In this document: positions 1 to 64,000 of the stretch, one piece after another
Numbering within the stretch: the stretch's first letter is position 1
Layout: each line of letters starts with the position of its first letter
Assembly (NCBI GenBank): GCA_017642935.1
Contig: JAEPOK010000003.1
Location: 124,001-188,000, forward strand
DNA from: Hyphomicrobiales bacterium
GTDB lineage: Bacteria > Pseudomonadota > Alphaproteobacteria > Rhizobiales > MH13
Direction of reading: 5' to 3'
DNA: 64,000 nt
The notes under the pieces: generated by a model
Told to the model about the DNA's origin: nothing
What the model saw: only the letters and a program-made list of their open reading frames with translations
Databases searched by the model: none
Program-made: the position numbers and the translations under genes

Positions 1-66
1 ATGCATTGCCGCCGCCCCCCGCCTTTCTGCGCGCGATGTGACCGATAACCTGCTGGAGGACATCTC

Positions 67-141
67 ATGCGCAACATTTTTTACATCATCGGCGTGATAG
101 TCGTTGTTTTGTTCATTCTGTCGTTTCTCGGCTTGGTCTAG
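67..141 (+). CDS. 24-residue single-membrane-segment peptide
   Basis: A very short reading frame starts at ATG 67 with a strong Shine-Dalgarno GGAGGA at 55-60, six bases upstream. The product begins MRNIFYIIGVIVVVLFIL and ends SFLGLV, so almost the whole peptide is one hydrophobic helix with a basic residue at the N-terminus. It is too short for most gene callers. A strong terminator follows 29 bases after the stop, which makes a real transcript likely. Similar tiny hydrophobic peptides are known from alphaproteobacterial genomes, but I know no function for them. The membrane location is inferred from hydrophobicity alone. Confidence 0.7.
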   Translation: MRNIFYIIGVIVVVLFILSFLGLV

Positions 142-170
142 ATAGGCCCCGAAACGATCAGACGCCGTTT

Positions 171-215
171 GCCGCGGTCAGCCTCAGGTTTCGAGCTGAC
201 CGCGGCTTTTTTTTT
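171..215 (+). terminator. Rho-independent terminator after the 24-residue peptide gene
   Basis: A perfect 12-bp stem (171-182 paired with 195-206) encloses a 12-base loop and is followed by nine T residues (207-215). This is a textbook intrinsic terminator on the plus strand, ending the transcript that carries the small peptide gene. Confidence 0.9.
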
Positions 216-354
216 GGAACAGTGCTGTTCGACAACCTATGGCGCTTGTTGCTGGTTGGCTCTAAACGGCCCAAGAGCACTGCGCGCCATTGGGCGTTCG
301 CTGGCCATCAGCGTCGCGGCGCGGGCACATGCAAAAAAGTTGCGCGGCCCATCC

Positions 355-383
355 TTGACACCTCATCGGACCATCCTTATCTC
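355..383 (+). promoter_or_regulatory. Sigma-70-type promoter of groESL
   Basis: TTGACA at 355-360 is followed after 17 bases by TATCTC at 378-383. It lies just upstream of the CIRCE element, so the start point would fall at about 390, inside or next to the operator. That is the usual arrangement for HrcA-repressed groESL operons. Confidence 0.7.
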
Positions 384-392
384 CACGGCGCG

Positions 393-419
393 TTAGCACT
401 CACCAATGGAGAGTGCTAA
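393..419 (+). promoter_or_regulatory. CIRCE operator (HrcA binding site)
   Basis: Perfect inverted repeat TTAGCACTC-N9-GAGTGCTAA, matching the CIRCE consensus at all 18 arm positions. CIRCE is bound by the heat-shock repressor HrcA, which needs GroEL for its activity, so the operon is autoregulated. hrcA itself is not in the window. The site lies 91 bases before the groES start. Confidence 0.97.
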
Positions 420-510
420 CTTGCGTTTCAGGCTCCCTTTTTGGGCGCCGTACATTCAACCAAGACTGCTGCGGCCACATGGCCGCGCCCAACCCAAGGA
501 TGAGGACAAG

Positions 511-798
511 ATGGCATTCCGTCCCTTGCATGATCGTGTGGTGGTGCGTCGCATCGACTCCGATGAAAAAACCGCCGGTGGGATCATCATCCCCGACACC
601 GCAAAAGAGAAACCGCAGGAAGGCGAAATCGTCTCCGTAGGCCCTGGCGCCCGCGACGACGCCGGTAAAGTCCAGGCTCTGGACGTCAAAGCTGGCGACC
701 GCGTGCTGTTCGGCAAATGGTCCGGCACCGAAGTGAAGATCGACGGTGAAGACCTGCTGATCATGAAGGAAAGCGACATCATGGGCGTGGTCGCCTAA
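511..798 (+). CDS. groES: Co-chaperonin GroES (10 kDa)
   Basis: The 95-residue product has the usual GroES length and landmarks: an N-terminal [11 protein letters not shown] strand, the mobile loop around [11 protein letters not shown], and the C-terminal [13 protein letters not shown]. GroES caps the GroEL ring in the cytoplasm during ATP-driven folding. The start is ATG 511, preceded by AAGGATGAGG; an in-frame upstream ATG at 406 overlaps the CIRCE operator and would add a non-family extension. It is the first gene of the groESL operon, controlled by the CIRCE operator at 393-419. groEL follows after 106 bases. Confidence 0.98.
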
Positions 799-859
799 GC
801 GACATCGCCTTCCGCTCTATTCCTTTTCACTATTTTGGCATTTCCCGCTCTGTTCTTAA

Positions 860-2542
<1,683 letters not shown>

Positions 2543-2583
2543 GAACTGGGCTCAGCCGGTTTTTATACTCTCCTGATTTTTGG

Positions 2584-2613
2584 AAAGGCGGGGCTTCGGC
2601 CCCGCCTTTTTTT
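2584..2613 (+). terminator. groESL terminator
   Basis: A GC-rich hairpin with a UUCG tetraloop (stem about 2584-2594 with 2599-2609, loop 2595-2598) runs into seven T residues (2607-2613). It closes the groESL transcript 41 bases after the groEL stop. Confidence 0.93.
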
Positions 2614-2622
2614 ATTTAGCGT

Positions 2623-2784
2623 TCAGTGCTCGTTCTTGCGATCATGCAGGTAGGCGTGGAGGGCAAGCGCACCATAGAGTCCGGCAAGAATAGCCGAGAC
2701 CCAAAACTTGTCAGCCCCAACGCACGTTCCAACATAACTTGCTGACATGCCTGCATAGGCAAGGCTATGAATGTACTTCAGCAT
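2623..2784 (-). CDS. Small membrane protein, 53 residues, unknown
   Basis: The reverse-strand frame begins at 2784 (MLKYIHSLAYAGMSASYVG) with AAGG about nine bases upstream, and ends RKNEH at 2623. Two hydrophobic stretches (about residues 7-24 and 28-46) are joined by a short polar turn (GADKF), and the C-terminus is charged. This suggests a small two-helix membrane protein. It faces groEL, ending ten bases beyond the groEL terminator, and diverges from the XRE-TPR gene at 2942. I do not recognise a family. Coding potential rests on the ribosome-binding site, the length and the membrane-like composition, so it remains a prediction. Confidence 0.55.
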   Translation of the reverse strand: MLKYIHSLAYAGMSASYVGTCVGADKFWVSAILAGLYGALALHAYLHDRKNEH

Positions 2785-2941
2785 TGCAGTGATCCTTATG
2801 ACTTGAGAGGATCACCGCCCGGGCGGTGAGTTGCGTGGCGTCGACAGATATGAGGATGACCCAAAGCATCGAAAATCACGGCAGAGGAACTTACGCCCGA
2901 CGCAAGGATGCGTTCGGAAAACCGCTTGGAAACTTACGGAA

Positions 2942-4282
2942 ATGAGTTTTGGCGAGCGCTTTGGCGCCTTGGTCAAGGAGCGACGTGAACTTCAAGGGCT
3001 CTCTGCCACCGAGCTCGCCAAGGCGGTATTTGAAGATGCCAGCAAACGCTCACGCATATCGGAGCTTGAAAACGGCAAGGTCAAAAACCCGCATGCCACG
3101 ACAATTGCGCCATTAGCTGGTTATCTCGGCATATCCGAGGAGGAGCTAAAAGCCTGCCGCAATCCGCCAGCAAACGATCATGGCCAAGGTCATCTCCCCG
3201 ATGAGAACGTCTCGCTTGCGCAAGACATGCGGCAAATGTCACGCGCGCAGTTGGAATCGCTTGGTCGGCGTTTTGGAATAGATGAAGCCGAGACGCTGAG
3301 CGATGCCAATCTCGTTGCACTTCTGGAAAGCAAAGCTGAGGACCTAAAGCGCCTCAGCGATGAGATTGAGGCGCTGCGTGGCCTATCGGACCGCATCGAT
3401 AACATTATAGCCGCAGCGCGGGCCGCTGCTGAAAGCCGTGATCTGGAGGAAGCCGAACACCTGGTTGCCTCTGCGAAGGAATCCCTTAGCGAGCAGATGA
3501 TCGAGCCGCTGGAGAGAAATTGGCGGCTGGCGACCACTCAGGCAGATATTGCTCTCGTTCGAGGTGACACGCAGCAAGCCTACGACCTTATCTCAGACGC
3601 CGCCGATGCCTTTGCCGCTGTTGATCCAGTCGAACCGGCAAGGCGACGAATCTATGATGCGCGGCTCGAAGAGCACGCACTTCGCTATGGTGGCGACGGG
3701 TTTTTGCTGACGATGGCGATGATACGCGAGGCGTTGGACCACATCAGCGAAGAGGATCAGCCGAACCTCTTTGGCCATGCACAGAACAATCTCGGCAATG
3801 CACTTTCACAACAGGGCGAGCGCACCGGCGGAGCGGAAGGCGCAAAGTTGCAGGCCGAGGCCGTCGCCGCCTACCGGGCCGCGCTGCGCGTACGCACCGA
3901 AGCCGGCCACTCCGTCGACTGGGCCAAGACACAGAACAATGTAGGCAATGCACTTGCACGACAGGGCGAACATACCGGCGGTGAGGAGGGCGCAAAGCTG
4001 CTGGCCGAGGCCGTGATCGCTTTTTGCGACTCGCTGCGCGTGCGCAACGAGGCCAACCACCCCGTCCAATGGGCAAACACGCAAAACAATTTGGCTGTAG
4101 CGGAAGAAACCATTGCGGATCAAAAGCGCTTTGGCGACCGACGCCCGCACGTCGAAGCCGCTCTGGTCCACGCCAACAACGCGCTGCGCGTCTACGATCC
4201 GGAGCACATGCCTTACGATTACGGCACAGCAACCCGCCTGCGCGATCGCATCGCCGCCAAGCTCGACGCGTTGGAAGGTTGA
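2942..4282 (+). CDS. XRE-type HTH protein with C-terminal tetratricopeptide-like repeats
   Basis: The 446-residue product has three parts. Residues about 5-65 form a Cro/C1-type helix-turn-helix (SATELAKAVF, then SRISELENGK). A charged coiled-coil-like region follows (about 85-190). The C-terminal half is TPR-like helical repeats with the phrase WAxTQNNLGNAL. The repeats have a 50-residue (150-bp) period: near-identical DNA starts at 3781 and 3931, with a diverged third unit at 4081. ATG 2942 is preferred because a TTG start at 2831 would add a basic 37-residue tail not seen in HTH proteins. It is probably a DNA-binding regulator that senses a protein or peptide through the repeats. It stands alone, and no target is evident. 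Confidence 0.8.
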   Translation: MSFGERFGALVKERRELQGLSATELAKAVFEDASKRSRISELENGKVKNPHATTIAPLAGYLGISEEELKACRNPPANDHGQGHLPDENVSLAQDMRQMSRAQLESLGRRFGIDEAETLSDANLVALLESKAEDLKRLSDEIEALRGLSDRIDNIIAAARAAAESRDLEEAEHLVASAKESLSEQMIEPLERNWRLATTQADIALVRGDTQQAYDLISDAADAFAAVDPVEPARRRIYDARLEEHALRYGGDGFLLTMAMIREALDHISEEDQPNLFGHAQNNLGNALSQQGERTGGAEGAKLQAEAVAAYRAALRVRTEAGHSVDWAKTQNNVGNALARQGEHTGGEEGAKLLAEAVIAFCDSLRVRNEANHPVQWANTQNNLAVAEETIADQKRFGDRRPHVEAALVHANNALRVYDPEHMPYDYGTATRLRDRIAAKLDALEG

Positions 4283-4321
4283 GCAAAGCTTAGCTGAACA
4301 AGCCATAGCGGGCCAAAGAAC

Positions 4322-4423
4322 CGCTCCGAACGACCGCGCATTCCCTTTGGCTCCGTTCCTCGCTTCGCTCCGAACGACCGCCATTCCTCTTTGCTCCGTT
4401 CCTCGCTTCGCTCCGAACGACCG
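4322..4423. repeat. 43-bp-period direct repeats
   Basis: An identical 31-base unit occurs at 4350-4380 and again at 4393-4423 (43-bp period), and its last 15 bases also occur at 4322-4336. The unit contains the short inverted pair CGTTC/GAACG. It lies in the 288-bp gap between the XRE-TPR gene and the first outer-membrane barrel gene. Reverse-strand frames through it give low-complexity Arg/Ser/Glu peptides, which reflect the repeat and not a gene. It could be an extragenic repetitive element. Confidence 0.8.
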
Positions 4424-4570
4424 CTAAGCAACCGCCCATTTCTCCTTGCTCTGTCACTTGCCTGTCGGCGCGTGACAACCGCTTGTTAACCTTAACCGTT
4501 CACCATAATCGCCATTGTTTGCGTGTCAGGTGCCCTCATCCGCGCCTGTCTATCAGTGGAGTACGAGCGC

Positions 4571-5299
4571 ATGGTGCGTCGGTTTTTCTGGTCAATTCTG
4601 GCCGTCACGGTGTTTTCTGGCTTTGGTGCGACGGCGGCAATTTCCGCCGACGATTTTTCCGATTTCCCCGACATGCCGCAGATCGATCGCTTCGACGACG
4701 CGTTCCGTGAGGCTGGCTTCTACGCCGGAGCGCGCGCTGGCGCTGTCTGGGCGGACGACACGCAGTTCACGATCGCCGGCCCAAACCTGGTGGAGAACGT
4801 TTATGAGCACGGTTTCACCGGTTCGCTGTTCGTTGGTTTTGAAGTTCCTGACCTTTACTGGGGGGCTGGTGCGCGCCTGGAAGCCGAACTCGGCTATGGC
4901 GCCTACGATGTGGATACGCACACAGTGGCGAGCACTCCCGTAGCAACGGCAAACTCGTTTGGGTCAACCGACGCGCTTACGGCGATGGCCAATCTTTATG
5001 TCGATTATAGTCTCGGCGCCTTCCGTCCCTTTGTCGGCGGTGGCGTTGGTGTTGCGCGGGTCGATTTCGAAAATCACGGCGTGACCGGCAATCTCAGCGT
5101 TATGGACGACACTGAAAACGGCTTCGCCTGGCAGGTGATGGCCGGCGTTGGTCTCGATGTAACGCAGGCACTGACTCTGGAAGCGATGGTGCGCTACCAG
5201 GCCATTTCCGACGTCGAGCTTATGTCGTCCACGGGCCCAACATCGACGATCGATCTTGCCTCGGCGCAGGCACTTCTTGGTATGCGCTACAGCTTCTGA
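4571..5299 (+). CDS. Outer-membrane beta-barrel protein (Omp25-like)
   Basis: The 242-residue precursor has a signal peptide (VRRFFWSILAVTVFSGFGA, cleaved after about residue 26) and then alternating aromatic/polar strands typical of the OMP_b-brl family. Recognisable strands include GFYAGARAGAVWADD, LGAFRPFVGGGVGVA and LLGMRYSF. The C-terminal Phe is the usual signal for outer-membrane insertion. The ATG at 4571 places the signal peptide at the N-terminus; an upstream in-frame start at 4523 would bury it. It is a clear paralogue of the next gene. In rhizobia and Brucella such proteins are abundant, structural and immunogenic surface proteins. The specific role here is unknown. Confidence 0.88.
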   Translation: MVRRFFWSILAVTVFSGFGATAAISADDFSDFPDMPQIDRFDDAFREAGFYAGARAGAVWADDTQFTIAGPNLVENVYEHGFTGSLFVGFEVPDLYWGAGARLEAELGYGAYDVDTHTVASTPVATANSFGSTDALTAMANLYVDYSLGAFRPFVGGGVGVARVDFENHGVTGNLSVMDDTENGFAWQVMAGVGLDVTQALTLEAMVRYQAISDVELMSSTGPTSTIDLASAQALLGMRYSF

Positions 5300-5551
5300 T
5301 CCGCCTATCGACCTTCACTTAGCGTTACCAAAACCTTACCCCGCGTGAGCGTCTTAACGTAGCGAAATCAATGCTTTAGGCGCCACAAATAGCCTCGCCT
5401 TTTTTCCGTCACGCTTTCGCCGCGCAAACACCATCAGCCCGCCATGGCGCACACGAAGATCGGGCACAATTGACCGTCATTGCCTCCCCAGCTCACGGCT
5501 TCAGTTTGGCCTGTGTGCCCCTTGAACACATTGCGTGGGGAGTACCCGAGT

Positions 5552-6319
5552 ATGACGTATCTTCAATCCTTCAATCTGCGCACCCGGCGGCCGATGGCGT
5601 TGGCGCTGGCTGTTACGGTCGGTGGCCTTGCTGGCCTCTTGGCCGGTCAGGCGCGTGCTGCAGATGTTCCACAAACCTATTCACCAGCACCAGCGCCCTA
5701 TGTGGAAGAGCGTGTGCAAACCAGCTTCTCGCGCTTCGGCCCCTATGTTGGTGTGCGCGGTGGCGCGGCCTGGGCCGATGACACAAGCTTCAACACCGGC
5801 GGCGGGGTGGTCGACAACACCTATGAAGACTGGAACCTGACCGGTTCAGCCTTTGCCGGCTATGAGATGGAGTTTTTCCCCGGTTTCGGCGGCCGTATCG
5901 AAGCCGAGCTTGGCTATTCAAGCTTCGAAGTCGAAGGCCACTCGATTGGTGGTGTTGCACAGGCATCACCTACAGGTGACACGACTGCCTTCACTGGCAT
6001 GGTGAACGCTTATGTGGATGCCCATCTGGGCGCGTTCCGCCCCTTCGCTGGCGTCGGTTTGGGTATGGCCCAGGTCAACTTCAACGATCATGGTGCCGGT
6101 GGAGCCATCCTCATGGATGACGATGACACCAACTTTGCTTGGCAGCTTGCGGGCGGTGTCGGCTATGACCTTTCCAGCAATCTGACACTGGAAGGCATGG
6201 TGCGTTACCAGAGCATCATGGATGTTGGCCTGACCTCGACAGCCGCAGGCGGTTCGGTTTCCAGCTCGACCGATTTGAACTCGACGCAAGGCCTGGTTGG
6301 TCTGCGTTACCGCTTCTAA
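5552..6319 (+). CDS. Outer-membrane beta-barrel protein (Omp25-like), paralogue
   Basis: This 255-residue precursor has a twin-arginine-free signal peptide ending QARA-ADVP at about residue 36, followed by a Pro-rich linker and an eight-strand-type barrel. It shares many phrases with the upstream gene: GGAAWADDTSFN, GRIEAELGYSSFE, LGAFRPFAGVGLGMA, LTLEGMVRYQSI. It ends in GLRYRF, with the terminal aromatic needed for outer-membrane assembly. ATG 5552 follows GGGGAG by nine bases; upstream frame extension lacks sense. The two genes are likely a tandem duplication that has diverged, with 252 bp between them, so they may have separate promoters. Confidence 0.9.
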   Translation: MTYLQSFNLRTRRPMALALAVTVGGLAGLLAGQARAADVPQTYSPAPAPYVEERVQTSFSRFGPYVGVRGGAAWADDTSFNTGGGVVDNTYEDWNLTGSAFAGYEMEFFPGFGGRIEAELGYSSFEVEGHSIGGVAQASPTGDTTAFTGMVNAYVDAHLGAFRPFAGVGLGMAQVNFNDHGAGGAILMDDDDTNFAWQLAGGVGYDLSSNLTLEGMVRYQSIMDVGLTSTAAGGSVSSSTDLNSTQGLVGLRYRF

Positions 6320-6375
6320 CACGTTCGGAGCCCGCGCTTCGGTCCTATGGACCGATCGCTTCGGGCTGACGCACC

Positions 6376-6409
6376 AAAAAGTAAGCCCCGGCCGTCTGGC
6401 CGGGGCTTA
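6376..6409 (-). terminator. Intrinsic terminator for the phytase-like gene
   Basis: A perfect 12-bp stem (6382-6393 with 6398-6409) with a four-base loop is followed, on the reverse strand, by five T residues (complement of 6376-6380). It sits 24 bases after the phytase-like stop. The barrel gene on the other strand may share it, and an imperfect hairpin at about 6329-6365 could also serve that gene. Confidence 0.88.
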
Positions 6410-6432
6410 TCTGGTCAGGACTGTTGCCAAGC

Positions 6433-8592
6433 CTACATGGCAGCGCCGTCGATGGCGAAAAACATCGTCTCGCCGGAATGATCATCGACGCCGTCATTGT
6501 CGGTTGAGACCCACATGGTTCCATCCTCGGCGATGGCCAAACCCTCAACCTTGTCGAGCACATAACCGCCGGTCGATGTCAGGTGGGGCAGAAGATCGAC
6601 AACGACCTCAGGCTCCAAAACGGCAGGCGTTTCACCCAGAGCCACCATCTGGTCCATCGCCGCCATCGGTACACGGGTAATCTGCTTGGTCACGGCGCGA
6701 TCATCATGCTGATTGTCGCGCTCGATGAAGTAAACCCAGTCGCCATGAGCGACGATCTCGGACAGACCAACCCAGCCGGTTGACGGCTCGGTGAGTGGGT
6801 AGTGGATCACGCCCCACGCTTCGCTCTCCAAATCGTAGGACAGCACTTTGGCGTGGTTCTCGGGGTCATCGCGCCATTCGCACTGAACCGCGATATAGAG
6901 CCTGTCGTCCACGCGGGTGATGCCTTCAAAGCCAAAGCGGCGCTCGACGCTGGCGAGTTCAGCCGGCAGCGTGATGTAGTCCTCGATCTCGCCATCGGCA
7001 GCCACATTGTAGATGGCGTGCGGGACCAGACGATCCGTCCGACCTTCCGAGGCAATCCAGAAACCGCCTTCGCCGTCGAGCGCGATGCCTTCCATGTCCA
7101 TCAACTGAGCAGGACGACCTTCGCGGGTCACGTCGATGGCATCCACAATGCGGGCAGGCGTTTGCGACACATCGATGTGGAAAATGCGCGGCTGCAGGCC
7201 GTAAAAGCTGTCGGAAACGGCGTAGATCGTGCCGTCTTCGGCCATCACCTGGCCGGAGATCGCACCCCAACCGGTCAGCTCGTCCATGCCCGCGCTGGTG
7301 AGGTGCGGATAAGTTGCTGGCGCGTCCTGATACTCAAACAGCATGACGTGAGCCCGCGCGCCCGCATCGTCTGTCTCGTTGGCGGAAACCAGCAGATTGC
7401 GCTCAGGGATCGTCACATAGCCTTCCGGGCCAATGCCCGATGGCAAAAGCTGCTCCAGAACCGGGTTGGCCGGATCGGAGACATTGTAGACGCCAACAAT
7501 CGACGAGCGCTCAGCGCCAACAAACACGTAAGGCGTGCCGCCGAAGGTGTCGAACGTGACGCTTTCCGGCTCGACGCCTTTGTTGCCTGACCGCTCTTCT
7601 GGGTAATGGCCGATCTCGACAATGGCGTGCTCGAAGTCAGTCCCGGATTCATAAACGACATCGCTATCCTGGCTGAAGATCGTCCATCCGCGGCTACCGC
7701 CGTCCATATCGCCTTCGTTGGCGGTGGCGAAATGGGTGTTGTCGATCCAGGTCACGGAATCCGGCTCACGCGGTACGGTGATGGCGTCAGAGAAGATGAG
7801 TGCGCCTTCTTCCTCGGTATCGACGCGATCCAGCGTGACAGACCCGGCGGAGAAGTGGCTAAGCACTTCACCCGCAGCCGACACCACCACCATGTGGTTG
7901 TTTTCCTGAAGCGTGACGACGATCTCGCCTTCGCCGTTGATCGAGACAAACTCCGGTTCGGGATCTTCCGGGGCAATGTCTGCAAGGCCGGTGATATCGA
8001 CCTGCATGGTGCTGTCGCAGTCCAGCGAACCGTCGACGACCTGCGTGATGGTGAGGAACCCGCCTGGCATCTGGCTGACACGACCGTCACCAAGATCCTC
8101 ATCGCGCTCGTTTTCAATGGCCACCGCCACAAAAGACCCATCGGGGGACGCCGCTACGCTGTCTGGCTGACCGCCAAGGTCACAGCTCGCCAGCACATCG
8201 CGGCTATCCACGTCGATGGCATGCAGAACGCCGGAGGTGTTGACGTAGTCCACTGACGTGTTCTCGCCGACGAAGGCCGTAGTACCAACAACGGCCACAG
8301 AGGTTGGTTCACCTTCCAGCTCGATCACGCCCGCAGGCGTCGGATTGGCCGGATCGGAAATATCGATGAACCCGATCACCTCGGCCGGGCTATCGGAATA
8401 GACCAGTGTCATGCCATCAGCGGTCGCTGAGATGATCTCCGCTGAGGTTTCCTCCGCATACGGTGTGTTGAGATGCACCGGGAACGAGGCGATGCGGTTG
8501 AAGGCGCTGTCAGCGAAGGCCGGACCGGCAAGTGTAGTTGTCGCTGCCAAAGCGACGCCGAACGCCGCAAGGCGCGAAAAGCGGTGGGTCAT
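6433..8592 (-). CDS. Exported beta-propeller protein with phytase-like esterase domain
   Basis: The 719-residue precursor starts at 8592 (THRFSRLAAFGVALAATTT) with a signal peptide ending AFA-DSA and SD GGGAG about eight bases upstream. The first half resembles LVIVD/choice-of-anchor propellers: repeated IDISDPANPTP, GQPDSVAASPDGSFVAVA and YNVSDPANPVLEQ. The second half, from about residue 425, matches the 'esterase-like activity of phytase' family: GMDELTGWGAISG, DMEGIALDGEGGFW, RFGFEGITRV, WVGLSEIVAHG and KVEGLAIAEDGTMW. It is probably a periplasmic or secreted calcium-dependent phosphoester-type hydrolase. The substrate is not proven. It stands alone between a terminator and the Crp/Fnr regulator gene, which reads in the same direction. 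Confidence 0.85.
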   Translation of the reverse strand: MTHRFSRLAAFGVALAATTTLAGPAFADSAFNRIASFPVHLNTPYAEETSAEIISATADGMTLVYSDSPAEVIGFIDISDPANPTPAGVIELEGEPTSVAVVGTTAFVGENTSVDYVNTSGVLHAIDVDSRDVLASCDLGGQPDSVAASPDGSFVAVAIENERDEDLGDGRVSQMPGGFLTITQVVDGSLDCDSTMQVDITGLADIAPEDPEPEFVSINGEGEIVVTLQENNHMVVVSAAGEVLSHFSAGSVTLDRVDTEEEGALIFSDAITVPREPDSVTWIDNTHFATANEGDMDGGSRGWTIFSQDSDVVYESGTDFEHAIVEIGHYPEERSGNKGVEPESVTFDTFGGTPYVFVGAERSSIVGVYNVSDPANPVLEQLLPSGIGPEGYVTIPERNLLVSANETDDAGARAHVMLFEYQDAPATYPHLTSAGMDELTGWGAISGQVMAEDGTIYAVSDSFYGLQPRIFHIDVSQTPARIVDAIDVTREGRPAQLMDMEGIALDGEGGFWIASEGRTDRLVPHAIYNVAADGEIEDYITLPAELASVERRFGFEGITRVDDRLYIAVQCEWRDDPENHAKVLSYDLESEAWGVIHYPLTEPSTGWVGLSEIVAHGDWVYFIERDNQHDDRAVTKQITRVPMAAMDQMVALGETPAVLEPEVVVDLLPHLTSTGGYVLDKVEGLAIAEDGTMWVSTDNDGVDDHSGETMFFAIDGAAM

Positions 8593-8669
8593 GATCTTTC
8601 TCCCGAGGTAACTGATGGGAGAACGCGCTACCAAGCGCGCGCAACAGATTCATGACAGGTGACCCTGGC

Positions 8670-9356
8670 CTACATAGCCTTCAGGCGCTCAAGCTCACTG
8701 GGCTTTTCGATGCAGTAATAGCCAGAAATGCGCGAGATCAGCCCGTCGCGTTTCCAGGTGTTGAGGATGCGCGAGACGTTCTCGCGTGCAGCGCCGACCA
8801 TGCCGGCCAGATCGGCTTGGCTCACCTTGTAGTGCACCAGCAGCCGATCATCGGGCAGTTCTTTGCCGAAGGTTTCACCCAATTGAAGCAGCGCGACGGC
8901 CACCCGCCCTGGCAGCGGAAGGAAAGACCGCGCGGCCAAAACATCATTGGCCTGGCGCAGACGCTGCGAAACCAGGGCTAGCATGTGGCGATAGACGGCG
9001 GGATTGGCATCGGCGAAACGGTCGAAGTCGGCCTTGTCGATGCGAGCAACGCGCGATTTTTTGATCGCCTGAACCGTGGCCGAACGCGGCTCACCGTCCA
9101 GCAGCGCCATCTCGCCGACCACATGACCTGGACCGAGAATCGCCAACAACTGCTCTGAGCCTTCGGCGGAAATGACCGCCACTTTCAGGCTTCCCTCCAG
9201 TATGGCGTACATGGAGTCGCCCGGATCACCGGCAACGAACAAAACCTCGTTGGTGGAAAGTGCCGCCTCACGGGCAAGATTGGACAGGCCGGTGGCAAGG
9301 TCTGGGTCGAGCCCGGCAAGCGCCAGGCTTTCGGTGAAGATGTTCGCCCCTTGCAT
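8670..9356 (-). CDS. Crp/Fnr-family transcriptional regulator
   Basis: The 228-residue product has an N-terminal cyclic-nucleotide-binding-like beta-roll (VLFVAGDPGDSMYAILEGSL, GHVVGEMALLDGEPRSATV), a dimerisation helix and a C-terminal winged helix (SQADLAGMVGAARENVSRIL). The phrase GEMALLDGEPRSA fits the cNMP-binding PBC motif well (conserved E and R with small residue), so cAMP or a similar ligand is plausible. It has no N-terminal cysteine cluster, so it is not an oxygen-sensing FNR. ATG 9356 has GGAGG six bases upstream; an alternative ATG lies 48 bases further up. A Crp-like palindrome lies upstream in the gap at 9542-9559. Confidence 0.9.
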   Translation of the reverse strand: MQGANIFTESLALAGLDPDLATGLSNLAREAALSTNEVLFVAGDPGDSMYAILEGSLKVAVISAEGSEQLLAILGPGHVVGEMALLDGEPRSATVQAIKKSRVARIDKADFDRFADANPAVYRHMLALVSQRLRQANDVLAARSFLPLPGRVAVALLQLGETFGKELPDDRLLVHYKVSQADLAGMVGAARENVSRILNTWKRDGLISRISGYYCIEKPSELERLKAM

Positions 9357-9541
9357 CACCTGCCTCCTCGAGCGGCATTCAGCCACGAGCACCTGCGTCA
9401 TCACCTTCTTGCCGCTGAAGGTACACAGGAAGACCGCATGGACGCCGCGTTCTTGACCGAGTGGTCAATTAGAAAGCGCCCAGCAAAGCCTATTGCGGAG
9501 GTCGCGTCCAGTGCACAGCGCGAGGTTGACGATACGTCATT

Positions 9542-9559
9542 CTGTGATGGTCAACACAG
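9542..9559. promoter_or_regulatory. Crp/Fnr-like palindrome
   Basis: CTGTG-N8-CACAG, a five-base inverted repeat in an 18-bp window, reads TGTGA-N6-ACACA against the Crp consensus TGTGA-N6-TCACA. It lies in the 275-bp divergent region between the Crp/Fnr gene and the small exported protein genes, 73 bases before the first of them. A longer pair GTTGAC/GTCAAC flanks it. It is a candidate operator; nothing here proves binding. Confidence 0.45.
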
Positions 9560-9631
9560 TGCCTAGTGGGTGGGAGCAGTACACCAGAGTCACGTTAACT
9601 CCTGATCAACCCTAACCGAAGGATCGCTCCC

Positions 9632-9811
9632 ATGACACGCTCAATGAACCCTTCGATGGCCCGCATGTTTCTGACCACCGTTTTCGGCATGACCGTTTTG
9701 GCCGCTTTCGTTCTGGTCGCCACGTTCGACCAGGGCGCGCAAGCCAGCATTGCACCAACGCTTACCGGCGCTGACCTGCTCGCCGAGATCACCGCACCGG
9801 CCGCCAACTGA
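9632..9811 (+). CDS. Small exported or membrane-anchored protein, 59 residues
   Basis: Starts ATG 9632 with GAAGGA nine bases upstream. The product has an N-terminal basic stretch, one hydrophobic helix (MFLTTVFGMTVLAAFVLVA, about residues 12-30) and a short tail, TFDQGAQASIAP. The helix with AQA afterwards could be a cleavable signal peptide, leaving a peptide of about 20 residues, or a membrane anchor. It lies 30 bases ahead of another small exported protein, so the two are probably co-transcribed. I recognise no family. It is below the length most annotation pipelines keep. Confidence 0.6.
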   Translation: MTRSMNPSMARMFLTTVFGMTVLAAFVLVATFDQGAQASIAPTLTGADLLAEITAPAAN

Positions 9812-9841
9812 GCCAATCAGCGTCTTAAAAGGACCAGACCC

Positions 9842-10063
9842 ATGACCCGCCTCACACTGATCGCACTGACCGGCGTTTTTCTGATATCCGGTGTGGCCGC
9901 CGCTCTGGTTGGCGGCGCTGAGGCCCGCGCACCCGCGTCGGCCACACCTTCTATCGACGCTCCGACGCTTGCACCGGCTGAGCGCTGCTCACTTCAGCCG
10001 CAGCGGGTGACGCATCCCGACAATGGCGCATCAATCCTGATTCTGCGCACGCATTGCGAGTGA
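9842..10063 (+). CDS. Small exported protein with two cysteines, 73 residues
   Basis: ATG 9842 follows AAAGGA by about nine bases. Residues 1-28 look like a signal peptide (TRLTLIALTGVFLISGVAA, then GGAEA-RAP). The mature part contains Pro/Ala-rich sequence and two cysteines (ERCSLQPQR and the penultimate RTHCE), which could form one disulphide in the periplasm. The frame stops just before the DUF427 gene. It is the second of a tandem pair with the 59-residue protein at 9632. Both begin with MTR and have good SD sites. The function is unknown. Confidence 0.65.
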   Translation: MTRLTLIALTGVFLISGVAAALVGGAEARAPASATPSIDAPTLAPAERCSLQPQRVTHPDNGASILILRTHCE

Positions 10064-10114
10064 CGCTTGGCCAGTGACACTTGCTCAAGTCGCGATGGAC
10101 CCCACATCTGCGGT

Positions 10115-10624
10115 ATGACCCAAGCCCCCTCGCCCGTTCAGGGCACGACCCGACTGCATCCGATCGAAGACGTTGGCCGATTTCCGCGCCCACCGCTGCT
10201 TGAGCCCGCACCCTATCCGATATTGATCACGCTGGGCGGTCAGAACATTGCGTCCACGCGCAACGCTTATCGCGTGCTCGAGACCTTCCACCCGCCGACC
10301 TATTACATCCCAACAGAGGATGTGGCTGAAGACGTGCTGACGCCCAACGCCCAACGGTCAGTGTGTGAATGGAAAGGGCCGGCGCGCTATTTCAACGTCA
10401 AAGGCGGCGACAAAAACCTGGAGGCGAGCGCCTGGAGTTACCCCAACACGGTCGGTGCCTTCGCCGCGATCAAGGATTATCTAGCCTTTTATTGCCACCC
10501 GATGGACCGCTGTCTGGTCGATGGCATCGAGGCGACGCCACAGCCCGGCAACTTTTATGGCGGCTGGGTGACGCCCTGGATCACCGGCCCAATCAAGGGC
10601 GCGCCAGGCACCACGCATTGGTGA
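10115..10624 (+). CDS. DUF427-family protein
   Basis: The 169-residue product carries the DUF427 core: GGQNIASTRNAYRVLE, PPTYYIPTEDV, CEWKGPARYFNV, ASAWSYPNTVGAFAAIKDYLAFY. The fold is a small beta-barrel-like domain found widely in bacteria, and no activity is established. About 35 residues follow the usual end of the domain (CHPMDRCLVDG to GAPGTTHW), rich in Pro, Gly and Trp. ATG 10115 is chosen as the family start; a TTG at 10067 is an alternative, and no strong SD decides it. It follows the small exported protein genes closely and is perhaps co-transcribed. Confidence 0.85.
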   Translation: MTQAPSPVQGTTRLHPIEDVGRFPRPPLLEPAPYPILITLGGQNIASTRNAYRVLETFHPPTYYIPTEDVAEDVLTPNAQRSVCEWKGPARYFNVKGGDKNLEASAWSYPNTVGAFAAIKDYLAFYCHPMDRCLVDGIEATPQPGNFYGGWVTPWITGPIKGAPGTTHW

Positions 10625-10787
10625 GCAAAAAATCGAAAAAAGTTTAGCGATCGCTGATCCAACGTCGAACAGCCTACGTAATTGTACGTGAAAGTGAGAG
10701 CCGCGCAGGTTCCCCCGAGCTGGCGCTGGCACCCTAGAACGCTTTCGACTTTACCCTTGCGTTCCCCGATACGCATTTTGGGTCATT
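10625..10787 (+). ncRNA. Possible small RNA or structured 3' region
   Basis: This 163-base stretch between the DUF427 stop and a strong plus-strand terminator has no credible reading frame. It contains the palindrome ACGTA-N4-TACGT at 10676-10689 and several short hairpins (GAACGC/GCGTTC at about 10738-10764, GCGT/ACGC at about 10759-10774). The terminator may end the DUF427 mRNA with a long 3' untranslated region, or a separate small RNA starting near 10690. I could not match it to SRP RNA, 6S RNA or tmRNA. Confidence 0.3.
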
Positions 10788-10821
10788 GGCCGTCCTCACC
10801 CCCGGGGACGGCCACTTTTTT
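10788..10821 (+). terminator. Strong plus-strand intrinsic terminator
   Basis: Stem GGCCGTCC (10788-10795) pairs with GGACGGCC (10806-10813) and is followed by six T residues (10816-10821). The reverse strand lacks a T-run, so it does not serve hisG, which ends at 10825 on the other strand. Confidence 0.88.
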
Positions 10822-10824
10822 GCT

Positions 10825-11805
10825 TCAAGAGATTTGCAGAGCCTCATAGACCGGCGCAAAGCCTTCGGCCGATCCGTCGAGCACATAAGTCAGTTCGCCG
10901 ATGGTGATGGTCGTTGCGCCCCGGGCGCGCAGCCAGTCGGTGAGCTCCCATAGCCGCTTCTTTTCAACATGCAGGACCAGCGATCCTTGACCTGCAACGG
11001 CGCCAAAGGGCGCAGTGCAGCCGAACCGATCGGATGCCTCTCGAAAGGTTTTGGTCTGCTCGCCGATGGCGGTGCGCACCTCGTAGATCGAGGCCGCGCG
11101 ATCCTGCGCCGCGATGCGCGACAGGATGGACTTCAGCGCCTCTGCCACTCGACCCGACCAGTCCGCCTGCCTTGATCCGACCAGCGTTGCCTCGCTTTTC
11201 AGGATCACGCCATCAGAGAGGATGCGCAAATGGTTGGCGGTCAGCGTCGCACCGGTGGTTGTGATATCGACGATGAGATCGGCGGCGCCGGAGGCTGGCG
11301 CACCTTCAGTCGCGCCGAGGCTCTCGACGATCCGATAGTCGGCCACGCCATGGGCGCGGAAGAAGTTGCGTGTCAGGCGCACATACTTTGTAGCAAGGCG
11401 CATGCGCCGACCGTGGCGGGCGCGAAAACCGGCGGCCACATCGTCAAGATCGTGCATGGTCTGCACATCAATCCAGCTATCGGGCACCGCCACCACGACA
11501 TCGGCAAAACCAAATCCAAGCGGGGCCACTTCCACCGTGATGGTGTCGGGATCGGCAATCTTCTCGTGCACCAAATCCATGCCCGTGACGCCAAGATGCA
11601 CCGTGCCTGCGGCCAGTTCGCCGGCGATCTCAGAGGCGGACAAAAACGCCACCTCAACGCCATCCAATCCCTTGATCAGACCGCGATAGTTCCGCTCACC
11701 GCTTTTCTTGGTGATCGTCAGACCGGCCCGTTCGAAATAGGCCATGGTCGCCTCCTGCAGGCGGCCTTTGGACGGAATGCCAAGAATGAGGGGCTGATCG
11801 CTCAT
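10825..11805 (-). CDS. hisG: ATP phosphoribosyltransferase catalytic subunit HisG
   Basis: HisG joins ATP and PRPP in the first step of histidine synthesis. The 326-residue product has the catalytic core (LGIPSKGRLQEAT, GVTGMDLVHEK, and the PRPP loop region DLIVDITTTGATLTAN). It then continues for about 90 residues with a segment like the regulatory HisG_C domain (LHVEKKRLWELTDWLRARGA). Short HisG forms that work with HisZ are usually near 210-230 residues, so this is a long-type protein in an operon that also encodes HisZ. ATG 11805 overlaps the hisZ stop as ATGA, and AGGGAG lies upstream, which fixes the start. Confidence 0.95.
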   Translation of the reverse strand: MSDQPLILGIPSKGRLQEATMAYFERAGLTITKKSGERNYRGLIKGLDGVEVAFLSASEIAGELAAGTVHLGVTGMDLVHEKIADPDTITVEVAPLGFGFADVVVAVPDSWIDVQTMHDLDDVAAGFRARHGRRMRLATKYVRLTRNFFRAHGVADYRIVESLGATEGAPASGAADLIVDITTTGATLTANHLRILSDGVILKSEATLVGSRQADWSGRVAEALKSILSRIAAQDRAASIYEVRTAIGEQTKTFREASDRFGCTAPFGAVAGQGSLVLHVEKKRLWELTDWLRARGATTITIGELTYVLDGSAEGFAPVYEALQIS

Positions 11806-12902
11806 TGCTCGTCTCCCTTCGGCAGACGATCCAGCCAAAGCGCGGCGCCAACGGCGGGCACGGTTGTCTCAGCACCAAGTCGTTCCATCAGGCCATCAAA
11901 ACGTCCGCCAGATACCGCAGGCGGTGTGGTTCGATCCTCCGTTCCGCGCATTTCGAACGTAAAGCCCGTGTAGTAGTCGAGGCGCCCGCCGGCCCAACCG
12001 CAGAAGGTCATGGTCGAAACCGGCTGGTTGCGTTCTTCGAAGGCGTCAAGCCGCGCAACGAAGCTATCGATCACCGGATCGAGCGCCAAAGACGCAACGC
12101 TGGCCAGCCGCTTCAAAAGACTGGCCGCCTCGCGCGCCGGCACTTCCAAATGGATTAGCGCTTCCAGGCAGGTCATCGCCGCTTCGCTGATCGGCGCAGC
12201 CGTCTGGCGGGCCGCTTTTTCGATAAAGCGTTCGGCGATCTCCGCCGAGGTGCGCCCACCGACCGGTTGGATGCGAGCAAGGTCCATCATCTCTTCGACC
12301 AGTGCGCGGGCCTCCTGCGGATCGCCGCTTGCAAGGGCGGCCATCATTGCCGGTTGTTCCTCGTTAGACGTGGATGTGACGTCGGCGAGCGCGGCCTCGA
12401 CGCGTGGTTTCGACCCCAGCGCGCGGCGAAGGCGGCGAACGGATCGTGGCGCAAATCCGAGGCCCTCAACGAAGGCCGTGAAGATTGCCGAGTCGCCTAA
12501 GGTAATCGACGGATTGGCCAGCCCGCCGGCGGTGGCGAGCGAGGCCGAAAGCGCCATCACTTCGGCATCGGCCGCCAAAGTGTCCTCGCGGCCAATGCTT
12601 TCGATGCCGGCCTGGATGAACTCGCCTGTTTCGCCGGGACGAAACCGGAACGCCGGGGCAAGATAGCCATAATTGGCGGTGCGCTCAGCAGACCCTGTCT
12701 CCAGGTGATGACGGCAGATCGGAATGGTGAGTTCTGGGCGCAGGCACAGCTCGGTGCCGGCCTGATCCTCGGTGGTGAAAAGGCGCGTGCGGATATCCTC
12801 GCCGACCAGATCGAGAAAGACGTCGGCTGGCTGCAAGATCGGCGTTTCCACTGGCATGTAGCCAGAGGTTTCCAACAGTTCGATGATCTGACGGCGCGAC
12901 AT
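11802..12902 (-). CDS. hisZ: ATP phosphoribosyltransferase regulatory subunit HisZ
   Basis: The 366-residue product is a HisRS paralogue without tRNA charging activity. It has class II synthetase-like motifs: ETPILQPADVFLDL, TELCLRPELTIPICRHH, and the late YYTGFTFEMRG in place of the HisRS histidine-A motif. HisZ normally binds short HisG and gives it activity and histidine feedback. ATG 12902 directly abuts the hisS stop (TAA|ATG), and the end overlaps hisG by four bases, so the three genes are translationally coupled. It is the middle gene of hisS-hisZ-hisG. Confidence 0.95.
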   Translation of the reverse strand: MSRRQIIELLETSGYMPVETPILQPADVFLDLVGEDIRTRLFTTEDQAGTELCLRPELTIPICRHHLETGSAERTANYGYLAPAFRFRPGETGEFIQAGIESIGREDTLAADAEVMALSASLATAGGLANPSITLGDSAIFTAFVEGLGFAPRSVRRLRRALGSKPRVEAALADVTSTSNEEQPAMMAALASGDPQEARALVEEMMDLARIQPVGGRTSAEIAERFIEKAARQTAAPISEAAMTCLEALIHLEVPAREAASLLKRLASVASLALDPVIDSFVARLDAFEERNQPVSTMTFCGWAGGRLDYYTGFTFEMRGTEDRTTPPAVSGGRFDGLMERLGAETTVPAVGAALWLDRLPKGDEQ

Positions 12903-14660
12903 TTATTGATCCGCCTCTTGCTCAGCGAGCCGCTTTTTCACTTCCTCGACAAGCCTATCTTCTGGCACTTCATATTGGCCAGGGCGCGCGGCCTTGTACT
13001 CGGCATTGCTTTCAAACGCTGCGGCCTCGCGCTTGCCTTCGATCATGTCCTTGATCTGCACAACGCCCTGCTCCCGCTCGTTGGAACCCTGGATGATGCA
13101 CAGCGGGGAATTGCGGCGGTCGGCATATTGCAGCTGCTTGCCGAACTGTTTTGGGTTGCCATGAAACATTTCGGCGCGAACGCCAGCCTGTCGAAGTTCC
13201 TGTACCATTTTCTGGTAACCAGCGAGCGCGTCGATATCGCGATCCATCACGCAGACGACGACCGGACCCTGCGGGGTGTCGGCGGAAATCTTGCCGAGGT
13301 TTTTGAGCGCTGTCATCAGGCGTGACACGCCGATGGAAAAGCCTGTCGCCGGTACCGGCTCGCCACGGAACCGAGAGACCAGACCATCATAGCGGCCACC
13401 GCCTCCGACAGAGCCGAACACGACCTCCTCACCCTTTTCGTTGGTCACGGGGAAGAGAAGCTCAGCCTCATAGACCATGCCCGTGTAGTATTCGAGACCG
13501 CGCACCGTGGACTCGGCGATCTGAACGCGATCATCGTACCCGCAAGCGGCCAGCATGGCCGCCAGCTTGCGCAACTCGTCCAAGCCTTCCTGGCCGGTCT
13601 TGGAGTCACCGACCAACTCGGCAAGCTTGTCGACCCGACCTTCATTGGTCAGTTGCAGCTCGTCGGTTTCGGGGTTGTAGGTGAACGGTTTCCGGTCAGG
13701 GTCCTTGATGCCTAGTGCTTCCAAGAGCTCGATCACTTGGTCCGGCGGCAATGAGACCGATGCGGACAGACGCTTCACATCGGGATCATCTTCTTCAAGC
13801 TGCTTGTAGAGGACGACCGGCAGATACTCTTTCAGCCCGTCGATGATTTCCTCAGAACGTTCACGGTTGATACCGACACGACCGATGAAGCTGTCGGCCA
13901 GTTCGTCGAGGCGATACTCTTTCACCAAGCCTGTCAGACGTTCGCGCGCTTCGCTGACCAACCCGGCGCCTTTGGTGAAATCACCGCTCTCATCTTTGCG
14001 GCCCTGGCCAAGCAATTGCTCAACACCGTCGACGCCAATACGATCCAATTTGTCGATGGCACGCAGCACAGAAAGCTTTTGTCCGTCTTCTTCGACGCCG
14101 ACAGCTTCCATCACACCATCGAGCACTTTGCGGTTGTTCACGCGGATGACGTATTGGCCGCGCGGGATACCCAGGGCCTCCATCGTGTCGGCCATCATCA
14201 TGCACATTTCAGCGTCCGCCTGGACGCCTGGCGCGCCGACCGTGTCGGCATCAAACTGCGCGAACTGGCGGAAACGGCCCGGCCCCGGTTTCTCATTGCG
14301 AAAAACATAGCCCGCACGGTAGCTGCGATAGGGCTTGGGCAGAGCGTCGTAGTTTTCGGCGACGTAACGCGCCAATGGAGCGGTCAAGTCGTATCGCAGC
14401 GACATCCACTGCTCGTCATCATCCTGCACCGAGAACACGCCGTCGTTCGGGCGATCGGTGTCGGGCAGAAACTTGCCAAGCGTCTCGGTGTACTCAAACA
14501 TCGGCGTCTCGACGGGATCAAAACCGTAGCGCTCATAGACCTCGCGGATCTTGGCTGTCATCTCGCCAAACGCGCGAATGTCCCCAGCATCCTGGTCGGC
14601 AAAACCGCGCGGCAGGCGTGCCTTTACCTTCTGAGGCTTCTTCTTTTTCTTCTCGGACAT
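12903..14660 (-). CDS. hisS: Histidyl-tRNA synthetase
   Basis: The 585-residue class IIa synthetase charges tRNA-His. Motif 2 is [17 protein letters not shown], and the histidine-binding signature is [11 protein letters not shown]. The anticodon-binding domain follows ([17 protein letters not shown]). The protein is about 80-150 residues longer than the bacterial average because of an insertion between the motif 2 region and the HisA motif (about residues 200-350). The start at 14660 begins [13 protein letters not shown], a Lys-rich head; the open frame further upstream lacks homology. A tRNA-His gene is present at 52196-52272. Motif 2 differs from the common ERPQxGRxRQFHQ form. It is the first gene of the hisS-hisZ-hisG operon. 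Confidence 0.95.
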
Positions 14661-14792
14661 GAATGGGGCTTTACGCGGGTTTTGAGAGACGCCGCGAGGG
14701 ATAGACGCGTGTGATGTGCGATGCAAGGTGGCACCGCCACCTCGGTAAAGGTGGCACGGTTCCCAGTGTAGGGCTGGCACCGCCTATTGACG

Positions 14793-14829
14793 TGTCATCC
14801 CGGGCGAGCCTGCGAGACCCGGGATCTGC
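14793..14829. repeat. Intergenic palindrome (ATCCCGGG...CCCGGGAT type)
   Basis: Arms ATCCCGGG and CCCGGGAT flank a 12-base centre and start with the phrase GTCATCCCGGG. Such GTCATCCCGG palindromes are scattered through many alphaproteobacterial genomes as short mobile or structural repeats. A second relative lies at 15845-15935. The rest of the gap (14661-14885) also holds a short hairpin AGGTGG-N5-CCACCT near 14727. No gene is evident there. Confidence 0.6.
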
Positions 14830-14885
14830 AACCGCACCGAAACGACTGATCTCGGGCCGCCGTCGGCGTCCAGGATGGCAATCGG

Positions 14886-15530
14886 TTAAGAAGGCACCGT
14901 GAACGCTGCGCGTTCGGCTTCCTGTTCGCCATAACGGAAGCAAGCTTCCTCATGGTCATTAACCAGGCCCATGGCCTGCATGAACGCGTAACAGGTGGTC
15001 GGACCGAAAAAGCTCCAGCCGCGTTTTTTCAAGTCCTTGGACAGCTGCTTGGACGTCGGCGTCTGGGCGAGTGCCATCAGTTCCTCACGCGTGTTGCGCT
15101 TGGGACGTTCCTCAGCCGGAGGGATGTAGCGCCAGAAGAAGGCCGCCAGGGACCCTGCTTCCTCCACCAGTTCCAAGGCGCGCGCGGCATTGTTGATGGT
15201 GGAGCGGATTTTGCCCTGGTGGCGCACAATCCCAGCATCCCCGAGCAGGCGCTCGACATCAGACTCGCCATAGCGGGCGACCTTGGCAAAGTCGAACCCA
15301 TCGAAGGCGACGCGAAAGTTCTCGCGCTTTTTCAGAATCGTCAGCCAGGAAAGACCGGACTGAAACCCTTCAAGACAGATCTTTTCGAAAAGCCGGTGAT
15401 CGTCGGTGACGTGCTTGCCCCACTCCTCATCGTGATAGGACACATAAAGCGGGTCGCCGGACACCCAAAAGCAGCGGTGCGGGGCGTCTGCCTTGTCGGT
15501 CTGGTCAGTCTGATTGGTATGGTCGGTCAT
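14886..15530 (-). CDS. tag: DNA-3-methyladenine glycosylase I
   Basis: The 214-residue product matches Tag: CFWVSGDPLYVSYHDEEWG near the N-terminus (Zn-binding Cys, substrate-pocket Glu/Trp), FEKICLEGFQSGLSWLTIL, NNAARALELVEE, and SKQLSKDLKKRGWSFFGPT with TTCYAFMQAMG near the end. It removes 3-methyladenine from alkylated DNA in base excision repair. The start is ATG 15530; the longer open frame upstream overlaps the DUF2798 gene in another frame and is not homologous. There is no clear Shine-Dalgarno, which may mean coupling with the upstream gene, 68 bases away. Confidence 0.93.
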   Translation of the reverse strand: MTDHTNQTDQTDKADAPHRCFWVSGDPLYVSYHDEEWGKHVTDDHRLFEKICLEGFQSGLSWLTILKKRENFRVAFDGFDFAKVARYGESDVERLLGDAGIVRHQGKIRSTINNAARALELVEEAGSLAAFFWRYIPPAEERPKRNTREELMALAQTPTSKQLSKDLKKRGWSFFGPTTCYAFMQAMGLVNDHEEACFRYGEQEAERAAFTVPS

Positions 15531-15598
15531 GCCAGCGTTGTTGCGCAAATCGCCCGGCCGCGCCACCCGTTTGACGCCCGACTCCTGACCCGATCCTG

Positions 15599-15826
15599 TC
15601 AGTCGGCTTTGACCAGTTTGGCCACGAGCCTGCGGGTGATCGGCGCGACCACCAGGACGGCTGGGAAGGCGACGATCCAAGCATTGATCCAAGCCGCCAT
15701 CCAAAGCGCGACGAAATCCGGCGGCAGGCCGAGCGCACGCCAGGTCGCGATACCCGAAACGAGCAACGACATAAGCCCGGAAAGAATGAAGCCGAAAAGG
15801 ATGGGGGCGAATCGTGGAGGGATCAT
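15599..15826 (-). CDS. DUF2798-family small membrane protein
   Basis: The 75-residue product has two hydrophobic helices (PILFGFILSGLMSLLVSGIA and AAWINAWIVAFPAVLVVAP) followed by a basic tail ITRRLVAKLVKAD, the pattern of DUF2798 inner-membrane proteins. GAAGG lies just before ATG 15826. It reads toward tag on the same strand. A longer frame overlaps it out of phase but lacks any family match. The function of the family is unknown. Confidence 0.75.
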   Translation of the reverse strand: MIPPRFAPILFGFILSGLMSLLVSGIATWRALGLPPDFVALWMAAWINAWIVAFPAVLVVAPITRRLVAKLVKAD

Positions 15827-15844
15827 GGGCCTTCAATGAATGTT

Positions 15845-15935
15845 GTCATACCGGAAGCCTTAGGCTGTCCGGCATCTGCTACCAGCAATGCTATTGCCGA
15901 TCCCGGATAGGCTGCAAGCAGCCTTCGGGGATGAC
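15845..15935. repeat. Intergenic palindromic repeat (GTCATACCGG...GGGGATGAC)
   Basis: The 91-bp element begins GTCATACCGG and ends CGGGGATGAC, with internal inverted pieces, such as GGCTGC/GCAGCC near its right end. It resembles the element at 14793. It occupies most of the gap between the DUF2798 and pirin genes and could fold into a long hairpin. It is probably a dispersed repeat. Confidence 0.55.
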
Positions 15936-15942
15936 ACAAGGT

Positions 15943-16860
15943 CTAAGCCGTCGGCTGCTCTTTGATGAAGTTGCCGGTTTGCAAATCCTGGATCGCCTGC
16001 ATCAGTTCCTCGCGCGTGTTCATGACGATTGGTCCGTGCCAGGCCACCGGCTCTTTCAGCGGTTGGCCGGAGACCAGCAAGAAGCGCATACCCTCCGGGC
16101 CAGAGCGGGCCACGACCTCATTGCCGGTGTCGAAATGTACCAACGTGCGGTCGCCGGATAGATCGCGAATGTTGAGCTCCTCGCCGGCAAACTCCTTTTC
16201 GACCTTCACGCCCGTCGGGCTCGATGCGTCGCGGAACGTGCCTGACCCAGCAAAGATGTAGGCAAAAGTGCGCGCATAGGTTTCGACGGGAAAGCTTTTC
16301 TTGGTGTTCGGCGGCATGGAGATGTCAAGAAACAGGGGATCGGCGGCGATACCATCGACTGGGCCTTTCTTGCCCCAAAAGTCGCCGATGACGATCTTCA
16401 CGCACGTGCCATCATCGTCGATGATTTCTTCAACGTCGGAACCGGCAATGTCCTGATAGCGCGGGGTGGTCATCTTCAAGCTGGAGGGTAGGTTCGCCCA
16501 AAGCTGAAACCCATGCATCTGACCCTTGGCGTTCCCGCGCGGCATCTCCTGATGCATGATGCCGGACCCCGCCGTCATCCACTGCACAGACCCGGCGCCG
16601 AGCGTGCCTTTGTTGCCAAGCGAGTCGCCGTGTTCCACTTCGCCTTCCAGCACATAGGTGATGGTTTCAATGCCGCGGTGCGGGTGCCAAGGGAAGCCCT
16701 TGGCATAGTGCTCGGGCACGTCATTGCGGAAATCATCGAACAACAGGAACGGATCGGAGAGGTCCGTGTCGCCGAAGCCGAAAGCGCGGTGCAAGTGCAC
16801 GCCGGCGCCTTCCATGGTCGGCGTGGCCTTGGATTCCTGAAGAACCGGGCGAAAGCTCAT
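15943..16860 (-). CDS. Pirin family protein
   Basis: The 305-residue protein is a bicupin. The N-terminal cupin has the metal-binding HPHRGIETITYVLEGEVEH motif, followed by GSVQWMTAGSGIMHQEMP. The C-terminal half carries FAYIFAGSGTF and ends with a typical pirin region (VAWHGPIVMNTREELMQAI). Bacterial pirins include quercetinases and regulators of pyruvate dehydrogenase; the role here is not known. GAGGAG eight bases before ATG 16860 fixes the start, although the open frame continues upstream. It has no obvious operon partner. Confidence 0.93.
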   Translation of the reverse strand: MSFRPVLQESKATPTMEGAGVHLHRAFGFGDTDLSDPFLLFDDFRNDVPEHYAKGFPWHPHRGIETITYVLEGEVEHGDSLGNKGTLGAGSVQWMTAGSGIMHQEMPRGNAKGQMHGFQLWANLPSSLKMTTPRYQDIAGSDVEEIIDDDGTCVKIVIGDFWGKKGPVDGIAADPLFLDISMPPNTKKSFPVETYARTFAYIFAGSGTFRDASSPTGVKVEKEFAGEELNIRDLSGDRTLVHFDTGNEVVARSGPEGMRFLLVSGQPLKEPVAWHGPIVMNTREELMQAIQDLQTGNFIKEQPTA

Positions 16861-17013
16861 GGGTTCACTCCTCAAAGCAAGGGGCACCGCGAACGACTTC
16901 CCGCGGTGCGTTGAGGAGCAAGATAGTGCGCTGGCGGCAATTGCCATAGGCAGGTGCCGCACGACGCATTGTTTCATGGCGGTGAACGATAGACGGTCGC
17001 TGCGCGCGCCGAC

Positions 17014-17766
17014 CTAGTCGAACAAAGCGTCAATGTCGTCCTGGCTGGCGACATTGGTGTCCTCGGCCATGGCCGGGCCATTGAGAAGTGCGGCGTCGCC
17101 CTTCGGACCAACGTCCAGCGTTTCGACTTCCTCAAAGCTTTCCATACCGCCCCAGATTTCCATCATGGAATCGATGCGCTCTTCGATGAAGCGCATGGTT
17201 TTGACCACTTTGGTAATCCGCTGACCGGTGATGTCCTGGAAGTTACAAGCCTCGAAGATCGTCATCACCGCCTCGGCGGCGTCATTGGCCATGCCCTGAT
17301 CGTCGCCCGACAGTTTTGCTGACAGGTTGCCAACACGGTCTTCAACGGTTTCAGCGGCTGTCAGGATCGCTTCAGTCGCCTGTTCGGTCCCCTGAACAAC
17401 GGCGTCCAATTCATCGGTCACCTTGCCCAGTTCTTTGCCCTGGAAGCCGGATTGATGGAGCGTGGCGATCTCGGTCTTCGTTTGCTGAATGGCGGCTCGG
17501 ATAGCCGACATTTCGGCTTCCAACCGCTTCACTTCGGCCATTTCGCGATGGAAGGAATCGATCTTCGCCTGATCGAGTTCCTCGCGCGGCTCGATCATCT
17601 CTTTGAGTTCGGCAATGGCATTAAGGATCGCGACCGAGTCGCCGCCAGATAGGCTGGCAGCCGGTGCATCCGGCGCTGATACAGGAGGTCGACCGGAAAC
17701 GCGGCCAACAGTTTGTCCATTCATGGACGCTTCAATTCGAAATGCTTTGCGCTTTGCTTGCGCCAT
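17014..17766 (-). CDS. cheZ: CheZ-family chemotaxis phosphatase with FliM-like tail
   Basis: The 250-residue product has a long coiled-coil (about residues 50-130) and the CheZ active-site motif FQDITGQ at 176-182, with Asp178 and Gln182 placed as the catalytic D143/Q147 pair of E. coli CheZ. The last ten residues, SQDDIDALFD, closely resemble the N-terminal CheY-binding peptide of FliM (SQDEIDALL). This suggests that the protein recruits phospho-CheY through its tail and dephosphorylates it. GAGGG precedes ATG 17766. There are no che or fli genes nearby, so its partners must lie elsewhere. It diverges from the DUF2927 gene. Confidence 0.85.
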   Translation of the reverse strand: MAQAKRKAFRIEASMNGQTVGRVSGRPPVSAPDAPAASLSGGDSVAILNAIAELKEMIEPREELDQAKIDSFHREMAEVKRLEAEMSAIRAAIQQTKTEIATLHQSGFQGKELGKVTDELDAVVQGTEQATEAILTAAETVEDRVGNLSAKLSGDDQGMANDAAEAVMTIFEACNFQDITGQRITKVVKTMRFIEERIDSMMEIWGGMESFEEVETLDVGPKGDAALLNGPAMAEDTNVASQDDIDALFD

Positions 17767-17919
17767 GTGCCCAACCCTCTACGCGGCCTCACCAGGACCG
17801 CAACCTAGGCGAGCGATAGTTAAAAAGATGTTGGCGCCGATGGGCATTTCTACCGATAGGACTGACTTGCCGGAACGTCAGGCACAGGTCATGAAGGATC
17901 ATCGCGATTCGAACCGCAG

Positions 17920-18693
17920 ATGACGCGCTTGATGTTCACCGCACACACTCCCCGGTCTCAACCATCGGCGAATGCCGATCTGGCGCGGGTCATTGGTGTC
18001 CTGGCGATCGCGCTGCTGGTGTGGATCGCGAGCCCAGCAGTCGCACAGAGCCGTTTTTCCGATGCCGCGCTTGCCGATGGGTTTTATCGCACCGTCTTCG
18101 GCTTGGAATATGAAGCCGGCAGTCGCGGCGCGAGCGTCGTGAAAAAATTTGTCGGACCGGTTCGGCTTTATGTCGATCATCGATCGCGGATCGACAGACG
18201 TCGCGCGGTGGAGCGTTTCGTGGGGTCGGTGAACCGTGCCGTGCGTGGCCTCGACTTGCGGGTTGTCGATAGCCCGCTTGAGGCCAATTTCACCGTCTAT
18301 GTGGTCGATCGGGCGCAATATGCTCAGGTGATCCAGGACGATGTCTACAACTCCTCGCGCGCCGAAGTGCGTGGCCGCTGCATGGTGCGTGTGCTGACGG
18401 GTCAAGGCGGGATCAGCCAGGCACAGGCCGTGATTGTGTCGGATGAAGGCGATTTCCTGTTCAACCGCTGCATGGTTGAAGAGGTCTTGCAGGGTCTTGG
18501 GCCGTTGAACGACGATCCGACTTTGACGGCCAGCGTCTTCAACGATCAATCCCAGCACACGCGGTTCATGCTGCATGATCGTTATGTGCTGAACATGCTC
18601 TACCATCCCCGCATTCAGCCAGGCATGCGCCGGGATGATGTCGATCGGGTGCTGCGCATGGTGCTTGGCGACGTGCGAGCCTGGGTGCGCTAG
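17920..18693 (+). CDS. DUF2927-family exported protein
   Basis: The 257-residue precursor has a hydrophobic N-terminal segment (VIGVLAIALLVWIASPAVA) ending at an AVA-QSR cleavage site. The mature part carries DUF2927 features: a pattern EEVLQGLGPLNDDP, then SVFND and LHDRYVLNMLYHPRIQPGM. Family members are weakly metalloprotease-like, and no activity is proven. ATG 17920 is used; an ATG at 17932 is also possible, and neither has a strong SD. A ten-codon frame (17891-17923) overlaps its start. The gene is monocistronic, divergent from cheZ. Confidence 0.82.
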   Translation: MTRLMFTAHTPRSQPSANADLARVIGVLAIALLVWIASPAVAQSRFSDAALADGFYRTVFGLEYEAGSRGASVVKKFVGPVRLYVDHRSRIDRRRAVERFVGSVNRAVRGLDLRVVDSPLEANFTVYVVDRAQYAQVIQDDVYNSSRAEVRGRCMVRVLTGQGGISQAQAVIVSDEGDFLFNRCMVEEVLQGLGPLNDDPTLTASVFNDQSQHTRFMLHDRYVLNMLYHPRIQPGMRRDDVDRVLRMVLGDVRAWVR

Positions 18694-18777
18694 GCAGGTT
18701 TACAGGACGCACCACCCGAGGCTTTGGCTCTCTCGACCGCGTGCAGCAGCCGAGAGAGTTCGATCAGGGTTTGGGGA

Positions 18778-19266
18778 TCAGACCAGCCCGGGCAACGCAA
18801 ACAGGATCAACGCGGCTGACACCACGCAGGCGGACCCCCGCACTGTGTTCCAAAAGCTCCAGCGCGGCACATAGGTCTGGGTCCAGAACGCGCTGGTGGC
18901 CCCGTCGGCCACATCCATCTTGGCCAGGCGTTCGTTGAGCGGGACATTGAAGCCCACGGTCACGCCGAAACAGCCGATGAAATAGATGAACCCAGCGGCA
19001 GCGAGGATTGTTCCCGTGGTTCCGGGAACCGTTGTCAGCGCATAAACTGCGATCACCAGTGAGAGCGGCGCAAGGCCGAGAAACAGGGCCATGAAGACCC
19101 AACGAAAAACCTCGCGATTGATGACCTGCATGGCCTCAACGCCGCCGGTTCCAGAGGTCCGGGCGAGCGAACGCATGATGAAGTCCGAAAAGGCCAGGAA
19201 CACGCCGCCGACCAGCGCGTAGGCGAGCGCGGCAAACTGGATGAGTATGAGAAAGAGAAGAGACAC
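18778..19266 (-). CDS. DUF1772 (anthrone-oxygenase-like) membrane protein
   Basis: The 162-residue product begins at GTG 19266, with AAAGGA eight bases upstream, giving VSLLFLILIQFAALAYAL. It has four hydrophobic helices. The motif NVPLNERLA in the loop before the last helix is the hallmark of DUF1772, also called the anthrone oxygenase family. The reaction is unknown in bacteria. An upstream extension of the frame would give a soluble, Pro/Ser-rich head and is rejected. It is the last gene of an AraC, NmrA, DUF1772 group on the same strand, 73 bases after the NmrA stop. Confidence 0.83.
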   Translation of the reverse strand: MSLLFLILIQFAALAYALVGGVFLAFSDFIMRSLARTSGTGGVEAMQVINREVFRWVFMALFLGLAPLSLVIAVYALTTVPGTTGTILAAAGFIYFIGCFGVTVGFNVPLNERLAKMDVADGATSAFWTQTYVPRWSFWNTVRGSACVVSAALILFALPGLV

Positions 19267-19339
19267 GGTCTTTGTCCTTTGGTTCGATGGGCGGGAGGCT
19301 GGCGCCTCCCGCCATGTTTGGTCTGTGTTAAGTTTGCGC

Positions 19340-20176
19340 CTAGGCGGCTTGGTGCCAAGCGCCTGCCTGGGCGGCACGCTTGGTGAAGTCGGAGAAGCTG
19401 CGTGGTGGACGGCCGAGCGCCCGCTGCACGCCATCGGTCAGGTGGGCGTTGCGTCCATCCAAGGTCTCACGCGCGATACCTGTGAAGACGTCGGCGACAA
19501 AATCGCCGCCTGCGTCGGCCACATTGCGGTGAAAGTCCTCAAAGGAAATCGGAAGGTGCTGAACCGGCTTTCCGATGGCGTAGGAAAGCTCCGCTGCCAT
19601 GTCGGCGAAAGACAGCATTTCCGGTCCTGTCACCTCGTAGAGTTCGCCGGTGTGGCCCTTTTCGGTGAGGGCGGCCTCCACGACATCAGCGATGTCGTCA
19701 ATGTCGATGATCGGCTCGCGGATATCACCGCCAGGCATCGGCAGCATGCCGGCCAAAATCGGGTCGCGCAGATAACCCTCGCTGAAGTTTTGCGCGAACC
19801 AGGCAGCGCGGACGATGGTGAACGGAATACCGGAAGCACGAACGACTTCTTCACCGAGCTTGGCGTGGTGTTCGCCGCGGCCCGAAAGTAGGACCAGATG
19901 TTGAAGGCCAGCCTCTTTGGCGGTCTTGCAGAGTGCGTCCAGTTTCTCGACCGCACCGGGGAAGGCAAGATCGGGAAAGTAAGTGACGTAGGCGGATTTC
20001 ACCCCATTGAGGGCCGGACCCCAAGTTTCTGGGGCTTCCCAGTCGAAGGGGATGGCAGCGTTGCGCGATCCGCGGCGAACCGGCAGGCCGAGCGCTTCGA
20101 GTTTGCTGGCAACGCGGCGACCGGTTTTGCCGGTGGCGCCGATAACGAGGATGTCTTGATTGGGTTGGGTCTGCAT
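19340..20176 (-). CDS. NmrA-like NAD(P)-binding reductase
   Basis: The 278-residue protein starts with a Rossmann motif (ILVIGATGKTGRRVASKL), continues with an SDR-type YVTYFPDLAFPG and LVLLSGRGEHH, and has a C-terminal substrate-binding part. The lack of the SDR Tyr-Lys pair in its usual position fits the atypical NmrA-like/NAD(P)H azoreductase group. It likely reduces or binds a small quinone-like or redox substrate, unidentified. AAGGAG eight bases before ATG 20176 supports the start. It lies between the AraC regulator gene (115 bases upstream) and the DUF1772 gene. Confidence 0.88.
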   Translation of the reverse strand: MQTQPNQDILVIGATGKTGRRVASKLEALGLPVRRGSRNAAIPFDWEAPETWGPALNGVKSAYVTYFPDLAFPGAVEKLDALCKTAKEAGLQHLVLLSGRGEHHAKLGEEVVRASGIPFTIVRAAWFAQNFSEGYLRDPILAGMLPMPGGDIREPIIDIDDIADVVEAALTEKGHTGELYEVTGPEMLSFADMAAELSYAIGKPVQHLPISFEDFHRNVADAGGDFVADVFTGIARETLDGRNAHLTDGVQRALGRPPRSFSDFTKRAAQAGAWHQAA

Positions 20177-20290
20177 GGGTTTGCTCCTTGGCTTGATGAG
20201 AGAGCCATGGAGTAGCCAGGGGCGGGCGATCCGGTCTTGACACTGTCGGTCACGCTTTTGACCGATGCTGCCACCGGTCAGGCGACGCGG

Positions 20291-21298
20291 TTAGAGCTCG
20301 CTATGCTGCCGGCGGAAATTGGCTGGCGTTTCGCCAGACCAACGCTTGAACGCGCGGTTGAAGGAACTCTGCTCGGAAAAGCCGGTCAGGAACGCGATTT
20401 CAGACAAGGCATAGCGCTCATCGCGCAACAGCCCTTCGGCGAGGTCGCGGCGAGTATCCTCGGTGAGCGCCTGGAAGGTAAGGCCGTGGTCGGCAAGCCG
20501 GCGATGCAGCGAACGCACGCTGATCCCGAGACGGCGGGCGACCTCCTCCATTTTCGGCAAGCCTTCGCTCAGCGCCCGGGCGATCACCTGTTTGGTCTGT
20601 TCCTCAAGAGACTGCTCACGCGTGACGGCCTGCAGCTCTTGATCCAGATGCTGGGTCAGAAACTGTGTGATGCCTTTGTCGCCAAGCTTGTTGGGACTTT
20701 CCATTGCCTCGCGGGAGATCAAAAGGGCGTCGCGATCAGAACCGAAGCTCACCGGCGCCAAAAAGTAACGCTCATGCTCCGAAACATATTGTGGCGCAGG
20801 ATGTTTGAGATGCACTTCCAGCGGTGCAAACGCGCCTGTCGGTGAAACCTCACGCGCAATGGCGGTGGCGCTGGCCAGCGTTGCTTCATTGGAGAGGCGT
20901 AAACCCAGCCGCCGTGGCCCGGCGCGATGGAGAATGAACCAGGTGGCATCACCGGCCGGTTCAAGCTCATATTCAACCACGCTCGTCCAAAGGCGCGCAT
21001 AACGGGCAATACGGGCATAGCCGCTGGAAAGCGTAAGCGCGGCTTTGAATGCCAGGCCAAGCGCGCCGTAATCATCGCATCGCATGGAGGCGCCCGTACG
21101 CAGCGGCAAGGATGTCGCGTCGATCTTGCCAGCGATCCGTTCCAGCAGATCGTAATAGGCGTCAGCCGCGACCATTGCTTTGGGGTCGACGGAGCTATCC
21201 GGCGAGAGACCGACCGACCGCAACAGATCGGCCGCGTCCACCTCTGGTCCGGCGGAAGCCACCATCTTGCGAACGAAGAGCGATGTGACGAAGCCCAT
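20291..21298 (-). CDS. AraC-family transcriptional regulator
   Basis: The 335-residue protein has an N-terminal Arabinose_bd-like sensor domain (GFVTSLFVRKMVASAG through about residue 200) and a C-terminal double HTH of the AraC type (KMEEVARRLGISVRSLHRRL and YALSEIAFLTGFSEQSSFNR, ending GETPANFRRQ). This is the architecture of OruR/GadX-type regulators. It reads toward the NmrA and DUF1772 genes on the same strand and is the obvious candidate to control them. No operator is clear. The ATG at 21298 gives the standard family length. Confidence 0.9.
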   Translation of the reverse strand: MGFVTSLFVRKMVASAGPEVDAADLLRSVGLSPDSSVDPKAMVAADAYYDLLERIAGKIDATSLPLRTGASMRCDDYGALGLAFKAALTLSSGYARIARYARLWTSVVEYELEPAGDATWFILHRAGPRRLGLRLSNEATLASATAIAREVSPTGAFAPLEVHLKHPAPQYVSEHERYFLAPVSFGSDRDALLISREAMESPNKLGDKGITQFLTQHLDQELQAVTREQSLEEQTKQVIARALSEGLPKMEEVARRLGISVRSLHRRLADHGLTFQALTEDTRRDLAEGLLRDERYALSEIAFLTGFSEQSSFNRAFKRWSGETPANFRRQHSEL

Positions 21299-21579
21299 AA
21301 GGCTTTATACTTGGCGCGCAATCGAGGTCCAGACGCGGCTTGGTGCCATCAATTCGCACGTTCACACCTGCTTAACCCTCTCGCCTAACCGGCGCTTTAC
21401 CACGCCCGTTGGCGCGCGATTTACCATCAACAAAGCAATACCGGCTTTGCGCGCCTCTGATCGGGTTTTTCGGAAAAGGATTCACCATTCCCTTGGCGCT
21501 TTCTGGCCTTCTTAAAGCCAGTGTGCGGCGCGTTAGGCGCGGCATTCGTCTTCTTTGTGTTGCGTAAGGACGGTGCGAA

Positions 21580-22380
21580 ATGGATTACGGGATTTGGACA
21601 AGCAAGGCGCTGCTCGGCCTTGGCGCCTTGACCATGTTGGTCGGCGTGTCGACGGGCGACGCGCAAGCGCAATCGGTCAGCTATCACGCGGGCTCCCCTT
21701 ATGTGATGCTGCATGAAGAGCGCTCCTCGCCTTGGCTTCTTCAGCTTCAGCCTGGCTATGCGCGGCAGCAACACCATGTGCGCCGGCAGCAAGCGCGGCA
21801 CGCCTATCAACGTTCGCTGAGCGGCCGCTTGGTCACGCAGCCAACTCATCGCCAAGCCGTTCAGGCGCATCGCCCGGCGGTGCAGGAAGCCAGCGTCGCG
21901 CCAAGCCACCAACTCAATCCGATCTTTCTGCCGCAGGTGGTGAGCTACGACACGCACCATGCGGTTGGCACGATTATCGTCGATCCGCACAACCGCTTCC
22001 TTTATCTGGTCGAAGAGAACGGTCAGGCCCGCCGCTATGGCGTCGGCGTCGGTCGTGCCGGGTTTGGCTGGTCGGGTACAGCTACTATCCAGCGCCGCGC
22101 CGAATGGCCTCGTTGGACACCGCCCGCCTCGATGATCGAGCGTCAGCCGGAGCTGGAAGAATGGCGCCACGGCATGCCCGGCGGCCTGGACAACCCGCTG
22201 GGTGCGCGCGCGCTCTATCTCTATGAGGGTGGCCGCGATACGCTCTATCGCATCCACGGCACCAACCAGCCTTGGACGATTGGCCAGGCGATGTCGTCAG
22301 GTTGCATCCGCATGCGCAATGAGGATGTGACCGATCTCTATGAGCGGGTGCGCATCGGCGCCCGCGTTGTGGTTCTCTAG
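21580..22380 (+). CDS. L,D-transpeptidase (YkuD/ErfK family)
   Basis: The 266-residue precursor has a signal-peptide-like N-terminus (LGLGALTMLVGVSTGDAQA) and a Gln/His/Arg-rich linker (about residues 50-100). The C-terminal YkuD domain carries the catalytic signature HGTNQPWTIG at 226-235 and SSGCIRMRN, with the nucleophile Cys242. Such enzymes cross-link peptidoglycan with 3-3 bonds or anchor outer-membrane proteins to the wall in the periplasm. AAGGA nine bases before ATG 21580 fits. It stands alone, with its own terminator at 22411. Confidence 0.93.
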   Translation: MDYGIWTSKALLGLGALTMLVGVSTGDAQAQSVSYHAGSPYVMLHEERSSPWLLQLQPGYARQQHHVRRQQARHAYQRSLSGRLVTQPTHRQAVQAHRPAVQEASVAPSHQLNPIFLPQVVSYDTHHAVGTIIVDPHNRFLYLVEENGQARRYGVGVGRAGFGWSGTATIQRRAEWPRWTPPASMIERQPELEEWRHGMPGGLDNPLGARALYLYEGGRDTLYRIHGTNQPWTIGQAMSSGCIRMRNEDVTDLYERVRIGARVVVL

Positions 22381-22410
22381 GACAGAGACAAACGTTCCAG
22401 AAGGATCAAG

Positions 22411-22445
22411 AAGGCGGCTGGAGGCATTCCTCAGTCGCCTTTTTT
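22411..22445 (+). terminator. Terminator of the L,D-transpeptidase gene
   Basis: A hairpin with arms AGGCGGCTGGAGG and CTCAGTCGCCT (one mismatch and a bulge) encloses CATTC and runs into six T residues. It begins 31 bases after the stop and ends against the stop of the converging PNPOx gene. Confidence 0.85.
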
Positions 22446-22947
22446 ACATCAGGTCTGATGCTTTCAGGTTGAAGGCCTTGCCGAAGCCGCCGTTCAAAAA
22501 GGCGCGTTCGGGCGTGATGCGCCAGAAATGGAAATCGGCGAAGTCCACATAGAGCTTGGCCTTGGGATTGCGCGCCAGATAGGCCGTTCGCGCCGCCTGC
22601 CGGTCCGATGCATCGACCAGGGCTGCTCGCCCAATCAACGTCAGACGCGGGTGAGTCAGCGGATCGCCGCCGGGTTTATTGATCTGTCCCGGCTCGCCGA
22701 TCAGCAGCGAGCAGCGCCCATCGCTGGATAGCGCTGTGAAATGGGCTGACAGCTCCGACATCAAGAGCAGCGGCGCGCCATCGGCATCCAGCCCAAAGCC
22801 GGTTCGCGTCACCAATGGATGGCCCGTTTCGGGCTGTAGGTGGGCGAGCGCCGCGAAGGGCGCCTTGTCGAGCAGGGCGCGGGCCAAAGCGCGCGCATCA
22901 TCATCGACCGGCCTTATCGGTGAGCCGGCTTTTTCGGGCGTGTTCAT
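22444..22947 (-). CDS. HugZ-like pyridoxamine 5'-phosphate oxidase family protein
   Basis: The 167-residue product has the split-barrel FMN-binding fold typical of PNPOx-like proteins: APFAALAHLQPETGHPLVTR, GAPLLLMSELSAH, RCSLLIGEP, RLTLIGRA and a C-terminal FADFHFWRITPERA. Related small proteins act in haem degradation or flavin binding. The function here is not established. ATG 22947 lies eight bases after the stop of the upstream amidotransferase gene and has no strong SD, so translational coupling is likely. It is the last of three genes, with DUF6356 and class II amidotransferase. Confidence 0.82.
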   Translation of the reverse strand: MNTPEKAGSPIRPVDDDARALARALLDKAPFAALAHLQPETGHPLVTRTGFGLDADGAPLLLMSELSAHFTALSSDGRCSLLIGEPGQINKPGGDPLTHPRLTLIGRAALVDASDRQAARTAYLARNPKAKLYVDFADFHFWRITPERAFLNGGFGKAFNLKASDLM

Positions 22948-22955
22948 GCCGCGAT

Positions 22956-23756
22956 TTATGCGACAGCGGCGCGAGCCAATCCAGTGCCAATCACCAGTGG
23001 CTGACGGTCGCACATGTCGGCACTGAGCGTGATGAGCGTGTCAGCCTCGACGCTTTGCCAGCCATTCGTCAGGCTATCCAGCGGCTCAGAGGCCAGCGTC
23101 CAGCCGTCTGTCTCGTTGCGCCGCAGGTAAAGCGTCGGGCAACGATCATCGCTGGCGTGGCGGAAGCCGTAGAGCGTCTTGCCATCGCTGAAAACGCAGG
23201 TGAGCCGCACTGCCTCTTTACCCGCGCCATAACAGCTTCGCTCGGCCAGCAGGTGAAGCAGCTTTTCAACGGCGGAAGCCGGATCATCCATCAAACCGAA
23301 TGTCAGAAGCAGGAGGAAAATGAGCTCAGAGTCCGTCGTTCCACGGCGCAGTGCGTAGAGCTCATCGGGCAGCATCGCCTCCAAGCCGCGGCGGATCGCC
23401 TCAATGTCCGGCACCTGGCCATTGTGCATGAACGACCAATTTTTGTACGCGAAGGGGTGGCAGTTGACCCGCGAGGTTTCTCCCGCCGTCGAGGCGCGCA
23501 CATGAGCGAGAAACAACCGCGAACGCACCATGCGGCAGAGACTTGGCAGATTACCGTCTGACCAGGCCGGCAGGACATCGCGGTAGAGCCCCGGCTCGGC
23601 ATCCCGGTCGTACCAGGCAAACCCAAAGCCGTCACCGTTCACCGCCAGTTTGGCCTCGCTCGCATGTTGGCTTTGTTCCAAGAGCGAATGGTCCGGCTCA
23701 ACGATGATCTGACCGAGTGCAACTGCGGGACCGAGATAGGCGGCAAGACGGCACAT
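22956..23756 (-). CDS. Class II glutamine amidotransferase (EgtC/YafJ-like)
   Basis: The 266-residue protein begins MCRLAAYLGP, which places the catalytic Cys2 at the mature N-terminus, as in Ntn-type glutamine amidotransferases. Other class II landmarks are GDGFGFAWYD, FLAHVRASTAGETSRVNCHPF, WSFMHNGQV and RGTTDSELIF. Family members hydrolyse gamma-glutamyl amides; EgtC does so in ergothioneine synthesis. No other egt gene is near, so the substrate is undefined. It starts six bases after the DUF6356 stop and is followed eight bases later by the PNPOx gene, so all three are probably one operon. Confidence 0.92.
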   Translation of the reverse strand: MCRLAAYLGPAVALGQIIVEPDHSLLEQSQHASEAKLAVNGDGFGFAWYDRDAEPGLYRDVLPAWSDGNLPSLCRMVRSRLFLAHVRASTAGETSRVNCHPFAYKNWSFMHNGQVPDIEAIRRGLEAMLPDELYALRRGTTDSELIFLLLLTFGLMDDPASAVEKLLHLLAERSCYGAGKEAVRLTCVFSDGKTLYGFRHASDDRCPTLYLRRNETDGWTLASEPLDSLTNGWQSVEADTLITLSADMCDRQPLVIGTGLARAAVA

Positions 23757-23762
23757 ATCGGT

Positions 23763-23999
23763 CTAGTGGCGCGCTTCCATACGGGCGTGCAGTTTTTTGA
23801 TCAGGCGACTTGCCGTCGTTTCAAAAAGCGGCGGGATGATCGCGTGGATCAAGGCGGCCAGACCGGCTCCAAAAAGCGTCAGCGCAAAGCCTGCGGCAAA
23901 CCGCATATGCTGGAAATAGGTCTCATCGACACTGGCTGGGTGGTCGATGAAGCCGCGCCAGAAACTGCTGCGGGGTTGGGTATCGATATGATCGGTCAT
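23763..23999 (-). CDS. DUF6356-family small membrane protein
   Basis: The 78-residue product carries the family phrase FWRGFIDHPASVDETYFQHM, then one membrane helix (FAAGFALTLFGAGLAALIHA) and a basic tail TASRLIKKLHARME. GGGAG about seven bases before ATG 23999 supports the start. It is the first gene of the three-gene group with the class II amidotransferase and PNPOx genes, divergent from the Lrp-type regulator at 24104. Function unknown; the conserved neighbours suggest an envelope or thiol-related role. Confidence 0.82.
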   Translation of the reverse strand: MTDHIDTQPRSSFWRGFIDHPASVDETYFQHMRFAAGFALTLFGAGLAALIHAIIPPLFETTASRLIKKLHARMEARH

Positions 24000-24103
24000 G
24001 CTGCGCTCCCAAGAATGACGTTCGTAGAAGCTCGCATGAAATGGGCGAGAGAATGTCCCAGATTTCGTTTCTTTTTCCAAACTATTGGGATACCATCCCT
24101 CAC

Positions 24104-24565
24104 ATGAGTATCTCACTCGACGAAATGGATCGTCGTATTCTTCGCCACCTACAACGCGATGCCTCCATGAGCATGGATTCGGTGGCCGATGCGGTGAACC
24201 TGTCGCGCAATGCCTGCTGGCGGCGAATCAAGAACCTGGAAGATGCCGGCGTTTTGACGCGGCGCGTCGCACTGGTCGATCCGCAGACCATAGGCCTCGA
24301 TCTTCTCACCTTTGTATTGGTGCGCACCAACCGCCACGATGCTGACTGGCTGAAAGCCTTTCACAAAGCGGTTCGGGAACTGCCAGAGATTGTTGGCGCT
24401 CACCGCTTGTCCGGCGATTTGGATTACATCCTGCGGGTGCGCGTGGCGAGCGTGCGCGACTATGACGCGTTCTATCAGCGCCTTATTGAGCGCGTGCCGA
24501 TTTCCGATGTTTCGGCAAGTTTTGTGATGGAAGACATCAAGGACACCACGGAGCTTCCGCTCTAA
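24104..24565 (+). CDS. Lrp/AsnC-family transcriptional regulator
   Basis: The 153-residue protein has the N-terminal HTH (LDEMDRRILRHLQRD, VADAVNLSRNACWRRIKNLE) and a C-terminal RAM/AsnC ligand-binding domain (TFVLVRTNRHDADWLKAF, VGAHRLSGDLDYILRVRVAS). These regulators respond to amino acids. ATG 24104 is preferred over an upstream in-frame ATG at 24041. Its gene diverges from the DUF6356 operon across 104 bp, where TCCCA (24056) and TTGGGA (24085) form a possible operator. It may control that operon. Confidence 0.92.
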   Translation: MSISLDEMDRRILRHLQRDASMSMDSVADAVNLSRNACWRRIKNLEDAGVLTRRVALVDPQTIGLDLLTFVLVRTNRHDADWLKAFHKAVRELPEIVGAHRLSGDLDYILRVRVASVRDYDAFYQRLIERVPISDVSASFVMEDIKDTTELPL

Positions 24566-24605
24566 CACCGTTGTCATGGGCGGCCCGCACCCTCATATCT
24601 TGTCT

Positions 24606-24968
24606 ATGCCTTCAACGAGCACGCTGATCAGCAGTTTTGTTCTCTTATCCGTCGCCGCCATGGCGCTCGTGCTGTGGGCGGCGCAGGGCGGCGCCAATGA
24701 AGACGGACTTCTGATTGCGGTCTTTCCGCCGACGGCCGACGAGCGCACGATTATGCAAGCCGTGGTGGCGGCGGAGGGAACCTTTGTGCGGGCGAGCCTG
24801 CCGGAAACCATTGTCATTGCTCACAGCAGACAGCCCGACTTTGCCGATCGCTTGAAGGCAGAGGGCGCTTGGCTCACCTATTCCGATGCGCCCTTCGGCA
24901 ATGGTTTGGCCGGATGTCTGGCGTTGGCCACGGTGCCGTTTGAAAGGGCGGTGGTTCCGGCCCGCTAG
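24606..24968 (+). CDS. Hypothetical membrane-anchored protein, 120 residues
   Basis: The protein has an N-terminal hydrophobic helix (LISSFVLLSVAAMALVLWAA, residues about 7-26) and a 90-residue soluble part (GLLIAVFPPTADERTIMQAV, later PFGNGLAGCLAL). The helix could be an uncleaved signal or anchor. An alternative start at 24576 adds ten residues; neither start has a clear SD. It is 40 bases downstream of the Lrp gene on the same strand and might be co-transcribed. I do not recognise a family. Confidence 0.62.
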   Translation: MPSTSTLISSFVLLSVAAMALVLWAAQGGANEDGLLIAVFPPTADERTIMQAVVAAEGTFVRASLPETIVIAHSRQPDFADRLKAEGAWLTYSDAPFGNGLAGCLALATVPFERAVVPAR

Positions 24969-25030
24969 CTTACTGGCGATGGAACCGGTTTGGCGCCTTC
25001 ATCCAAAGATGGTGCGACAGGCGGACGTGC

Positions 25031-25612
25031 TCAAGCGAGCTCCTTGACCATTAACAGCGCCTCGGTGGACTCCAAGCCGAAGTCAGCCAAACGAAACGGC
25101 CGCCGCGCCTTTTCCAGGTAACCTGCCCGCTCATAAGCGTGGATGGCACCAACGTTGGACGCAACGACAACCAGCGCAAGACCTGGACAGCCACATTCAT
25201 GCGCCTGCGACTCGGCCTCGTCCAACAGGGCTGTCCCTAGGCCCTGCCCGCGGCTATCGGGACTCAACGCCACGAAGTTGATGTACCAATAACCCGGCAC
25301 AAGGTTTTCCAGTTCCTTGAGCGCCAACAAGGCGTCGGGAACGTCGAGCTCTGCCGGCTCGGGCGTGGTCGGCAAGGGGTATCCAATCATGCCCCCAAGT
25401 GGCAGGCCGCCTTGCACACACACCCACCCATGGCGGTAGCTGAACTCGCCTTCCTCCGCGCGCACCAGAGCGAGACCGAACTCCGAACCGTCCATTCCGT
25501 CCGGCGCCATTTCGCGCAAAAGCGCGGGCACAAAACCGTCGCTCGCCATGTCGATGACACGCAGGATCAGCGCGGCGTCCTCTGGTGTGGCCTTACGAAT
25601 GACCGGTTGCAC
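25031..25612 (-). CDS. GNAT-family N-acetyltransferase
   Basis: The 193-residue product carries the acetyl-CoA-binding motif A (YINFVALSPDSRGQGLGTAL) and a C-terminal GAIHAYERAGYLEKARR (motif B). The start is GTG 25612, with AAGGAG about eight bases upstream. The acceptor is unknown. It lies between the hypothetical gene and the glycolate oxidase operon without clear ties to either. Confidence 0.9.
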   Translation of the reverse strand: MQPVIRKATPEDAALILRVIDMASDGFVPALLREMAPDGMDGSEFGLALVRAEEGEFSYRHGWVCVQGGLPLGGMIGYPLPTTPEPAELDVPDALLALKELENLVPGYWYINFVALSPDSRGQGLGTALLDEAESQAHECGCPGLALVVVASNVGAIHAYERAGYLEKARRPFRLADFGLESTEALLMVKELA

Positions 25613-25729
25613 AGCCCACTCTCCTTGTCATTTCAGCCAAGGCGATGGGATTGGAATCGGGCGACCGCGTCAAGGCATCTTGATTGAAAGTGGGCAGCAG
25701 CGTTTCGGCGTCGATCAAGCCTGAGGATG

Positions 25730-27097
25730 CTACTCCGCGGCTTGCATCCAGCTTGGCTCGGGCAGATGATCGGCGACCTCGCGCCCGCGCATCAGCTCGA
25801 TGAGCTCGTCCGGCATGCGTCCGCCATAGGCCCAATTCAAGAGCTGCACGGTGTGAATGATCGGCAGGTCCGTGCCGGTGCCGATTTGCGTCATGCAACC
25901 GATGTTGCCGGTGGCGATCAGTTCGGGATTGGTGCTTTCGATGTTGGCGACCTTGTTGTCGCGCAACTGGCGCGCGATCTGCGGCTGCATGATGTTGTAT
26001 GTGCCCGCCGACCCGCAGCAAAGATGGCCCTGCGGGACGTCTTTGACCGTGAAGCCCGCTGCTTTCAGCAACGTCTTCGGCGTGGTCGTGATCTTCTGGC
26101 CATGCTGCATCGAGCAGGCCGAATGGTAGGCAAGCGTCAGGCCGGAGACCTGCGTCGGTGCGCCAAGGTCGATGCGCTCCAAATACTCAGTGATATCGCA
26201 GGCAAGCGCCGACACCGTGCGGGCTTTTTCGGCATAGGCCGGGTCCAGCCGCAACATATGGGCGTAGTCCTTGATGGTCGTGCCGCAGCCGGATGCTGTG
26301 ATGATGATCGCATCCAGGCCCTCGCCCTCGATTTCGCGCATCCAGGCATCGACATTGCGGCGGGCATCGGCAAGCGACTTTTCTTCCTTACCCATGTGAT
26401 GGACAAGCGCGCCGCAACACCCTTCGCCTTTGGGCAGAACCACTTCGATGTCTTTGCGGGTGAGCAGATCGATGGTCGCCTGATTGATGCCTGGATTGAG
26501 CACGGGCTGGGCGCAGCCGGAAAGAAGCGCGACGCGGCCGACTGGCGCAGCCTCGGGCGCAAAACTCGTGCCGGGTTCTGGACCACGGGCAGGCACCTTG
26601 GTCGGCGCCAATGAGAGCATCGCCCCAAGACGCGCGAACGGTCCGCCCATGCGGCTCATGATTGGCGCGAACGGTTTGGCAAACAGCGCCGCCAAGAGCG
26701 ACAGGCGGAACCGGTTGGGAATCGGCAGCACGAAGGCCAGCGTTTCGCGGATCAGCCTGTCGTGCCAGGGGCGCTTATAGGTGTTTTCGATGTGCGCACG
26801 GGCATGATCGACCAGATGCATATAATGCACGCCGGACGGACAGGTTGTCATGCAGGAAAGACACGACAGGCAGCGGTCGATATGTTTGACCGTTTTCTCG
26901 TCCGCCGGCTGATCATTCTCCAGCATGTTTTTCATCAGATAGATGCGGCCACGCGGGGAATCGAGCTCGTCGCCCAGGATCGAATAGGTCGGGCAAGTGG
27001 CGGTACAAAAGCCGCAATGTACGCAGGTGCGCAGGATCTTTTCAGAATGCGCGACATGCGGATCGGCCAGCTGTTCGGCGGTGAAATTGGTTTGCAT
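25730..27097 (-). CDS. glcF: Glycolate oxidase iron-sulfur subunit
   Basis: The 455-residue protein has two 4Fe-4S clusters near the N-terminus (CVHCGFCTATCP and CLSCLSCMTTCP), then two CCG domains (GCCGALVHHMG, and HLCCGSAGTYN). With GlcD and GlcE it oxidises glycolate to glyoxylate and passes electrons to the membrane quinone pool. The start is ATG 27097, 21 bases after the glcE stop. It is the last gene of the glcDEF operon. Confidence 0.95.
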   Translation of the reverse strand: MQTNFTAEQLADPHVAHSEKILRTCVHCGFCTATCPTYSILGDELDSPRGRIYLMKNMLENDQPADEKTVKHIDRCLSCLSCMTTCPSGVHYMHLVDHARAHIENTYKRPWHDRLIRETLAFVLPIPNRFRLSLLAALFAKPFAPIMSRMGGPFARLGAMLSLAPTKVPARGPEPGTSFAPEAAPVGRVALLSGCAQPVLNPGINQATIDLLTRKDIEVVLPKGEGCCGALVHHMGKEEKSLADARRNVDAWMREIEGEGLDAIIITASGCGTTIKDYAHMLRLDPAYAEKARTVSALACDITEYLERIDLGAPTQVSGLTLAYHSACSMQHGQKITTTPKTLLKAAGFTVKDVPQGHLCCGSAGTYNIMQPQIARQLRDNKVANIESTNPELIATGNIGCMTQIGTGTDLPIIHTVQLLNWAYGGRMPDELIELMRGREVADHLPEPSWMQAAE

Positions 27098-27118
27098 ATT
27101 ACTCTCTAAACCTTCGCC

Positions 27119-28291
27119 CTAAACGCCAGCATACATGGCGCCGGGGTTGAACAGGCCCTGCGGATCAAGGCTCGCCTTGATGGATCGCGTGAGCGCCATG
27201 TGCGCCGGTTCCAGCGGATTGAACACCGGAACGTTGGCTTTGATGGCGGGTGGCGCGCGGAACAAGGTTGCATGGGCGCCTGAATGCGGCTCGCAAGCCG
27301 CGCGGATGACATCGGCGCCTGCATCGTCCGCAACTCGGGTTTGCAGCCAGACCAGACCGCCGGACCAATCGTAGAACGCACTAACGGTTCGATGGGCGGC
27401 AATTGCAGCCACGATGTCAGGGCCAGCCATGGCCGGGCAAGAAATCCGCCACAGCGCTGCATCGCCATCTGCCGGAAACGCCGCAATGTCGCGAACATCC
27501 TTCCAGAGCGCGATGTGTTCCTCGCCGGTAAGCGCCGATCCGGACACGCCAAGCGTCTTTTTCAGTTCAGGAATGCGGTAATCGAGCTGATCGGGAAAGC
27601 CTTCCAGACGCATCAGCGTGCGCGCCGGTTTACCGTCCATGGCAGGCAAATGCGCTGCGCCATTGACCTCAAACGGTGTGCCCATGGCGCGGCCAAGGAG
27701 ATTGACGCCGTCGCGATCCGACAGCCCCTCCACGACAAGCGTGCGGCCTTCGGGTGGGCGCGGTGTAACCTTGAAGATCACTTCGGTCAGCACGCCAAGC
27801 GTGCCCCAGGCGCCGGCCTGAAGCTTGACCAGATCAAGGCCGGTGACGTTTTTCATCACTCGGCCGCCATTCTTGATGATCTCGCCACGGCCATTCACGA
27901 ACCGCACGCCAATGAGGTTGTCGCGGGCTGCGCCAGCCAAGATGCGCCGGGGACCGGATATGTTGCCAGCCACGACGCCGCCGATTGTCGGTTCGCCTTC
28001 GGTGCCCAGGGCTGTGCGGTAATCGACCGGCTCGAAGGACAAGATCTGATTTTTCTCTGCCAAAGCCGCCTCGATCTCGGCCAGCGGTGTGCCCGCCCAG
28101 GCGCCGATGACCATCTCGGCCGGCTCATAGAGCGTGATGCCGGTGAGGCCGGAAAGCTTCAGCGTTTCTTCGCTCTGTACCGGGCGCGTGACCGCGCTGC
28201 GCGTGCCGCCACCCTCGATGGTTAGCGGACGACCAGCCTTGACCGCATCGGCGACAAAGTCGGCGACAGCCTGTTCGGTTGCAAGGGACAT
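27119..28291 (-). CDS. glcE: Glycolate oxidase subunit GlcE
   Basis: The 390-residue protein has an FAD-binding FAD_binding_4 domain (GRPLTIEGGGTRSAV, TLGTEGEPTIGGVVAGNISG-like phrase around ALGTEGEPTIGG, GPRRILAGAARDNLIGV) and the C-terminal NPGAMYAG. It is the second flavin-like subunit that pairs with GlcD. ATG 28291 overlaps the glcD stop by one base (TGATG), and glcF follows 21 bases later. This tight packing marks one operon. Confidence 0.94.
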   Translation of the reverse strand: MSLATEQAVADFVADAVKAGRPLTIEGGGTRSAVTRPVQSEETLKLSGLTGITLYEPAEMVIGAWAGTPLAEIEAALAEKNQILSFEPVDYRTALGTEGEPTIGGVVAGNISGPRRILAGAARDNLIGVRFVNGRGEIIKNGGRVMKNVTGLDLVKLQAGAWGTLGVLTEVIFKVTPRPPEGRTLVVEGLSDRDGVNLLGRAMGTPFEVNGAAHLPAMDGKPARTLMRLEGFPDQLDYRIPELKKTLGVSGSALTGEEHIALWKDVRDIAAFPADGDAALWRISCPAMAGPDIVAAIAAHRTVSAFYDWSGGLVWLQTRVADDAGADVIRAACEPHSGAHATLFRAPPAIKANVPVFNPLEPAHMALTRSIKASLDPQGLFNPGAMYAGV

Positions 28292-29754
28292 CAGGCGGCC
28301 TCACCGGTTTGCATTGGCTCAGATTCCAGCCGACCTTCCAGCGGGAACACTTTGGCCGGATTCATCAGCCATTCGCGGTCAAAGACGGCGCGCACCCGCA
28401 TCTGCTGATGCAGGTCAGCTTCATTGAACTGGTCGGTCATCAGGTCGCGTTTTTCGATGCCGACGCCGTGCTCGCCCGTCAGGCAACCGCCAACCTCCAC
28501 GCAGAGTCGCAGCACATCATTGCCAGCCAGTTCGGCCTTGTCGCGCTCTTCGGGATCATTGACATTGTAGAGGATCAGCGGATGCAAATTGCCGTCACCG
28601 GCATGGAAGACGTTCGCGACACGAAGGCCATAGCCTTTGACAATCTCATCGATGCCCTTCAGCACGCGCGGCAACTGACCGGTCGGGATTGTGCCATCCA
28701 TGCAGATGTAGTCCGCGATGCGTCCGGTCGCGCCGAAGGCGGATTTGCGGCCTTTCCATATCGCGGCAGCCTCCATCGCCGACTCGCTTTCTTTGATGCG
28801 CTTGACCTTATGCTCGCGGGCGATCTTGACGATACGCGCAAGCATCGCATCCATCTCGGCCTCAGAGCCCTCAACCTCGATGATAAGCAACGCATCGACG
28901 TCCATCGGATAACCGGCCTTGGCAAAGCCTTCGCAGATGTCGATGGCCGGCTTGTCCATGAATTCCATGGCCACCGGCACGATGCCCTGCGCGATGATGT
29001 CGGCAACGCAGGCGCCCGCCTCAAGCGCGGTCTCAAATCCGAAGAGAACCGGGCGCGCGCCCTCCGCCTTGGGGAGCAGTCGCACCGTTGCCTCGGTGAC
29101 GATGCCCAGCTGACCTTCGGAGCCGCATAGCAGACCGACCAGATCATAGCCTGGGCCATCGAAGCTCTCGCCACCAAGCTCCAGGACGGTGCCGTCCATC
29201 AGCACCAGCTTCAGGCCGAGCAGATTGTTGGTCGTCACACCATATTTCAGGCAGTGAGCGCCGCCGGAGTTCATCGCAATATTGCCACCGATCGTGCAAG
29301 CCAGCTGCGAGGATGGGTCGGGAGCATAAAAGAAACCATCCTTGGCGACGGCATCCGATATTGCGAGATTGGTGATGCCGACCTGCACAACCGCGGTGCG
29401 GTTGGCATAATTGATCGAAACGACCGAGCGCATCTTCGACAGTCCGATCACCACCGCGTCTTCCTGGGGGATGGCGCCGCCGGCAAGTGATGTTCCAGCA
29501 CCGCGAGGGACAACCGGTACGCCATGGTCGCTGCAAAACTTCATCAGCGCGGCGACTTGTTCAGTTGTTTCCGGCAAGACGACAGCCAATGGGACCCGGC
29601 GATAGGCGGTGAAGGCGTCGGTTTCGTAGGGCACGAGCTGCTTGGGATCGGTGATCACGCCCTCGCCAGGCACGATCGTGCGAAGCCCGGCGACGATCTG
29701 ATCGCGCTTGCCGACGATGGCCGTGTCCGGCTGCGGCATTTCAATGAAACCCAT
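28291..29754 (-). CDS. glcD: Glycolate oxidase catalytic FAD subunit
   Basis: The 487-residue product is an FAD-linked oxidase of the GlcD type: FAD_binding_4 domain (VPVVPRGAGTSLAGGAIP, PDPSSQLACTIGGNIAMNSG) and C-terminal FAD-oxidase_C domain (HAGDGNLHPLILYNV, GGCLTGEHGVGIEKR). It catalyses oxidation of glycolate, with D-lactate as a possible second substrate. AAAGGAGG five bases before ATG 29754 is a near-perfect SD. It is the first gene of glcDEF. A LysR regulator lies divergently 402 bp away, the usual place for its regulator. Confidence 0.96.
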   Translation of the reverse strand: MGFIEMPQPDTAIVGKRDQIVAGLRTIVPGEGVITDPKQLVPYETDAFTAYRRVPLAVVLPETTEQVAALMKFCSDHGVPVVPRGAGTSLAGGAIPQEDAVVIGLSKMRSVVSINYANRTAVVQVGITNLAISDAVAKDGFFYAPDPSSQLACTIGGNIAMNSGGAHCLKYGVTTNNLLGLKLVLMDGTVLELGGESFDGPGYDLVGLLCGSEGQLGIVTEATVRLLPKAEGARPVLFGFETALEAGACVADIIAQGIVPVAMEFMDKPAIDICEGFAKAGYPMDVDALLIIEVEGSEAEMDAMLARIVKIAREHKVKRIKESESAMEAAAIWKGRKSAFGATGRIADYICMDGTIPTGQLPRVLKGIDEIVKGYGLRVANVFHAGDGNLHPLILYNVNDPEERDKAELAGNDVLRLCVEVGGCLTGEHGVGIEKRDLMTDQFNEADLHQQMRVRAVFDREWLMNPAKVFPLEGRLESEPMQTGEAA

Positions 29755-30156
29755 GGTCGCCTCCTTTACCCCTAGACGCGGCGCGATTTACTCAGGCGCC
29801 GCTGTGCCGGTTGGCCCGGCAATTTTCCTGCAAACCTTAGCATCCAAAACCGATTGCGAACCGTACCTACTATTGCGGATCGTTCCGGAGCTTTCCGGCT
29901 ACATGCCTCATCAAACAGGCATTGGTCAAGAAATTTTACCTCTCAACGCGATTTGCATTGTATCGTAGAAACTACTTATATAAACGAAGTTGCATGCTGG
30001 ATGGGCCACACAGATGACGACTTTCTGGGCGCGCCGAAGAATAGAAAACGGTTTCAGTGATCGCGGCGGGGTATGGTCTCCGCTGCGCAACACGGTCTCT
30101 GCGAATGCCATAAGCGTTCGTAGGATCATTCGATCGAGTGGGATGGGCAACGGCCT
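29755..30156. promoter_or_regulatory. Divergent regulatory region between glcD and the LysR gene
   Basis: This 402-bp gap separates the divergent glcDEF operon and the LysR gene. It is more AT-rich than the flanks in the stretch 29930-30000 (TTGCATTGTATCG... and TTATATAA). A short hairpin GTAG-AAA-CTAC lies at 29965-29975, and TTTGCATT (29952) recurs as TTGCATGC (29990). These are reasonable LysR-operator candidates of the T-N11-A sort, but no single site stands out. No reading frame of interest was seen. Confidence 0.4.
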
Positions 30157-31110
30157 ATGAGCAATTTTCTCGACCTGGAAATTTTCGCCCGTGTCGTCGC
30201 TGCTGGCAGTATGTCGGCCGCCGCTCGCGATATGTCGCTTTCACCTGCTGTGGTCTCCAAACGCTTGCGCCGGCTTGAAGACCGGCTTGGCACCCGGCTC
30301 CTGCAACGCACCACACGCCAGATCGCGCTGACCGAGGCCGGCAAAGGGTTTTACGAGCGCGTGGTCGCCATTCTCGCCAGCGTCGAGGAAGCAGAGAGTT
30401 TCGTTACCAGGCGCTCCGCAATGGCATCGGGCGTCTTGAAGATATCGGCGCCGACCAGTTTTGGACGCATGCATGTCGCGCCGCACCTTGCGTCCTTCAT
30501 GGCGGCCCATCCAGAACTGACGCTGCAATTGGTGCTTGCGGACGACTTCGTTGATCTCGTCGGTGAAGGCTTCGATGTCGCACTTCGGATAGCCGAATTG
30601 AACGATTCCACTCTCGTGGCGCGCAAGCTTGCCCCGATCCACCGGGTGCTTTGCGCTTCGCCAAGCTATATCGAAAAACACGGCATGCCGGAGACAATCG
30701 AAGATCTTGGCCGCCACACGCTGCTCGCCACCCAGGCGCAAGACGTCTGGAAGTTGGAAGACAATGTCGGAGACGGCACTGCGGTCAAACCGCAATCGGC
30801 CATCCTCACCAATTCCAGCGAAGTGATCCGCGAAGCGGTGTTGGCCGGGATTGGCATAAGCCTGCGTTCCACATGGGATGTTGGTCCGGAACTATCCTCC
30901 GGCGAGCTGCAAATCGTTCTGCCGCGCTACCGCGCATCCCGCGGCGTTGGACTCTTCTCGGTGTACCCAACCCGCCGGTTCCTGCCAGCCAAAGTACGGG
31001 TGTTCATCGACTACATGGCGAGCCTCTATGGCCCCTCCCCCTACTGGGACAAAGGCCTGGATGCCGTTCTCAACCCTGTCGAGCAGGATCTGCGCGCGGC
31101 CGCCGAATAG
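30157..31110 (+). CDS. LysR-family transcriptional regulator
   Basis: The 317-residue protein has the LysR winged HTH at residues 1-60 (FARVVAAGSMSAAARDMSLS, SKRLRRLEDRLGTRLLQRTT) and an effector-binding domain with GVLKISAPTSFGRMHVAPHL. This is the CrgA-like subfamily. It is divergent from glcDEF across 402 bp and may control that operon, perhaps with glycolate or a related hydroxy acid as ligand. The ATG at 30157 gives the standard family N-terminus. Confidence 0.9.
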   Translation: MSNFLDLEIFARVVAAGSMSAAARDMSLSPAVVSKRLRRLEDRLGTRLLQRTTRQIALTEAGKGFYERVVAILASVEEAESFVTRRSAMASGVLKISAPTSFGRMHVAPHLASFMAAHPELTLQLVLADDFVDLVGEGFDVALRIAELNDSTLVARKLAPIHRVLCASPSYIEKHGMPETIEDLGRHTLLATQAQDVWKLEDNVGDGTAVKPQSAILTNSSEVIREAVLAGIGISLRSTWDVGPELSSGELQIVLPRYRASRGVGLFSVYPTRRFLPAKVRVFIDYMASLYGPSPYWDKGLDAVLNPVEQDLRAAAE

Positions 31111-31236
31111 CGGTAATTTCCAGCATTTTCACAAGAAACGATGGATGGGTTTGGCAATCTTTGTCAGCCCGTCATATTGACGAACCATTCTTGCCGCTCA
31201 ACATTGGTTGATCCGTTTGAGCGAGCAGAGGTCCGC

Positions 31237-31629
31237 ATGCGCCGCTCCCTTTTTGCGCTATCTTTGGCCGCCACAGTTGGTGGCGCCACCCTTCTTATGA
31301 ACCCTACCAACGCTTCAGCCGATGGCGACGCCCAAGCAGGCGCGAGCGTTTTCAATCGCTGCTCGGCCTGCCATCAGGTGGGTCCAGGCGCGCGCAACGC
31401 TGTCGGACCACACCTTAACGGGGTCATGGGCCGGGCGCTGGCCGGCGTTCCAGACTATGACTACTCCGATGGCCTTGCCGCGCGACGCGGCGAGTTCTGG
31501 AACCGAGACCTTGTTGCTTCCTATATCGCCGATCCAGCACGCTTTATTGGCGAGCGCAGCACCATGCCAGCCCAACGCCTACGTCCCAGCCAAGTGGACG
31601 ATTTGCTGGCTTACCTTGAGTCGCAGTAG
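31237..31629 (+). CDS. Class I cytochrome c (periplasmic)
   Basis: The 130-residue precursor has a signal peptide (MRRSLFALSLAATVGGATLL, cleaved near NASA-DGDA). The mature domain has one haem site (CSACH, residues 42-46) and an axial Met110 in STMPAQRL, as in cytochrome c2/c550. It is a soluble electron carrier in the periplasm. ATG 31237 has GCAGAGG close upstream; an open frame extends upstream but would bury the signal. It sits between the LysR gene and the GntR/LldD pair, where it might accept electrons from hydroxy-acid oxidation, an inference from position only. Confidence 0.92.
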   Translation: MRRSLFALSLAATVGGATLLMNPTNASADGDAQAGASVFNRCSACHQVGPGARNAVGPHLNGVMGRALAGVPDYDYSDGLAARRGEFWNRDLVASYIADPARFIGERSTMPAQRLRPSQVDDLLAYLESQ

Positions 31630-31649
31630 CCGCGAACCGCACGCAACTT

Positions 31650-31670
31650 CTGGCCAATTGATTTGACCAG
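31650..31670. promoter_or_regulatory. Candidate GntR/FCD operator palindrome
   Basis: CTGGCCAA-TTGAT-TTGACCAG: two eight-base arms with one mismatch around a five-base centre. It lies 63-83 bases before the GntR start and just after the cytochrome c gene. GntR regulators of the FCD/LldR type bind such palindromes close to their own promoter. The assignment to this regulator is by position. Confidence 0.55.
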
Positions 31671-31732
31671 TGGCCGGCGCATACCCTAAGGCTGTGCAAA
31701 AGACTGCCACAAACACAAGGCTTGCACGCCGC

Positions 31733-32506
31733 ATGGTCTTCCAGCCGATCGTACAAAAACGTACCGCCGAATCCGTTGTCGAGCGGTTCCGCATGTTGAT
31801 TTTGGATGGGGTTCTGCGACCTGGCGACCGTCTTCCTGCCGAGCGCCAACTGGCCCTGGACCTTGATGTTTCTCGTCCGATCCTGCGCGATGCGCTGGCG
31901 CAATTGGAAGCCGACGGCCTGATCGTTGCCCGCCACGGCGAAGGCACGTTTATCGCTGATCTCATCGGCGATGTGTTTTCTGCCCCCATCGCCAAGCTGC
32001 TTCGGGCCTCGCCGCAGGGCATGGCCGACTACCTTGAATTTCGACGCCTGCTTGAGTCCGACATGGCCGCGATGGCGGCCGAACGGGCGACGCAATCGGA
32101 TCGCGACATGCTCAAGGCGCTGGGCGAAGCGATGCAACACGCCCACGAAAACGGCGATGCGGAGCGCGAGGCGCAGCTTGATGTCGAGCTGCACACGCTG
32201 GTCGTCGAATCCGCGCACAATCTCGTTTTCTTACACGTTCTGCGCGCCTGCTACCGGCTGCTGGCGGACGATGTTTTCGACAATCGCAAACGCCTCTATG
32301 GCCAGCCCGGAGAGCGCAAAACGCTGCTCGATCAACATTTGGCGCTGATCAAAGCGATCATCGCCGGCGATGCCGAAGCGGCGCGACGCGCTTCGCAGGC
32401 GCATATCGACCATGTCAGCCTAGCCAGCCAACATCTGACAGCGGCCGACGCGCGCGAAGAAACATCAAAACTACGGCGCACCATTCGTCTGGCCAATGCC
32501 GGCTAA
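31733..32506 (+). CDS. GntR-family regulator with FCD domain (LldR-like)
   Basis: The 257-residue protein has the GntR winged HTH (AESVVERFRMLILDGVLRPG, ERQLALDLDVSRPILRDALA) and a C-terminal FCD all-helical ligand domain with the conserved Asp/His metal-site pattern (EAQLDVELHTLVVESAHN). This is the fold of LldR and PdhR, which sense lactate or pyruvate. It lies 36 bases before lldD and is probably its regulator. ATG 31733 is used; GTG 31670 is an alternative that adds a 21-residue head and overlaps the palindrome. Confidence 0.9.
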   Translation: MVFQPIVQKRTAESVVERFRMLILDGVLRPGDRLPAERQLALDLDVSRPILRDALAQLEADGLIVARHGEGTFIADLIGDVFSAPIAKLLRASPQGMADYLEFRRLLESDMAAMAAERATQSDRDMLKALGEAMQHAHENGDAEREAQLDVELHTLVVESAHNLVFLHVLRACYRLLADDVFDNRKRLYGQPGERKTLLDQHLALIKAIIAGDAEAARRASQAHIDHVSLASQHLTAADAREETSKLRRTIRLANAG

Positions 32507-32542
32507 AGGCGCGTTTTTCAGTATGCGTAATCGGGGGACCTT

Positions 32543-33697
32543 ATGACCATAACCACAATCCATGACCTGCAGATTTTGGCGGAACGGCGCGTGCCGCGCA
32601 TGTTCTACGATTACGCCGATTCCGGGTCCTGGACCGAGCAGACCTATGACGACAATGAAGACGATTTTGAGCTGATCCGGCTGCGCCAAAAGGTGGCGAT
32701 CAACATGGAAGACCGCTCAACCAAATCGACAATGGTCGGCCAAGAGGTTGCCATGCCGGTTGCCTGCGCGCCCACCGGGCTGACGGGCATGCAGCATGCC
32801 GATGGCGAAATCCTGGCCGCCAAGGCCTGCGAGGCGTTCGGCGTTCCGTTCACGCTCTCGACCATGTCGATCTGCTCCATCGAGGATGTGGCTGAAAACA
32901 CGTCCAAGCCCTTCTGGTTTCAGCTCTACATGATGCGCGACCGTGATTTCATGTCCCGGCTAATCCAACGGGCCAAGGATGCGGGCTGCGCGGCGCTCGT
33001 CCTCACGCTCGACCTGCAAATCATCGGCCAGCGTCACAAGGATATCCGCAACGGACTATCCGCGCCGCCCAAGCTCACCATTGCCAATATGATCAACATG
33101 GCGACCAAACCGCGCTGGTGTCTGGGGATGCTTGGCACCAAGCGGCGCGAATTCCGCAACATTGTCGGCCATGTCAGCGGGGTGGACGATATGTCCTCGC
33201 TGTCGGCCTGGACCAATAGCCAGTTCGATCAGTCGCTGACTTGGGACGACGTCGAATGGGTGAAAAACCAGTGGGATGGCCCACTGATCCTCAAAGGCAT
33301 TCTTGATCCTGAGGATGCGACGCTTGCGGTGAAGACCGGCGCCGATGCGCTTATCGTGTCCAACCACGGCGGACGCCAGCTTGACGGCGCCTTTTCATCG
33401 ATCCGGATGCTGCCGGTGATCGTTGATGCGGTTCAGGGCGATATCGAAATTCACATGGATGGCGGCATCCGCTCCGGCCAGGATGTGCTGAAAGCGGTCG
33501 CCCTCGGCGCGCAAGGCACCTATATCGGGCGTGCGTTTCTCTATGGCCTTGGTGCGATGGGACAAAAAGGCGTGAGCACCGCGCTGGAGATCATCCATAA
33601 GGAGTTCGATACGACGATGGCGCTGTGCGGTCGCACAGCCGTTGACCAACTCAATGGCGATAATCTCTATCTGCCCGAAGGTTTCGAGGCCGGCTAG
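32543..33697 (+). CDS. lldD: FMN-dependent L-lactate dehydrogenase / alpha-hydroxy-acid oxidase
   Basis: The 384-residue protein is an FMN-dependent alpha-hydroxy-acid dehydrogenase. It has PVACAPTGLTGMQHADGEI near the N-terminus, LILKGILDPEDA (with Lys251), the catalytic SNHGGRQLDGA (His275, Arg278), and HMDGGIRSGQDVLKAVALGA for flavin phosphate. His275 matches the position of the catalytic His in E. coli LldD. It likely oxidises L-lactate to pyruvate, membrane-associated, but a related hydroxy acid is possible. GGGGGA before ATG 32543 and the upstream GntR gene support regulation by that protein. The cytochrome c gene 900 bp upstream could supply an acceptor. Confidence 0.93.
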   Translation: MTITTIHDLQILAERRVPRMFYDYADSGSWTEQTYDDNEDDFELIRLRQKVAINMEDRSTKSTMVGQEVAMPVACAPTGLTGMQHADGEILAAKACEAFGVPFTLSTMSICSIEDVAENTSKPFWFQLYMMRDRDFMSRLIQRAKDAGCAALVLTLDLQIIGQRHKDIRNGLSAPPKLTIANMINMATKPRWCLGMLGTKRREFRNIVGHVSGVDDMSSLSAWTNSQFDQSLTWDDVEWVKNQWDGPLILKGILDPEDATLAVKTGADALIVSNHGGRQLDGAFSSIRMLPVIVDAVQGDIEIHMDGGIRSGQDVLKAVALGAQGTYIGRAFLYGLGAMGQKGVSTALEIIHKEFDTTMALCGRTAVDQLNGDNLYLPEGFEAG

Positions 33698-33704
33698 GAC
33701 TCCC

Positions 33705-33736
33705 AAAAAAGCCCGCCAGCATAGTGCTGACGGGCT
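33705..33736 (-). terminator. Terminator between lldD and the 42-residue gene
   Basis: A 12-bp stem with one mismatch (AGCCCGCCAGCA at 33710-33721 with TGCTGACGGGCT at 33725-33736). On the reverse strand it runs into six T residues (33705-33710), fitting the small gene at 33758-33886. On the plus strand it has no T-run but could still weaken lldD read-through. Confidence 0.78.
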
Positions 33737-33757
33737 CATTCACCTGATGGCGAATGG

Positions 33758-33886
33758 TTATTTCTTGTCGCCACCGCCTGTCTGCGGGCGATGCGGTTTC
33801 TTCACCGGCCCATCAGACAGTGGCCCACCACCGGTTGGTTTCGGTTTTGGGTCGTTTGATGCCAACTCTTCAAGAAACTTGCGCAT
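33758..33886 (-). CDS. Small basic Pro/Gly-rich protein, 42 residues, unknown
   Basis: On the reverse strand GGGGAGGA lies nine bases before ATG 33886, a very good ribosome-binding site. The product is hydrophilic and low-complexity: RKFLEELASNDPKPKPTGGG, then SDGPVKKPHRPQTGGGDKK. It should be intrinsically disordered, with an N-terminal helix and a highly basic tail. It is followed by a T-run terminator at 33705-33736. There is no match to a family I know. A short charged protein of this sort could bind RNA, DNA or ribosomes, but that is speculation. Confidence 0.65.
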   Translation of the reverse strand: MRKFLEELASNDPKPKPTGGGPLSDGPVKKPHRPQTGGGDKK

Positions 33887-33968
33887 GATCTGCGTCCTCC
33901 CCTTGGTTTTTGCCCCGATACACGTTGTGCGAGCAAAGCCTAACCGCCGGAGCTCGGCTTGTCGAATG

Positions 33969-34673
33969 CTAACCTAGGGAAAGGTTGCGCAGGCCCGCCA
34001 CATTAACCGCACCGGTGTCATCGGAATCCGACGACACGCCGACGGCGATCAACGTTTCCTTGGCTTGCCCAAAGGCACGGACGTGATCAGCGGCAAGGTC
34101 CACGCGTTCGCCGGTCCAGCCGCGCGTTCCCGCGCTGCGCAAGACGACCGTCTTGCCGCGGCCGCGCAAATAGGGGCTGTCGAGCACGGCGCCGCGCTGG
34201 GCGTTGCCGCCCCACACATAAATCAGCGTTCGCCCGCCGCGCATGCCCAAAAGCCGCGACATGGAAGGTGTGGAATCGCCAAAGCGGTCCGCCGTCGCGG
34301 CATCGACAAAGACGAAATAGAGAGCGATCGCGCGATCATCACCGCCACGCGCTGCCAAGTTGGTGGGGCCGACGGTCTGGCTCACCTGCCATTGCCAACT
34401 GGCTGACGACGCATTGCGCGCGGCACGTGGCACGACGCCGTAGACCACCGAGGAGGACTGGCTGGCATTGATCGTCAGCGCGTTGCCGCCGAGGCCGAAG
34501 TCGGTCGGCGGGATGCCGCGAAACGTCCAGGCTTGCCACCCGTTAAAGCTGATCGACGTCATCGCTTCGGCCGGGGTCGATGTCGCCAACAAGGCCGGGG
34601 CTGCGGCAAGGCCGGCACCAAAGGCAAGGAGGGATCGTCGTGTCAGGTGCGTGGCATTGGGGGATTTCAGCAT
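33969..34673 (-). CDS. DUF3047 exported protein
   Basis: The 234-residue precursor has a twin-arginine-like signal (RRSLLAFGAGLAAAPALLA) followed by TPAEA. The mature part carries the DUF3047 phrases WQWQVSQTVGPTNLAARGGD and DDRAIALYFVFVD, ending SSDSDDTGAVNVAGLRNLSL. The family is a periplasmic beta-sandwich-like protein of unknown function. ATG 34673 is used; an in-frame TTG lies two codons up. There is no clear SD. It reads toward the 42-residue gene but is separated from it by 82 bp. Confidence 0.83.
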   Translation of the reverse strand: MLKSPNATHLTRRSLLAFGAGLAAAPALLATSTPAEAMTSISFNGWQAWTFRGIPPTDFGLGGNALTINASQSSSVVYGVVPRAARNASSASWQWQVSQTVGPTNLAARGGDDRAIALYFVFVDAATADRFGDSTPSMSRLLGMRGGRTLIYVWGGNAQRGAVLDSPYLRGRGKTVVLRSAGTRGWTGERVDLAADHVRAFGQAKETLIAVGVSSDSDDTGAVNVAGLRNLSLG

Positions 34674-34824
34674 GCTCAAGACTCGCCTAGGTTTCTGAAG
34701 GTCAGCATCATGCGGGTTGTGGTCTTAGACCTACGCACGACCGCGACCATTCGATGACTCAAGACCAGTCTGTGTGTTCACAAAGTAGTGTGCGCATCAC
34801 CAAACCGAGGCACTTAGAAACGGC

Positions 34825-35463
34825 ATGCCCCTTCAAAACCGCGTCCATCCTTGCGGGTCCTTGCATGCCGTCAGTTCGCGCGGAACGCTGATGGGCAATC
34901 GTGGCGGACGTATCCATGACCCTGAAACCAAATCGCTTCTGCCGACGAAGCGATGGGCAAGCCGCGCCTGGATCGCTTGTGATTTGTCGTTCAAGAAACG
35001 CCAACGCGCGCTCTGGGGCGAGAGCTACACCGAGCTTTTCTTCCTCGACGAGGTGACGGCGCTGGCAGGCGGGCACCGGCCCTGCTTTGAATGCCGGCGA
35101 GCGGACGCGAAAGCCTTTCAAGCTGCTTTTTTTGGTGGGTTGAAAGCTGATCAAGGATGGGAGAGCCCTCCGAAAGCGCCGGTTATGGACCAGGTGCTGC
35201 ACGAGGCGCGTGTCGGCGAAGAACCGTCGCGAGCCAGGCTGCGGGATCTACCTGCGGCAAGTATGGTCGTGATGGACGATCAGGTTTTCGCGATTCGCGG
35301 CGGGGCCCTGTTGCCCTGGTCGTTCGACGGTTATGGCAAGCCACTGCAAATTGACGATGATCGAGTGCTGGAAGTGGTGACGCCGGAGCCTGTTCTCGCA
35401 GCGCTGCGCAGCGGCTACCGACCACATTGGCATGACAGCGCAAGGCAGAACCATGAAAGCTGA
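34825..35463 (+). CDS. Conserved hypothetical protein with CxxC motif
   Basis: The 212-residue protein has a conserved N-terminal region (RGTLMGNRGGRIHDPETKSL, then TKRWASRAWIACDLSFKKR), a central YTELFFLDEVTALAGGHRPC motif with a CxxC pair (GHRPCFECRRADA), and a mixed C-terminal half. I recall conserved alphaproteobacterial homologues with this layout but no assigned activity. The CxxC could bind zinc. The end overlaps the start of the HD-domain gene by 11 bases, so the two are probably co-translated. Confidence 0.72.
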   Translation: MPLQNRVHPCGSLHAVSSRGTLMGNRGGRIHDPETKSLLPTKRWASRAWIACDLSFKKRQRALWGESYTELFFLDEVTALAGGHRPCFECRRADAKAFQAAFFGGLKADQGWESPPKAPVMDQVLHEARVGEEPSRARLRDLPAASMVVMDDQVFAIRGGALLPWSFDGYGKPLQIDDDRVLEVVTPEPVLAALRSGYRPHWHDSARQNHES

Positions 35464-36052
35464 GTTAGACAAGGCGACCATTGCGGGGATTTTCGACTTT
35501 CTGCGCCAATCGGGCGATCTGAAAGACACGCTGCGCAGCGGTTTCACCAATGCCGGCGCGCAGGAAAGCACAGCCGAACACAGCTGGCGGCTCGCCCTGC
35601 TGGTGATTGCGTTGGAGCCCTATTTCGACGGCCTCGACACCTCGCGCATGTTGAAGATGGCCATCCTGCACGATCTCGGTGAGGCCGTGACCGGCGACGT
35701 ACCGGCGATCCATCAATCGGGCGACCCGGATATCCGGCGGATGGCCGAACGGGACGCCGTCGCGATGCTCAGCGAATTTTTGCCCGAATGTGTCGGTGAG
35801 ACCGTGAAGGCGATCGCAGCGGAGTATGATGCCGGTGAAAGCCATGAGGCCGCCATGATGAAAGGGCTCGACAAGCTTGAGACCATCTTTCAGCACGCCA
35901 CCGGCGAAAACCCGCCCGATTTCGACTATGCCTTCAATCTCGACTATGGGGCGCACTGGACCCGCGACGATGCGCTTCTTGCCAAACTGCGTCGCTATGT
36001 GGACAGTTTGACCCGGGCGCGGATGACCGTAGCGGAAGGCTCGGAGAGCTAA
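35453..36052 (+). CDS. HD-domain nucleotidase (YfbR-like)
   Basis: The 199-residue protein has an HD phosphohydrolase signature: ESTAEHSWRLALLVIALE (metal-binding His) and ILHDLGEAVTGDVPAIH (His-Asp pair). The pattern matches YfbR/HDDC2-type 5'-deoxynucleotidases, which remove phosphate from dNMPs. ATG 35453 is preceded by AAGG and overlaps the preceding gene by 11 bases. It ends 100 bases before the Pat-like gene. The exact substrate is inferred. Confidence 0.88.
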   Translation: MKAELDKATIAGIFDFLRQSGDLKDTLRSGFTNAGAQESTAEHSWRLALLVIALEPYFDGLDTSRMLKMAILHDLGEAVTGDVPAIHQSGDPDIRRMAERDAVAMLSEFLPECVGETVKAIAAEYDAGESHEAAMMKGLDKLETIFQHATGENPPDFDYAFNLDYGAHWTRDDALLAKLRRYVDSLTRARMTVAEGSES

Positions 36053-36152
36053 GGTCAAACCCTGATAGTCACCGATTGTCATGGTTTTGCCGCAGTGCAG
36101 CATTTACATTGCTGTGAGGGGAAACGCCTGATTCTCCAGTTAGGAAAATCAG

Positions 36153-38897
36153 ATGTCGATTCAAAATCTTGATGCGTTTTTTGCGCCGCAGCATATCGCT
36201 CTGATTGGCGCCAGTCCCAAGCCGTCCAGCGTGGGGCGCGCCTTTGTGGATAATCTCCTGCTCGACCCAGGCCGCAGAACGCTGTCTTTCATCAATCCAA
36301 GTCACGAGTCCATTGACGGGCACCCCTGCGTTGCAGCGCTCGGCGAACTGGAAAGTGTGCCCGATCTTGCGATCATCGCCACGCCCCCGGACACGGTGCC
36401 CGGGCTGGTCGCCGAGGCGAAACTTGCGGGCGTGCGCGCCGTCATTGTTGTCTCCAATTGCCAAGGCGGCGACCGAGGCGCGCTGCGGCGTGCAATGCGG
36501 GCGGCGGCACGCGGTTCGCCGATGCGCATCTTGGGTCCGGACTCGCAAGGGGTCTATGCAGCCGCCGGCAATCTCAATGCCAGCCTTGCGTCAACGCCAC
36601 CGCAATCCGGCTCGCTCGGTCTGATCGCTCAGTCGGGTGCGATCATGAATGCGGTACTCGATTGGGGCAACGCGGTGAAGGTCGGCTTCTCCAAAGCAGT
36701 ATCGTTGGGTGACGCGTCGGATGTCGATCTCGACGATCTTCTCGATCATCTGGCCTATGACGTGCGCACGCGGGCGATACTGGTGTGCGTTGAGACGGTC
36801 GGCAATCCACGACGGTTTTTCTCCGCAGCTCGTGCTGCCGCGAAGGTGAAGCCGGTGGTGATCCTAAAATCCGGACGGCACAGCGTGACCGCCGATCAGA
36901 TCTCCACCCATTCGGGCATTCTGGCGACAGAAGATGCGGTCTATGACGCGGTGATCCGTCGTGCCGGCTTGCTTCGGGTCAATGATCTGGATGGGCTGTT
37001 CGATGCCGCTGGCGCGTTGGCCCGCCTGAAGCGCGTTTCGGAGGCCGGCAAGCGCCTGGCCATAGTCACCAACGATCGCGGTGTTGGCATCTTGGCCGCC
37101 GACCGACTGCTCGACCTGGGTGGAAGCCTGTCGGAGCTGAGCGATGAGGGGATGGAGGCGATCAAGCCACACGCACCGCTGCGCTGGACCGGCGACATGC
37201 CGCTCGATCTGGACTCCACATTGCCGATGGACGCCCAGGGTGAGGTGATCGAAGCGCTGATCGATGATCCGATGAACGATGGCGTGTTGATCGCCTACAG
37301 CCCAAGCCAAGTGTCCAACGGAAGCGAAGCGGCGGCCAAGCTCTCCGAACTTCTGGTCCGCAAAACCAAGGACAAGTCACGTCCCAAACCCGTGTTTGTG
37401 TCCTGGCTGGAACGTGAGGCCGGCGCGCTGAACGCGCTTGATGAGGCCCATGTGGCCCGCTTTCGCACGCCCGGCGATGCGGTGCGCGGCTTTATGGATG
37501 TCTCGCGCTATGCCCAGGCACAAAAGGAACTGTCGGCGACGCCCCCTGCCCTGCCGGAGGATCTTGCCAGCGCGGATGTGGAGCGCGCCCGCGCCCTCTG
37601 CGAAAATGCCATTCGTGAAGGCCGCACCTGGCTCAACACCGATGAGATGGGCGATATTCTCGCCAGCTACGGTTTCAACTACGCTGCCCCCGTGCGCGCG
37701 TCGAGCGCCGAGAAGGCTGCAACCGCTGCGCAGGACATGCTTGCTCAACATCGCTCGGTGGCGCTGAAAATCGACTCGCCTGACCTGCCGCACAAGTCCG
37801 ATGTCGGCGGCGTCGTGCTCGATCTCACCCATAGCCTTCAGGTGCGCGAAGGGTTCGATGCGCTGACCGAAAAGGTCGCGGCAAGGGCGCCTGGTGCGCG
37901 GATCGATGGCGTGATCGTGCAGCCGATGGCCGACATCTCTGCGGGCTTGGAGCTCTATCTCGGTCTGGCTGATGACCCAATCTTCGGTCCAGTGATCGTT
38001 TTCGGGCGCGGCGGCATCGCGGTTGAAGCGATCAACGATAAGGCACTTGGCATGCCGCCACTCGATATGCGGTTGGCGCGGCAAGTGATGGAGCAGACCC
38101 GCGTCTCCAAACTGATGGGCGGCTTTCGTGGTCGCGCTGGCGTCGATCAAGACGCGGTGGCGCAAGCGCTGGTTCGCTTGTCGCAGCTTTCCGCCGATGT
38201 GCCGCAAATCCGAAGCCTGGACCTCAATCCGATGCTCGCGACACCCGACGGGCTGTTGGTGCTGGATGCCCGTATGGAAGTCGCACCCAGTGAGGTCGGT
38301 GATCTGACGTTCGACACCAATCCGCGCTTCACCATCCGGCCCTACCCGCGCAACTGGGAGCGCCGATTGGAGTTGAAGGATGGCGATGCCGTGTTTGTGC
38401 GCCCGGTCCGGCCCGAGGATGAACCGGCCTTTCGGCTGTTCTTCTCGAAGACCACAAAGGAGGACTTGCGGCTGCGCTTCTTCTCCTATGTGCGCGACTT
38501 CAGTCACAAGTTCATCGCCCGTCTCACGCAGATCGACTATGCGCGGGATATGGCCTTCTGCGCCTTCGACTCCAGCGGCGAGTTGATCGGTGTTGTCCGC
38601 CTGCACGCTGATCCGGAGCGCGAAACCGGCGAGTATGCGATTCTCTTGCGGTCTGATCTCAAGGGCCAAGGCCTTGGTTGGGCGCTGATGCAGCTGGTGA
38701 TCGAATATGGACAGGCCGAACGGTTCAAGCGCATTGAAGGCCAAGTGCTCGCCGAGAACACGACGATGCTCAGTATGTGCCGGGCTCTCGGCTTCCAGGT
38801 TCGCCGCGATCCCGACGAACCGGAGATCATGCAAGCCAAGCTTGACCTGGCCGAACTTGAAGGTGTGAATCCAGCCGAGCTTTCCGCTGCACAATGA
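36153..38897 (+). CDS. ADP-forming acyl-CoA synthetase fused to GNAT acetyltransferase (Pat/YfiQ-like)
   Basis: The 914-residue protein has a CoA-binding Rossmann domain (LIGASPKPSSVGRAFVDNLL), a succinyl-CoA-ligase-like domain with the His253 in STHSGILATEDAVYDAV, an ATP-grasp domain (residues about 470-700), and a C-terminal GNAT domain (LRSDLKGQGLGWALMQLVIE, residues about 740-895). This is the architecture of Salmonella Pat/E. coli YfiQ, protein lysine acetyltransferases that use the synthetase part as a regulatory module. AGGA seven bases before ATG 36153 fits. It may adjust acetyl-CoA metabolism. The next gene is a phosphotransferase/ATPase fusion. Confidence 0.92.
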   Translation: MSIQNLDAFFAPQHIALIGASPKPSSVGRAFVDNLLLDPGRRTLSFINPSHESIDGHPCVAALGELESVPDLAIIATPPDTVPGLVAEAKLAGVRAVIVVSNCQGGDRGALRRAMRAAARGSPMRILGPDSQGVYAAAGNLNASLASTPPQSGSLGLIAQSGAIMNAVLDWGNAVKVGFSKAVSLGDASDVDLDDLLDHLAYDVRTRAILVCVETVGNPRRFFSAARAAAKVKPVVILKSGRHSVTADQISTHSGILATEDAVYDAVIRRAGLLRVNDLDGLFDAAGALARLKRVSEAGKRLAIVTNDRGVGILAADRLLDLGGSLSELSDEGMEAIKPHAPLRWTGDMPLDLDSTLPMDAQGEVIEALIDDPMNDGVLIAYSPSQVSNGSEAAAKLSELLVRKTKDKSRPKPVFVSWLEREAGALNALDEAHVARFRTPGDAVRGFMDVSRYAQAQKELSATPPALPEDLASADVERARALCENAIREGRTWLNTDEMGDILASYGFNYAAPVRASSAEKAATAAQDMLAQHRSVALKIDSPDLPHKSDVGGVVLDLTHSLQVREGFDALTEKVAARAPGARIDGVIVQPMADISAGLELYLGLADDPIFGPVIVFGRGGIAVEAINDKALGMPPLDMRLARQVMEQTRVSKLMGGFRGRAGVDQDAVAQALVRLSQLSADVPQIRSLDLNPMLATPDGLLVLDARMEVAPSEVGDLTFDTNPRFTIRPYPRNWERRLELKDGDAVFVRPVRPEDEPAFRLFFSKTTKEDLRLRFFSYVRDFSHKFIARLTQIDYARDMAFCAFDSSGELIGVVRLHADPERETGEYAILLRSDLKGQGLGWALMQLVIEYGQAERFKRIEGQVLAENTTMLSMCRALGFQVRRDPDEPEIMQAKLDLAELEGVNPAELSAAQ

Positions 38898-39064
38898 CGC
38901 AACGTTAAGCAAGCTGGGCTCTGCGCAACCCCTGTCCGTGTTGTTGCGACTGACGCGCAGCTTTGGAAATTGCGATAGTGCACCGACGTTGATGCCTGAT
39001 CGGCGGGCGTTCGCCGACCGGCGCTTCGACAGGGTTGGCCGTGACGCCACCCAGGGAGCCTGGC

Positions 39065-40699
39065 ATGACCGCAACACTGACGCGCAAGAGCGGCCCAGCC
39101 GTTTTTCGGCCTGAGGTGCCAACCTCGGCAACGCTGACGCATGTTGTCGGCGACCAAAGCGCCGTGATGCGTTTCATGGCTGACCCGGCAAGCCACGGCC
39201 TGCCCAGTGACGATCCGTCCAAAAGCGTGGAACGCATCGACACCCATGGCGCGGCGGTGTTTTTGGCCGGTGAGCGCGCCTACAAGATTAAACGTGCGGT
39301 CTGTTTTCCTTTCATGGATTTTTCCACCCTTGCGCGCCGTGAAGAGGCCTGCCGCGCGGAAATCGCCATCAACAAGCCCAACGCGCCTGAAATCTACCTC
39401 GATACGGTGGCAATCACTCGCGACAAGCTTGGACATCTGGCCATCAATGGCCAAGGTGAGGCCATTGAATGGGCGGTGGCGATGCGCCGGTTCGACACCG
39501 CCATGACGTTCGATCAGCTGGCAGCCAATGGCCAGCTCACCCAGACCGATCTAGATGGTGCGGTCGATGCGATCATCGGTTTTCAGGGGCATGCGCCAAT
39601 CCGGCGCGCCGATGATTGGGTCGCCGATCTCAGCGCCTACATCGATCAGAACGATCAGGCCTTCCACGAGGCGCACAAGCTTTTCGGTTTGCAGGAAACT
39701 GCCGATCTGACGCGGCGCGCGACAGCCGAGTGGCGCTTGGTGCGTCCGATTCTTCTGGCACGTGGCGAAGCCCAGGCTGTGAGACGCTGCCACGGCGATC
39801 TGCATTTACGCAATCTTGTTCGGCTGCCCAGTGGCGTGCGCATGTTTGACGCGGTTGAGTTCGATGAGCGGATCGCGACCGGCGATGTGCTCTATGATCT
39901 GGCCTTCCTTTTGATGGACCTCGATGAAAGCGGTGAGCGCCAAGCGGCCAACCGGGTTCTCAACCGCTTTCTGGCGCTGCGCGATGAGCCGAGCGATTTC
40001 GAGGCGCTGGCAGCAATGCCGCTGTTCTTGTCGATCCGCGCAGCGCTGCGGGCGAAGATTTGTGCGATGGGCGCTCAACATCTGGCTCCTGTGCAAAAGA
40101 AGGCGATGGAGAAAGAAGCGCAGCGCTTCTTCGCCTATGCCGCTGATGTTCTGGAGCCGCGCGATGTAACACTAACCGTGGTCGGTGGCCTGTCAGGAAC
40201 TGGCAAGTCAACGATCGCGCAAGCCCTGGCGGCGGCCATCGGGCGCACGCCCGGCGCCGTTGTGTTGCGCTCCGACATTGTGCGCAAAACAATCATGGGT
40301 GTCGGGTGGCACGAGCGATTGGAAGCAAGCGCTTACACTCAATCGGTGACCCATCAAGTATTCACGACCTTGCGCAATCTCGCCCAAAAAGCGCTGGCAT
40401 CCGGCCATTCGGTGATCGTCGATGCGGTTTGCGCACAGGCCGATGAGCGCGAGGCGCTGGAAGGCGTAGCGCGCGGCGTGGAATGTCACTTTGCCGGCGT
40501 TTGGCTCGATGCACCCCTAGACGTGCGGCTCGACCGGATTGGCCGGCGCCGCGACGACCCTTCCGATGCCGATGCGCGGGTTGCGCGCCTGCAAGAGGAT
40601 TACGACCTATACGATGTGGAATGGCCGCGCGTTGATGCGCGCGGGTCCATCGACGACGTGCTCGGAGCCGTTCGTCCTTTGGTCGACCGGCTAAACTAG
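39065..40699 (+). CDS. Aminoglycoside-phosphotransferase-like / P-loop ATPase fusion
   Basis: The 544-residue protein joins an APH-like kinase domain (FLAGERAYKIKRAVCFPF, CHGDLHLRNLVRLPSGVRMF, residues about 30-340) with a C-terminal AAA/zeta-like P-loop domain (VVGGLSGTGKSTIAQALAAA, near residue 375, then DAVCAQADEREALEGV). COG2187 and COG0645 type domains are usually fused like this in alphaproteobacteria and neighbour Pat-like genes. GGGAG before ATG 39065 fits. The substrate is unknown. The end overlaps azlD on the other strand by nine bases. Confidence 0.85.
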   Translation: MTATLTRKSGPAVFRPEVPTSATLTHVVGDQSAVMRFMADPASHGLPSDDPSKSVERIDTHGAAVFLAGERAYKIKRAVCFPFMDFSTLARREEACRAEIAINKPNAPEIYLDTVAITRDKLGHLAINGQGEAIEWAVAMRRFDTAMTFDQLAANGQLTQTDLDGAVDAIIGFQGHAPIRRADDWVADLSAYIDQNDQAFHEAHKLFGLQETADLTRRATAEWRLVRPILLARGEAQAVRRCHGDLHLRNLVRLPSGVRMFDAVEFDERIATGDVLYDLAFLLMDLDESGERQAANRVLNRFLALRDEPSDFEALAAMPLFLSIRAALRAKICAMGAQHLAPVQKKAMEKEAQRFFAYAADVLEPRDVTLTVVGGLSGTGKSTIAQALAAAIGRTPGAVVLRSDIVRKTIMGVGWHERLEASAYTQSVTHQVFTTLRNLAQKALASGHSVIVDAVCAQADEREALEGVARGVECHFAGVWLDAPLDVRLDRIGRRRDDPSDADARVARLQEDYDLYDVEWPRVDARGSIDDVLGAVRPLVDRLN

Positions 40700-41035
40700 C
40701 GGTTCCAAAAATGCGCGGTAGCCGGTGACAGCGGCAAGCCCCAGTGCGACGGCCAGCCAATCTTTCTTGGTGATCGCCATGACGAGCGTGGCTATGCCAA
40801 TGCCGAGCAGGCCTGCCGGACCGCTTTCCAACGTGATCGGCACAATGGTTGCCAGGATCACTCCGCCTGGCAGAGCCTCCAAGCCACGGCGCACGCGCGC
40901 CGTCAGCGGCACTGTGCCCAAGATCCAGAAACCCATCACCCGCGCGATGACGGTGAGTGCCATCATGGCAAGGATCGCCAGCCACGCACCTTCGGTCATA
41001 CCGGCAGAGAAGCTGGCGTTGATTGTCTCCATCAT
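40691..41035 (-). CDS. azlD: AzlD-family branched-chain amino acid transporter subunit
   Basis: The 114-residue protein has about four membrane helices (AWLAILAMMALTVIARVMG, LGIGIATLVMAI and others) in the AzlD arrangement. With AzlC it forms an exporter thought to carry branched-chain amino acids. ATG 41035 overlaps the azlC stop as ATGA, which fixes translation. The 3' end overlaps the converging phosphotransferase/ATPase gene by nine bases. Confidence 0.88.
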   Translation of the reverse strand: MMETINASFSAGMTEGAWLAILAMMALTVIARVMGFWILGTVPLTARVRRGLEALPGGVILATIVPITLESGPAGLLGIGIATLVMAITKKDWLAVALGLAAVTGYRAFLEPLV

Positions 41036-41781
41036 GAGGGCACCTGGCCAGCATCATCCGGCTGAAAGAGCGCCGCTGCGGTGAAAGCCGCCGCCAAACC
41101 TCCGGCGAGAACAAACCAGTAGCCTGGCAACACAGCTTTGACGGCCAGCGAGACAACCACCGCCACCACCCATGGCACCAGATCGATGCGACCGCGCCAA
41201 ATGGGCACCAGCATAGTGATGAAGAAGATCGGCATAACAAGGTCGATGCCGTAGCGAGCTGGGTCTGCCATTGCCGCAGCGAAGTAGTAGCCGGGCACGA
41301 CCGCCACGATCCAATTGAGGTAGAGGAAAATGCAGGCGCCAAGGAGCACCCCCCAGTCGCGCCCACCCTCGCGGTAGTACCGGATGGCGATGATCCAGGC
41401 CGGGTCGGAGATGATGGCAAGGCCCGGATAAACCTTGTGCGCCGGTAGGCCGCCCAACCAAGGGCGCAGCGCCGCCCCCAGCAGCATCATGCGCAGATTC
41501 ACCGTGAACACGACGGCGGCCATCGCGAATGCCGTTGTCCAGGTGATCGGATCGGTCCAAAGACCCAGCGCCACATATTGTGAGGCGCCGGCAAACACGA
41601 CCGCGTTGTAGAAAAAGGCGTCCAGAAAGGTCAGCCCTTGCACGGCGGCCGCTGCACCAAAGCCCATGGCAAACAGCGTGATGCCCGGCGCAGTGATGGC
41701 GCAGCGACGAAAGCCTAGCCAGAACCCATCCATGGAAAAGGGCGCTGCGGCTGGGCGCAGCGACGATTGCTCCGTTGGCAT
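41032..41781 (-). CDS. azlC: AzlC-family amino acid exporter subunit
   Basis: The 249-residue protein has several membrane helices and the AzlC core (GASQYVALGLWTDP, NLRMMLLGAALRPW, WGVLLGACIFLYLNWIVAVV). AzlC and AzlD export branched-chain amino acids or analogues. ATG 41781 lies two bases after the pyc stop (TAAGCATG), so the three genes pyc-azlC-azlD are translationally close. azlD overlaps by four bases at the other end. Confidence 0.9.
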   Translation of the reverse strand: MPTEQSSLRPAAAPFSMDGFWLGFRRCAITAPGITLFAMGFGAAAAVQGLTFLDAFFYNAVVFAGASQYVALGLWTDPITWTTAFAMAAVVFTVNLRMMLLGAALRPWLGGLPAHKVYPGLAIISDPAWIIAIRYYREGGRDWGVLLGACIFLYLNWIVAVVPGYYFAAAMADPARYGIDLVMPIFFITMLVPIWRGRIDLVPWVVAVVVSLAVKAVLPGYWFVLAGGLAAAFTAAALFQPDDAGQVPS

Positions 41782-41783
41782 GC

Positions 41784-44700
41784 TTAGTCGTCAACCGCCA
41801 ACACGATCAGCAAATCCTTGGCATCGACGCTTTCGCCGGATGCCACGAGAAGCTCAGACACCGTGCCGTCCCGGTCGGCGTGGATGACGGTTTCCATCTT
41901 CATGGCCTCGACCCCGAGCAGCGGATCGCCGGCTTTGACGGCATCGCCTGACTTGATTGAAACGGTGGAAATGACGCCTGGCACCGGTGCGGCCACATGG
42001 GCGTCATTGTCGGCATCGGCTTTGCGGCGCGCGCCAGCGCCGGTTGCGCCATGGCTGCGATCAGGCACCTTGATGGTGCGCGGCTGACCGTTGAGCTCAA
42101 AGAAAACCCGAACCATGCCGGTTTCATCGGGCTCGGATTTGCCCAAGCATCGAACGACCAGCGTCTTGCCTTTTTCTAGCTCGATGGCGATTTCGTCTTC
42201 GACTTCAAGCCCATAGAAATAGACCGGCGTTGGCAGAACGCCGACCGGACCATAGGTGTCGGTGACGCGCGCAAACTCGGTGAAGACCTTGGGGTACATG
42301 AGGTAGGAGGCGAGTTCCGGGTCGGAAATATCGCGCTCCAACGTCCCGGCAATGCTGGCGCGTTCACCGTCGAGGTCGGCTGGTTCGAGACGCGCACCGG
42401 GACGCTCGGTGTAGGGCGTATCGCCCTTCAGCACCTTGGCTTGGATCACCTCCGGCCAACCGCCCGGGGGCTGACCGAGGTCACCGCGCATCATGGCAAC
42501 AACGCTTTCTGGGAAGGCGATATCCTTGTCCGGATCCATCACCTCGTCGGCCGTGATGCCTTGGCTGACCATCATCAACGCCATGTCACCGACGACCTTG
42601 GAGGACGGAGTCACCTTCACGATGTCGCCGAACATCTGATTGACCTCAGCATAAGTCTTGGCAACCTCATGCCAACGGTTGGCCAGCCCGAGTGAGCGCG
42701 CTTGCTCCTTCAGATTGGTGAACTGACCACCCGGCATTTCATGCAGATAGACCTCCGAGGCTGGGGCTTTGAGATCGCTTTCAAAGGCCGTGTACTGGCG
42801 GCGAATGTCCTCCCAAGCGAACGAGATCTTGCGGATGGCGTCCATATCGAGGCCGGTGGCTCGGTCCGTCCCTTCCAGCGCCGCAACAATCGACCCTAGT
42901 GCCGGTTGCGAGGTCATGCCCGACATGGCGTCCATGGCGGCGTCCACCGCGTCCACCCCGGCCTCGACGGCAGCCAGAACCGACGCGCCGGAAATACCAG
43001 ACGTATCGTGGGTGTGCAGGTGCAATGGCAGGTCAGTCGCGCCCTTCAAGGCCTTGACAAGCTCGGTCGCCGCAGTTGGCTTCAAGAGACCGGCCATGTC
43101 CTTGATACCGATGATGTGCGCGCCGGCGGCTTCCAGCTGTTTGGCGAGATCGACATAGTAAGCGAGCGAATATTTCGCGCGGGCCGGATCATGGATGTCG
43201 CCGGTGTAACAGAGCACGCCTTCGCAGAGCTTGTCGGCCTCGCGCACCGCGTCCATCGAAACGCGCATGTTCTCCACCCAGTTGAGGCAGTCGAACACGC
43301 GGAAAAGGTCCATCCCGCCTTTGGCCGCTTCAAAGACGAACTGGCGCACGACATTGTCGGGATAGTTGGTGTAGCCGACACCGTTGGAGCCGCGCAGAAG
43401 CATTTGGGTGAGAATATTCGGCGCACCTTCGCGGATGTCGGCCAGGCGTTCCCACGGGTCTTCGGTCAGGAAGCGCATGGCGACATCAAAGGTCGCGCCA
43501 CCCCAGCATTCCAAGGACAGCAGTTCAGGCAAAGCGCGTGCATAAACCGGCGCAAGCGAGGCAATGTCGAACGAGCGCATGCGGGTGGCGAGCAAGCTCT
43601 GGTGGCCGTCGCGCATGGTCGTGTCGGTGACCAGAACACGGGTCTGGTCCTTCATCCACTGCGCGAAACCCTCCGGTCCACGCTCATCCAAAATCTGTTT
43701 GGTGCCCGGCTTTGGATTACCGGTATAGGCCGGCAGGTGCGGCGGGCCAGCGTCGGCTGGCGGCTTGGGGCGATCCTTGGTTTCTGGATGCCCATTGACG
43801 GAAACATCGGCGATGTAAGTGAGCAGCTTGGTTGCCCGGTCCTGGCGTTTCACCGCCTCGAACAGCTCTGGCGTCTCATCGACAAAGCGCGTCGTGTAAC
43901 TGCCATCGATAAAGCTTGGATGGCCGATGACGTTTTCCAGGAACGTCAGGTTGGTCGCGACGCCGCGAATACGGAATTCACGCAGCGCGCGGTCCATGCG
44001 CTTGCGGGTCTCTTCGGGAAGTGGCGCCCAAGCGGTGACTTTTTCCAATAGCGGATCGTAGAAACGGGTGATCACCGCGCCTGAATAGGCGGTGCCGCCG
44101 TCAAGGCGTATGCCGAAGCCCGTCGCACCGCGATAGGCGGTGATGCGGCCATAATCGGGAATGAAGTTCTGGTCGGGGTCCTCGGTCGTGATCCGGCATT
44201 GCATGGCGTGGCCGTGAAGCTTGATCTCATCTTGGAAAGGAATGCCCGAGGCCGGATCGCCGATTGCGTGTCCTTCGGCGACATGAATCTGCGCCTTCAC
44301 GATGTCGATGCCGGTAACCTCTTCGGTCACCGTGTGCTCGACTTGAACGCGTGGATTCACCTCAATGAAGTAGAAGGCGCCGGTGTCGGAATCCATGAGG
44401 AATTCAACCGTGCCAGCACCGCGATAACCAACAGTGTTACCGATCGCTGTTGCGTAGCCTGCCAGTTCCTTGCGCTGATCTTCATCGAGATAAGGGGCCG
44501 GCGCGCGTTCGATGATCTTCTGGTGACGGCGTTGCACGGTGCAGTCGCGCTCGAAGAGATGCACCAGATTGCCATGGGCATCACCGAGGATTTGCACCTC
44601 GACATGGCGAGCGCGCTCGACGAGTTTTTCCAGGTAGACCTCGTCCTTGCCGAAGGCTGAGCGCGCCTCTTTCTTGGCGATGGGCACCTCGCGTTGCAGG

Positions 44701-45278
44701 TCTTCTGGCGTACGGATAACACGCATGCCGCGTCCACCACCGCCCCAACTGGCTTTGAGCATCACTGGATAGCCAATCTGCTCGGCGAGTTTGGCGACTT
44801 CTGCCAAGTCGTCGGGCAGCGGATCGGTCGCCGGCATGACGGGCACGCCAGCTTCGATGGCCAGATTGCGGGCCGAAACCTTGTTGCCAAGGCGGCGCAT
44901 GGTGTCGGAGGTCGGGCCGACAAAGATTATGCCGGCCTCATTGCAGGCATCGACAAATTCCGGGCTTTCGGAAAGAAAACCGTAGCCCGGATGAATGGCA
45001 TCGACGCCGGTTTCCTTGGCGATGCGAATGATCTCTTCAATGGAAAGATAGGCATCGATGGGCCCGAGCGGCTCCTCCAAATGGGGGCCGCGTCCGATCA
45101 GATAGGCCTCGTCAGCCTTGAAGCGGTGCAACGCAAGTTTGTCTTCTTCGGCGTAGACGGCAACCGTCTCCAGCCCCAACTCATTGGCGGCGCGAAAAAT
45201 ACGGATCGCGATTTCCGAACGGTTGGCCGCCATCAGGCGTTTGATGGGACCAGGCGTGTAGGTGGGCGAGCTGTTCAT
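41784..45278 (-). CDS. pyc: Pyruvate carboxylase
   Basis: The 1164-residue protein contains the whole enzyme. The N-terminal biotin carboxylase domain (ANRSEIAIRIFRAANELGLE, GGGGRGMRVIRTPEDL, HVEVQILGDAHGNLVHLFER) is followed by the carboxyltransferase (VTDTTMRDGHQSLLATRMRS, near residue 560) and the C-terminal biotin carrier (EAMKMETVIHADRDGTVSEL, biotinyl Lys in MKM). It makes oxaloacetate from pyruvate and bicarbonate with ATP, the main anaplerotic step. The start is ATG 45278, 5' of MNSSPTYTPG; a TTG seven codons up is an alternative. Operon with azlC and azlD. Confidence 0.97.
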   Translation of the reverse strand: MNSSPTYTPGPIKRLMAANRSEIAIRIFRAANELGLETVAVYAEEDKLALHRFKADEAYLIGRGPHLEEPLGPIDAYLSIEEIIRIAKETGVDAIHPGYGFLSESPEFVDACNEAGIIFVGPTSDTMRRLGNKVSARNLAIEAGVPVMPATDPLPDDLAEVAKLAEQIGYPVMLKASWGGGGRGMRVIRTPEDLQREVPIAKKEARSAFGKDEVYLEKLVERARHVEVQILGDAHGNLVHLFERDCTVQRRHQKIIERAPAPYLDEDQRKELAGYATAIGNTVGYRGAGTVEFLMDSDTGAFYFIEVNPRVQVEHTVTEEVTGIDIVKAQIHVAEGHAIGDPASGIPFQDEIKLHGHAMQCRITTEDPDQNFIPDYGRITAYRGATGFGIRLDGGTAYSGAVITRFYDPLLEKVTAWAPLPEETRKRMDRALREFRIRGVATNLTFLENVIGHPSFIDGSYTTRFVDETPELFEAVKRQDRATKLLTYIADVSVNGHPETKDRPKPPADAGPPHLPAYTGNPKPGTKQILDERGPEGFAQWMKDQTRVLVTDTTMRDGHQSLLATRMRSFDIASLAPVYARALPELLSLECWGGATFDVAMRFLTEDPWERLADIREGAPNILTQMLLRGSNGVGYTNYPDNVVRQFVFEAAKGGMDLFRVFDCLNWVENMRVSMDAVREADKLCEGVLCYTGDIHDPARAKYSLAYYVDLAKQLEAAGAHIIGIKDMAGLLKPTAATELVKALKGATDLPLHLHTHDTSGISGASVLAAVEAGVDAVDAAMDAMSGMTSQPALGSIVAALEGTDRATGLDMDAIRKISFAWEDIRRQYTAFESDLKAPASEVYLHEMPGGQFTNLKEQARSLGLANRWHEVAKTYAEVNQMFGDIVKVTPSSKVVGDMALMMVSQGITADEVMDPDKDIAFPESVVAMMRGDLGQPPGGWPEVIQAKVLKGDTPYTERPGARLEPADLDGERASIAGTLERDISDPELASYLMYPKVFTEFARVTDTYGPVGVLPTPVYFYGLEVEDEIAIELEKGKTLVVRCLGKSEPDETGMVRVFFELNGQPRTIKVPDRSHGATGAGARRKADADNDAHVAAPVPGVISTVSIKSGDAVKAGDPLLGVEAMKMETVIHADRDGTVSELLVASGESVDAKDLLIVLAVDD

Positions 45279-45379
45279 TGAGGCAGATTCCACAAGCAAA
45301 GCATTGAGTTGGCCTTGACTAGCACGGCGAACGCGCGCGTACAGTAGGGGGAAGGCCGTGCGGATGCCTGTTCTTTGGC

Positions 45380-46231
45380 CTAACGCTGCCTGATGCCGAG
45401 GCGCTCACGAGCCTCGCTCGGCGTCGCTGACCGCAGACCAAGCCCGCCTGCGAGGTCTACAAGGGCAGCGACCCGCTCGGCATTGGAGGATGCTGCCAAG
45501 CCGTCGGCGTGCCACAGGCTGTTTTCAAAACCGATGCGGGCATCGCCGCCCAAACTCAACGCCGCAGCAAGGCATGCCGTCTCGGCGGCGCCGAACGCAC
45601 ATGCGCTCCAGCGGGTATTCTGAAAGGCAGAATGCGCTTTCAGGTCTGTCACATACGGAATGAGGTCTGCGGGCACACTTTTTTGGCCCTGTGTGTAACG
45701 GCCAAGCACAAACAGGACAGATCGAGCATCCGCAATGACGCCGCAATCCACCTTGCTGGCCAGGGCTGCGACGTCTGCCGGTTCGTAGAGGATCCACTGA
45801 ATGGCGACGCGGTTCTGCGCTGCCCAATGCACAAACTCTTGGTTTTTGCCGTCGTCATCCGTCGCGGCAAACAGTTCGCGAAACGCGATAGAGACCGCTT
45901 CCGGTTGAACCGCGCGCACCAGTTGCCGCTGATCCTCGGGCGTGTAGCGCCCGACTGCCTCGGAGGTGATCTGGATGATGAGATCGTCGCCACAGCGCGA
46001 GCGCAACGCGTCAGAAAGGCGAAGGCATTGGTCCGCATCGAGAACGTGTTGGCCATTCTCATCGCGCACATGCACATGGGCTGCGTGGGCACCGGCACTG
46101 TGGGACTCTGCAACGGCTTCAACAATTTCACCCTGCGTCATCGGCAAGGCGGGATGATCGGCCTTTGCCCGGCGGGCGCCATTGGGCGCGACCATCAGAA
46201 CATAAGGATCGCGCCAAAAGGGTTCGGCCAT
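45380..46231 (-). CDS. Beta-keto-acid cleavage enzyme (BKACE, DUF849)
   Basis: The 283-residue protein is a BKACE-type enzyme (also called Kce): N-terminal VLMVAPNGARRAKADHPALP, conserved metal-site histidines in HAAHVHVRDENGQHVLD, then DLIIQITSEAVGRY and GFENSLWHADGLAASSNAER near the end. These zinc enzymes cleave beta-keto acids with acetyl-CoA to give acetoacetate and an acyl-CoA. ATG 46231 starts one base after the aminotransferase stop, so the two are one operon. The exact beta-keto acid is not known. Confidence 0.88.
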   Translation of the reverse strand: MAEPFWRDPYVLMVAPNGARRAKADHPALPMTQGEIVEAVAESHSAGAHAAHVHVRDENGQHVLDADQCLRLSDALRSRCGDDLIIQITSEAVGRYTPEDQRQLVRAVQPEAVSIAFRELFAATDDDGKNQEFVHWAAQNRVAIQWILYEPADVAALASKVDCGVIADARSVLFVLGRYTQGQKSVPADLIPYVTDLKAHSAFQNTRWSACAFGAAETACLAAALSLGGDARIGFENSLWHADGLAASSNAERVAALVDLAGGLGLRSATPSEARERLGIRQR

Positions 46232-46232
46232 A

Positions 46233-47579
46233 TCAGTGCGGCAAGCTTGCCGTAATCGCCGTTTCCAGGCGATCCACGATCATTGCGATGTGATCGTCTT
46301 CAATGATGAAAGGCGGGGCCAAGAGAACATGGTCGCCCCGCTGGCCATCGATGGTGCCGCCCATGGGATAGCACATCAGCCCTTCAGCCATGGCGCGTTT
46401 CTTGACCTTCGCGGCGACACCCAGCGACGGGCCCATCGGCTCCTTGGTGCCACGGTCGGCGACCAGTTCAAGCCCGAGGAAAAGGCCCCGGCCACGAATA
46501 TCGCCGACATTGGGATGATTGCCGAAGCGCGCGGTCAGGGCATCACGCAGCTTTGCGCCGGTCGGGTTTACGTGACCAAGCACATCATCATCTACCAGGC
46601 GATCAAGAACCGCATTGCCAATGGCGCAAGCCATCGGATGGCCGAGATAGGTATGTCCATGTTGGAAAAAGCCGGTCCCAGCTTCGATCGTATCGTAGAT
46701 GCGGTCGGAGACCAGCAGCGCGCCGATCGGCTGAACACCCGCGCCAAGGCCCTTGGCAATGGCGATCATGTCCGGCGCGATGCCTTCCTGCTCGCAGGCG
46801 AACAGTGTGCCGGTGCGCCCCATGCCGCACATAACCTCATCCAAGATCAGGAGGACACCATGCCGGTCGCACACAGCCTTCATCTTGCGAAAATAGCCTT
46901 CGACAGGTGGCACGGCTCCCATCGTTGCACCAACGACCGGCTCAGCAACAAAGGCCGCCACGGTTTCCGGACCAAGGTCCTGGATTTTGTCCTCCAGTTC
47001 CTGTGCCAGGCGGTCGGTGTAGGCTGCGTCGCTCTCACCGGGTTGCTGGCCTCGGTAAGCGTTGCAGGGAGACACATGGTGCATGGCCGGTGACAGCATC
47101 GGCTCGAACTGGGCGCGGCGCCATTGGTTGCCACCGGCTGACAAAGCGCCCAGCGTATTGCCGTGATAGCTCTGCAGGCGGGCGATGATATTGGCCCGTT
47201 TCGGCTCGCCATTTTCCATGTGGAACTGACGGGCAAGTTTCAGTGCCGACTCCATGGCTTCCGAACCGCCGGACACGAAGTAGACGCGGTTTAAGTCACC
47301 GGGCGAAAAATCCGCCAGACGCTCGGCCAGCTCCTCTGCCGGGTCGGTCGTGAAAAAGCTGGTGTGCGCATAAGCGAGGCGATCGACCTGCTCGTGCAGC
47401 GCAGCCTTCAGCTTGGGGTCGGAATGGCCAAGGCAGGAAACCGCCGCGCCACCACAGGCATCCAGATAGCGCTTGCCATCGGCATCGATAATGAATGGGC
47501 CATCTCCCCCCACGGCAATTGGCAGGTCGGCTTTGGTGTGGCGGGGAAAAACGTGGCGAGAGCGCATAGCATCCATCAT
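46233..47579 (-). CDS. Class III (omega) aminotransferase
   Basis: The 448-residue protein is a PLP-dependent class III aminotransferase: GPFIIDADGKRYLDACGGAA, NRVYFVSGGSEAMESALKLA, HGVLLILDEVMCGMGRTGTL (Asp for the pyridine), and MIAIAKGLGAGVQPIGALLV with the Schiff-base Lys. The start is ATG 47579, or the GTG at 47597; no good SD decides. It is followed one base later by the beta-keto-acid cleavage enzyme, so its product is probably a beta-keto acid or aldehyde made from a beta-amino or omega-amino acid. The substrate is inferred. Confidence 0.9.
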   Translation of the reverse strand: MMDAMRSRHVFPRHTKADLPIAVGGDGPFIIDADGKRYLDACGGAAVSCLGHSDPKLKAALHEQVDRLAYAHTSFFTTDPAEELAERLADFSPGDLNRVYFVSGGSEAMESALKLARQFHMENGEPKRANIIARLQSYHGNTLGALSAGGNQWRRAQFEPMLSPAMHHVSPCNAYRGQQPGESDAAYTDRLAQELEDKIQDLGPETVAAFVAEPVVGATMGAVPPVEGYFRKMKAVCDRHGVLLILDEVMCGMGRTGTLFACEQEGIAPDMIAIAKGLGAGVQPIGALLVSDRIYDTIEAGTGFFQHGHTYLGHPMACAIGNAVLDRLVDDDVLGHVNPTGAKLRDALTARFGNHPNVGDIRGRGLFLGLELVADRGTKEPMGPSLGVAAKVKKRAMAEGLMCYPMGGTIDGQRGDHVLLAPPFIIEDDHIAMIVDRLETAITASLPH

Positions 47580-47717
47580 GGTTGGCGTTGATGGCACGCG
47601 GCTATAGCAGCACTGGCCACGAACACCAGTTTCAACTTTGCATTGGGCCTATGCGCTGGGCGCGGAATGATGGGCGGTCAATTTGAATAGTCGGTCACGC
47701 GTTGGCCATCGCCTGAC

Positions 47718-48155
47718 TCACGGTGCTCGAATCACCATCACGCTTTGCTTGGCATGGCGCACGACGCGCGCCGCGTTTGGCCCGAGGAGGTAATCCTTCA
47801 GATCGGGGCTGTGCGCGGTCATGACGATGGCATCGCAGTTGAGCGCATCAGCCGTGTGGAGAATCTCCTGATAGACGGACCCTTTGGTCACGTGGCCCTT
47901 CAAAGTCACGGGACCACACAGAGCCTTTTTCTCTTCCAACACTTTGGTGAGTGTTTCGCGCGCGCCATCCATTGCGCGATCGGCAAAACCCTCTGGCAAG
48001 TAGGAGCTCACAACCGCCATGCCTGCTGTTGGAACAACGGTCATGACATGGACTTCAGCATCAGCCCCGGTGGCCAGTGCTGCGGCCGTAGGCAGGGCGT
48101 TGTCGAGGCTTTCGGTATCGCCGAGATCGATAGGAACGAGCAAACGATTGTACAT
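47718..48155 (-). CDS. UspA-family universal stress protein (TRAP-associated)
   Basis: The 145-residue protein has the Usp fold with nucleotide-binding features: NRLLVPIDLGDTES at the start and DAIVMTAHSPDLKDYLLGPN with AARVVRHAKQSVMVIR at the end. The GPNAARVV variant is typical of Usp proteins encoded with TRAP transporters. AAGGAGA precedes ATG 48155. It lies 20 bases after the TRAP permease stop and so is the last gene of that operon. TeaD-like Usp proteins modulate their transporter; that role is inferred here. Confidence 0.88.
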   Translation of the reverse strand: MYNRLLVPIDLGDTESLDNALPTAAALATGADAEVHVMTVVPTAGMAVVSSYLPEGFADRAMDGARETLTKVLEEKKALCGPVTLKGHVTKGSVYQEILHTADALNCDAIVMTAHSPDLKDYLLGPNAARVVRHAKQSVMVIRAP

Positions 48156-48175
48156 GGATTGTCTCCTTCCTCTCT

Positions 48176-50836
48176 TTAGAACGCCGGAACGGTCTGGCGG
48201 CGACGCTGCATCATGATGACGAACCCGAGGAGCAGGAGTGCCGGGAGGTAGAACACCTCCTTGGGCATGCGATCGCGTTCGATCTGAACATTGTCGACCG
48301 TCACGAATTCATCGCCGTAGAACTCAAACATCTGGAACGTCGTGAAATACGGCGTGCCGGCAAACGGCTCTTCCAGAATGGCCTGATCACCTTCATTGAC
48401 GACCAGAATGCCCTGGCGCTCCAAGCGCTCCGAACCCGGGCCTTCTTCCCCAAGATCAAGCAGCACGGTGGTCTGGGTCATGCGCTCTAGATTGTCGAAA
48501 TCCGGCCCGCGAATCTCAATGCGCAGGCGTGCATCAGCCGGCATCGATTCAGCGATTTCCGCCAGCTGTGTGCCCGGCAAAAACTCATAGCGCGGATCCA
48601 CCTGATCGAGCCAATAGCCCGGTCGGAACAGAGTGAAAGCGACCAGCAGCAGCGCAATGGTTTCCCACCAACGGTTTTTGGCAAAGAAATAGCTTTGCGT
48701 GGCCGCCGCAAAGAGCATCATCGCCACCACGCCGACGGCAAACACAAAGATCGCCTTGGCCGGACCGACATCGATGAGCAAAAGCTCGGTGTTGAAGATG
48801 AACAGGAACGGCAGCAGCGCGGTACGAATGTCGTAGGCAAAGCCTTGCAAGCCTGTCTTGATTGGATCGCCACCGGAGATCGCCGAGGCCGCGAAGGCAG
48901 CAAGGCCAACGGGCGGCGTGTCATCAGCGAGAATGCCGAAATAGAACACAAACAAGTGGACCGCGATCAGCGGCACGACGAGGCCTTGGCTGGCGCCAAC
49001 CGAGACAATCACAGGCGCCATCAGCGACGACACAACGATGTAGTTGGCGGTCGTTGGCAGTCCAAGGCCAAGCAGCAGGCTCATCACCGCCACGAGCAAC
49101 AACATCAGGATGAGGTTGCCGCCGGACAGGAACTCCACAAAGTCGCCCACCACTTGGTGCGCGCCGGTGAGCGTGACCGTACCGATGATGACACCGGCAA
49201 CACCGGTCGCCACGGCGATCGGGATCATGTTGCGAGCGCCGGCGATCATGCCGTACACGAAGTCTTCGAGCCCGCGTCGCCACTCAGCCGACGCCGGTTC
49301 CTCGGCAAACTCCGTGCCAGCACGGAACATGGCTTTCAAGGGATGCTGGGTGACGACCACGAAGATCATCGACAGCGTGCCATAATAGGCCGAGAAAGCC
49401 GGTGACAGGCGCTCGATGAGAATGCACCACAAGAGCACCACGATCGGCAGCAGGAAGTGCAGACCGGTCATTGCCACTTCGCCGGGTCGCGGCAGCACCT
49501 TGATGTCGGCGTTGGGATCGTCAATCGGCAGGTCGGGGCGTTGCGCGGCGATACGCAGCAACACCAGATAGGCCGCAATAAACAGTGCAATGCCGGTCCA
49601 TAGACCCATGCTTGGGAAAGCTTCCTTCACCCAGCCAAGACCAAAATAGACCAAGCCGCCCAAGGCGGCGAGGCCAAGGAATCCGGTGAGGAAACCGATC
49701 AGCTTTTGCGCCAACGTGTCGGTGGCTGTTGGTTTCTCCATGCCTTTGAGGCCGAGCTTGAGAGCTTCCAAATGCACGATGTAGATGAGCGCAATGTAGG
49801 AAATGAGCGCCGGTACGAGCGCATGCTTCAAGATGTCGGTGTAGGAAATGCCGGTGAACTCAGCGATCAGGAAGGCTGCAGCGCCCATAACCGGCGGGGT
49901 CAGCTGGCCATTGGTGGATGAGGCAACCTCAACCGCGCCGGCTTTTTCCGGCTTAAAACCGGTCTTCTTCATCAATGGGATGGTGAAGGTGCCAGTGGTC
50001 ACCACGTTGGCGATGGACGAACCGGAGTAAAGGCCGGACGCCGCGGAGGCCAAAACGGCCGCCTTCGCCGGACCACCACGCAGGTGACCAAGCAGAGCGA
50101 AGGCGAGCTTGATGAAATAGTAGCCGGCCCCTGCCCGCTCCAGCAGCGAGCCGAAAAGCACAAACAGGAAAATCATCGTGGCCGACACGGCAAGCGCCAC
50201 GCCGAACACGCCTTCGGTCTGCATCCAGTAGTGCCACATGGCCTTGCCGAACGAGGCGCCGCGCCACTGAATAACCTCTGGCATCCAAGGTTGATTGCCG
50301 AAGAAGGTGTAGATGAGAAAAACGCCAGCCACGACCAGCATGGGCAAGCCGAGCGCACGGTAAACGCCGATGGCCAGACAGGTCATGCCGACGGCTGAAA
50401 CGGTGAGGTCGGCCACCGTAGGCAGACCGGCGCGCATGACCAGCGATTCCTTGACGAAAATCAGATAGAGACAGCAGATCGCACCAACAGCCGCCAGCAG
50501 CCAATCGTACCAAGGTACCGCATGTTTGGGTGCGCCCTTGTAAAGCGGATAGGCGAACGACACCAAAATGAGCGCAAAGGCCAAATGGACGTTGCGCGCT
50601 TCGACATTGTTGAACGTGAAATTGACGCCTGTCAGTTCCGTCAGAATGAACGGCAGCGGCGAGGCGATATAGAGCTGGAAGGTTGACCAGATAAACGCGA
50701 TGGCGGCGATCGTGAAGCCAACCTTGCCGGGCACAACACGTGAGCCGGAATCGGCCTCCGCGACGATCTCATCCACATCGATCTTGGGCTTTTCAGCCTC
50801 TGGCTGCGCACCTGCCGCCGTGTCTTGACTGCTCAT
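48176..50836 (-). CDS. TAXI-type TRAP transporter fused 4TM-12TM permease with DUF3394
   Basis: The 886-residue protein is a fused DctQM permease: an N-terminal 4TM-like part (residues about 40-140), then the 12-helix DctM part (GLGLPTTANYIVVSSLMAPV, LADDTPPVGLAAFAASAISG, GLYSGSSIANVVTTGTFTIP). The C-terminus has a DUF3394-like periplasmic domain (EFLPGTQLAEIAESMPADA and FAGTPYFTTFQMFEFYGD) and a last helix. It imports a carboxylate or amino acid with Na+ or H+, fed by the TAXI binding protein. Of three adjacent ATGs, the one at 50836 fits best with AGGGG six bases upstream. A hairpin lies between the binding-protein gene and this gene. Confidence 0.92.
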   Translation of the reverse strand: MSSQDTAAGAQPEAEKPKIDVDEIVAEADSGSRVVPGKVGFTIAAIAFIWSTFQLYIASPLPFILTELTGVNFTFNNVEARNVHLAFALILVSFAYPLYKGAPKHAVPWYDWLLAAVGAICCLYLIFVKESLVMRAGLPTVADLTVSAVGMTCLAIGVYRALGLPMLVVAGVFLIYTFFGNQPWMPEVIQWRGASFGKAMWHYWMQTEGVFGVALAVSATMIFLFVLFGSLLERAGAGYYFIKLAFALLGHLRGGPAKAAVLASAASGLYSGSSIANVVTTGTFTIPLMKKTGFKPEKAGAVEVASSTNGQLTPPVMGAAAFLIAEFTGISYTDILKHALVPALISYIALIYIVHLEALKLGLKGMEKPTATDTLAQKLIGFLTGFLGLAALGGLVYFGLGWVKEAFPSMGLWTGIALFIAAYLVLLRIAAQRPDLPIDDPNADIKVLPRPGEVAMTGLHFLLPIVVLLWCILIERLSPAFSAYYGTLSMIFVVVTQHPLKAMFRAGTEFAEEPASAEWRRGLEDFVYGMIAGARNMIPIAVATGVAGVIIGTVTLTGAHQVVGDFVEFLSGGNLILMLLLVAVMSLLLGLGLPTTANYIVVSSLMAPVIVSVGASQGLVVPLIAVHLFVFYFGILADDTPPVGLAAFAASAISGGDPIKTGLQGFAYDIRTALLPFLFIFNTELLLIDVGPAKAIFVFAVGVVAMMLFAAATQSYFFAKNRWWETIALLLVAFTLFRPGYWLDQVDPRYEFLPGTQLAEIAESMPADARLRIEIRGPDFDNLERMTQTTVLLDLGEEGPGSERLERQGILVVNEGDQAILEEPFAGTPYFTTFQMFEFYGDEFVTVDNVQIERDRMPKEVFYLPALLLLGFVIMMQRRRQTVPAF

Positions 50837-50959
50837 CATCATCCCCCTGAGCGGCGCTCTTTGTAAGCTGCCCACCTCATGCACGCGCTTGGCGCTGTGC
50901 AATACTCCATCGACCGACCTGTTTTCATCCCCACGTTGAAGACAGGCTGTATGGCGAAG

Positions 50960-50991
50960 AAAAAGGGCTGAGCGTCTCCGCCCAGCCCTTT
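50960..50991 (-). terminator. Hairpin between TAXI binding-protein gene and permease gene
   Basis: Two 13-base arms (50962-50974 and 50979-50991, one mismatch) with a four-base loop, followed on the reverse strand by a short T-run. It lies 12 bases after the binding-protein stop. It probably acts as a partial terminator that keeps the binding protein more abundant than the permease, as is common in such operons. Confidence 0.7.
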
Positions 50992-51003
50992 CTCAATGTT
51001 GGC

Positions 51004-51981
51004 TTATTCGATCCAACCGCGTTCGCGGTAGTAGCGAGCCGCACCGTCATGAAGCGGTGCTGACAGACCATCGGAAATCATGGCTTCCTCGGTCAGGTTG
51101 GCAAACGCCGGGTGCAGACCGGTGAAGTCCGAGAAGTTGTCGAACACGCCCTTCACAACGGTGTAGACGATTTCCTCGTCCACAGCGGCGGACGTCACGA
51201 AGGTTGCGCCCACACCGAAGGTGGTCACGTCTTCGTCTGTGCCATTGTACATGCCGCCGGGGATGGTGGCGGTACGGTAATAGCTGTTCTCTTCGATCAG
51301 TTGATCGATCTCAGGACCGGTCACGTCCACCAACCGCGCATCGCAAGTTGTCGACACTTCGGTGATGGCCGCAGCGGGGTGACCCACGGTGTAGATCATC
51401 GCATCGATCTGACCGTTGCAGAGTGCCTGGGCCATTTCAGCGCCCTGAAACTCGGTAGCGACGGCGAAGTCGTCCATGGTGATGCCGAAGGCGTCCATGA
51501 CGACTTCCATGGTTGCACGCTGGCCGGAACCTGGGTTGCCGACGTTCACGCGAAGGCCGCGCAAATCGTCGAACGAGTCCACTTCAGAATCGCCAGGGAC
51601 GATCAGCGTGAACGGTTCAGGGTGCACAGAGAAGACAGCCCGCAGCTCTTCAAATGGGCCGGCATCTTCAAAGCGCGAGGTGCCGTTGAACGCGTGGAAC
51701 TGCCAGTCAGACTGGGCAACGCCAAACTCCAACTCGCCGGAGCGCACGGTGTTGATGTTGAAGATGGACCCACCGGTTGATTCCACAGAGCAGCGGAAGC
51801 CATGGTCGCGGCGGTTCTGGTTCACCAAACGGCAGATCGCACCACCGGTTGGATAGTACACGCCGGTGACACCACCGGTGCCAATGGAAAAGAACTGCTG
51901 TTGCGCAAACGCGCTGCCGGTTCCCAGCGCCAAGCCCGCAGCCAAAGCCATGGACGTGAGCGCAGTTGTCTTGAGTTTCAT
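51004..51981 (-). CDS. TAXI-family TRAP transporter solute-binding protein
   Basis: The 325-residue precursor has a signal peptide (KLKTTALTSMALAAGLALGT, ending AFA-QQQ) and TAXI features: FSIGTGGVTGVYYPTGGAIC, CSVESTGGSIFNINTVRSGE, GVAQSD, VNVGNPGSGQRATMEVV. It captures the substrate in the periplasm for the fused permease. GGGAG is about seven bases before ATG 51981. The substrate is not clear; TAXI proteins often bind glutamate or similar acids. It is the first gene of the operon, with the permease and UspA genes downstream. Confidence 0.93.
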   Translation of the reverse strand: MKLKTTALTSMALAAGLALGTGSAFAQQQFFSIGTGGVTGVYYPTGGAICRLVNQNRRDHGFRCSVESTGGSIFNINTVRSGELEFGVAQSDWQFHAFNGTSRFEDAGPFEELRAVFSVHPEPFTLIVPGDSEVDSFDDLRGLRVNVGNPGSGQRATMEVVMDAFGITMDDFAVATEFQGAEMAQALCNGQIDAMIYTVGHPAAAITEVSTTCDARLVDVTGPEIDQLIEENSYYRTATIPGGMYNGTDEDVTTFGVGATFVTSAAVDEEIVYTVVKGVFDNFSDFTGLHPAFANLTEEAMISDGLSAPLHDGAARYYRERGWIE

Positions 51982-52195
51982 TAATGTCTCCCTCGAAGAT
52001 AGTGTCGCGCGGCTGGCCTCTTCGGGCTCTTGCGCGCTTGTCTGGACGCCAATGGCTGTCCAAGCGTTGAACCTAGACCTAATAGGCGCGACTGCGCAAT
52101 GGGTCAGCGGCGCTGAAAACTAGCAACCCGTTGTGTGCACTGCACAATTCTCCAGCAACGGCTGGAACCAACACGACGGCAGTCTAGGAGAGGGA

Positions 52196-52272
52196 TGGTA
52201 CAGCAGGGTGGGGTCGAACCACCGGCCTCCGGCTCCACAAACCGGCGCTCTAACCAGCTGAGCTACTGCTGC
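52196..52272 (-). tRNA. tRNA-His (GTG anticodon), encoded CCA and A73
   Basis: A complete cloverleaf on the reverse strand: acceptor GCAGCAG/CTGCTGT (the first pair is G-U), D-arm GCTC/GAGC, anticodon stem CCGGT/GCCGG with loop TTGTGGA (anticodon GTG), T-arm GGTGG TTCGACC CCACC. The discriminator base is A73 and the encoded CCA follows. The genomic base before position 1 is T, so there is no encoded G-1. This is unlike most bacterial tRNA-His (G-1 with C73) and resembles a known alphaproteobacterial variant. It lies between the TAXI and phasin genes. Confidence 0.96.
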
Positions 52273-52311
52273 ACAAAGCCAAGTTGCGAAAAACGCATTG
52301 GCGAGAGCGGC

Positions 52312-52340
52312 TGTTTAGTCCGATCATGCAGCGAATGCAA
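52312..52340 (-). promoter_or_regulatory. Possible promoter of tRNA-His
   Basis: On the reverse strand TTGCAT (52335-52340) and TAAACA (52312-52317) are 17 bases apart and end 40 bases before the tRNA start. Both hexamers differ from consensus in one to two positions. The placement is plausible; the strength is unknown. Confidence 0.4.
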
Positions 52341-52365
52341 GACGGAGGCTTGCCGCTCCAAACAC

Positions 52366-52404
52366 AAAAACCCGGCCCATGGATTGATCCACAGACCGGG
52401 TTTT
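52366..52404 (-). terminator. Terminator of the first phasin gene
   Basis: Arms AAAACCCGG (52367-52375) and CCGGGTTTT (52396-52404), with partial pairing inside, form a hairpin followed by T residues on the reverse strand. It lies about 67 bases after the phasin stop. Confidence 0.83.
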
Positions 52405-52470
52405 CAAAAGGGGTCAGGCGAAGCGATAACGCAGAGTACTTGGCGCTTCGCCCGATGGGCTCAAAGCTGA

Positions 52471-52977
52471 TTAGGCAGCTTTGAAAGCTTCCATGGATTT
52501 CGCCATGGCATCTTTGACCGGCTTGGCAGCTTCTTCGGTCATTTTGGTCACTTTGGCCTGCATGTCTTTGGCCTGTGCGGACGAGGCGTCGAAACGCTCG
52601 CGTGCAAAAGCGGTTTGCAGTTCAACAGCTTCCGAGACGCTCTTGACGGCCATGAAGTCTTTCATGAACGCGAAGCCAGCGTCGATGTTGGCTTTGGCGG
52701 CATCCAACGATGCGGTCGACAGATCGAGCGAGTTGGCACGCGCGGTTTCGAACGACTCTTCAAGAACATCGGTTGCTTCTTCAGCGGCGGCTTTCATTTT
52801 CGCGTAGCCGTCGCGTGCCTGGGCAACGCCTTTTTCGGCCATGTCGCGGAAAGCTTCCGGAACGTCGGCGGTCGACATCGGGAACAGCTCAGTGACGTTG
52901 TTTTCGATGGTTTCCATCACTTCGGTAACTTGGGCTTGTGCAGTTTTGGCTGCAGTTGGTTTCTTAGCAGTGGCCAT
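52471..52977 (-). CDS. phaP: Phasin (Phasin_2 family)
   Basis: The 168-residue protein is highly helical, with the phasin pattern: MATAKKPTAAKTAQAQVTEV, VPEAFRDMAEKGVAQARDGY, FAFMKDFMAVKSVSEAVELQ. It coats polyhydroxyalkanoate granules in the cytoplasm. The N-terminal Lys/Ala stretch resembles a short AT-hook-like or disordered head. ATG 52977 has AAGGA about ten bases upstream; the ATG three codons earlier sits against the SD. A second phasin gene lies at 53213. No pha synthase or depolymerase gene is present in the window. Confidence 0.9.
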   Translation of the reverse strand: MATAKKPTAAKTAQAQVTEVMETIENNVTELFPMSTADVPEAFRDMAEKGVAQARDGYAKMKAAAEEATDVLEESFETARANSLDLSTASLDAAKANIDAGFAFMKDFMAVKSVSEAVELQTAFARERFDASSAQAKDMQAKVTKMTEEAAKPVKDAMAKSMEAFKAA

Positions 52978-53087
52978 GGGTCTCATCCTTTCGGCGCTTT
53001 ATAAGGGTGGACCGCACTGTTGGGTCCTCAACGCGCTGGGCATCGCTCTTTGAGCCAGCGTTGAAGGGTATATAGCACCACTTATTG

Positions 53088-53115
53088 TGCATTGCAACAT
53101 TTCTTTTGCATCGCA
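53088..53115. promoter_or_regulatory. Two TGC-N3-GCA sites upstream of the phasin gene
   Basis: TGC-ATT-GCA at 53088-53096 and TGC-ATC-GCA at 53107-53115 lie upstream of phasin 1 (reading right to left), about 110-140 bases before its start. In Paracoccus the PHA regulator PhaR binds TGC-N3-GCA-type sites. A third copy (TGC-ACT-GCA) is at 52136-52144, near the tRNA-His gene. PhaR itself is not in this window. Confidence 0.45.
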
Positions 53116-53165
53116 CAAACACGGATCGATTTTTGCCATGAGCCAGTTGATCGAGTTGACCAACG

Positions 53166-53187
53166 AAAAAGGGCGCCGAAGCGCCCT
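53166..53187 (-). terminator. Terminator of the second phasin gene
   Basis: Stem GGGCGC/GCGCCC (53171-53176 with 53181-53186) with a four-base loop, then a reverse-strand T-run (complement of 53166-53170). It starts 26 bases after the stop of the second phasin gene. Confidence 0.85.
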
Positions 53188-53212
53188 AAATTCTTGCCAT
53201 GGGATGAGGATG

Positions 53213-53593
53213 TTACGGCTTCATGCTGTCGGCAGCGTCCTTGGCAACCGCCGTCATCTTATCACCCATATCCTTGGTCTGCCGCGTCACGGCTTCCATC
53301 TGCTGGCGCATATAGGTGGCCTGCAGTTCCATCAGTTCTTGGGCATCTTTGGCGCGCACCATCTTCTGCGCCAGTTCGAACGCGCTGGTCACCTGGTCCT
53401 CGGCAAAGGCCATCGCGTCCTTCTGCATGTCGGCTCCGGTCGCCTGCGCGTTTGAAGCACTGTCTTCCATCTTGCCGACGGCCGACTGGGCGTTGGACAT
53501 GAAGGTGTCAAAGGCCTTGCGCGCTTGCGAAACGCTCTGATCGGCGAAATCACGCATCGCCTCGGGAACTTCTAACTTGGGTGGCGTCGTCAT
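53213..53593 (-). CDS. Small phasin family protein, 126 residues
   Basis: The 126-residue protein shares the helical phasin pattern (PEAMRDFADQSVSQARKAFD, then AFELAQKMVRAKDAQELMEL, with MRQQMEAVTRQTKDMGDKM). It is shorter than the neighbour at 52471 and lacks its Lys/Ala head. It probably binds PHA granules too. CGGAG six bases before ATG 53593 fits. The two phasin genes are in tandem with 235 bp between them, each with its own terminator, so they can be separately regulated. Confidence 0.9.
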   Translation of the reverse strand: MTTPPKLEVPEAMRDFADQSVSQARKAFDTFMSNAQSAVGKMEDSASNAQATGADMQKDAMAFAEDQVTSAFELAQKMVRAKDAQELMELQATYMRQQMEAVTRQTKDMGDKMTAVAKDAADSMKP

Positions 53594-53827
53594 GGCTGGC
53601 TCCGTTTTTCGCCTGTCCTGAAAAGGGGTTCGCTTGTTGTACTCAATCTCGTCTTTTACCGCATCCCCGCAGAACTGCTAAGAGCGAAGGGACAATCAGG
53701 ACGGCCGTTTACCCTAATTTGGATCGGTTCGGGCCAGCGGCGATGGTGCGTGGACTCGGGCCGCGCTTCACCATTATGAAGAAAGTGTAAATTTCGGCGC
53801 TTCGCCAACATGTGTCATTCAGGTGCC

Positions 53828-56800
53828 ATGAGCCACGACGACCCGGCCCTTCACGATTTGCGCGCTCAGGCCGCGCAGCTCATCGACCCGCACGATTCAC
53901 GCCCCGCCTGGGTGTGGAGTGGTGACGGCTCGACGCTGATCTGGGCGAATGAGGCAGGGCTCGAATCCTTGGAATTGGAATCCTTGCAGGGCGTTGAGGT
54001 CGCGCCATCTGCCCCTGCCATGCGATCCCTCCAAGCTGTTGCGCGCACGCAAGTCGGGCTTGGCGGTCGTGGCCGGATCGAAATCCTGCGCGTCAATGCC
54101 GGTGGCCATCAGGAAACGCTTGTGGCGACCTGCCGCGCTGTGACGCTCGGCGATAATGTTGCCGTGCTTGCGCTTGGAAACGCCAGCCGAACCCGAACAG
54201 TGCCGGCGGTGGACCCTGTTGCCGACGAACCAGACAGTGAGCAGGCGCGCGAACCGGCGAGCATAGAAAGCCCGGCCGACCAACCGGCAGTCGAGTTCGC
54301 AGAGTCCGAGCCGGAGCCAGCCTTTACGTTGGACATCACCAGCCCGTCGTTTGATGCGCCAACCGAGACTCCCGATGCTCCTGCAACTGAAGACGCTGAT
54401 CCTGATGCAGTCGATATTGAGGAAACCTCGGTATCCGCCCGACCAGATTTCACGTTCAAGCCGCGCTCGCGCCCGCATCGCTTCTCGTTCATGGTGAACC
54501 AGAACGGCAGGGTCGAAGACCTTTCAAGCGGACTGGCTGACGCTGTTGGCACCGAGACCGCCATCAGCAATGGTGAGGTCGCGACTGAGGCGTTGCTCGC
54601 CCAGCTCGGCGACCTACCGGCGGCTGTCTTTCACGGGATCGATGAGCGGCGTCGGTTCAGCGAGCATGACGTGCTCTGGCCGATCACCGGCCATGATCTG
54701 GTCGCGCCGGTGCGGCTTTCGGCGTTTGACGAGGATGATGGGCGGCTGCGTGTCTTTGGCACCGTTCTAACCGGTAAGGCATCACCCGCGGCACCAGCCG
54801 AGCCGGCTTCCGAAACGGAAGACGAGCCGCACAAGGCTCCAGAGCCAGTGACCGCGCTTGCGGTCGAACCGCTGAGCTACAGCGGGGCGGAGGCAGCCGG
54901 ACTTGTTGCCGAACCTGCGGCGTCGGACGCGAGCATCGAAGAGAGCGGCGCCGCGCAATCGGTGCGCACTGTTACGGCATTGGACGCTTTGCCGATGGAC
55001 GAGGACTCTGCGGAAGCTGCTGGGTTGTTCGCCAGTGAGCCGGACATGCCAGCTGACGAACCAGATGCTTCACCGACAATAGCAACAACCGCGCAGGTGC
55101 CCGGTGGCGCAACCGTCGCCGCTGCTGCCTCGGCGCTGGCGGCCGGCATCGCAGGCGCGCTCGCGCAACCAACGCCTGAATCAGCAAACCAAGTGCCATC
55201 TGTCCAAGCGATAGATGACAGCCTTGAAACCGACGAGGCAGAAGCGGCAGGGCTTTGGACGGATGAACCGATCCAAGCGCTGAACGAAGAAGATGCTGCC
55301 TCGCGGCACATTTCCGCGCTCACTGACCAGTTGGAGCCGACAGAAGCTGAGGCCGCTGGTCTCTGGGCGACCAACGCGGCGCCGATGGAACCGGAAGACA
55401 CATCCACAACCGATGACGCGTTTCCGGCCGAGACTGTGAATGCCATGCAGGCTGTGGCCGCCGGGATCGCGGCAGGACTTGCAGGCGGCGTGGCCGGCGG
55501 CGTTGCAGGCGCCGAGGATGATACCAATGAGCCAGCGCCCGCGCCGGCTGCAGATCAGCTCGATGATGCTGACCTCAGCAAGCCCGAGCGCCTGACCTTT
55601 CAAGAAATCGCGCGTCGTCTCGGTGCGCGTATCACGGGCCGCGACGGCGAAAATGACGACAGAGGGGCGCAAGCCTTCCATCACGATGCGGCGCACACCG
55701 ACGACCACAGCCCGCCAGGCGCAGTGATCCCGATGGCCGGCGGTGAGAGCCAGATTGCCATCCTTGAAGATGCGCCTGAAACCGCCGATGGGCATCAATT
55801 GAGCAGTGATCAAGACCAAACATCGTCTGAGAACAGCGGTGCGCAGGTTCTGCCATTCACGCGTACCGAACCCAACGCCGAGCGCATGGTGCTCGATCGG
55901 TTGCCGCTGGGCGTGATCATCTATTCAGACGATGGCATCCTTTACGCCAACCACGCCGCGCTCGACCTTTCCGGCCGGCCCAATGTGCCGGCTTTGAAAG
56001 AGCTGGGGCAGATCGAAGCGCTGTTTGCCGACGGGATGGATGAAGGTAACGGCGCGATGACCTTGGTTCGGCCCGATGGCTCGACCCTGCAGGTTACCGG
56101 ACGGGTGCAAAGCGTCCGCTGGGACGGCCAGGCGGCAGCCCTTCTATCCTTGCGCGAACACACGCCTGCCGACAGCGAAACACAAGAAGCTTCGCAGGAT
56201 GCCTCACTGCTCGCCGCTGGCGCTGCTGGTATCGCCACAGGGGCGATTGCCGGCGCCAATGCCAGCGATGGCGCCCTGCCGCTGGTGCGCGCGCGTATCG
56301 GCGAGCTTGAAGCCATCATCGATCTGGCCAGCGACGGCGTTGTGACACTCGATGGCGAGGGCGAGATCAAAGACCTCAATCAGGCAGCGCAGGCACTGGT
56401 CGGGTATGCCGCTGAGGATTTGATCGGTCGTCCGTTCCGCCTGCTCTTTCCCGAAGACAGTCGACAGACCGCGCTCGACTATCTGGAAGACATTGCCGGC
56501 CAAGGGCGCCTGTCGCTGTTTAACGAAGGCCGTGAGCTGGAGTGCATCACCGCCCAAGGTGGGTTGGTGCCGGTGTTCATGACGCTTGGCCGCCTGACCG
56601 ATGATGAACCAGCGACCTATTGCGCTGTGCTGCGCGATCTATCGCCGTTCAAGCAGGCCGAGACCGATCTGGTCGAAGCGCGCAAGGCCGCCGAAGAGGC
56701 GAGCGCGCATAAGTCAGACTTTCTTGCTCGTGTCAGCCATGAAATCCGTACGCCACTGAACGCCGTTATCGGCTTCTCCGAGGTGATGTTGGAAGAGCGT

Positions 56801-57409
56801 TTCGGGCCAGTGGGATCGGAACGCTACCGCCAATATCTGCGCGATATCCACACCTCCGGCGAGCACTTGATGAGCTTGCTCAACGATTTGCTTGATCTGT
56901 CGAAGATCGAAGCGGGCAAAATGGAGCTATCGTTCGGCGAGGTCGATCTCAATGACGTCGTGCAGCAATGCCTGGCGATCATGCAGCCGCAGGCCAACCA
57001 GAGCCGGATTATCGTGCGCACGTCCCTGCCGCTGAGCCTACCCAAGGTCGTGGCCGACATTCGCTCAGTGCGCCAGGTCGTGCTCAATCTGATGTCCAAC
57101 GCGATCAAGTTCACCGACCCGGGTGGGCAGATTATTGTGTCGACGCTCTACGAGCCTTCCGGCGAGGTTTCGCTTCGGGTTCGTGACACGGGGCGGGGCA
57201 TGGACGCTGCCGACGTGGAGTTGGCGCTGGAGCCGTTCCGCCAAGTGCCAACGACGCTGAACCAGGTGATCACCGGCACCGGTCTTGGCCTGCCGCTCAC
57301 CAAAGCTTTGGTGGAGGCTAACCGCGCGCAGTTTGGGCTGGAGTCCACGCCGGGCGAAGGCACGCTAGCCATGATGACCTTCCCCTCGCAGCGGGTTTTG
57401 GCTGAGTAA
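53828..57409 (+). CDS. PdhS-like cell-polarity sensor histidine kinase
   Basis: The 1193-residue protein has an N-terminal part of unknown fold and a long acidic linker. The linker contains four EAAGL motifs near residues 354, 395, 471 and 507, and Ala/Gly-rich segments (AAAASALAAGIAGALA and others). A PAS region follows at about 690-940 (RMVLDRLPLGVIIYSDDGI, then IIDLASDGVVTLDGEGEIKD), then the HisKA domain with the phospho-acceptor His971 in ARVSHEIRTPLNAVIGFS, and the HATPase domain (VLNLMSNAIKFTDPGG, GTGLGLPLTKALVE). Brucella PdhS has this kinase core and acts with DivK in asymmetric division. ATG 53828 is preferred to an ATG 18 bases up. DivK is not nearby. Confidence 0.88.
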   Translation: MSHDDPALHDLRAQAAQLIDPHDSRPAWVWSGDGSTLIWANEAGLESLELESLQGVEVAPSAPAMRSLQAVARTQVGLGGRGRIEILRVNAGGHQETLVATCRAVTLGDNVAVLALGNASRTRTVPAVDPVADEPDSEQAREPASIESPADQPAVEFAESEPEPAFTLDITSPSFDAPTETPDAPATEDADPDAVDIEETSVSARPDFTFKPRSRPHRFSFMVNQNGRVEDLSSGLADAVGTETAISNGEVATEALLAQLGDLPAAVFHGIDERRRFSEHDVLWPITGHDLVAPVRLSAFDEDDGRLRVFGTVLTGKASPAAPAEPASETEDEPHKAPEPVTALAVEPLSYSGAEAAGLVAEPAASDASIEESGAAQSVRTVTALDALPMDEDSAEAAGLFASEPDMPADEPDASPTIATTAQVPGGATVAAAASALAAGIAGALAQPTPESANQVPSVQAIDDSLETDEAEAAGLWTDEPIQALNEEDAASRHISALTDQLEPTEAEAAGLWATNAAPMEPEDTSTTDDAFPAETVNAMQAVAAGIAAGLAGGVAGGVAGAEDDTNEPAPAPAADQLDDADLSKPERLTFQEIARRLGARITGRDGENDDRGAQAFHHDAAHTDDHSPPGAVIPMAGGESQIAILEDAPETADGHQLSSDQDQTSSENSGAQVLPFTRTEPNAERMVLDRLPLGVIIYSDDGILYANHAALDLSGRPNVPALKELGQIEALFADGMDEGNGAMTLVRPDGSTLQVTGRVQSVRWDGQAAALLSLREHTPADSETQEASQDASLLAAGAAGIATGAIAGANASDGALPLVRARIGELEAIIDLASDGVVTLDGEGEIKDLNQAAQALVGYAAEDLIGRPFRLLFPEDSRQTALDYLEDIAGQGRLSLFNEGRELECITAQGGLVPVFMTLGRLTDDEPATYCAVLRDLSPFKQAETDLVEARKAAEEASAHKSDFLARVSHEIRTPLNAVIGFSEVMLEERFGPVGSERYRQYLRDIHTSGEHLMSLLNDLLDLSKIEAGKMELSFGEVDLNDVVQQCLAIMQPQANQSRIIVRTSLPLSLPKVVADIRSVRQVVLNLMSNAIKFTDPGGQIIVSTLYEPSGEVSLRVRDTGRGMDAADVELALEPFRQVPTTLNQVITGTGLGLPLTKALVEANRAQFGLESTPGEGTLAMMTFPSQRVLAE

Positions 57410-57553
57410 CGGTCTCCGGCCGCGCAGGCAAATGGCGATCTGCGATTGCGACTCCGCGATTTGTGCGATGGCCGCCATCTCCTTTAATTTATAACAATTC
57501 CAAAGTGATAGCGTGATTTTGCGGGCAAAGTTTAGAGCCGTTTCAAACTAGAT

Positions 57554-57585
57554 GCGACAAAGTCGCAATTTCTTGCGATTTTTTT
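57554..57585 (+). promoter_or_regulatory. Overlapping hairpins in front of the iron-binding protein gene
   Basis: GCGAC-AAA-GTCGC (57554-57566) overlaps a second stem TCGCAA-TTTC-TTGCGA (57563-57578) that leads into seven T residues (57579-57585). The two stems share GTCGC bases and cannot both form. It could be a plain terminator of the kinase gene at 57409, or an attenuator-like switch for the gene at 57713. The rest of the gap (57410-57712) is AT-rich around 57480-57600 with no convincing gene. Confidence 0.5.
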
Positions 57586-57712
57586 GAAGTTTATATTGAC
57601 CCGCAACTTTTCCTGCGCTTAGCGTTCGGCCGTGGACGATCACCACCGTCCAAATTCCTTGACACAGGCTGGCGGCTGGTACGCTGTCCGGCCCCGAACC
57701 GGAGACTCCCCC

Positions 57713-58750
57713 ATGCTTACATCTTCGCTTCGCAGCGCTGCCTACACAGGCATCGTCGCGCTTGGCATTGTCGGCCTCGCCGCGCCAGCTTTGGCCGATG
57801 GCGAACTGAACCTCTACTCATCACGGCACTATGACACCGATGAGCGGCTCTATTCCGATTTCGAAGAAGCAACCGGGGTCACCATCAACCGCATCGAAGC
57901 AAGTGCCGATGAACTTATTCAGCGGATGGTCAGTGAAGGGGCCAACAGCCCAGCCGATATTCTGATGACAGTCGATGCTGGACGCCTCTATCGCGCTGAC
58001 CAGTTGGGGCTTTTCCAGCCTTATGAATCGGGCACGCTCGACATGCGCGTTCCCTCCTACCTGCGCCACCCTGACGGCCACTGGTATGGATTTTCGCAGC
58101 GCGCCCGTGTCATCTTCTATGCCAAGGATCGCGTCGAAAACCCGCCATTGACGTATCAGGATTTGGCCGACCCGCAGTATGAAGGCATGGTTTGCGCCCG
58201 TTCCTCCGGCAACATCTACATGCTGTCGCTGCTCGCAGCCTTGATCGACCATATCGGCGAAGACGCTGCCGAAGAGTGGGCGGAAGGTTTTTACAGCAAC
58301 TTCGCCCGCCAGCCGGAAGGTGGTGACACCGATCAGCTGCGCGCCCTGGTCTCAGGCGAATGCGACATCGTTGTCGGCAACACCTACTATTTTGCCCGCG
58401 CGATCCGCACCGACGTCAGCGGCCTGTCGGCGGAAGACCAGGAGAATATCGGCTGGGTCTTCCCGAACCAGGAAACCATTGGCACGCATGTCAACATTTC
58501 CGGCGCGGGTATCGCCGCCAACGCTCCGAACCCCGACAACGCCGCGTTGTTCTTGGAGTATCTGGCGAGCGATCAGGCGCAGGAATACTTCTCGGCTGGC
58601 AATGACGAATATCCCGCCGTCATGGGCATCGCTCTGTCGCCGTCGGTCGCCGAGCTTGGCTTGTTCCGCCAGGACACGCTGAACCTGACTGCGCTTGGCG
58701 AGAACCAAGCCCTTGCGCAAGAGATCTACAATCGCGTGGGCTACCCTTAA
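57713..58750 (+). CDS. Fe(3+)-type ABC transporter solute-binding protein (FbpA/IdiA-like)
   Basis: The 345-residue precursor has a signal peptide (AAYTGIVALGIVGLAAPALA) and iron-binding family features: LNLYSSRHYDTDERLYSDFE, GDTDQLRALVSGECDIVVGN with TYYFARA, and GAGIAANAPNPDNAALFLEY. Tyr residues of the FbpA type could bind ferric iron in the periplasm. GGAG about eight bases before ATG 57713 fits; a longer frame upstream starts at TTG/GTG-like codons. Its likely permease lies at 60262-62001 on the opposite strand, and no ATPase is nearby. Confidence 0.9.
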   Translation: MLTSSLRSAAYTGIVALGIVGLAAPALADGELNLYSSRHYDTDERLYSDFEEATGVTINRIEASADELIQRMVSEGANSPADILMTVDAGRLYRADQLGLFQPYESGTLDMRVPSYLRHPDGHWYGFSQRARVIFYAKDRVENPPLTYQDLADPQYEGMVCARSSGNIYMLSLLAALIDHIGEDAAEEWAEGFYSNFARQPEGGDTDQLRALVSGECDIVVGNTYYFARAIRTDVSGLSAEDQENIGWVFPNQETIGTHVNISGAGIAANAPNPDNAALFLEYLASDQAQEYFSAGNDEYPAVMGIALSPSVAELGLFRQDTLNLTALGENQALAQEIYNRVGYP

Positions 58751-58900
58751 GCCGCACCAATGCGGGTGGGGTCGCCCTCTGAAGCGCTTGTCCGGGCGAT
58801 TTCAGTTCGGCGGAACACTTCTCTTCCCATCGGTTAGGCAATCCCCCCGGGACCCCCGAATCCCCCCCGATTGTCTGCGCGGGAACCCCACCAGCAGGAA

Positions 58901-58929
58901 CGGCCAGCACCTAGGTGCTGGCCGTTTTT
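58901..58929 (+). terminator. Terminator of the iron-binding protein gene
   Basis: A perfect 24-bp palindrome (58901-58924) is followed by five T residues (58925-58929). It lies 150 bases after the stop of the binding-protein gene. Confidence 0.87.
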
Positions 58930-58991
58930 GTTTGGGACAATGGCGATACGCACTCACGCGCCGCATAGCCGATACAGGCACCAACTCCTAA

Positions 58992-59054
58992 TATGTGCCC
59001 GATTCGTCACCTTTTATAGGTGACCTTATTGACACGTGACTATTTAGGCACATA
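58992..59054. promoter_or_regulatory. Nested palindromes upstream of the ArsR-SRPBCC gene
   Basis: Outer arms TATGTGCC (58992-58999) and GGCACATA (59047-59054) are exact complements. Inside, GTCACCT (59006-59012) and AGGTGAC (59018-59024) form another exact inverted repeat with a five-base centre. TTGACA at 59029-59034 lies between them and would be a -35 box, leaving little room for a leader. These are good candidates for the operator of the encoded ArsR-type repressor. The outer arm reaches the base before ATG 59055. Confidence 0.6.
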
Positions 59055-59843
59055 ATGGCGGATGTGGACGCGATCTTCAAAGCTCTTGGCGACGAAACTC
59101 GTCGTCAGCTTCTTGATGAACTTCGCCAAAACGACGGGCAAACGCTCGGCGCGCTGGAAGAAGCCATGGCGAGGCATGTGACCATGACCCGCTTTGGGAT
59201 CATGAAGCATTTGAAGGTTTTGGAGGATGCGTCGCTGGTGGTGACCCGCAAGTCGGGACGTTTCAAGCACCACTATCTCAACGTGGTTCCGCTCCAAGAG
59301 GCCATCGACCGATGGATGGAACCGCTTCTTGTGAAGCCTGCCGCCCGAGGGCTGTTGGACCTTAAGGCGCAACTTGAAAGGGACACCGCCATGTCCGATC
59401 CCAAACCCGATTTCGTCATGAGCACGTTCATTCACACAACGCAGGACGCGCTGTGGGACGCCTTGACCGACGCCGACGCCAACCAGCAGTACAACTTCCT
59501 GGCAGGATCCTGCGAGCGGGACGACAATCAACTGATCTATCGCACGCCCGACAATGGGCTGATGCTGATCTGCTCCGAGACCCATCTGGACCCGAAAACG
59601 CGCATTGAGAGTACCTTCGAGCCGCATTGGGCTGGCCCGGATGTAGACCTTGAGCCCTCACGCTTCGTCTACCTGATCGAACCGCAGGCTGAGTTCTGCA
59701 AGCTAACACTGGAGCATTACAACATTCCGGTAGGGCAAGAAGGCGTTGCCGATGGTTGGAATCGCACGCTCGCCGGTCTCAAAACCTGGATGGAAACGGG
59801 CAAAGCCGTGAAATACTCCGACCAAGCCGGAGCGGCCCAATGA
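59055..59843 (+). CDS. ArsR-HTH / SRPBCC (AHSA1-like) fusion regulator
   Basis: The 262-residue protein joins an ArsR-type winged HTH (IFKALGDETRRQLLDELRQN, FGIMKHLKVLEDASLVVTRK) to a C-terminal SRPBCC/AHSA1 lipid-binding-like domain (TTQDALWDALTDADANQQYN, WNRTLAGLKTWMETGKAV). Fused ArsR-AHSA1 proteins are known one-component regulators. ATG 59055 lies at the edge of a palindrome, with no clear SD. The MAPEG gene follows with an ATGA overlap, so this is a two-gene operon. It could sense a hydrophobic ligand; that is inferred from the SRPBCC fold. Confidence 0.88.
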   Translation: MADVDAIFKALGDETRRQLLDELRQNDGQTLGALEEAMARHVTMTRFGIMKHLKVLEDASLVVTRKSGRFKHHYLNVVPLQEAIDRWMEPLLVKPAARGLLDLKAQLERDTAMSDPKPDFVMSTFIHTTQDALWDALTDADANQQYNFLAGSCERDDNQLIYRTPDNGLMLICSETHLDPKTRIESTFEPHWAGPDVDLEPSRFVYLIEPQAEFCKLTLEHYNIPVGQEGVADGWNRTLAGLKTWMETGKAVKYSDQAGAAQ

Positions 59844-60250
59844 GCCTGGAATTTTCGATGCTGCTCCTGGCAACGGTTTTGGTTGCGAGCCTCTGGATCC
59901 CCTACATTATTGGCGTCAACACCTACCCCATCGCCGGGGCTGACCCTTTTGCCCGCCCGCCGGACCTCACCCAGTTTCCCGACTGGGTTCAGCGGGCCAA
60001 TCGGGCCCATCTCAATCTGGTCGAGCAATATGTGCCGTTTGCCGGCGCCATCCTGATGGCCCATTTGCTGGGGGTATCGAGCCTGGCAATTCAAGTTGCG
60101 GCGGTCGCCTTCGTGCTCATGCGCGTTGGCCACGCGCTGGGCATGATCATGGGGTGGGCCAGGATGCCGATCCGGCCGATCCTGTTTACCGCGGGCTATC
60201 TCGCGACGATCATCATCTGCGTTGAAATCGTCCGGCTATCGTTGCGCTAG
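59840..60250 (+). CDS. MAPEG-family membrane protein
   Basis: The 136-residue protein has four membrane helices (LEFSMLLLATVLVASLWIP, FAGAILMAHLLGVSSLAIQ, and others) and the MAPEG phrase RANRAHLNLVEQYVPF. MAPEG proteins include glutathione-dependent enzymes that act on lipophilic substrates. ATG 59840 overlaps the regulator stop as ATGA. It converges on the permease gene, which ends 11 bases away on the other strand. Confidence 0.88.
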   Translation: MSLEFSMLLLATVLVASLWIPYIIGVNTYPIAGADPFARPPDLTQFPDWVQRANRAHLNLVEQYVPFAGAILMAHLLGVSSLAIQVAAVAFVLMRVGHALGMIMGWARMPIRPILFTAGYLATIIICVEIVRLSLR

Positions 60251-60261
60251 ATCGACCTGCC

Positions 60262-62001
60262 CTATTTGGGCAGTTGATCAAGCACTTTGGCATCTTCTCT
60301 CAGTCGCCTAATCTGGCGGCTGATGAGAAACACCGGGATAAGGCCGACCGCTACAATGACAAGTGACGGCGTTGCGGCTTCGGCCAAGCGTTCGTCGGAT
60401 GCCAGACGAAAAGCCTGTGTCGCTAGCGTCTCGAAATTAAAGGGGCGTAAGATCAAGGTCGCCGGCAATTCCTTCATCACATCAACAAAAACAATCAGAG
60501 CACCTGTCAGGATCCCGCCCTTCAGCAGCGGCGCATGGACGCTTGTGAACACCCGCGTCTTGCGCGCGCCAAGTACGCGGGCCGCATCGTCCATATGCGG
60601 CGTGATGCGTTCAAAGGCGCTTTCCACCGGCGCAAGCGCCACCGCCAGAAAGCGCACGGTGTAAGCGAAAAGCAGACCGAGGATCGTGCCTGTGAGCAGT
60701 AGGCCAGTGGAGATGCCGAAGCGCTCACGCATCAAACCGTCGAGCCAATTGTCGAAGCCTGCCATTGGAATGAGGATGCCGACGGCGATGATCGAGCCAG
60801 GTATGGCATAACCAAGCGCGGCAAACCGCAAAGCTAGCGAAAGAACCGGTGCCTTGGTCATCCGCTGGACGGTTGGCAGGGCGATCGCGATGATGACGGT
60901 GAAGAGCGCCGCAAGGCTTGCCAGCAAAAACGAGTTTTTGATGAAGCTGGCGTAGCGCGGCCCAAACAGCGAGTGGCCTCCCTCAATCGCCAGATCGAGC
61001 AGCAGCACGACGGGCAGAAGAAACCCGATGGTAAATGGCAAGGCACAGAACACCAATGCGCCGAAACCCGCCCATCCGCGCAGGCGAAACCGTTGAATGG
61101 GAAGCGTGGCACGGCTGGTCTGGTAGCGCGCCTTACCGCGCTGCATGCGCTCGATCCAGATGAGCGCGAAAACAAACATCAGCAGCGCGCCCGCAAGCTG
61201 TGCCGCAGCCACCCGATCTCCGATGGAAAACCAGGATTGGTAGATGCCGGTGGTAAAGGTCGGCACCGCGAAATGGGCAACGGTGCCGTAGTCGGCCAGC
61301 GTTTCCATCAATGCCAGCGCCGTCCCGATCACGATTGCCGGGCGCGCCATGGGCAAAGCGACTTTCACAAACGCTTGCCAAGGGGGCCGGCCCAGCACGC
61401 GGGCCGCTTCGAATGCGGACACTGACTGGGTAAGAAAGGCCGTGCGCGCCAAAAGGTACACATAAGGGTAGAGAACGAAGGTGAACATGACCGCCGCGCC
61501 TTCCAGCGAGCGGATACGCGGGAACCAATAGTCGCGCGGCCCCCAGCCGGTCAGTTCACGCAGGAGCGACTGCACAGGCCCCGGATGCGACAGGAAATCG
61601 GTGTAAGCGTACGCCATCACATAGGCCGGCACCGCGAGCGGCAAGATCAGCAGCCATTCGAAGGCTCGCCTCCCAGGAAACTGGCAGGCGGTCACAAGCC
61701 AGGCCGTGCCCGTGCCGATAACCGAAACGCCGACAGCGACTGTGAGCCCAAGCATTGCGGAGTTGGCGATGTAGCGCGGTAGGACGGTGTCGGCCAGATC
61801 GCCGAGGGTTGACCCGGCAGCCGGCTGCAAAAACGAAAACACGATCACCGCCAGCGGAAGCGCGAGCAGGCTGGTGGCAAGCGTGACGATCAGCGCCAGG
61901 CGCGGGTTCTCGCCCAGCAGGCGTGCGAGCTTGCGACGGCACAGAACGCTGTGCGGGTCCTCAAAGTCGTCGGTGTGCGCGGAAGACGCCAAACCATCCA
62001 T
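60262..62001 (-). CDS. Fe(3+)-type ABC transporter permease (FbpB-like)
   Basis: The 579-residue protein has two copies of the binding-protein-dependent permease domain (first about residues 80-290, second about 330-550), with EAA-type loops AFEAARVLGRPPWQAFVKVA and DAARVLGARKTRVFTSVHAP. This is the FbpB/SfuB arrangement, about 12 membrane helices. It probably forms the channel for the FbpA-like protein at 57713, although they are on opposite strands and 1.5 kb apart. The ATPase is missing from the window. ATG 62001 is chosen; a TTG at 62076 lies against an inverted repeat. No strong SD. Confidence 0.9.
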   Translation of the reverse strand: MDGLASSAHTDDFEDPHSVLCRRKLARLLGENPRLALIVTLATSLLALPLAVIVFSFLQPAAGSTLGDLADTVLPRYIANSAMLGLTVAVGVSVIGTGTAWLVTACQFPGRRAFEWLLILPLAVPAYVMAYAYTDFLSHPGPVQSLLRELTGWGPRDYWFPRIRSLEGAAVMFTFVLYPYVYLLARTAFLTQSVSAFEAARVLGRPPWQAFVKVALPMARPAIVIGTALALMETLADYGTVAHFAVPTFTTGIYQSWFSIGDRVAAAQLAGALLMFVFALIWIERMQRGKARYQTSRATLPIQRFRLRGWAGFGALVFCALPFTIGFLLPVVLLLDLAIEGGHSLFGPRYASFIKNSFLLASLAALFTVIIAIALPTVQRMTKAPVLSLALRFAALGYAIPGSIIAVGILIPMAGFDNWLDGLMRERFGISTGLLLTGTILGLLFAYTVRFLAVALAPVESAFERITPHMDDAARVLGARKTRVFTSVHAPLLKGGILTGALIVFVDVMKELPATLILRPFNFETLATQAFRLASDERLAEAATPSLVIVAVGLIPVFLISRQIRRLREDAKVLDQLPK

Positions 62002-62056
62002 CCAGATGCAATGCCAGGTCTGGCTATGTTTTGCCGAACCGAGAGTGAGACTTACC

Positions 62057-62104
62057 GCACGGTTCCCACCGTGCAAGGGAAATGTTGCCGAAGAGACGCA
62101 ACAT
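62057..62104. repeat. Two inverted repeats upstream of the permease gene
   Basis: GCACGGT-TCCC-ACCGTGC (62057-62074) and ATGTTGC-N9-GCAACAT (62082-62104) are exact inverted pairs about 60-100 bases upstream of the permease start, in the divergent region before the AsmA-like gene at 62291. Either may be an operator or a leader hairpin. The rest of the 289-bp gap (62002-62290) shows no clear gene. Confidence 0.5.
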
Positions 62105-62290
62105 TTCGGCGCAGGGTAAAGGCGAGCCGGTTTTCAGCATTGATTGTGATCATCTGCGGCTCGCCTTGTCCGCGCCCTTGGTTTTCCGCCAACGTCATGG
62201 CATTGCGCTTGTGCGGTCCATTCGATGGGATCCCTTCGCACACCATCTCATGCCGCAGTCTCGCCGCGTTTTGCTCAGAAAGCAGCCGCC

Positions 62291-64000
62291 ATGATCCGCC
62301 GCCTCCTTATCGGTATTGCCATCCTGGCGATCGGCCTTGGCGCTTTGGTATTTTCGCTGCCCTATCTGATGTCGTCGCAAATGGTGCGCGAGCAGGTCGC
62401 AAGCCAAATCTCTGAGTTGACTGGACGGGCGGTCACGCTGCGCGGAGACCAGGCGCTTCAAGTCTTTCCGAACCTGTCTGTCGAGCTCTCCGATGTGGTC
62501 ATCGCCGGCGATCTGCCGGGCGCAGAGAACGCGCTCATCGTCACCGAGACGTTGCGCGGTGCGGTCCGCCCCTTTTCCCTGCTTTTTGGCCGTGTTGAGC
62601 TGGCGTCGTTCGAAATGACACGCCCAACAATCCGATTTCTGCGCACGTCCGATGGCCAATCCAATTGGGGACTGGAAGGCAGTGATCTGGTGACAGCGCT
62701 TGAACCCAACCGCGTTGCCGGCGCCGGGCTTCAACTTGGGCGCTTTCGCATCACCGATGGGACGCTTCAGATTGTGGATGAGGTGCGCGGGCTCGATGAG
62801 ACCGTTTCCAGCGCCGACCTGACGCTCTCCTGGGCGAACAGTTCGACGCGAGCGGCGATTAGCGGATCGGCGATTTGGCGCGGCGAGGCTATCGAGGTGA
62901 CAGCCTCACTCGACCAACCGGCGGCCTTGGCGCAACCAGGCTCGACCAGCGGCGTGGTGCTCTCAGTCCAAGGCGCCCCCCTTCGCCTGCAGTTTGACGG
63001 AACGGTCTCGCCGGGTTCGAGCGGCGAAAACGCCCTGCCCTGGCAGGCGAGTGGTTCGCTTGCCGTCTCCTCGCCCTCAATGCGCCGTGCAGCCAGCTGG
63101 CTGGGTTCGGATTTCGGCGCTGGCTCGACCTTTGGCGCGTTCCGGCTGGACGCCGACATGAACTTGGTCGGCCTTGCGATCGACTTGACCGATTCATCGC
63201 TGAGCCTTGATGGCAATGATGCGGAAGGCGTGCTGACACTCGATCTGGACGGCTATGAAACAGCCGAGGGCGCGCGCGGGCGTCCATCCATTCAAGGTAC
63301 GCTGGATTTCGACCGGCTCGATCTTTCCGCCTATCTCGACACAATCCGGCCGACAACCACCGCCGAGGAACCTGGCGATTGGCGCTTTCTTCCTGTGCCC
63401 AATGTGTTTGCCAGCCCGATGGACATCGACGTTCGGTTTGCGACCCGCGAAGTGCTGACGTCGCAGTTCAGTTTGGGCGAAACCGCAGGATCGGTGCTTC
63501 TGTCGGACGGGCAAATGGTGGTTGGGATCGGTGAGAGCCTTGCCTATGGCGGGGCCTTGCGGGGCAGTCTGACGCTGGCTCGGAATGGCGATAGTTTCAC
63601 TGCCGGCATCGATCTTTCGGCTGCCGAGTTGCAGCTCGGACCCTTCCTGTCGGCCTTTCAAGACGAGCCACGTCTTACCGGTACGCTGGCGATGCAAGCC
63701 ATGGCATCAGGCGAAGGCGAGACACTGGCAGAGCTTTTGGAAACGATGGCCGGTGACGCCGCAATTGGCGTGGAAAGCGCCGTCGTCAATGGGTTGGACA
63801 TCGACGCCTTGGGTGCCAGCTTTGTTGACGGAAGCTTTGAGTTTTCCTCCTTCGCTTTTGGCGGTGAGACCTCTTTGGAAACGCTGTCAGCAACACTCTT
63901 CGCGCGGGACGGCTATCTGCAAGCAAGCGATATCGCGATGGCAACCGAGCGCGTCAGCGTGACAATGGGCGGGCAAAGCGAAATCGCCAATCGGACGTTG
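62291..64000 (+). CDS. AsmA-family protein (cut by the window edge)
   Basis: Open from ATG 62291 to the edge (570 codons, no stop). The product starts MIRRLLIGIAILAIGLGALV, a membrane anchor, then the AsmA region with TGRAVTLRGDQALQVFPNLS, VELSDVVIAGDLPGAENALI and a later repeat-like stretch (AELQLGPFLSAFQDEP, TLAELLETMAGDAAIGVESA). AsmA-like proteins are large inner-membrane-anchored periplasmic proteins linked to outer-membrane lipid homeostasis and phospholipid transport. The 3' end is beyond the window. It is divergent from the permease gene. Confidence 0.85.
   Translation, partial: MIRRLLIGIAILAIGLGALVFSLPYLMSSQMVREQVASQISELTGRAVTLRGDQALQVFPNLSVELSDVVIAGDLPGAENALIVTETLRGAVRPFSLLFGRVELASFEMTRPTIRFLRTSDGQSNWGLEGSDLVTALEPNRVAGAGLQLGRFRITDGTLQIVDEVRGLDETVSSADLTLSWANSSTRAAISGSAIWRGEAIEVTASLDQPAALAQPGSTSGVVLSVQGAPLRLQFDGTVSPGSSGENALPWQASGSLAVSSPSMRRAASWLGSDFGAGSTFGAFRLDADMNLVGLAIDLTDSSLSLDGNDAEGVLTLDLDGYETAEGARGRPSIQGTLDFDRLDLSAYLDTIRPTTTAEEPGDWRFLPVPNVFASPMDIDVRFATREVLTSQFSLGETAGSVLLSDGQMVVGIGESLAYGGALRGSLTLARNGDSFTAGIDLSAAELQLGPFLSAFQDEPRLTGTLAMQAMASGEGETLAELLETMAGDAAIGVESAVVNGLDIDALGASFVDGSFEFSSFAFGGETSLETLSATLFARDGYLQASDIAMATERVSVTMGGQSEIANRTL

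Follow-up and report, generated by a model that had tools for sequence, protein, structure and literature searches.

In Escherichia coli CheZ, the acid of the catalytic DxxxQ is D143. Its glutamine is Q147, and a mechanism that uses the glutamine together with an acid has been described (PMC3035606). CheZ and FliM share a common face of CheY (PMC3774744, citing Guhaniyogi 2008 and listing Zhu 1997), and the CheY-P binding region and the active site of CheZ are described as conserved between E. coli and Azorhizobium caulinodans (PMC7750401). Enteric CheZ carries a D(D/E)WF motif for polar localization that is reported missing from the Azorhizobium protein (PMC7750401), so this motif marks the enteric branch and not the CheZ family. 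Alphaproteobacterial CheZ is also described as having no CheA-binding sites (PMC7750401). Because the common face and the conserved binding region are both in print, the mechanism put forward in the original prediction, a phosphatase tail and the motor as rivals for a single surface of CheY, is already known for CheZ; it is plausible from the CheZ family, but it is not new.

FliY of Bacillus subtilis is a CheY-P phosphatase of the CheC/FliN type, and its fold is unrelated to that of CheZ. Like the protein reported here (Z1) with its predicted docking tail, FliY has a CheY-binding motif, in this case an N-terminal one (PMC8809382). A FliM-like peptide on a phosphatase was therefore already known. 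The CheY-binding peptide of FliM and the Z1 tail have the QxxIDxL pattern in common, but the FliM peptide lies near the N-terminus of a motor protein, whereas the Z1 peptide lies at the C-terminus of a phosphatase. When the Ile-Asp pair of Caulobacter FliM was replaced, extra density attributed to CleD was gone (PMC7534056). CheT of Sinorhizobium meliloti is an alphaproteobacterial CheY phosphatase with a DXXXQ motif and a predicted structure said to be highly similar to that of E. coli CheZ (PMC12654446). Unlike Z1, the Agrobacterium homologue of CheT is located in the che cluster, and no significant sequence homology of it to known chemotaxis proteins is reported (PMC12654446); Z1 and CheT are set against each other here by description.

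Z1 is encoded at 17014..17766 on the minus strand of the window (the whole 64,000-nucleotide stretch of DNA that was analyzed). The gene specifies 250 amino acids, with an ATG start and the stop codon included in the interval; frame 1 of the plus strand has internal stops there. Z1 matches the Pfam CheZ profile (PF04344) with an E-value of 6.4e-12 and 46.2 bits, above the curated cut-off of 30.7, and membership of the CheZ family, proposed earlier from the active-site motif, is thus borne out. The best-matching stretch (residues 160-249) takes in nearly all of the tail. Scores against the NCBIfam CheZ equivalog models are far below their cut-offs (NF008368, 39.5 bits vs. 257; NF041271, 18.2 bits vs. 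350). Among solved structures, phmmer matched Z1 to E. coli CheZ (1kmi, chain Z) with a whole-sequence E-value of 0.0021; the FQD[IL]TGQ active site, the LLNGP linker, and the C-terminal docking peptide of the two proteins align directly. Z1 has 35 extra residues before the aligned region (query 167 vs. chain 132), and phmmer aligned nothing of Z1 on the N-terminal side of it. Inspection of the Z1 sequence by eye showed no D(D/E)WF motif, the motif of enteric CheZ described in PMC7750401. Like Z1, A. caulinodans CheZ has ACNFQ beside DxxxQ and an N-terminal region longer than that of E. coli CheZ, and its C-terminal CheY-P binding region, likened to the Z1 tail by description, is called conserved (PMC7750401). 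Since the tail of E. coli CheZ is homologous and the common CheY face of CheZ and FliM is already in print, Z1 is an ordinary alphaproteobacterial CheZ that keeps a known docking tail. We are highly confident in the reading of Z1 as a CheZ phosphatase of the alphaproteobacterial type whose tail would dock CheY-P, with FliM as competitor. A FliM fragment was ruled out as the identity of Z1; the FliM profile PF02154 gave no match to Z1 up to an E-value of 1, and the FliM of the genome lies elsewhere. No chemotaxis gene was recognized by eye around Z1 among frames of at least 100 residues listed for positions 10000-26000.

Several CheZ proteins occur together in this genome and in many of its relatives. 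Three proteins are above the Pfam cut-off, and two more matches are below it. Besides Z1, they are Z2 (221 aa, ending DQDAIDALFG; L002:1318-1983, G000 contig C3, plus strand) and Z3 (625 aa; L003:550-2427, G000 contig C1, minus strand), whereas the passages cited for A. caulinodans speak of one CheZ (PMC7750401). In the order sample, CheZ matches were found in 130 of 199 genomes (three in 68 genomes, four in six, two in 15, and one in 41, with fragments possible among them). Z1 might dock another CheY-like receiver, for example a non-flagellar one, while a different CheZ paralogue serves motor CheY. The three paralogues are in keeping with such a division of labor, as are the 74 of 130 CheZ-positive genomes with at least three matches (fragments included) and the example of Caulobacter, which has 12 CheY homologues and in which Cle proteins bind the FliM N-terminal motif (PMC7534056). 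The genome has one FliM match and one CheA-domain match, which indicates that a chemotaxis system exists and argues against a separate receiver for Z1; we consider this alternative unlikely.

The last ten residues of Z1, SQDDIDALFD (residues 241-250; 17017..17046, minus strand), form a putative CheY-docking peptide, assigned by alignment with the end of E. coli CheZ and by conservation. The ORF translation has this tail, and FQDITGQ at residues 176-182, exactly as given in the original prediction. The resemblance to the FliM docking peptide was also correctly recognized, as FliM from the same genome has RVLSQDEIDNLLGF. The contrast drawn with E. coli CheZ, said to dock through another C-terminal helix, was wrong: that protein has the homologous VASQDQVDDLLD at its end, with which phmmer aligned the Z1 tail VASQDDIDALFD gap-free. 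The LLNGP linker that precedes the tail is common to both proteins in the same alignment, and the Z1 tail is therefore the C-terminal CheY-binding helix of CheZ. The earlier view, of a tail that came to resemble FliM by convergence and has no kinship with the E. coli CheZ helix, can point to the isoleucine-aspartate in the Z1 tail. Many FliM peptides of the order share this pair; the corresponding pair in E. coli CheZ is valine-aspartate. The gap-free alignment, the shared linker, and a Pfam CheZ match that extends through the tail to residue 249 all count against convergence and make it very improbable.

Conservation of the tail was assessed in an orthologue set of closest relatives only, consisting of 33 loci with 32 distinct frames (the Z1 gene, L015-L017, and L019-L047). 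A similarity search had matches in 130 of 199 genomes, and its 30 best-scoring loci were retrieved; the active-site pattern served to select the frames. QDDIDALF plus one residue ends 31 of the 32 distinct frames; the sole exception, L046, ends in SNQGDIDALFD. Tail conservation among close homologues had been set in advance as a check on the prediction, which withstands it. Counted from the end without alignment, each position from -9 to -2 has a single letter, apart from two at -8. Positions -17, -16, and -14 have 8 to 12 letters, and positions -15, -13, and -12 have three or four. Chance resemblance is ruled out by this near-invariance in close relatives, and the Z1 tail probably docks CheY-P at the face used by FliM.

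The active-site motif FQDITGQ (17221..17241, minus strand) aligns with FQDLTGQ of E. coli CheZ. Its DxxxQ pair is D178 and Q182, within ACNFQDITGQ, and the FQDxTGQ frame is present in all 29 of the loci L019-L047 fetched by similarity. The LLNGP linker motif (residues 227-231; 17074..17088, minus strand), which is also in E. coli CheZ, has the form L[LV][NH]GP in 32 of 32 distinct orthologue frames. An AlphaFold2 model built from four sequences, of low confidence (mean pLDDT 49.2), has helices at residues 66-105, 111-150, and 156-213. Together these give a predicted long-helix core (residues 66-213; 17128..17571, minus strand) that by analogy would be the CheZ helical bundle, a dimeric four-helix fold in this family. 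The model also has a separate C-terminal helix at residues 242-249, which at this low confidence carries little weight. Polar localization of Azorhizobium CheZ needs the active site and the motif beside it (PMC7750401), as might be expected if Z1 were a catalytically dead scaffold or localization factor that only binds CheY, but with the DxxxQ pair and its surround intact in Z1 and the fetched relatives this idea is scarcely credible.

By analogy with the CheZ family, the helical core of Z1 would carry the catalytic pair D178 and Q182, and a linker of nearly 30 residues with LLNGP would connect it to the C-terminal helix SQDDIDALFD. This helix would dock on the alpha4-beta5-alpha5 face of phosphorylated CheY and so put the core at the CheY phosphorylation site. 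There, Q182 would orient the attacking water and D178 would pair with the conserved lysine, and the signal would end. Since a similar peptide is found near the N-terminus of FliM in this cell, Z1 and FliM should be unable to occupy a single CheY molecule together, which is the situation described for the enteric protein.

The pattern Q[DE]E[IV]DxLLGF occurs in 28 of 31 FliM loci (the genome's own and the 30 best-scoring). Four FliM loci (L108, L118, L127, and L129) have acidic stretches such as DDLAAAWGAALEEQG in the N-terminal part of the frame, and in L108, L127, and L129 these stretches are repeated.

While Z1 itself is of modest value, its docking peptide can be used to search genomes. Written as a degenerate DNA pattern, the peptide had six matches genome-wide, and the reversed control had none. 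The six are the three CheZ proteins, FliM, L050, and a 172-residue protein (P0002) in L051. The L050 match was rejected as spurious, as it sits in a 53-residue frame. A wider peptide pattern had 17 matches vs. four for the reversed control; four of the 17 are Z1, Z2, Z3, and P0002, and the other 13, located inside longer or short frames, were dropped. One of these, in L199, stops four residues short of the C-terminus of a 95-residue frame.

Z3 has its peptide, EQDDVDALFGG, internally, after the core, and an acidic extension follows. Eighteen places with long frames were chosen from the order-sample matches and combined with L003 to give a Z3-type set of 19 frames. By regular expression, 17 of the 19 have at least one peptide after the active site. 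Three or four peptides are present in L056, L065, and L066, all from one genus; the average for shuffled stretches is at most 0.009. With such repeats, some long CheZ paralogues would hold several CheY-P molecules simultaneously. Inspected by eye, many Z3 frames (L003 and its relatives L056-L073) share a similar short motif at their end, such as LSPGEKQSLFS.

P0002 is encoded outside the window (L051:1494-2012, G000 contig C3 at about 45,127-45,642, minus strand), and its 172 residues end in AQDAVDELFS. Relatives (L074-L103, L134-L137, L139-L162, and L200-L207) have an invariant LATDYLNH near the N-terminus and, for the most part, tails such as AQDAVDELFS and NQDEIDALFD. P0002 had no match in Pfam or NCBIfam. 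Among 25 family members compared with Pfam, five had one stray match each (E-values of 0.06-0.08). Comparison of the family with PDB gave no convincing match, the best being a lymphocyte protein at an E-value of 0.025, and a profile alignment to four CheZ sequences reached 13.9% probability over 20 columns. The family was not recognized in the open-licence literature on multiple CheZ proteins and new CheY-binding proteins; it is nameless here and may be published.

The order sample has relatives of P0002 in 54 of its 101 genomes, the class sample in 25 of 114, and the phylum sample in 23 of 249 (22 within the class and one marginal partial match with an E-value of 3.2e-4). Eleven plasmid records also match, all from Azospirillum, and one copy (A. 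ramasamyi) is annotated as a hypothetical protein.

The docking-like tail is a frequent feature of this family. Of 28 recognized frames from the 30 best-scoring order-sample loci, 25 had a stricter tail pattern within their final 16 residues, compared with 2 of 942 other C-termini (mechanical frames of at least 100 residues). Both of these are shortened frames of the P0002 family (L097 and L102), so 0 of 940 remain. A wider tail set comprised 66 loci: 30 from the order sample, four from Azospirillum, 24 from the class sample (excluding the locus of the present genome), and eight new ones from the phylum sample. With a slightly wider pattern, 53 of 62 distinct recognized frames matched in the last 45 residues, against 0.26% of shuffled tails. 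Upstream of these 45 residues, no P0002-type frame had a complete match; the first of two copies in L143 spans the cut and escaped the script. Nine frames missed the tail pattern (L087, L103, L152, which has a stop inside, L162, and L202-L206), and two of the 66 loci had no recognized frame (L161, ending DQGAIDSLFD, and L099, whose end QDTVNALFDD nearly fits the pattern). The glutamine-based tail is absent from all five fetched loci of one genus (L202-L206), and genomes of that group have FliM and CheA matches.

Co-occurrence with chemotaxis genes was examined in the 101 order-sample genomes, taken to be G000-G100. Of the 54 genomes with the P0002 type, 52 also have CheZ (one-sided Fisher p 2e-11), 52 have CheA (p 2e-7), and 49 have FliM (p 1.6e-7), all values being uncorrected for relatedness. 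The link with CheZ is weak within FliM-positive genomes (p 0.02) and has p 4e-4 within CheA-positive genomes, again uncorrected for relatedness. Neighbors of P0002-type genes had no consistent chemotaxis linkage (16 of 20 stretches in which a crude script found the gene; first 60 residues viewed by eye). One neighbor, in L165, looks like a chemoreceptor by eye.

Judged by its tail, the P0002 family is a candidate partner of CheY, which could act as a phosphatase, a sink, or an effector in competition with FliM and the three CheZ proteins for CheY-P. We give even weight to both sides of the broader proposal that the peptide marks a wider, partly unknown alphaproteobacterial CheY-P network, in which the P0002 family would be a new CheY partner and some long CheZ proteins would bind several CheY-P. 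Against this proposal stand the missing tails of L202-L206, L087, L103, and L162, the stop inside L152, and the weak link with CheZ within FliM-positive genomes. If the P0002 family binds CheY-P, a well-studied pathway has an unrecognized component, and the CheY-P consumers of these bacteria outnumber those in the E. coli scheme. Paired docking-like peptides occur toward the C-terminus in two P0002-type loci; their spacing is about 40 residues in L143, and they are close together in L147.
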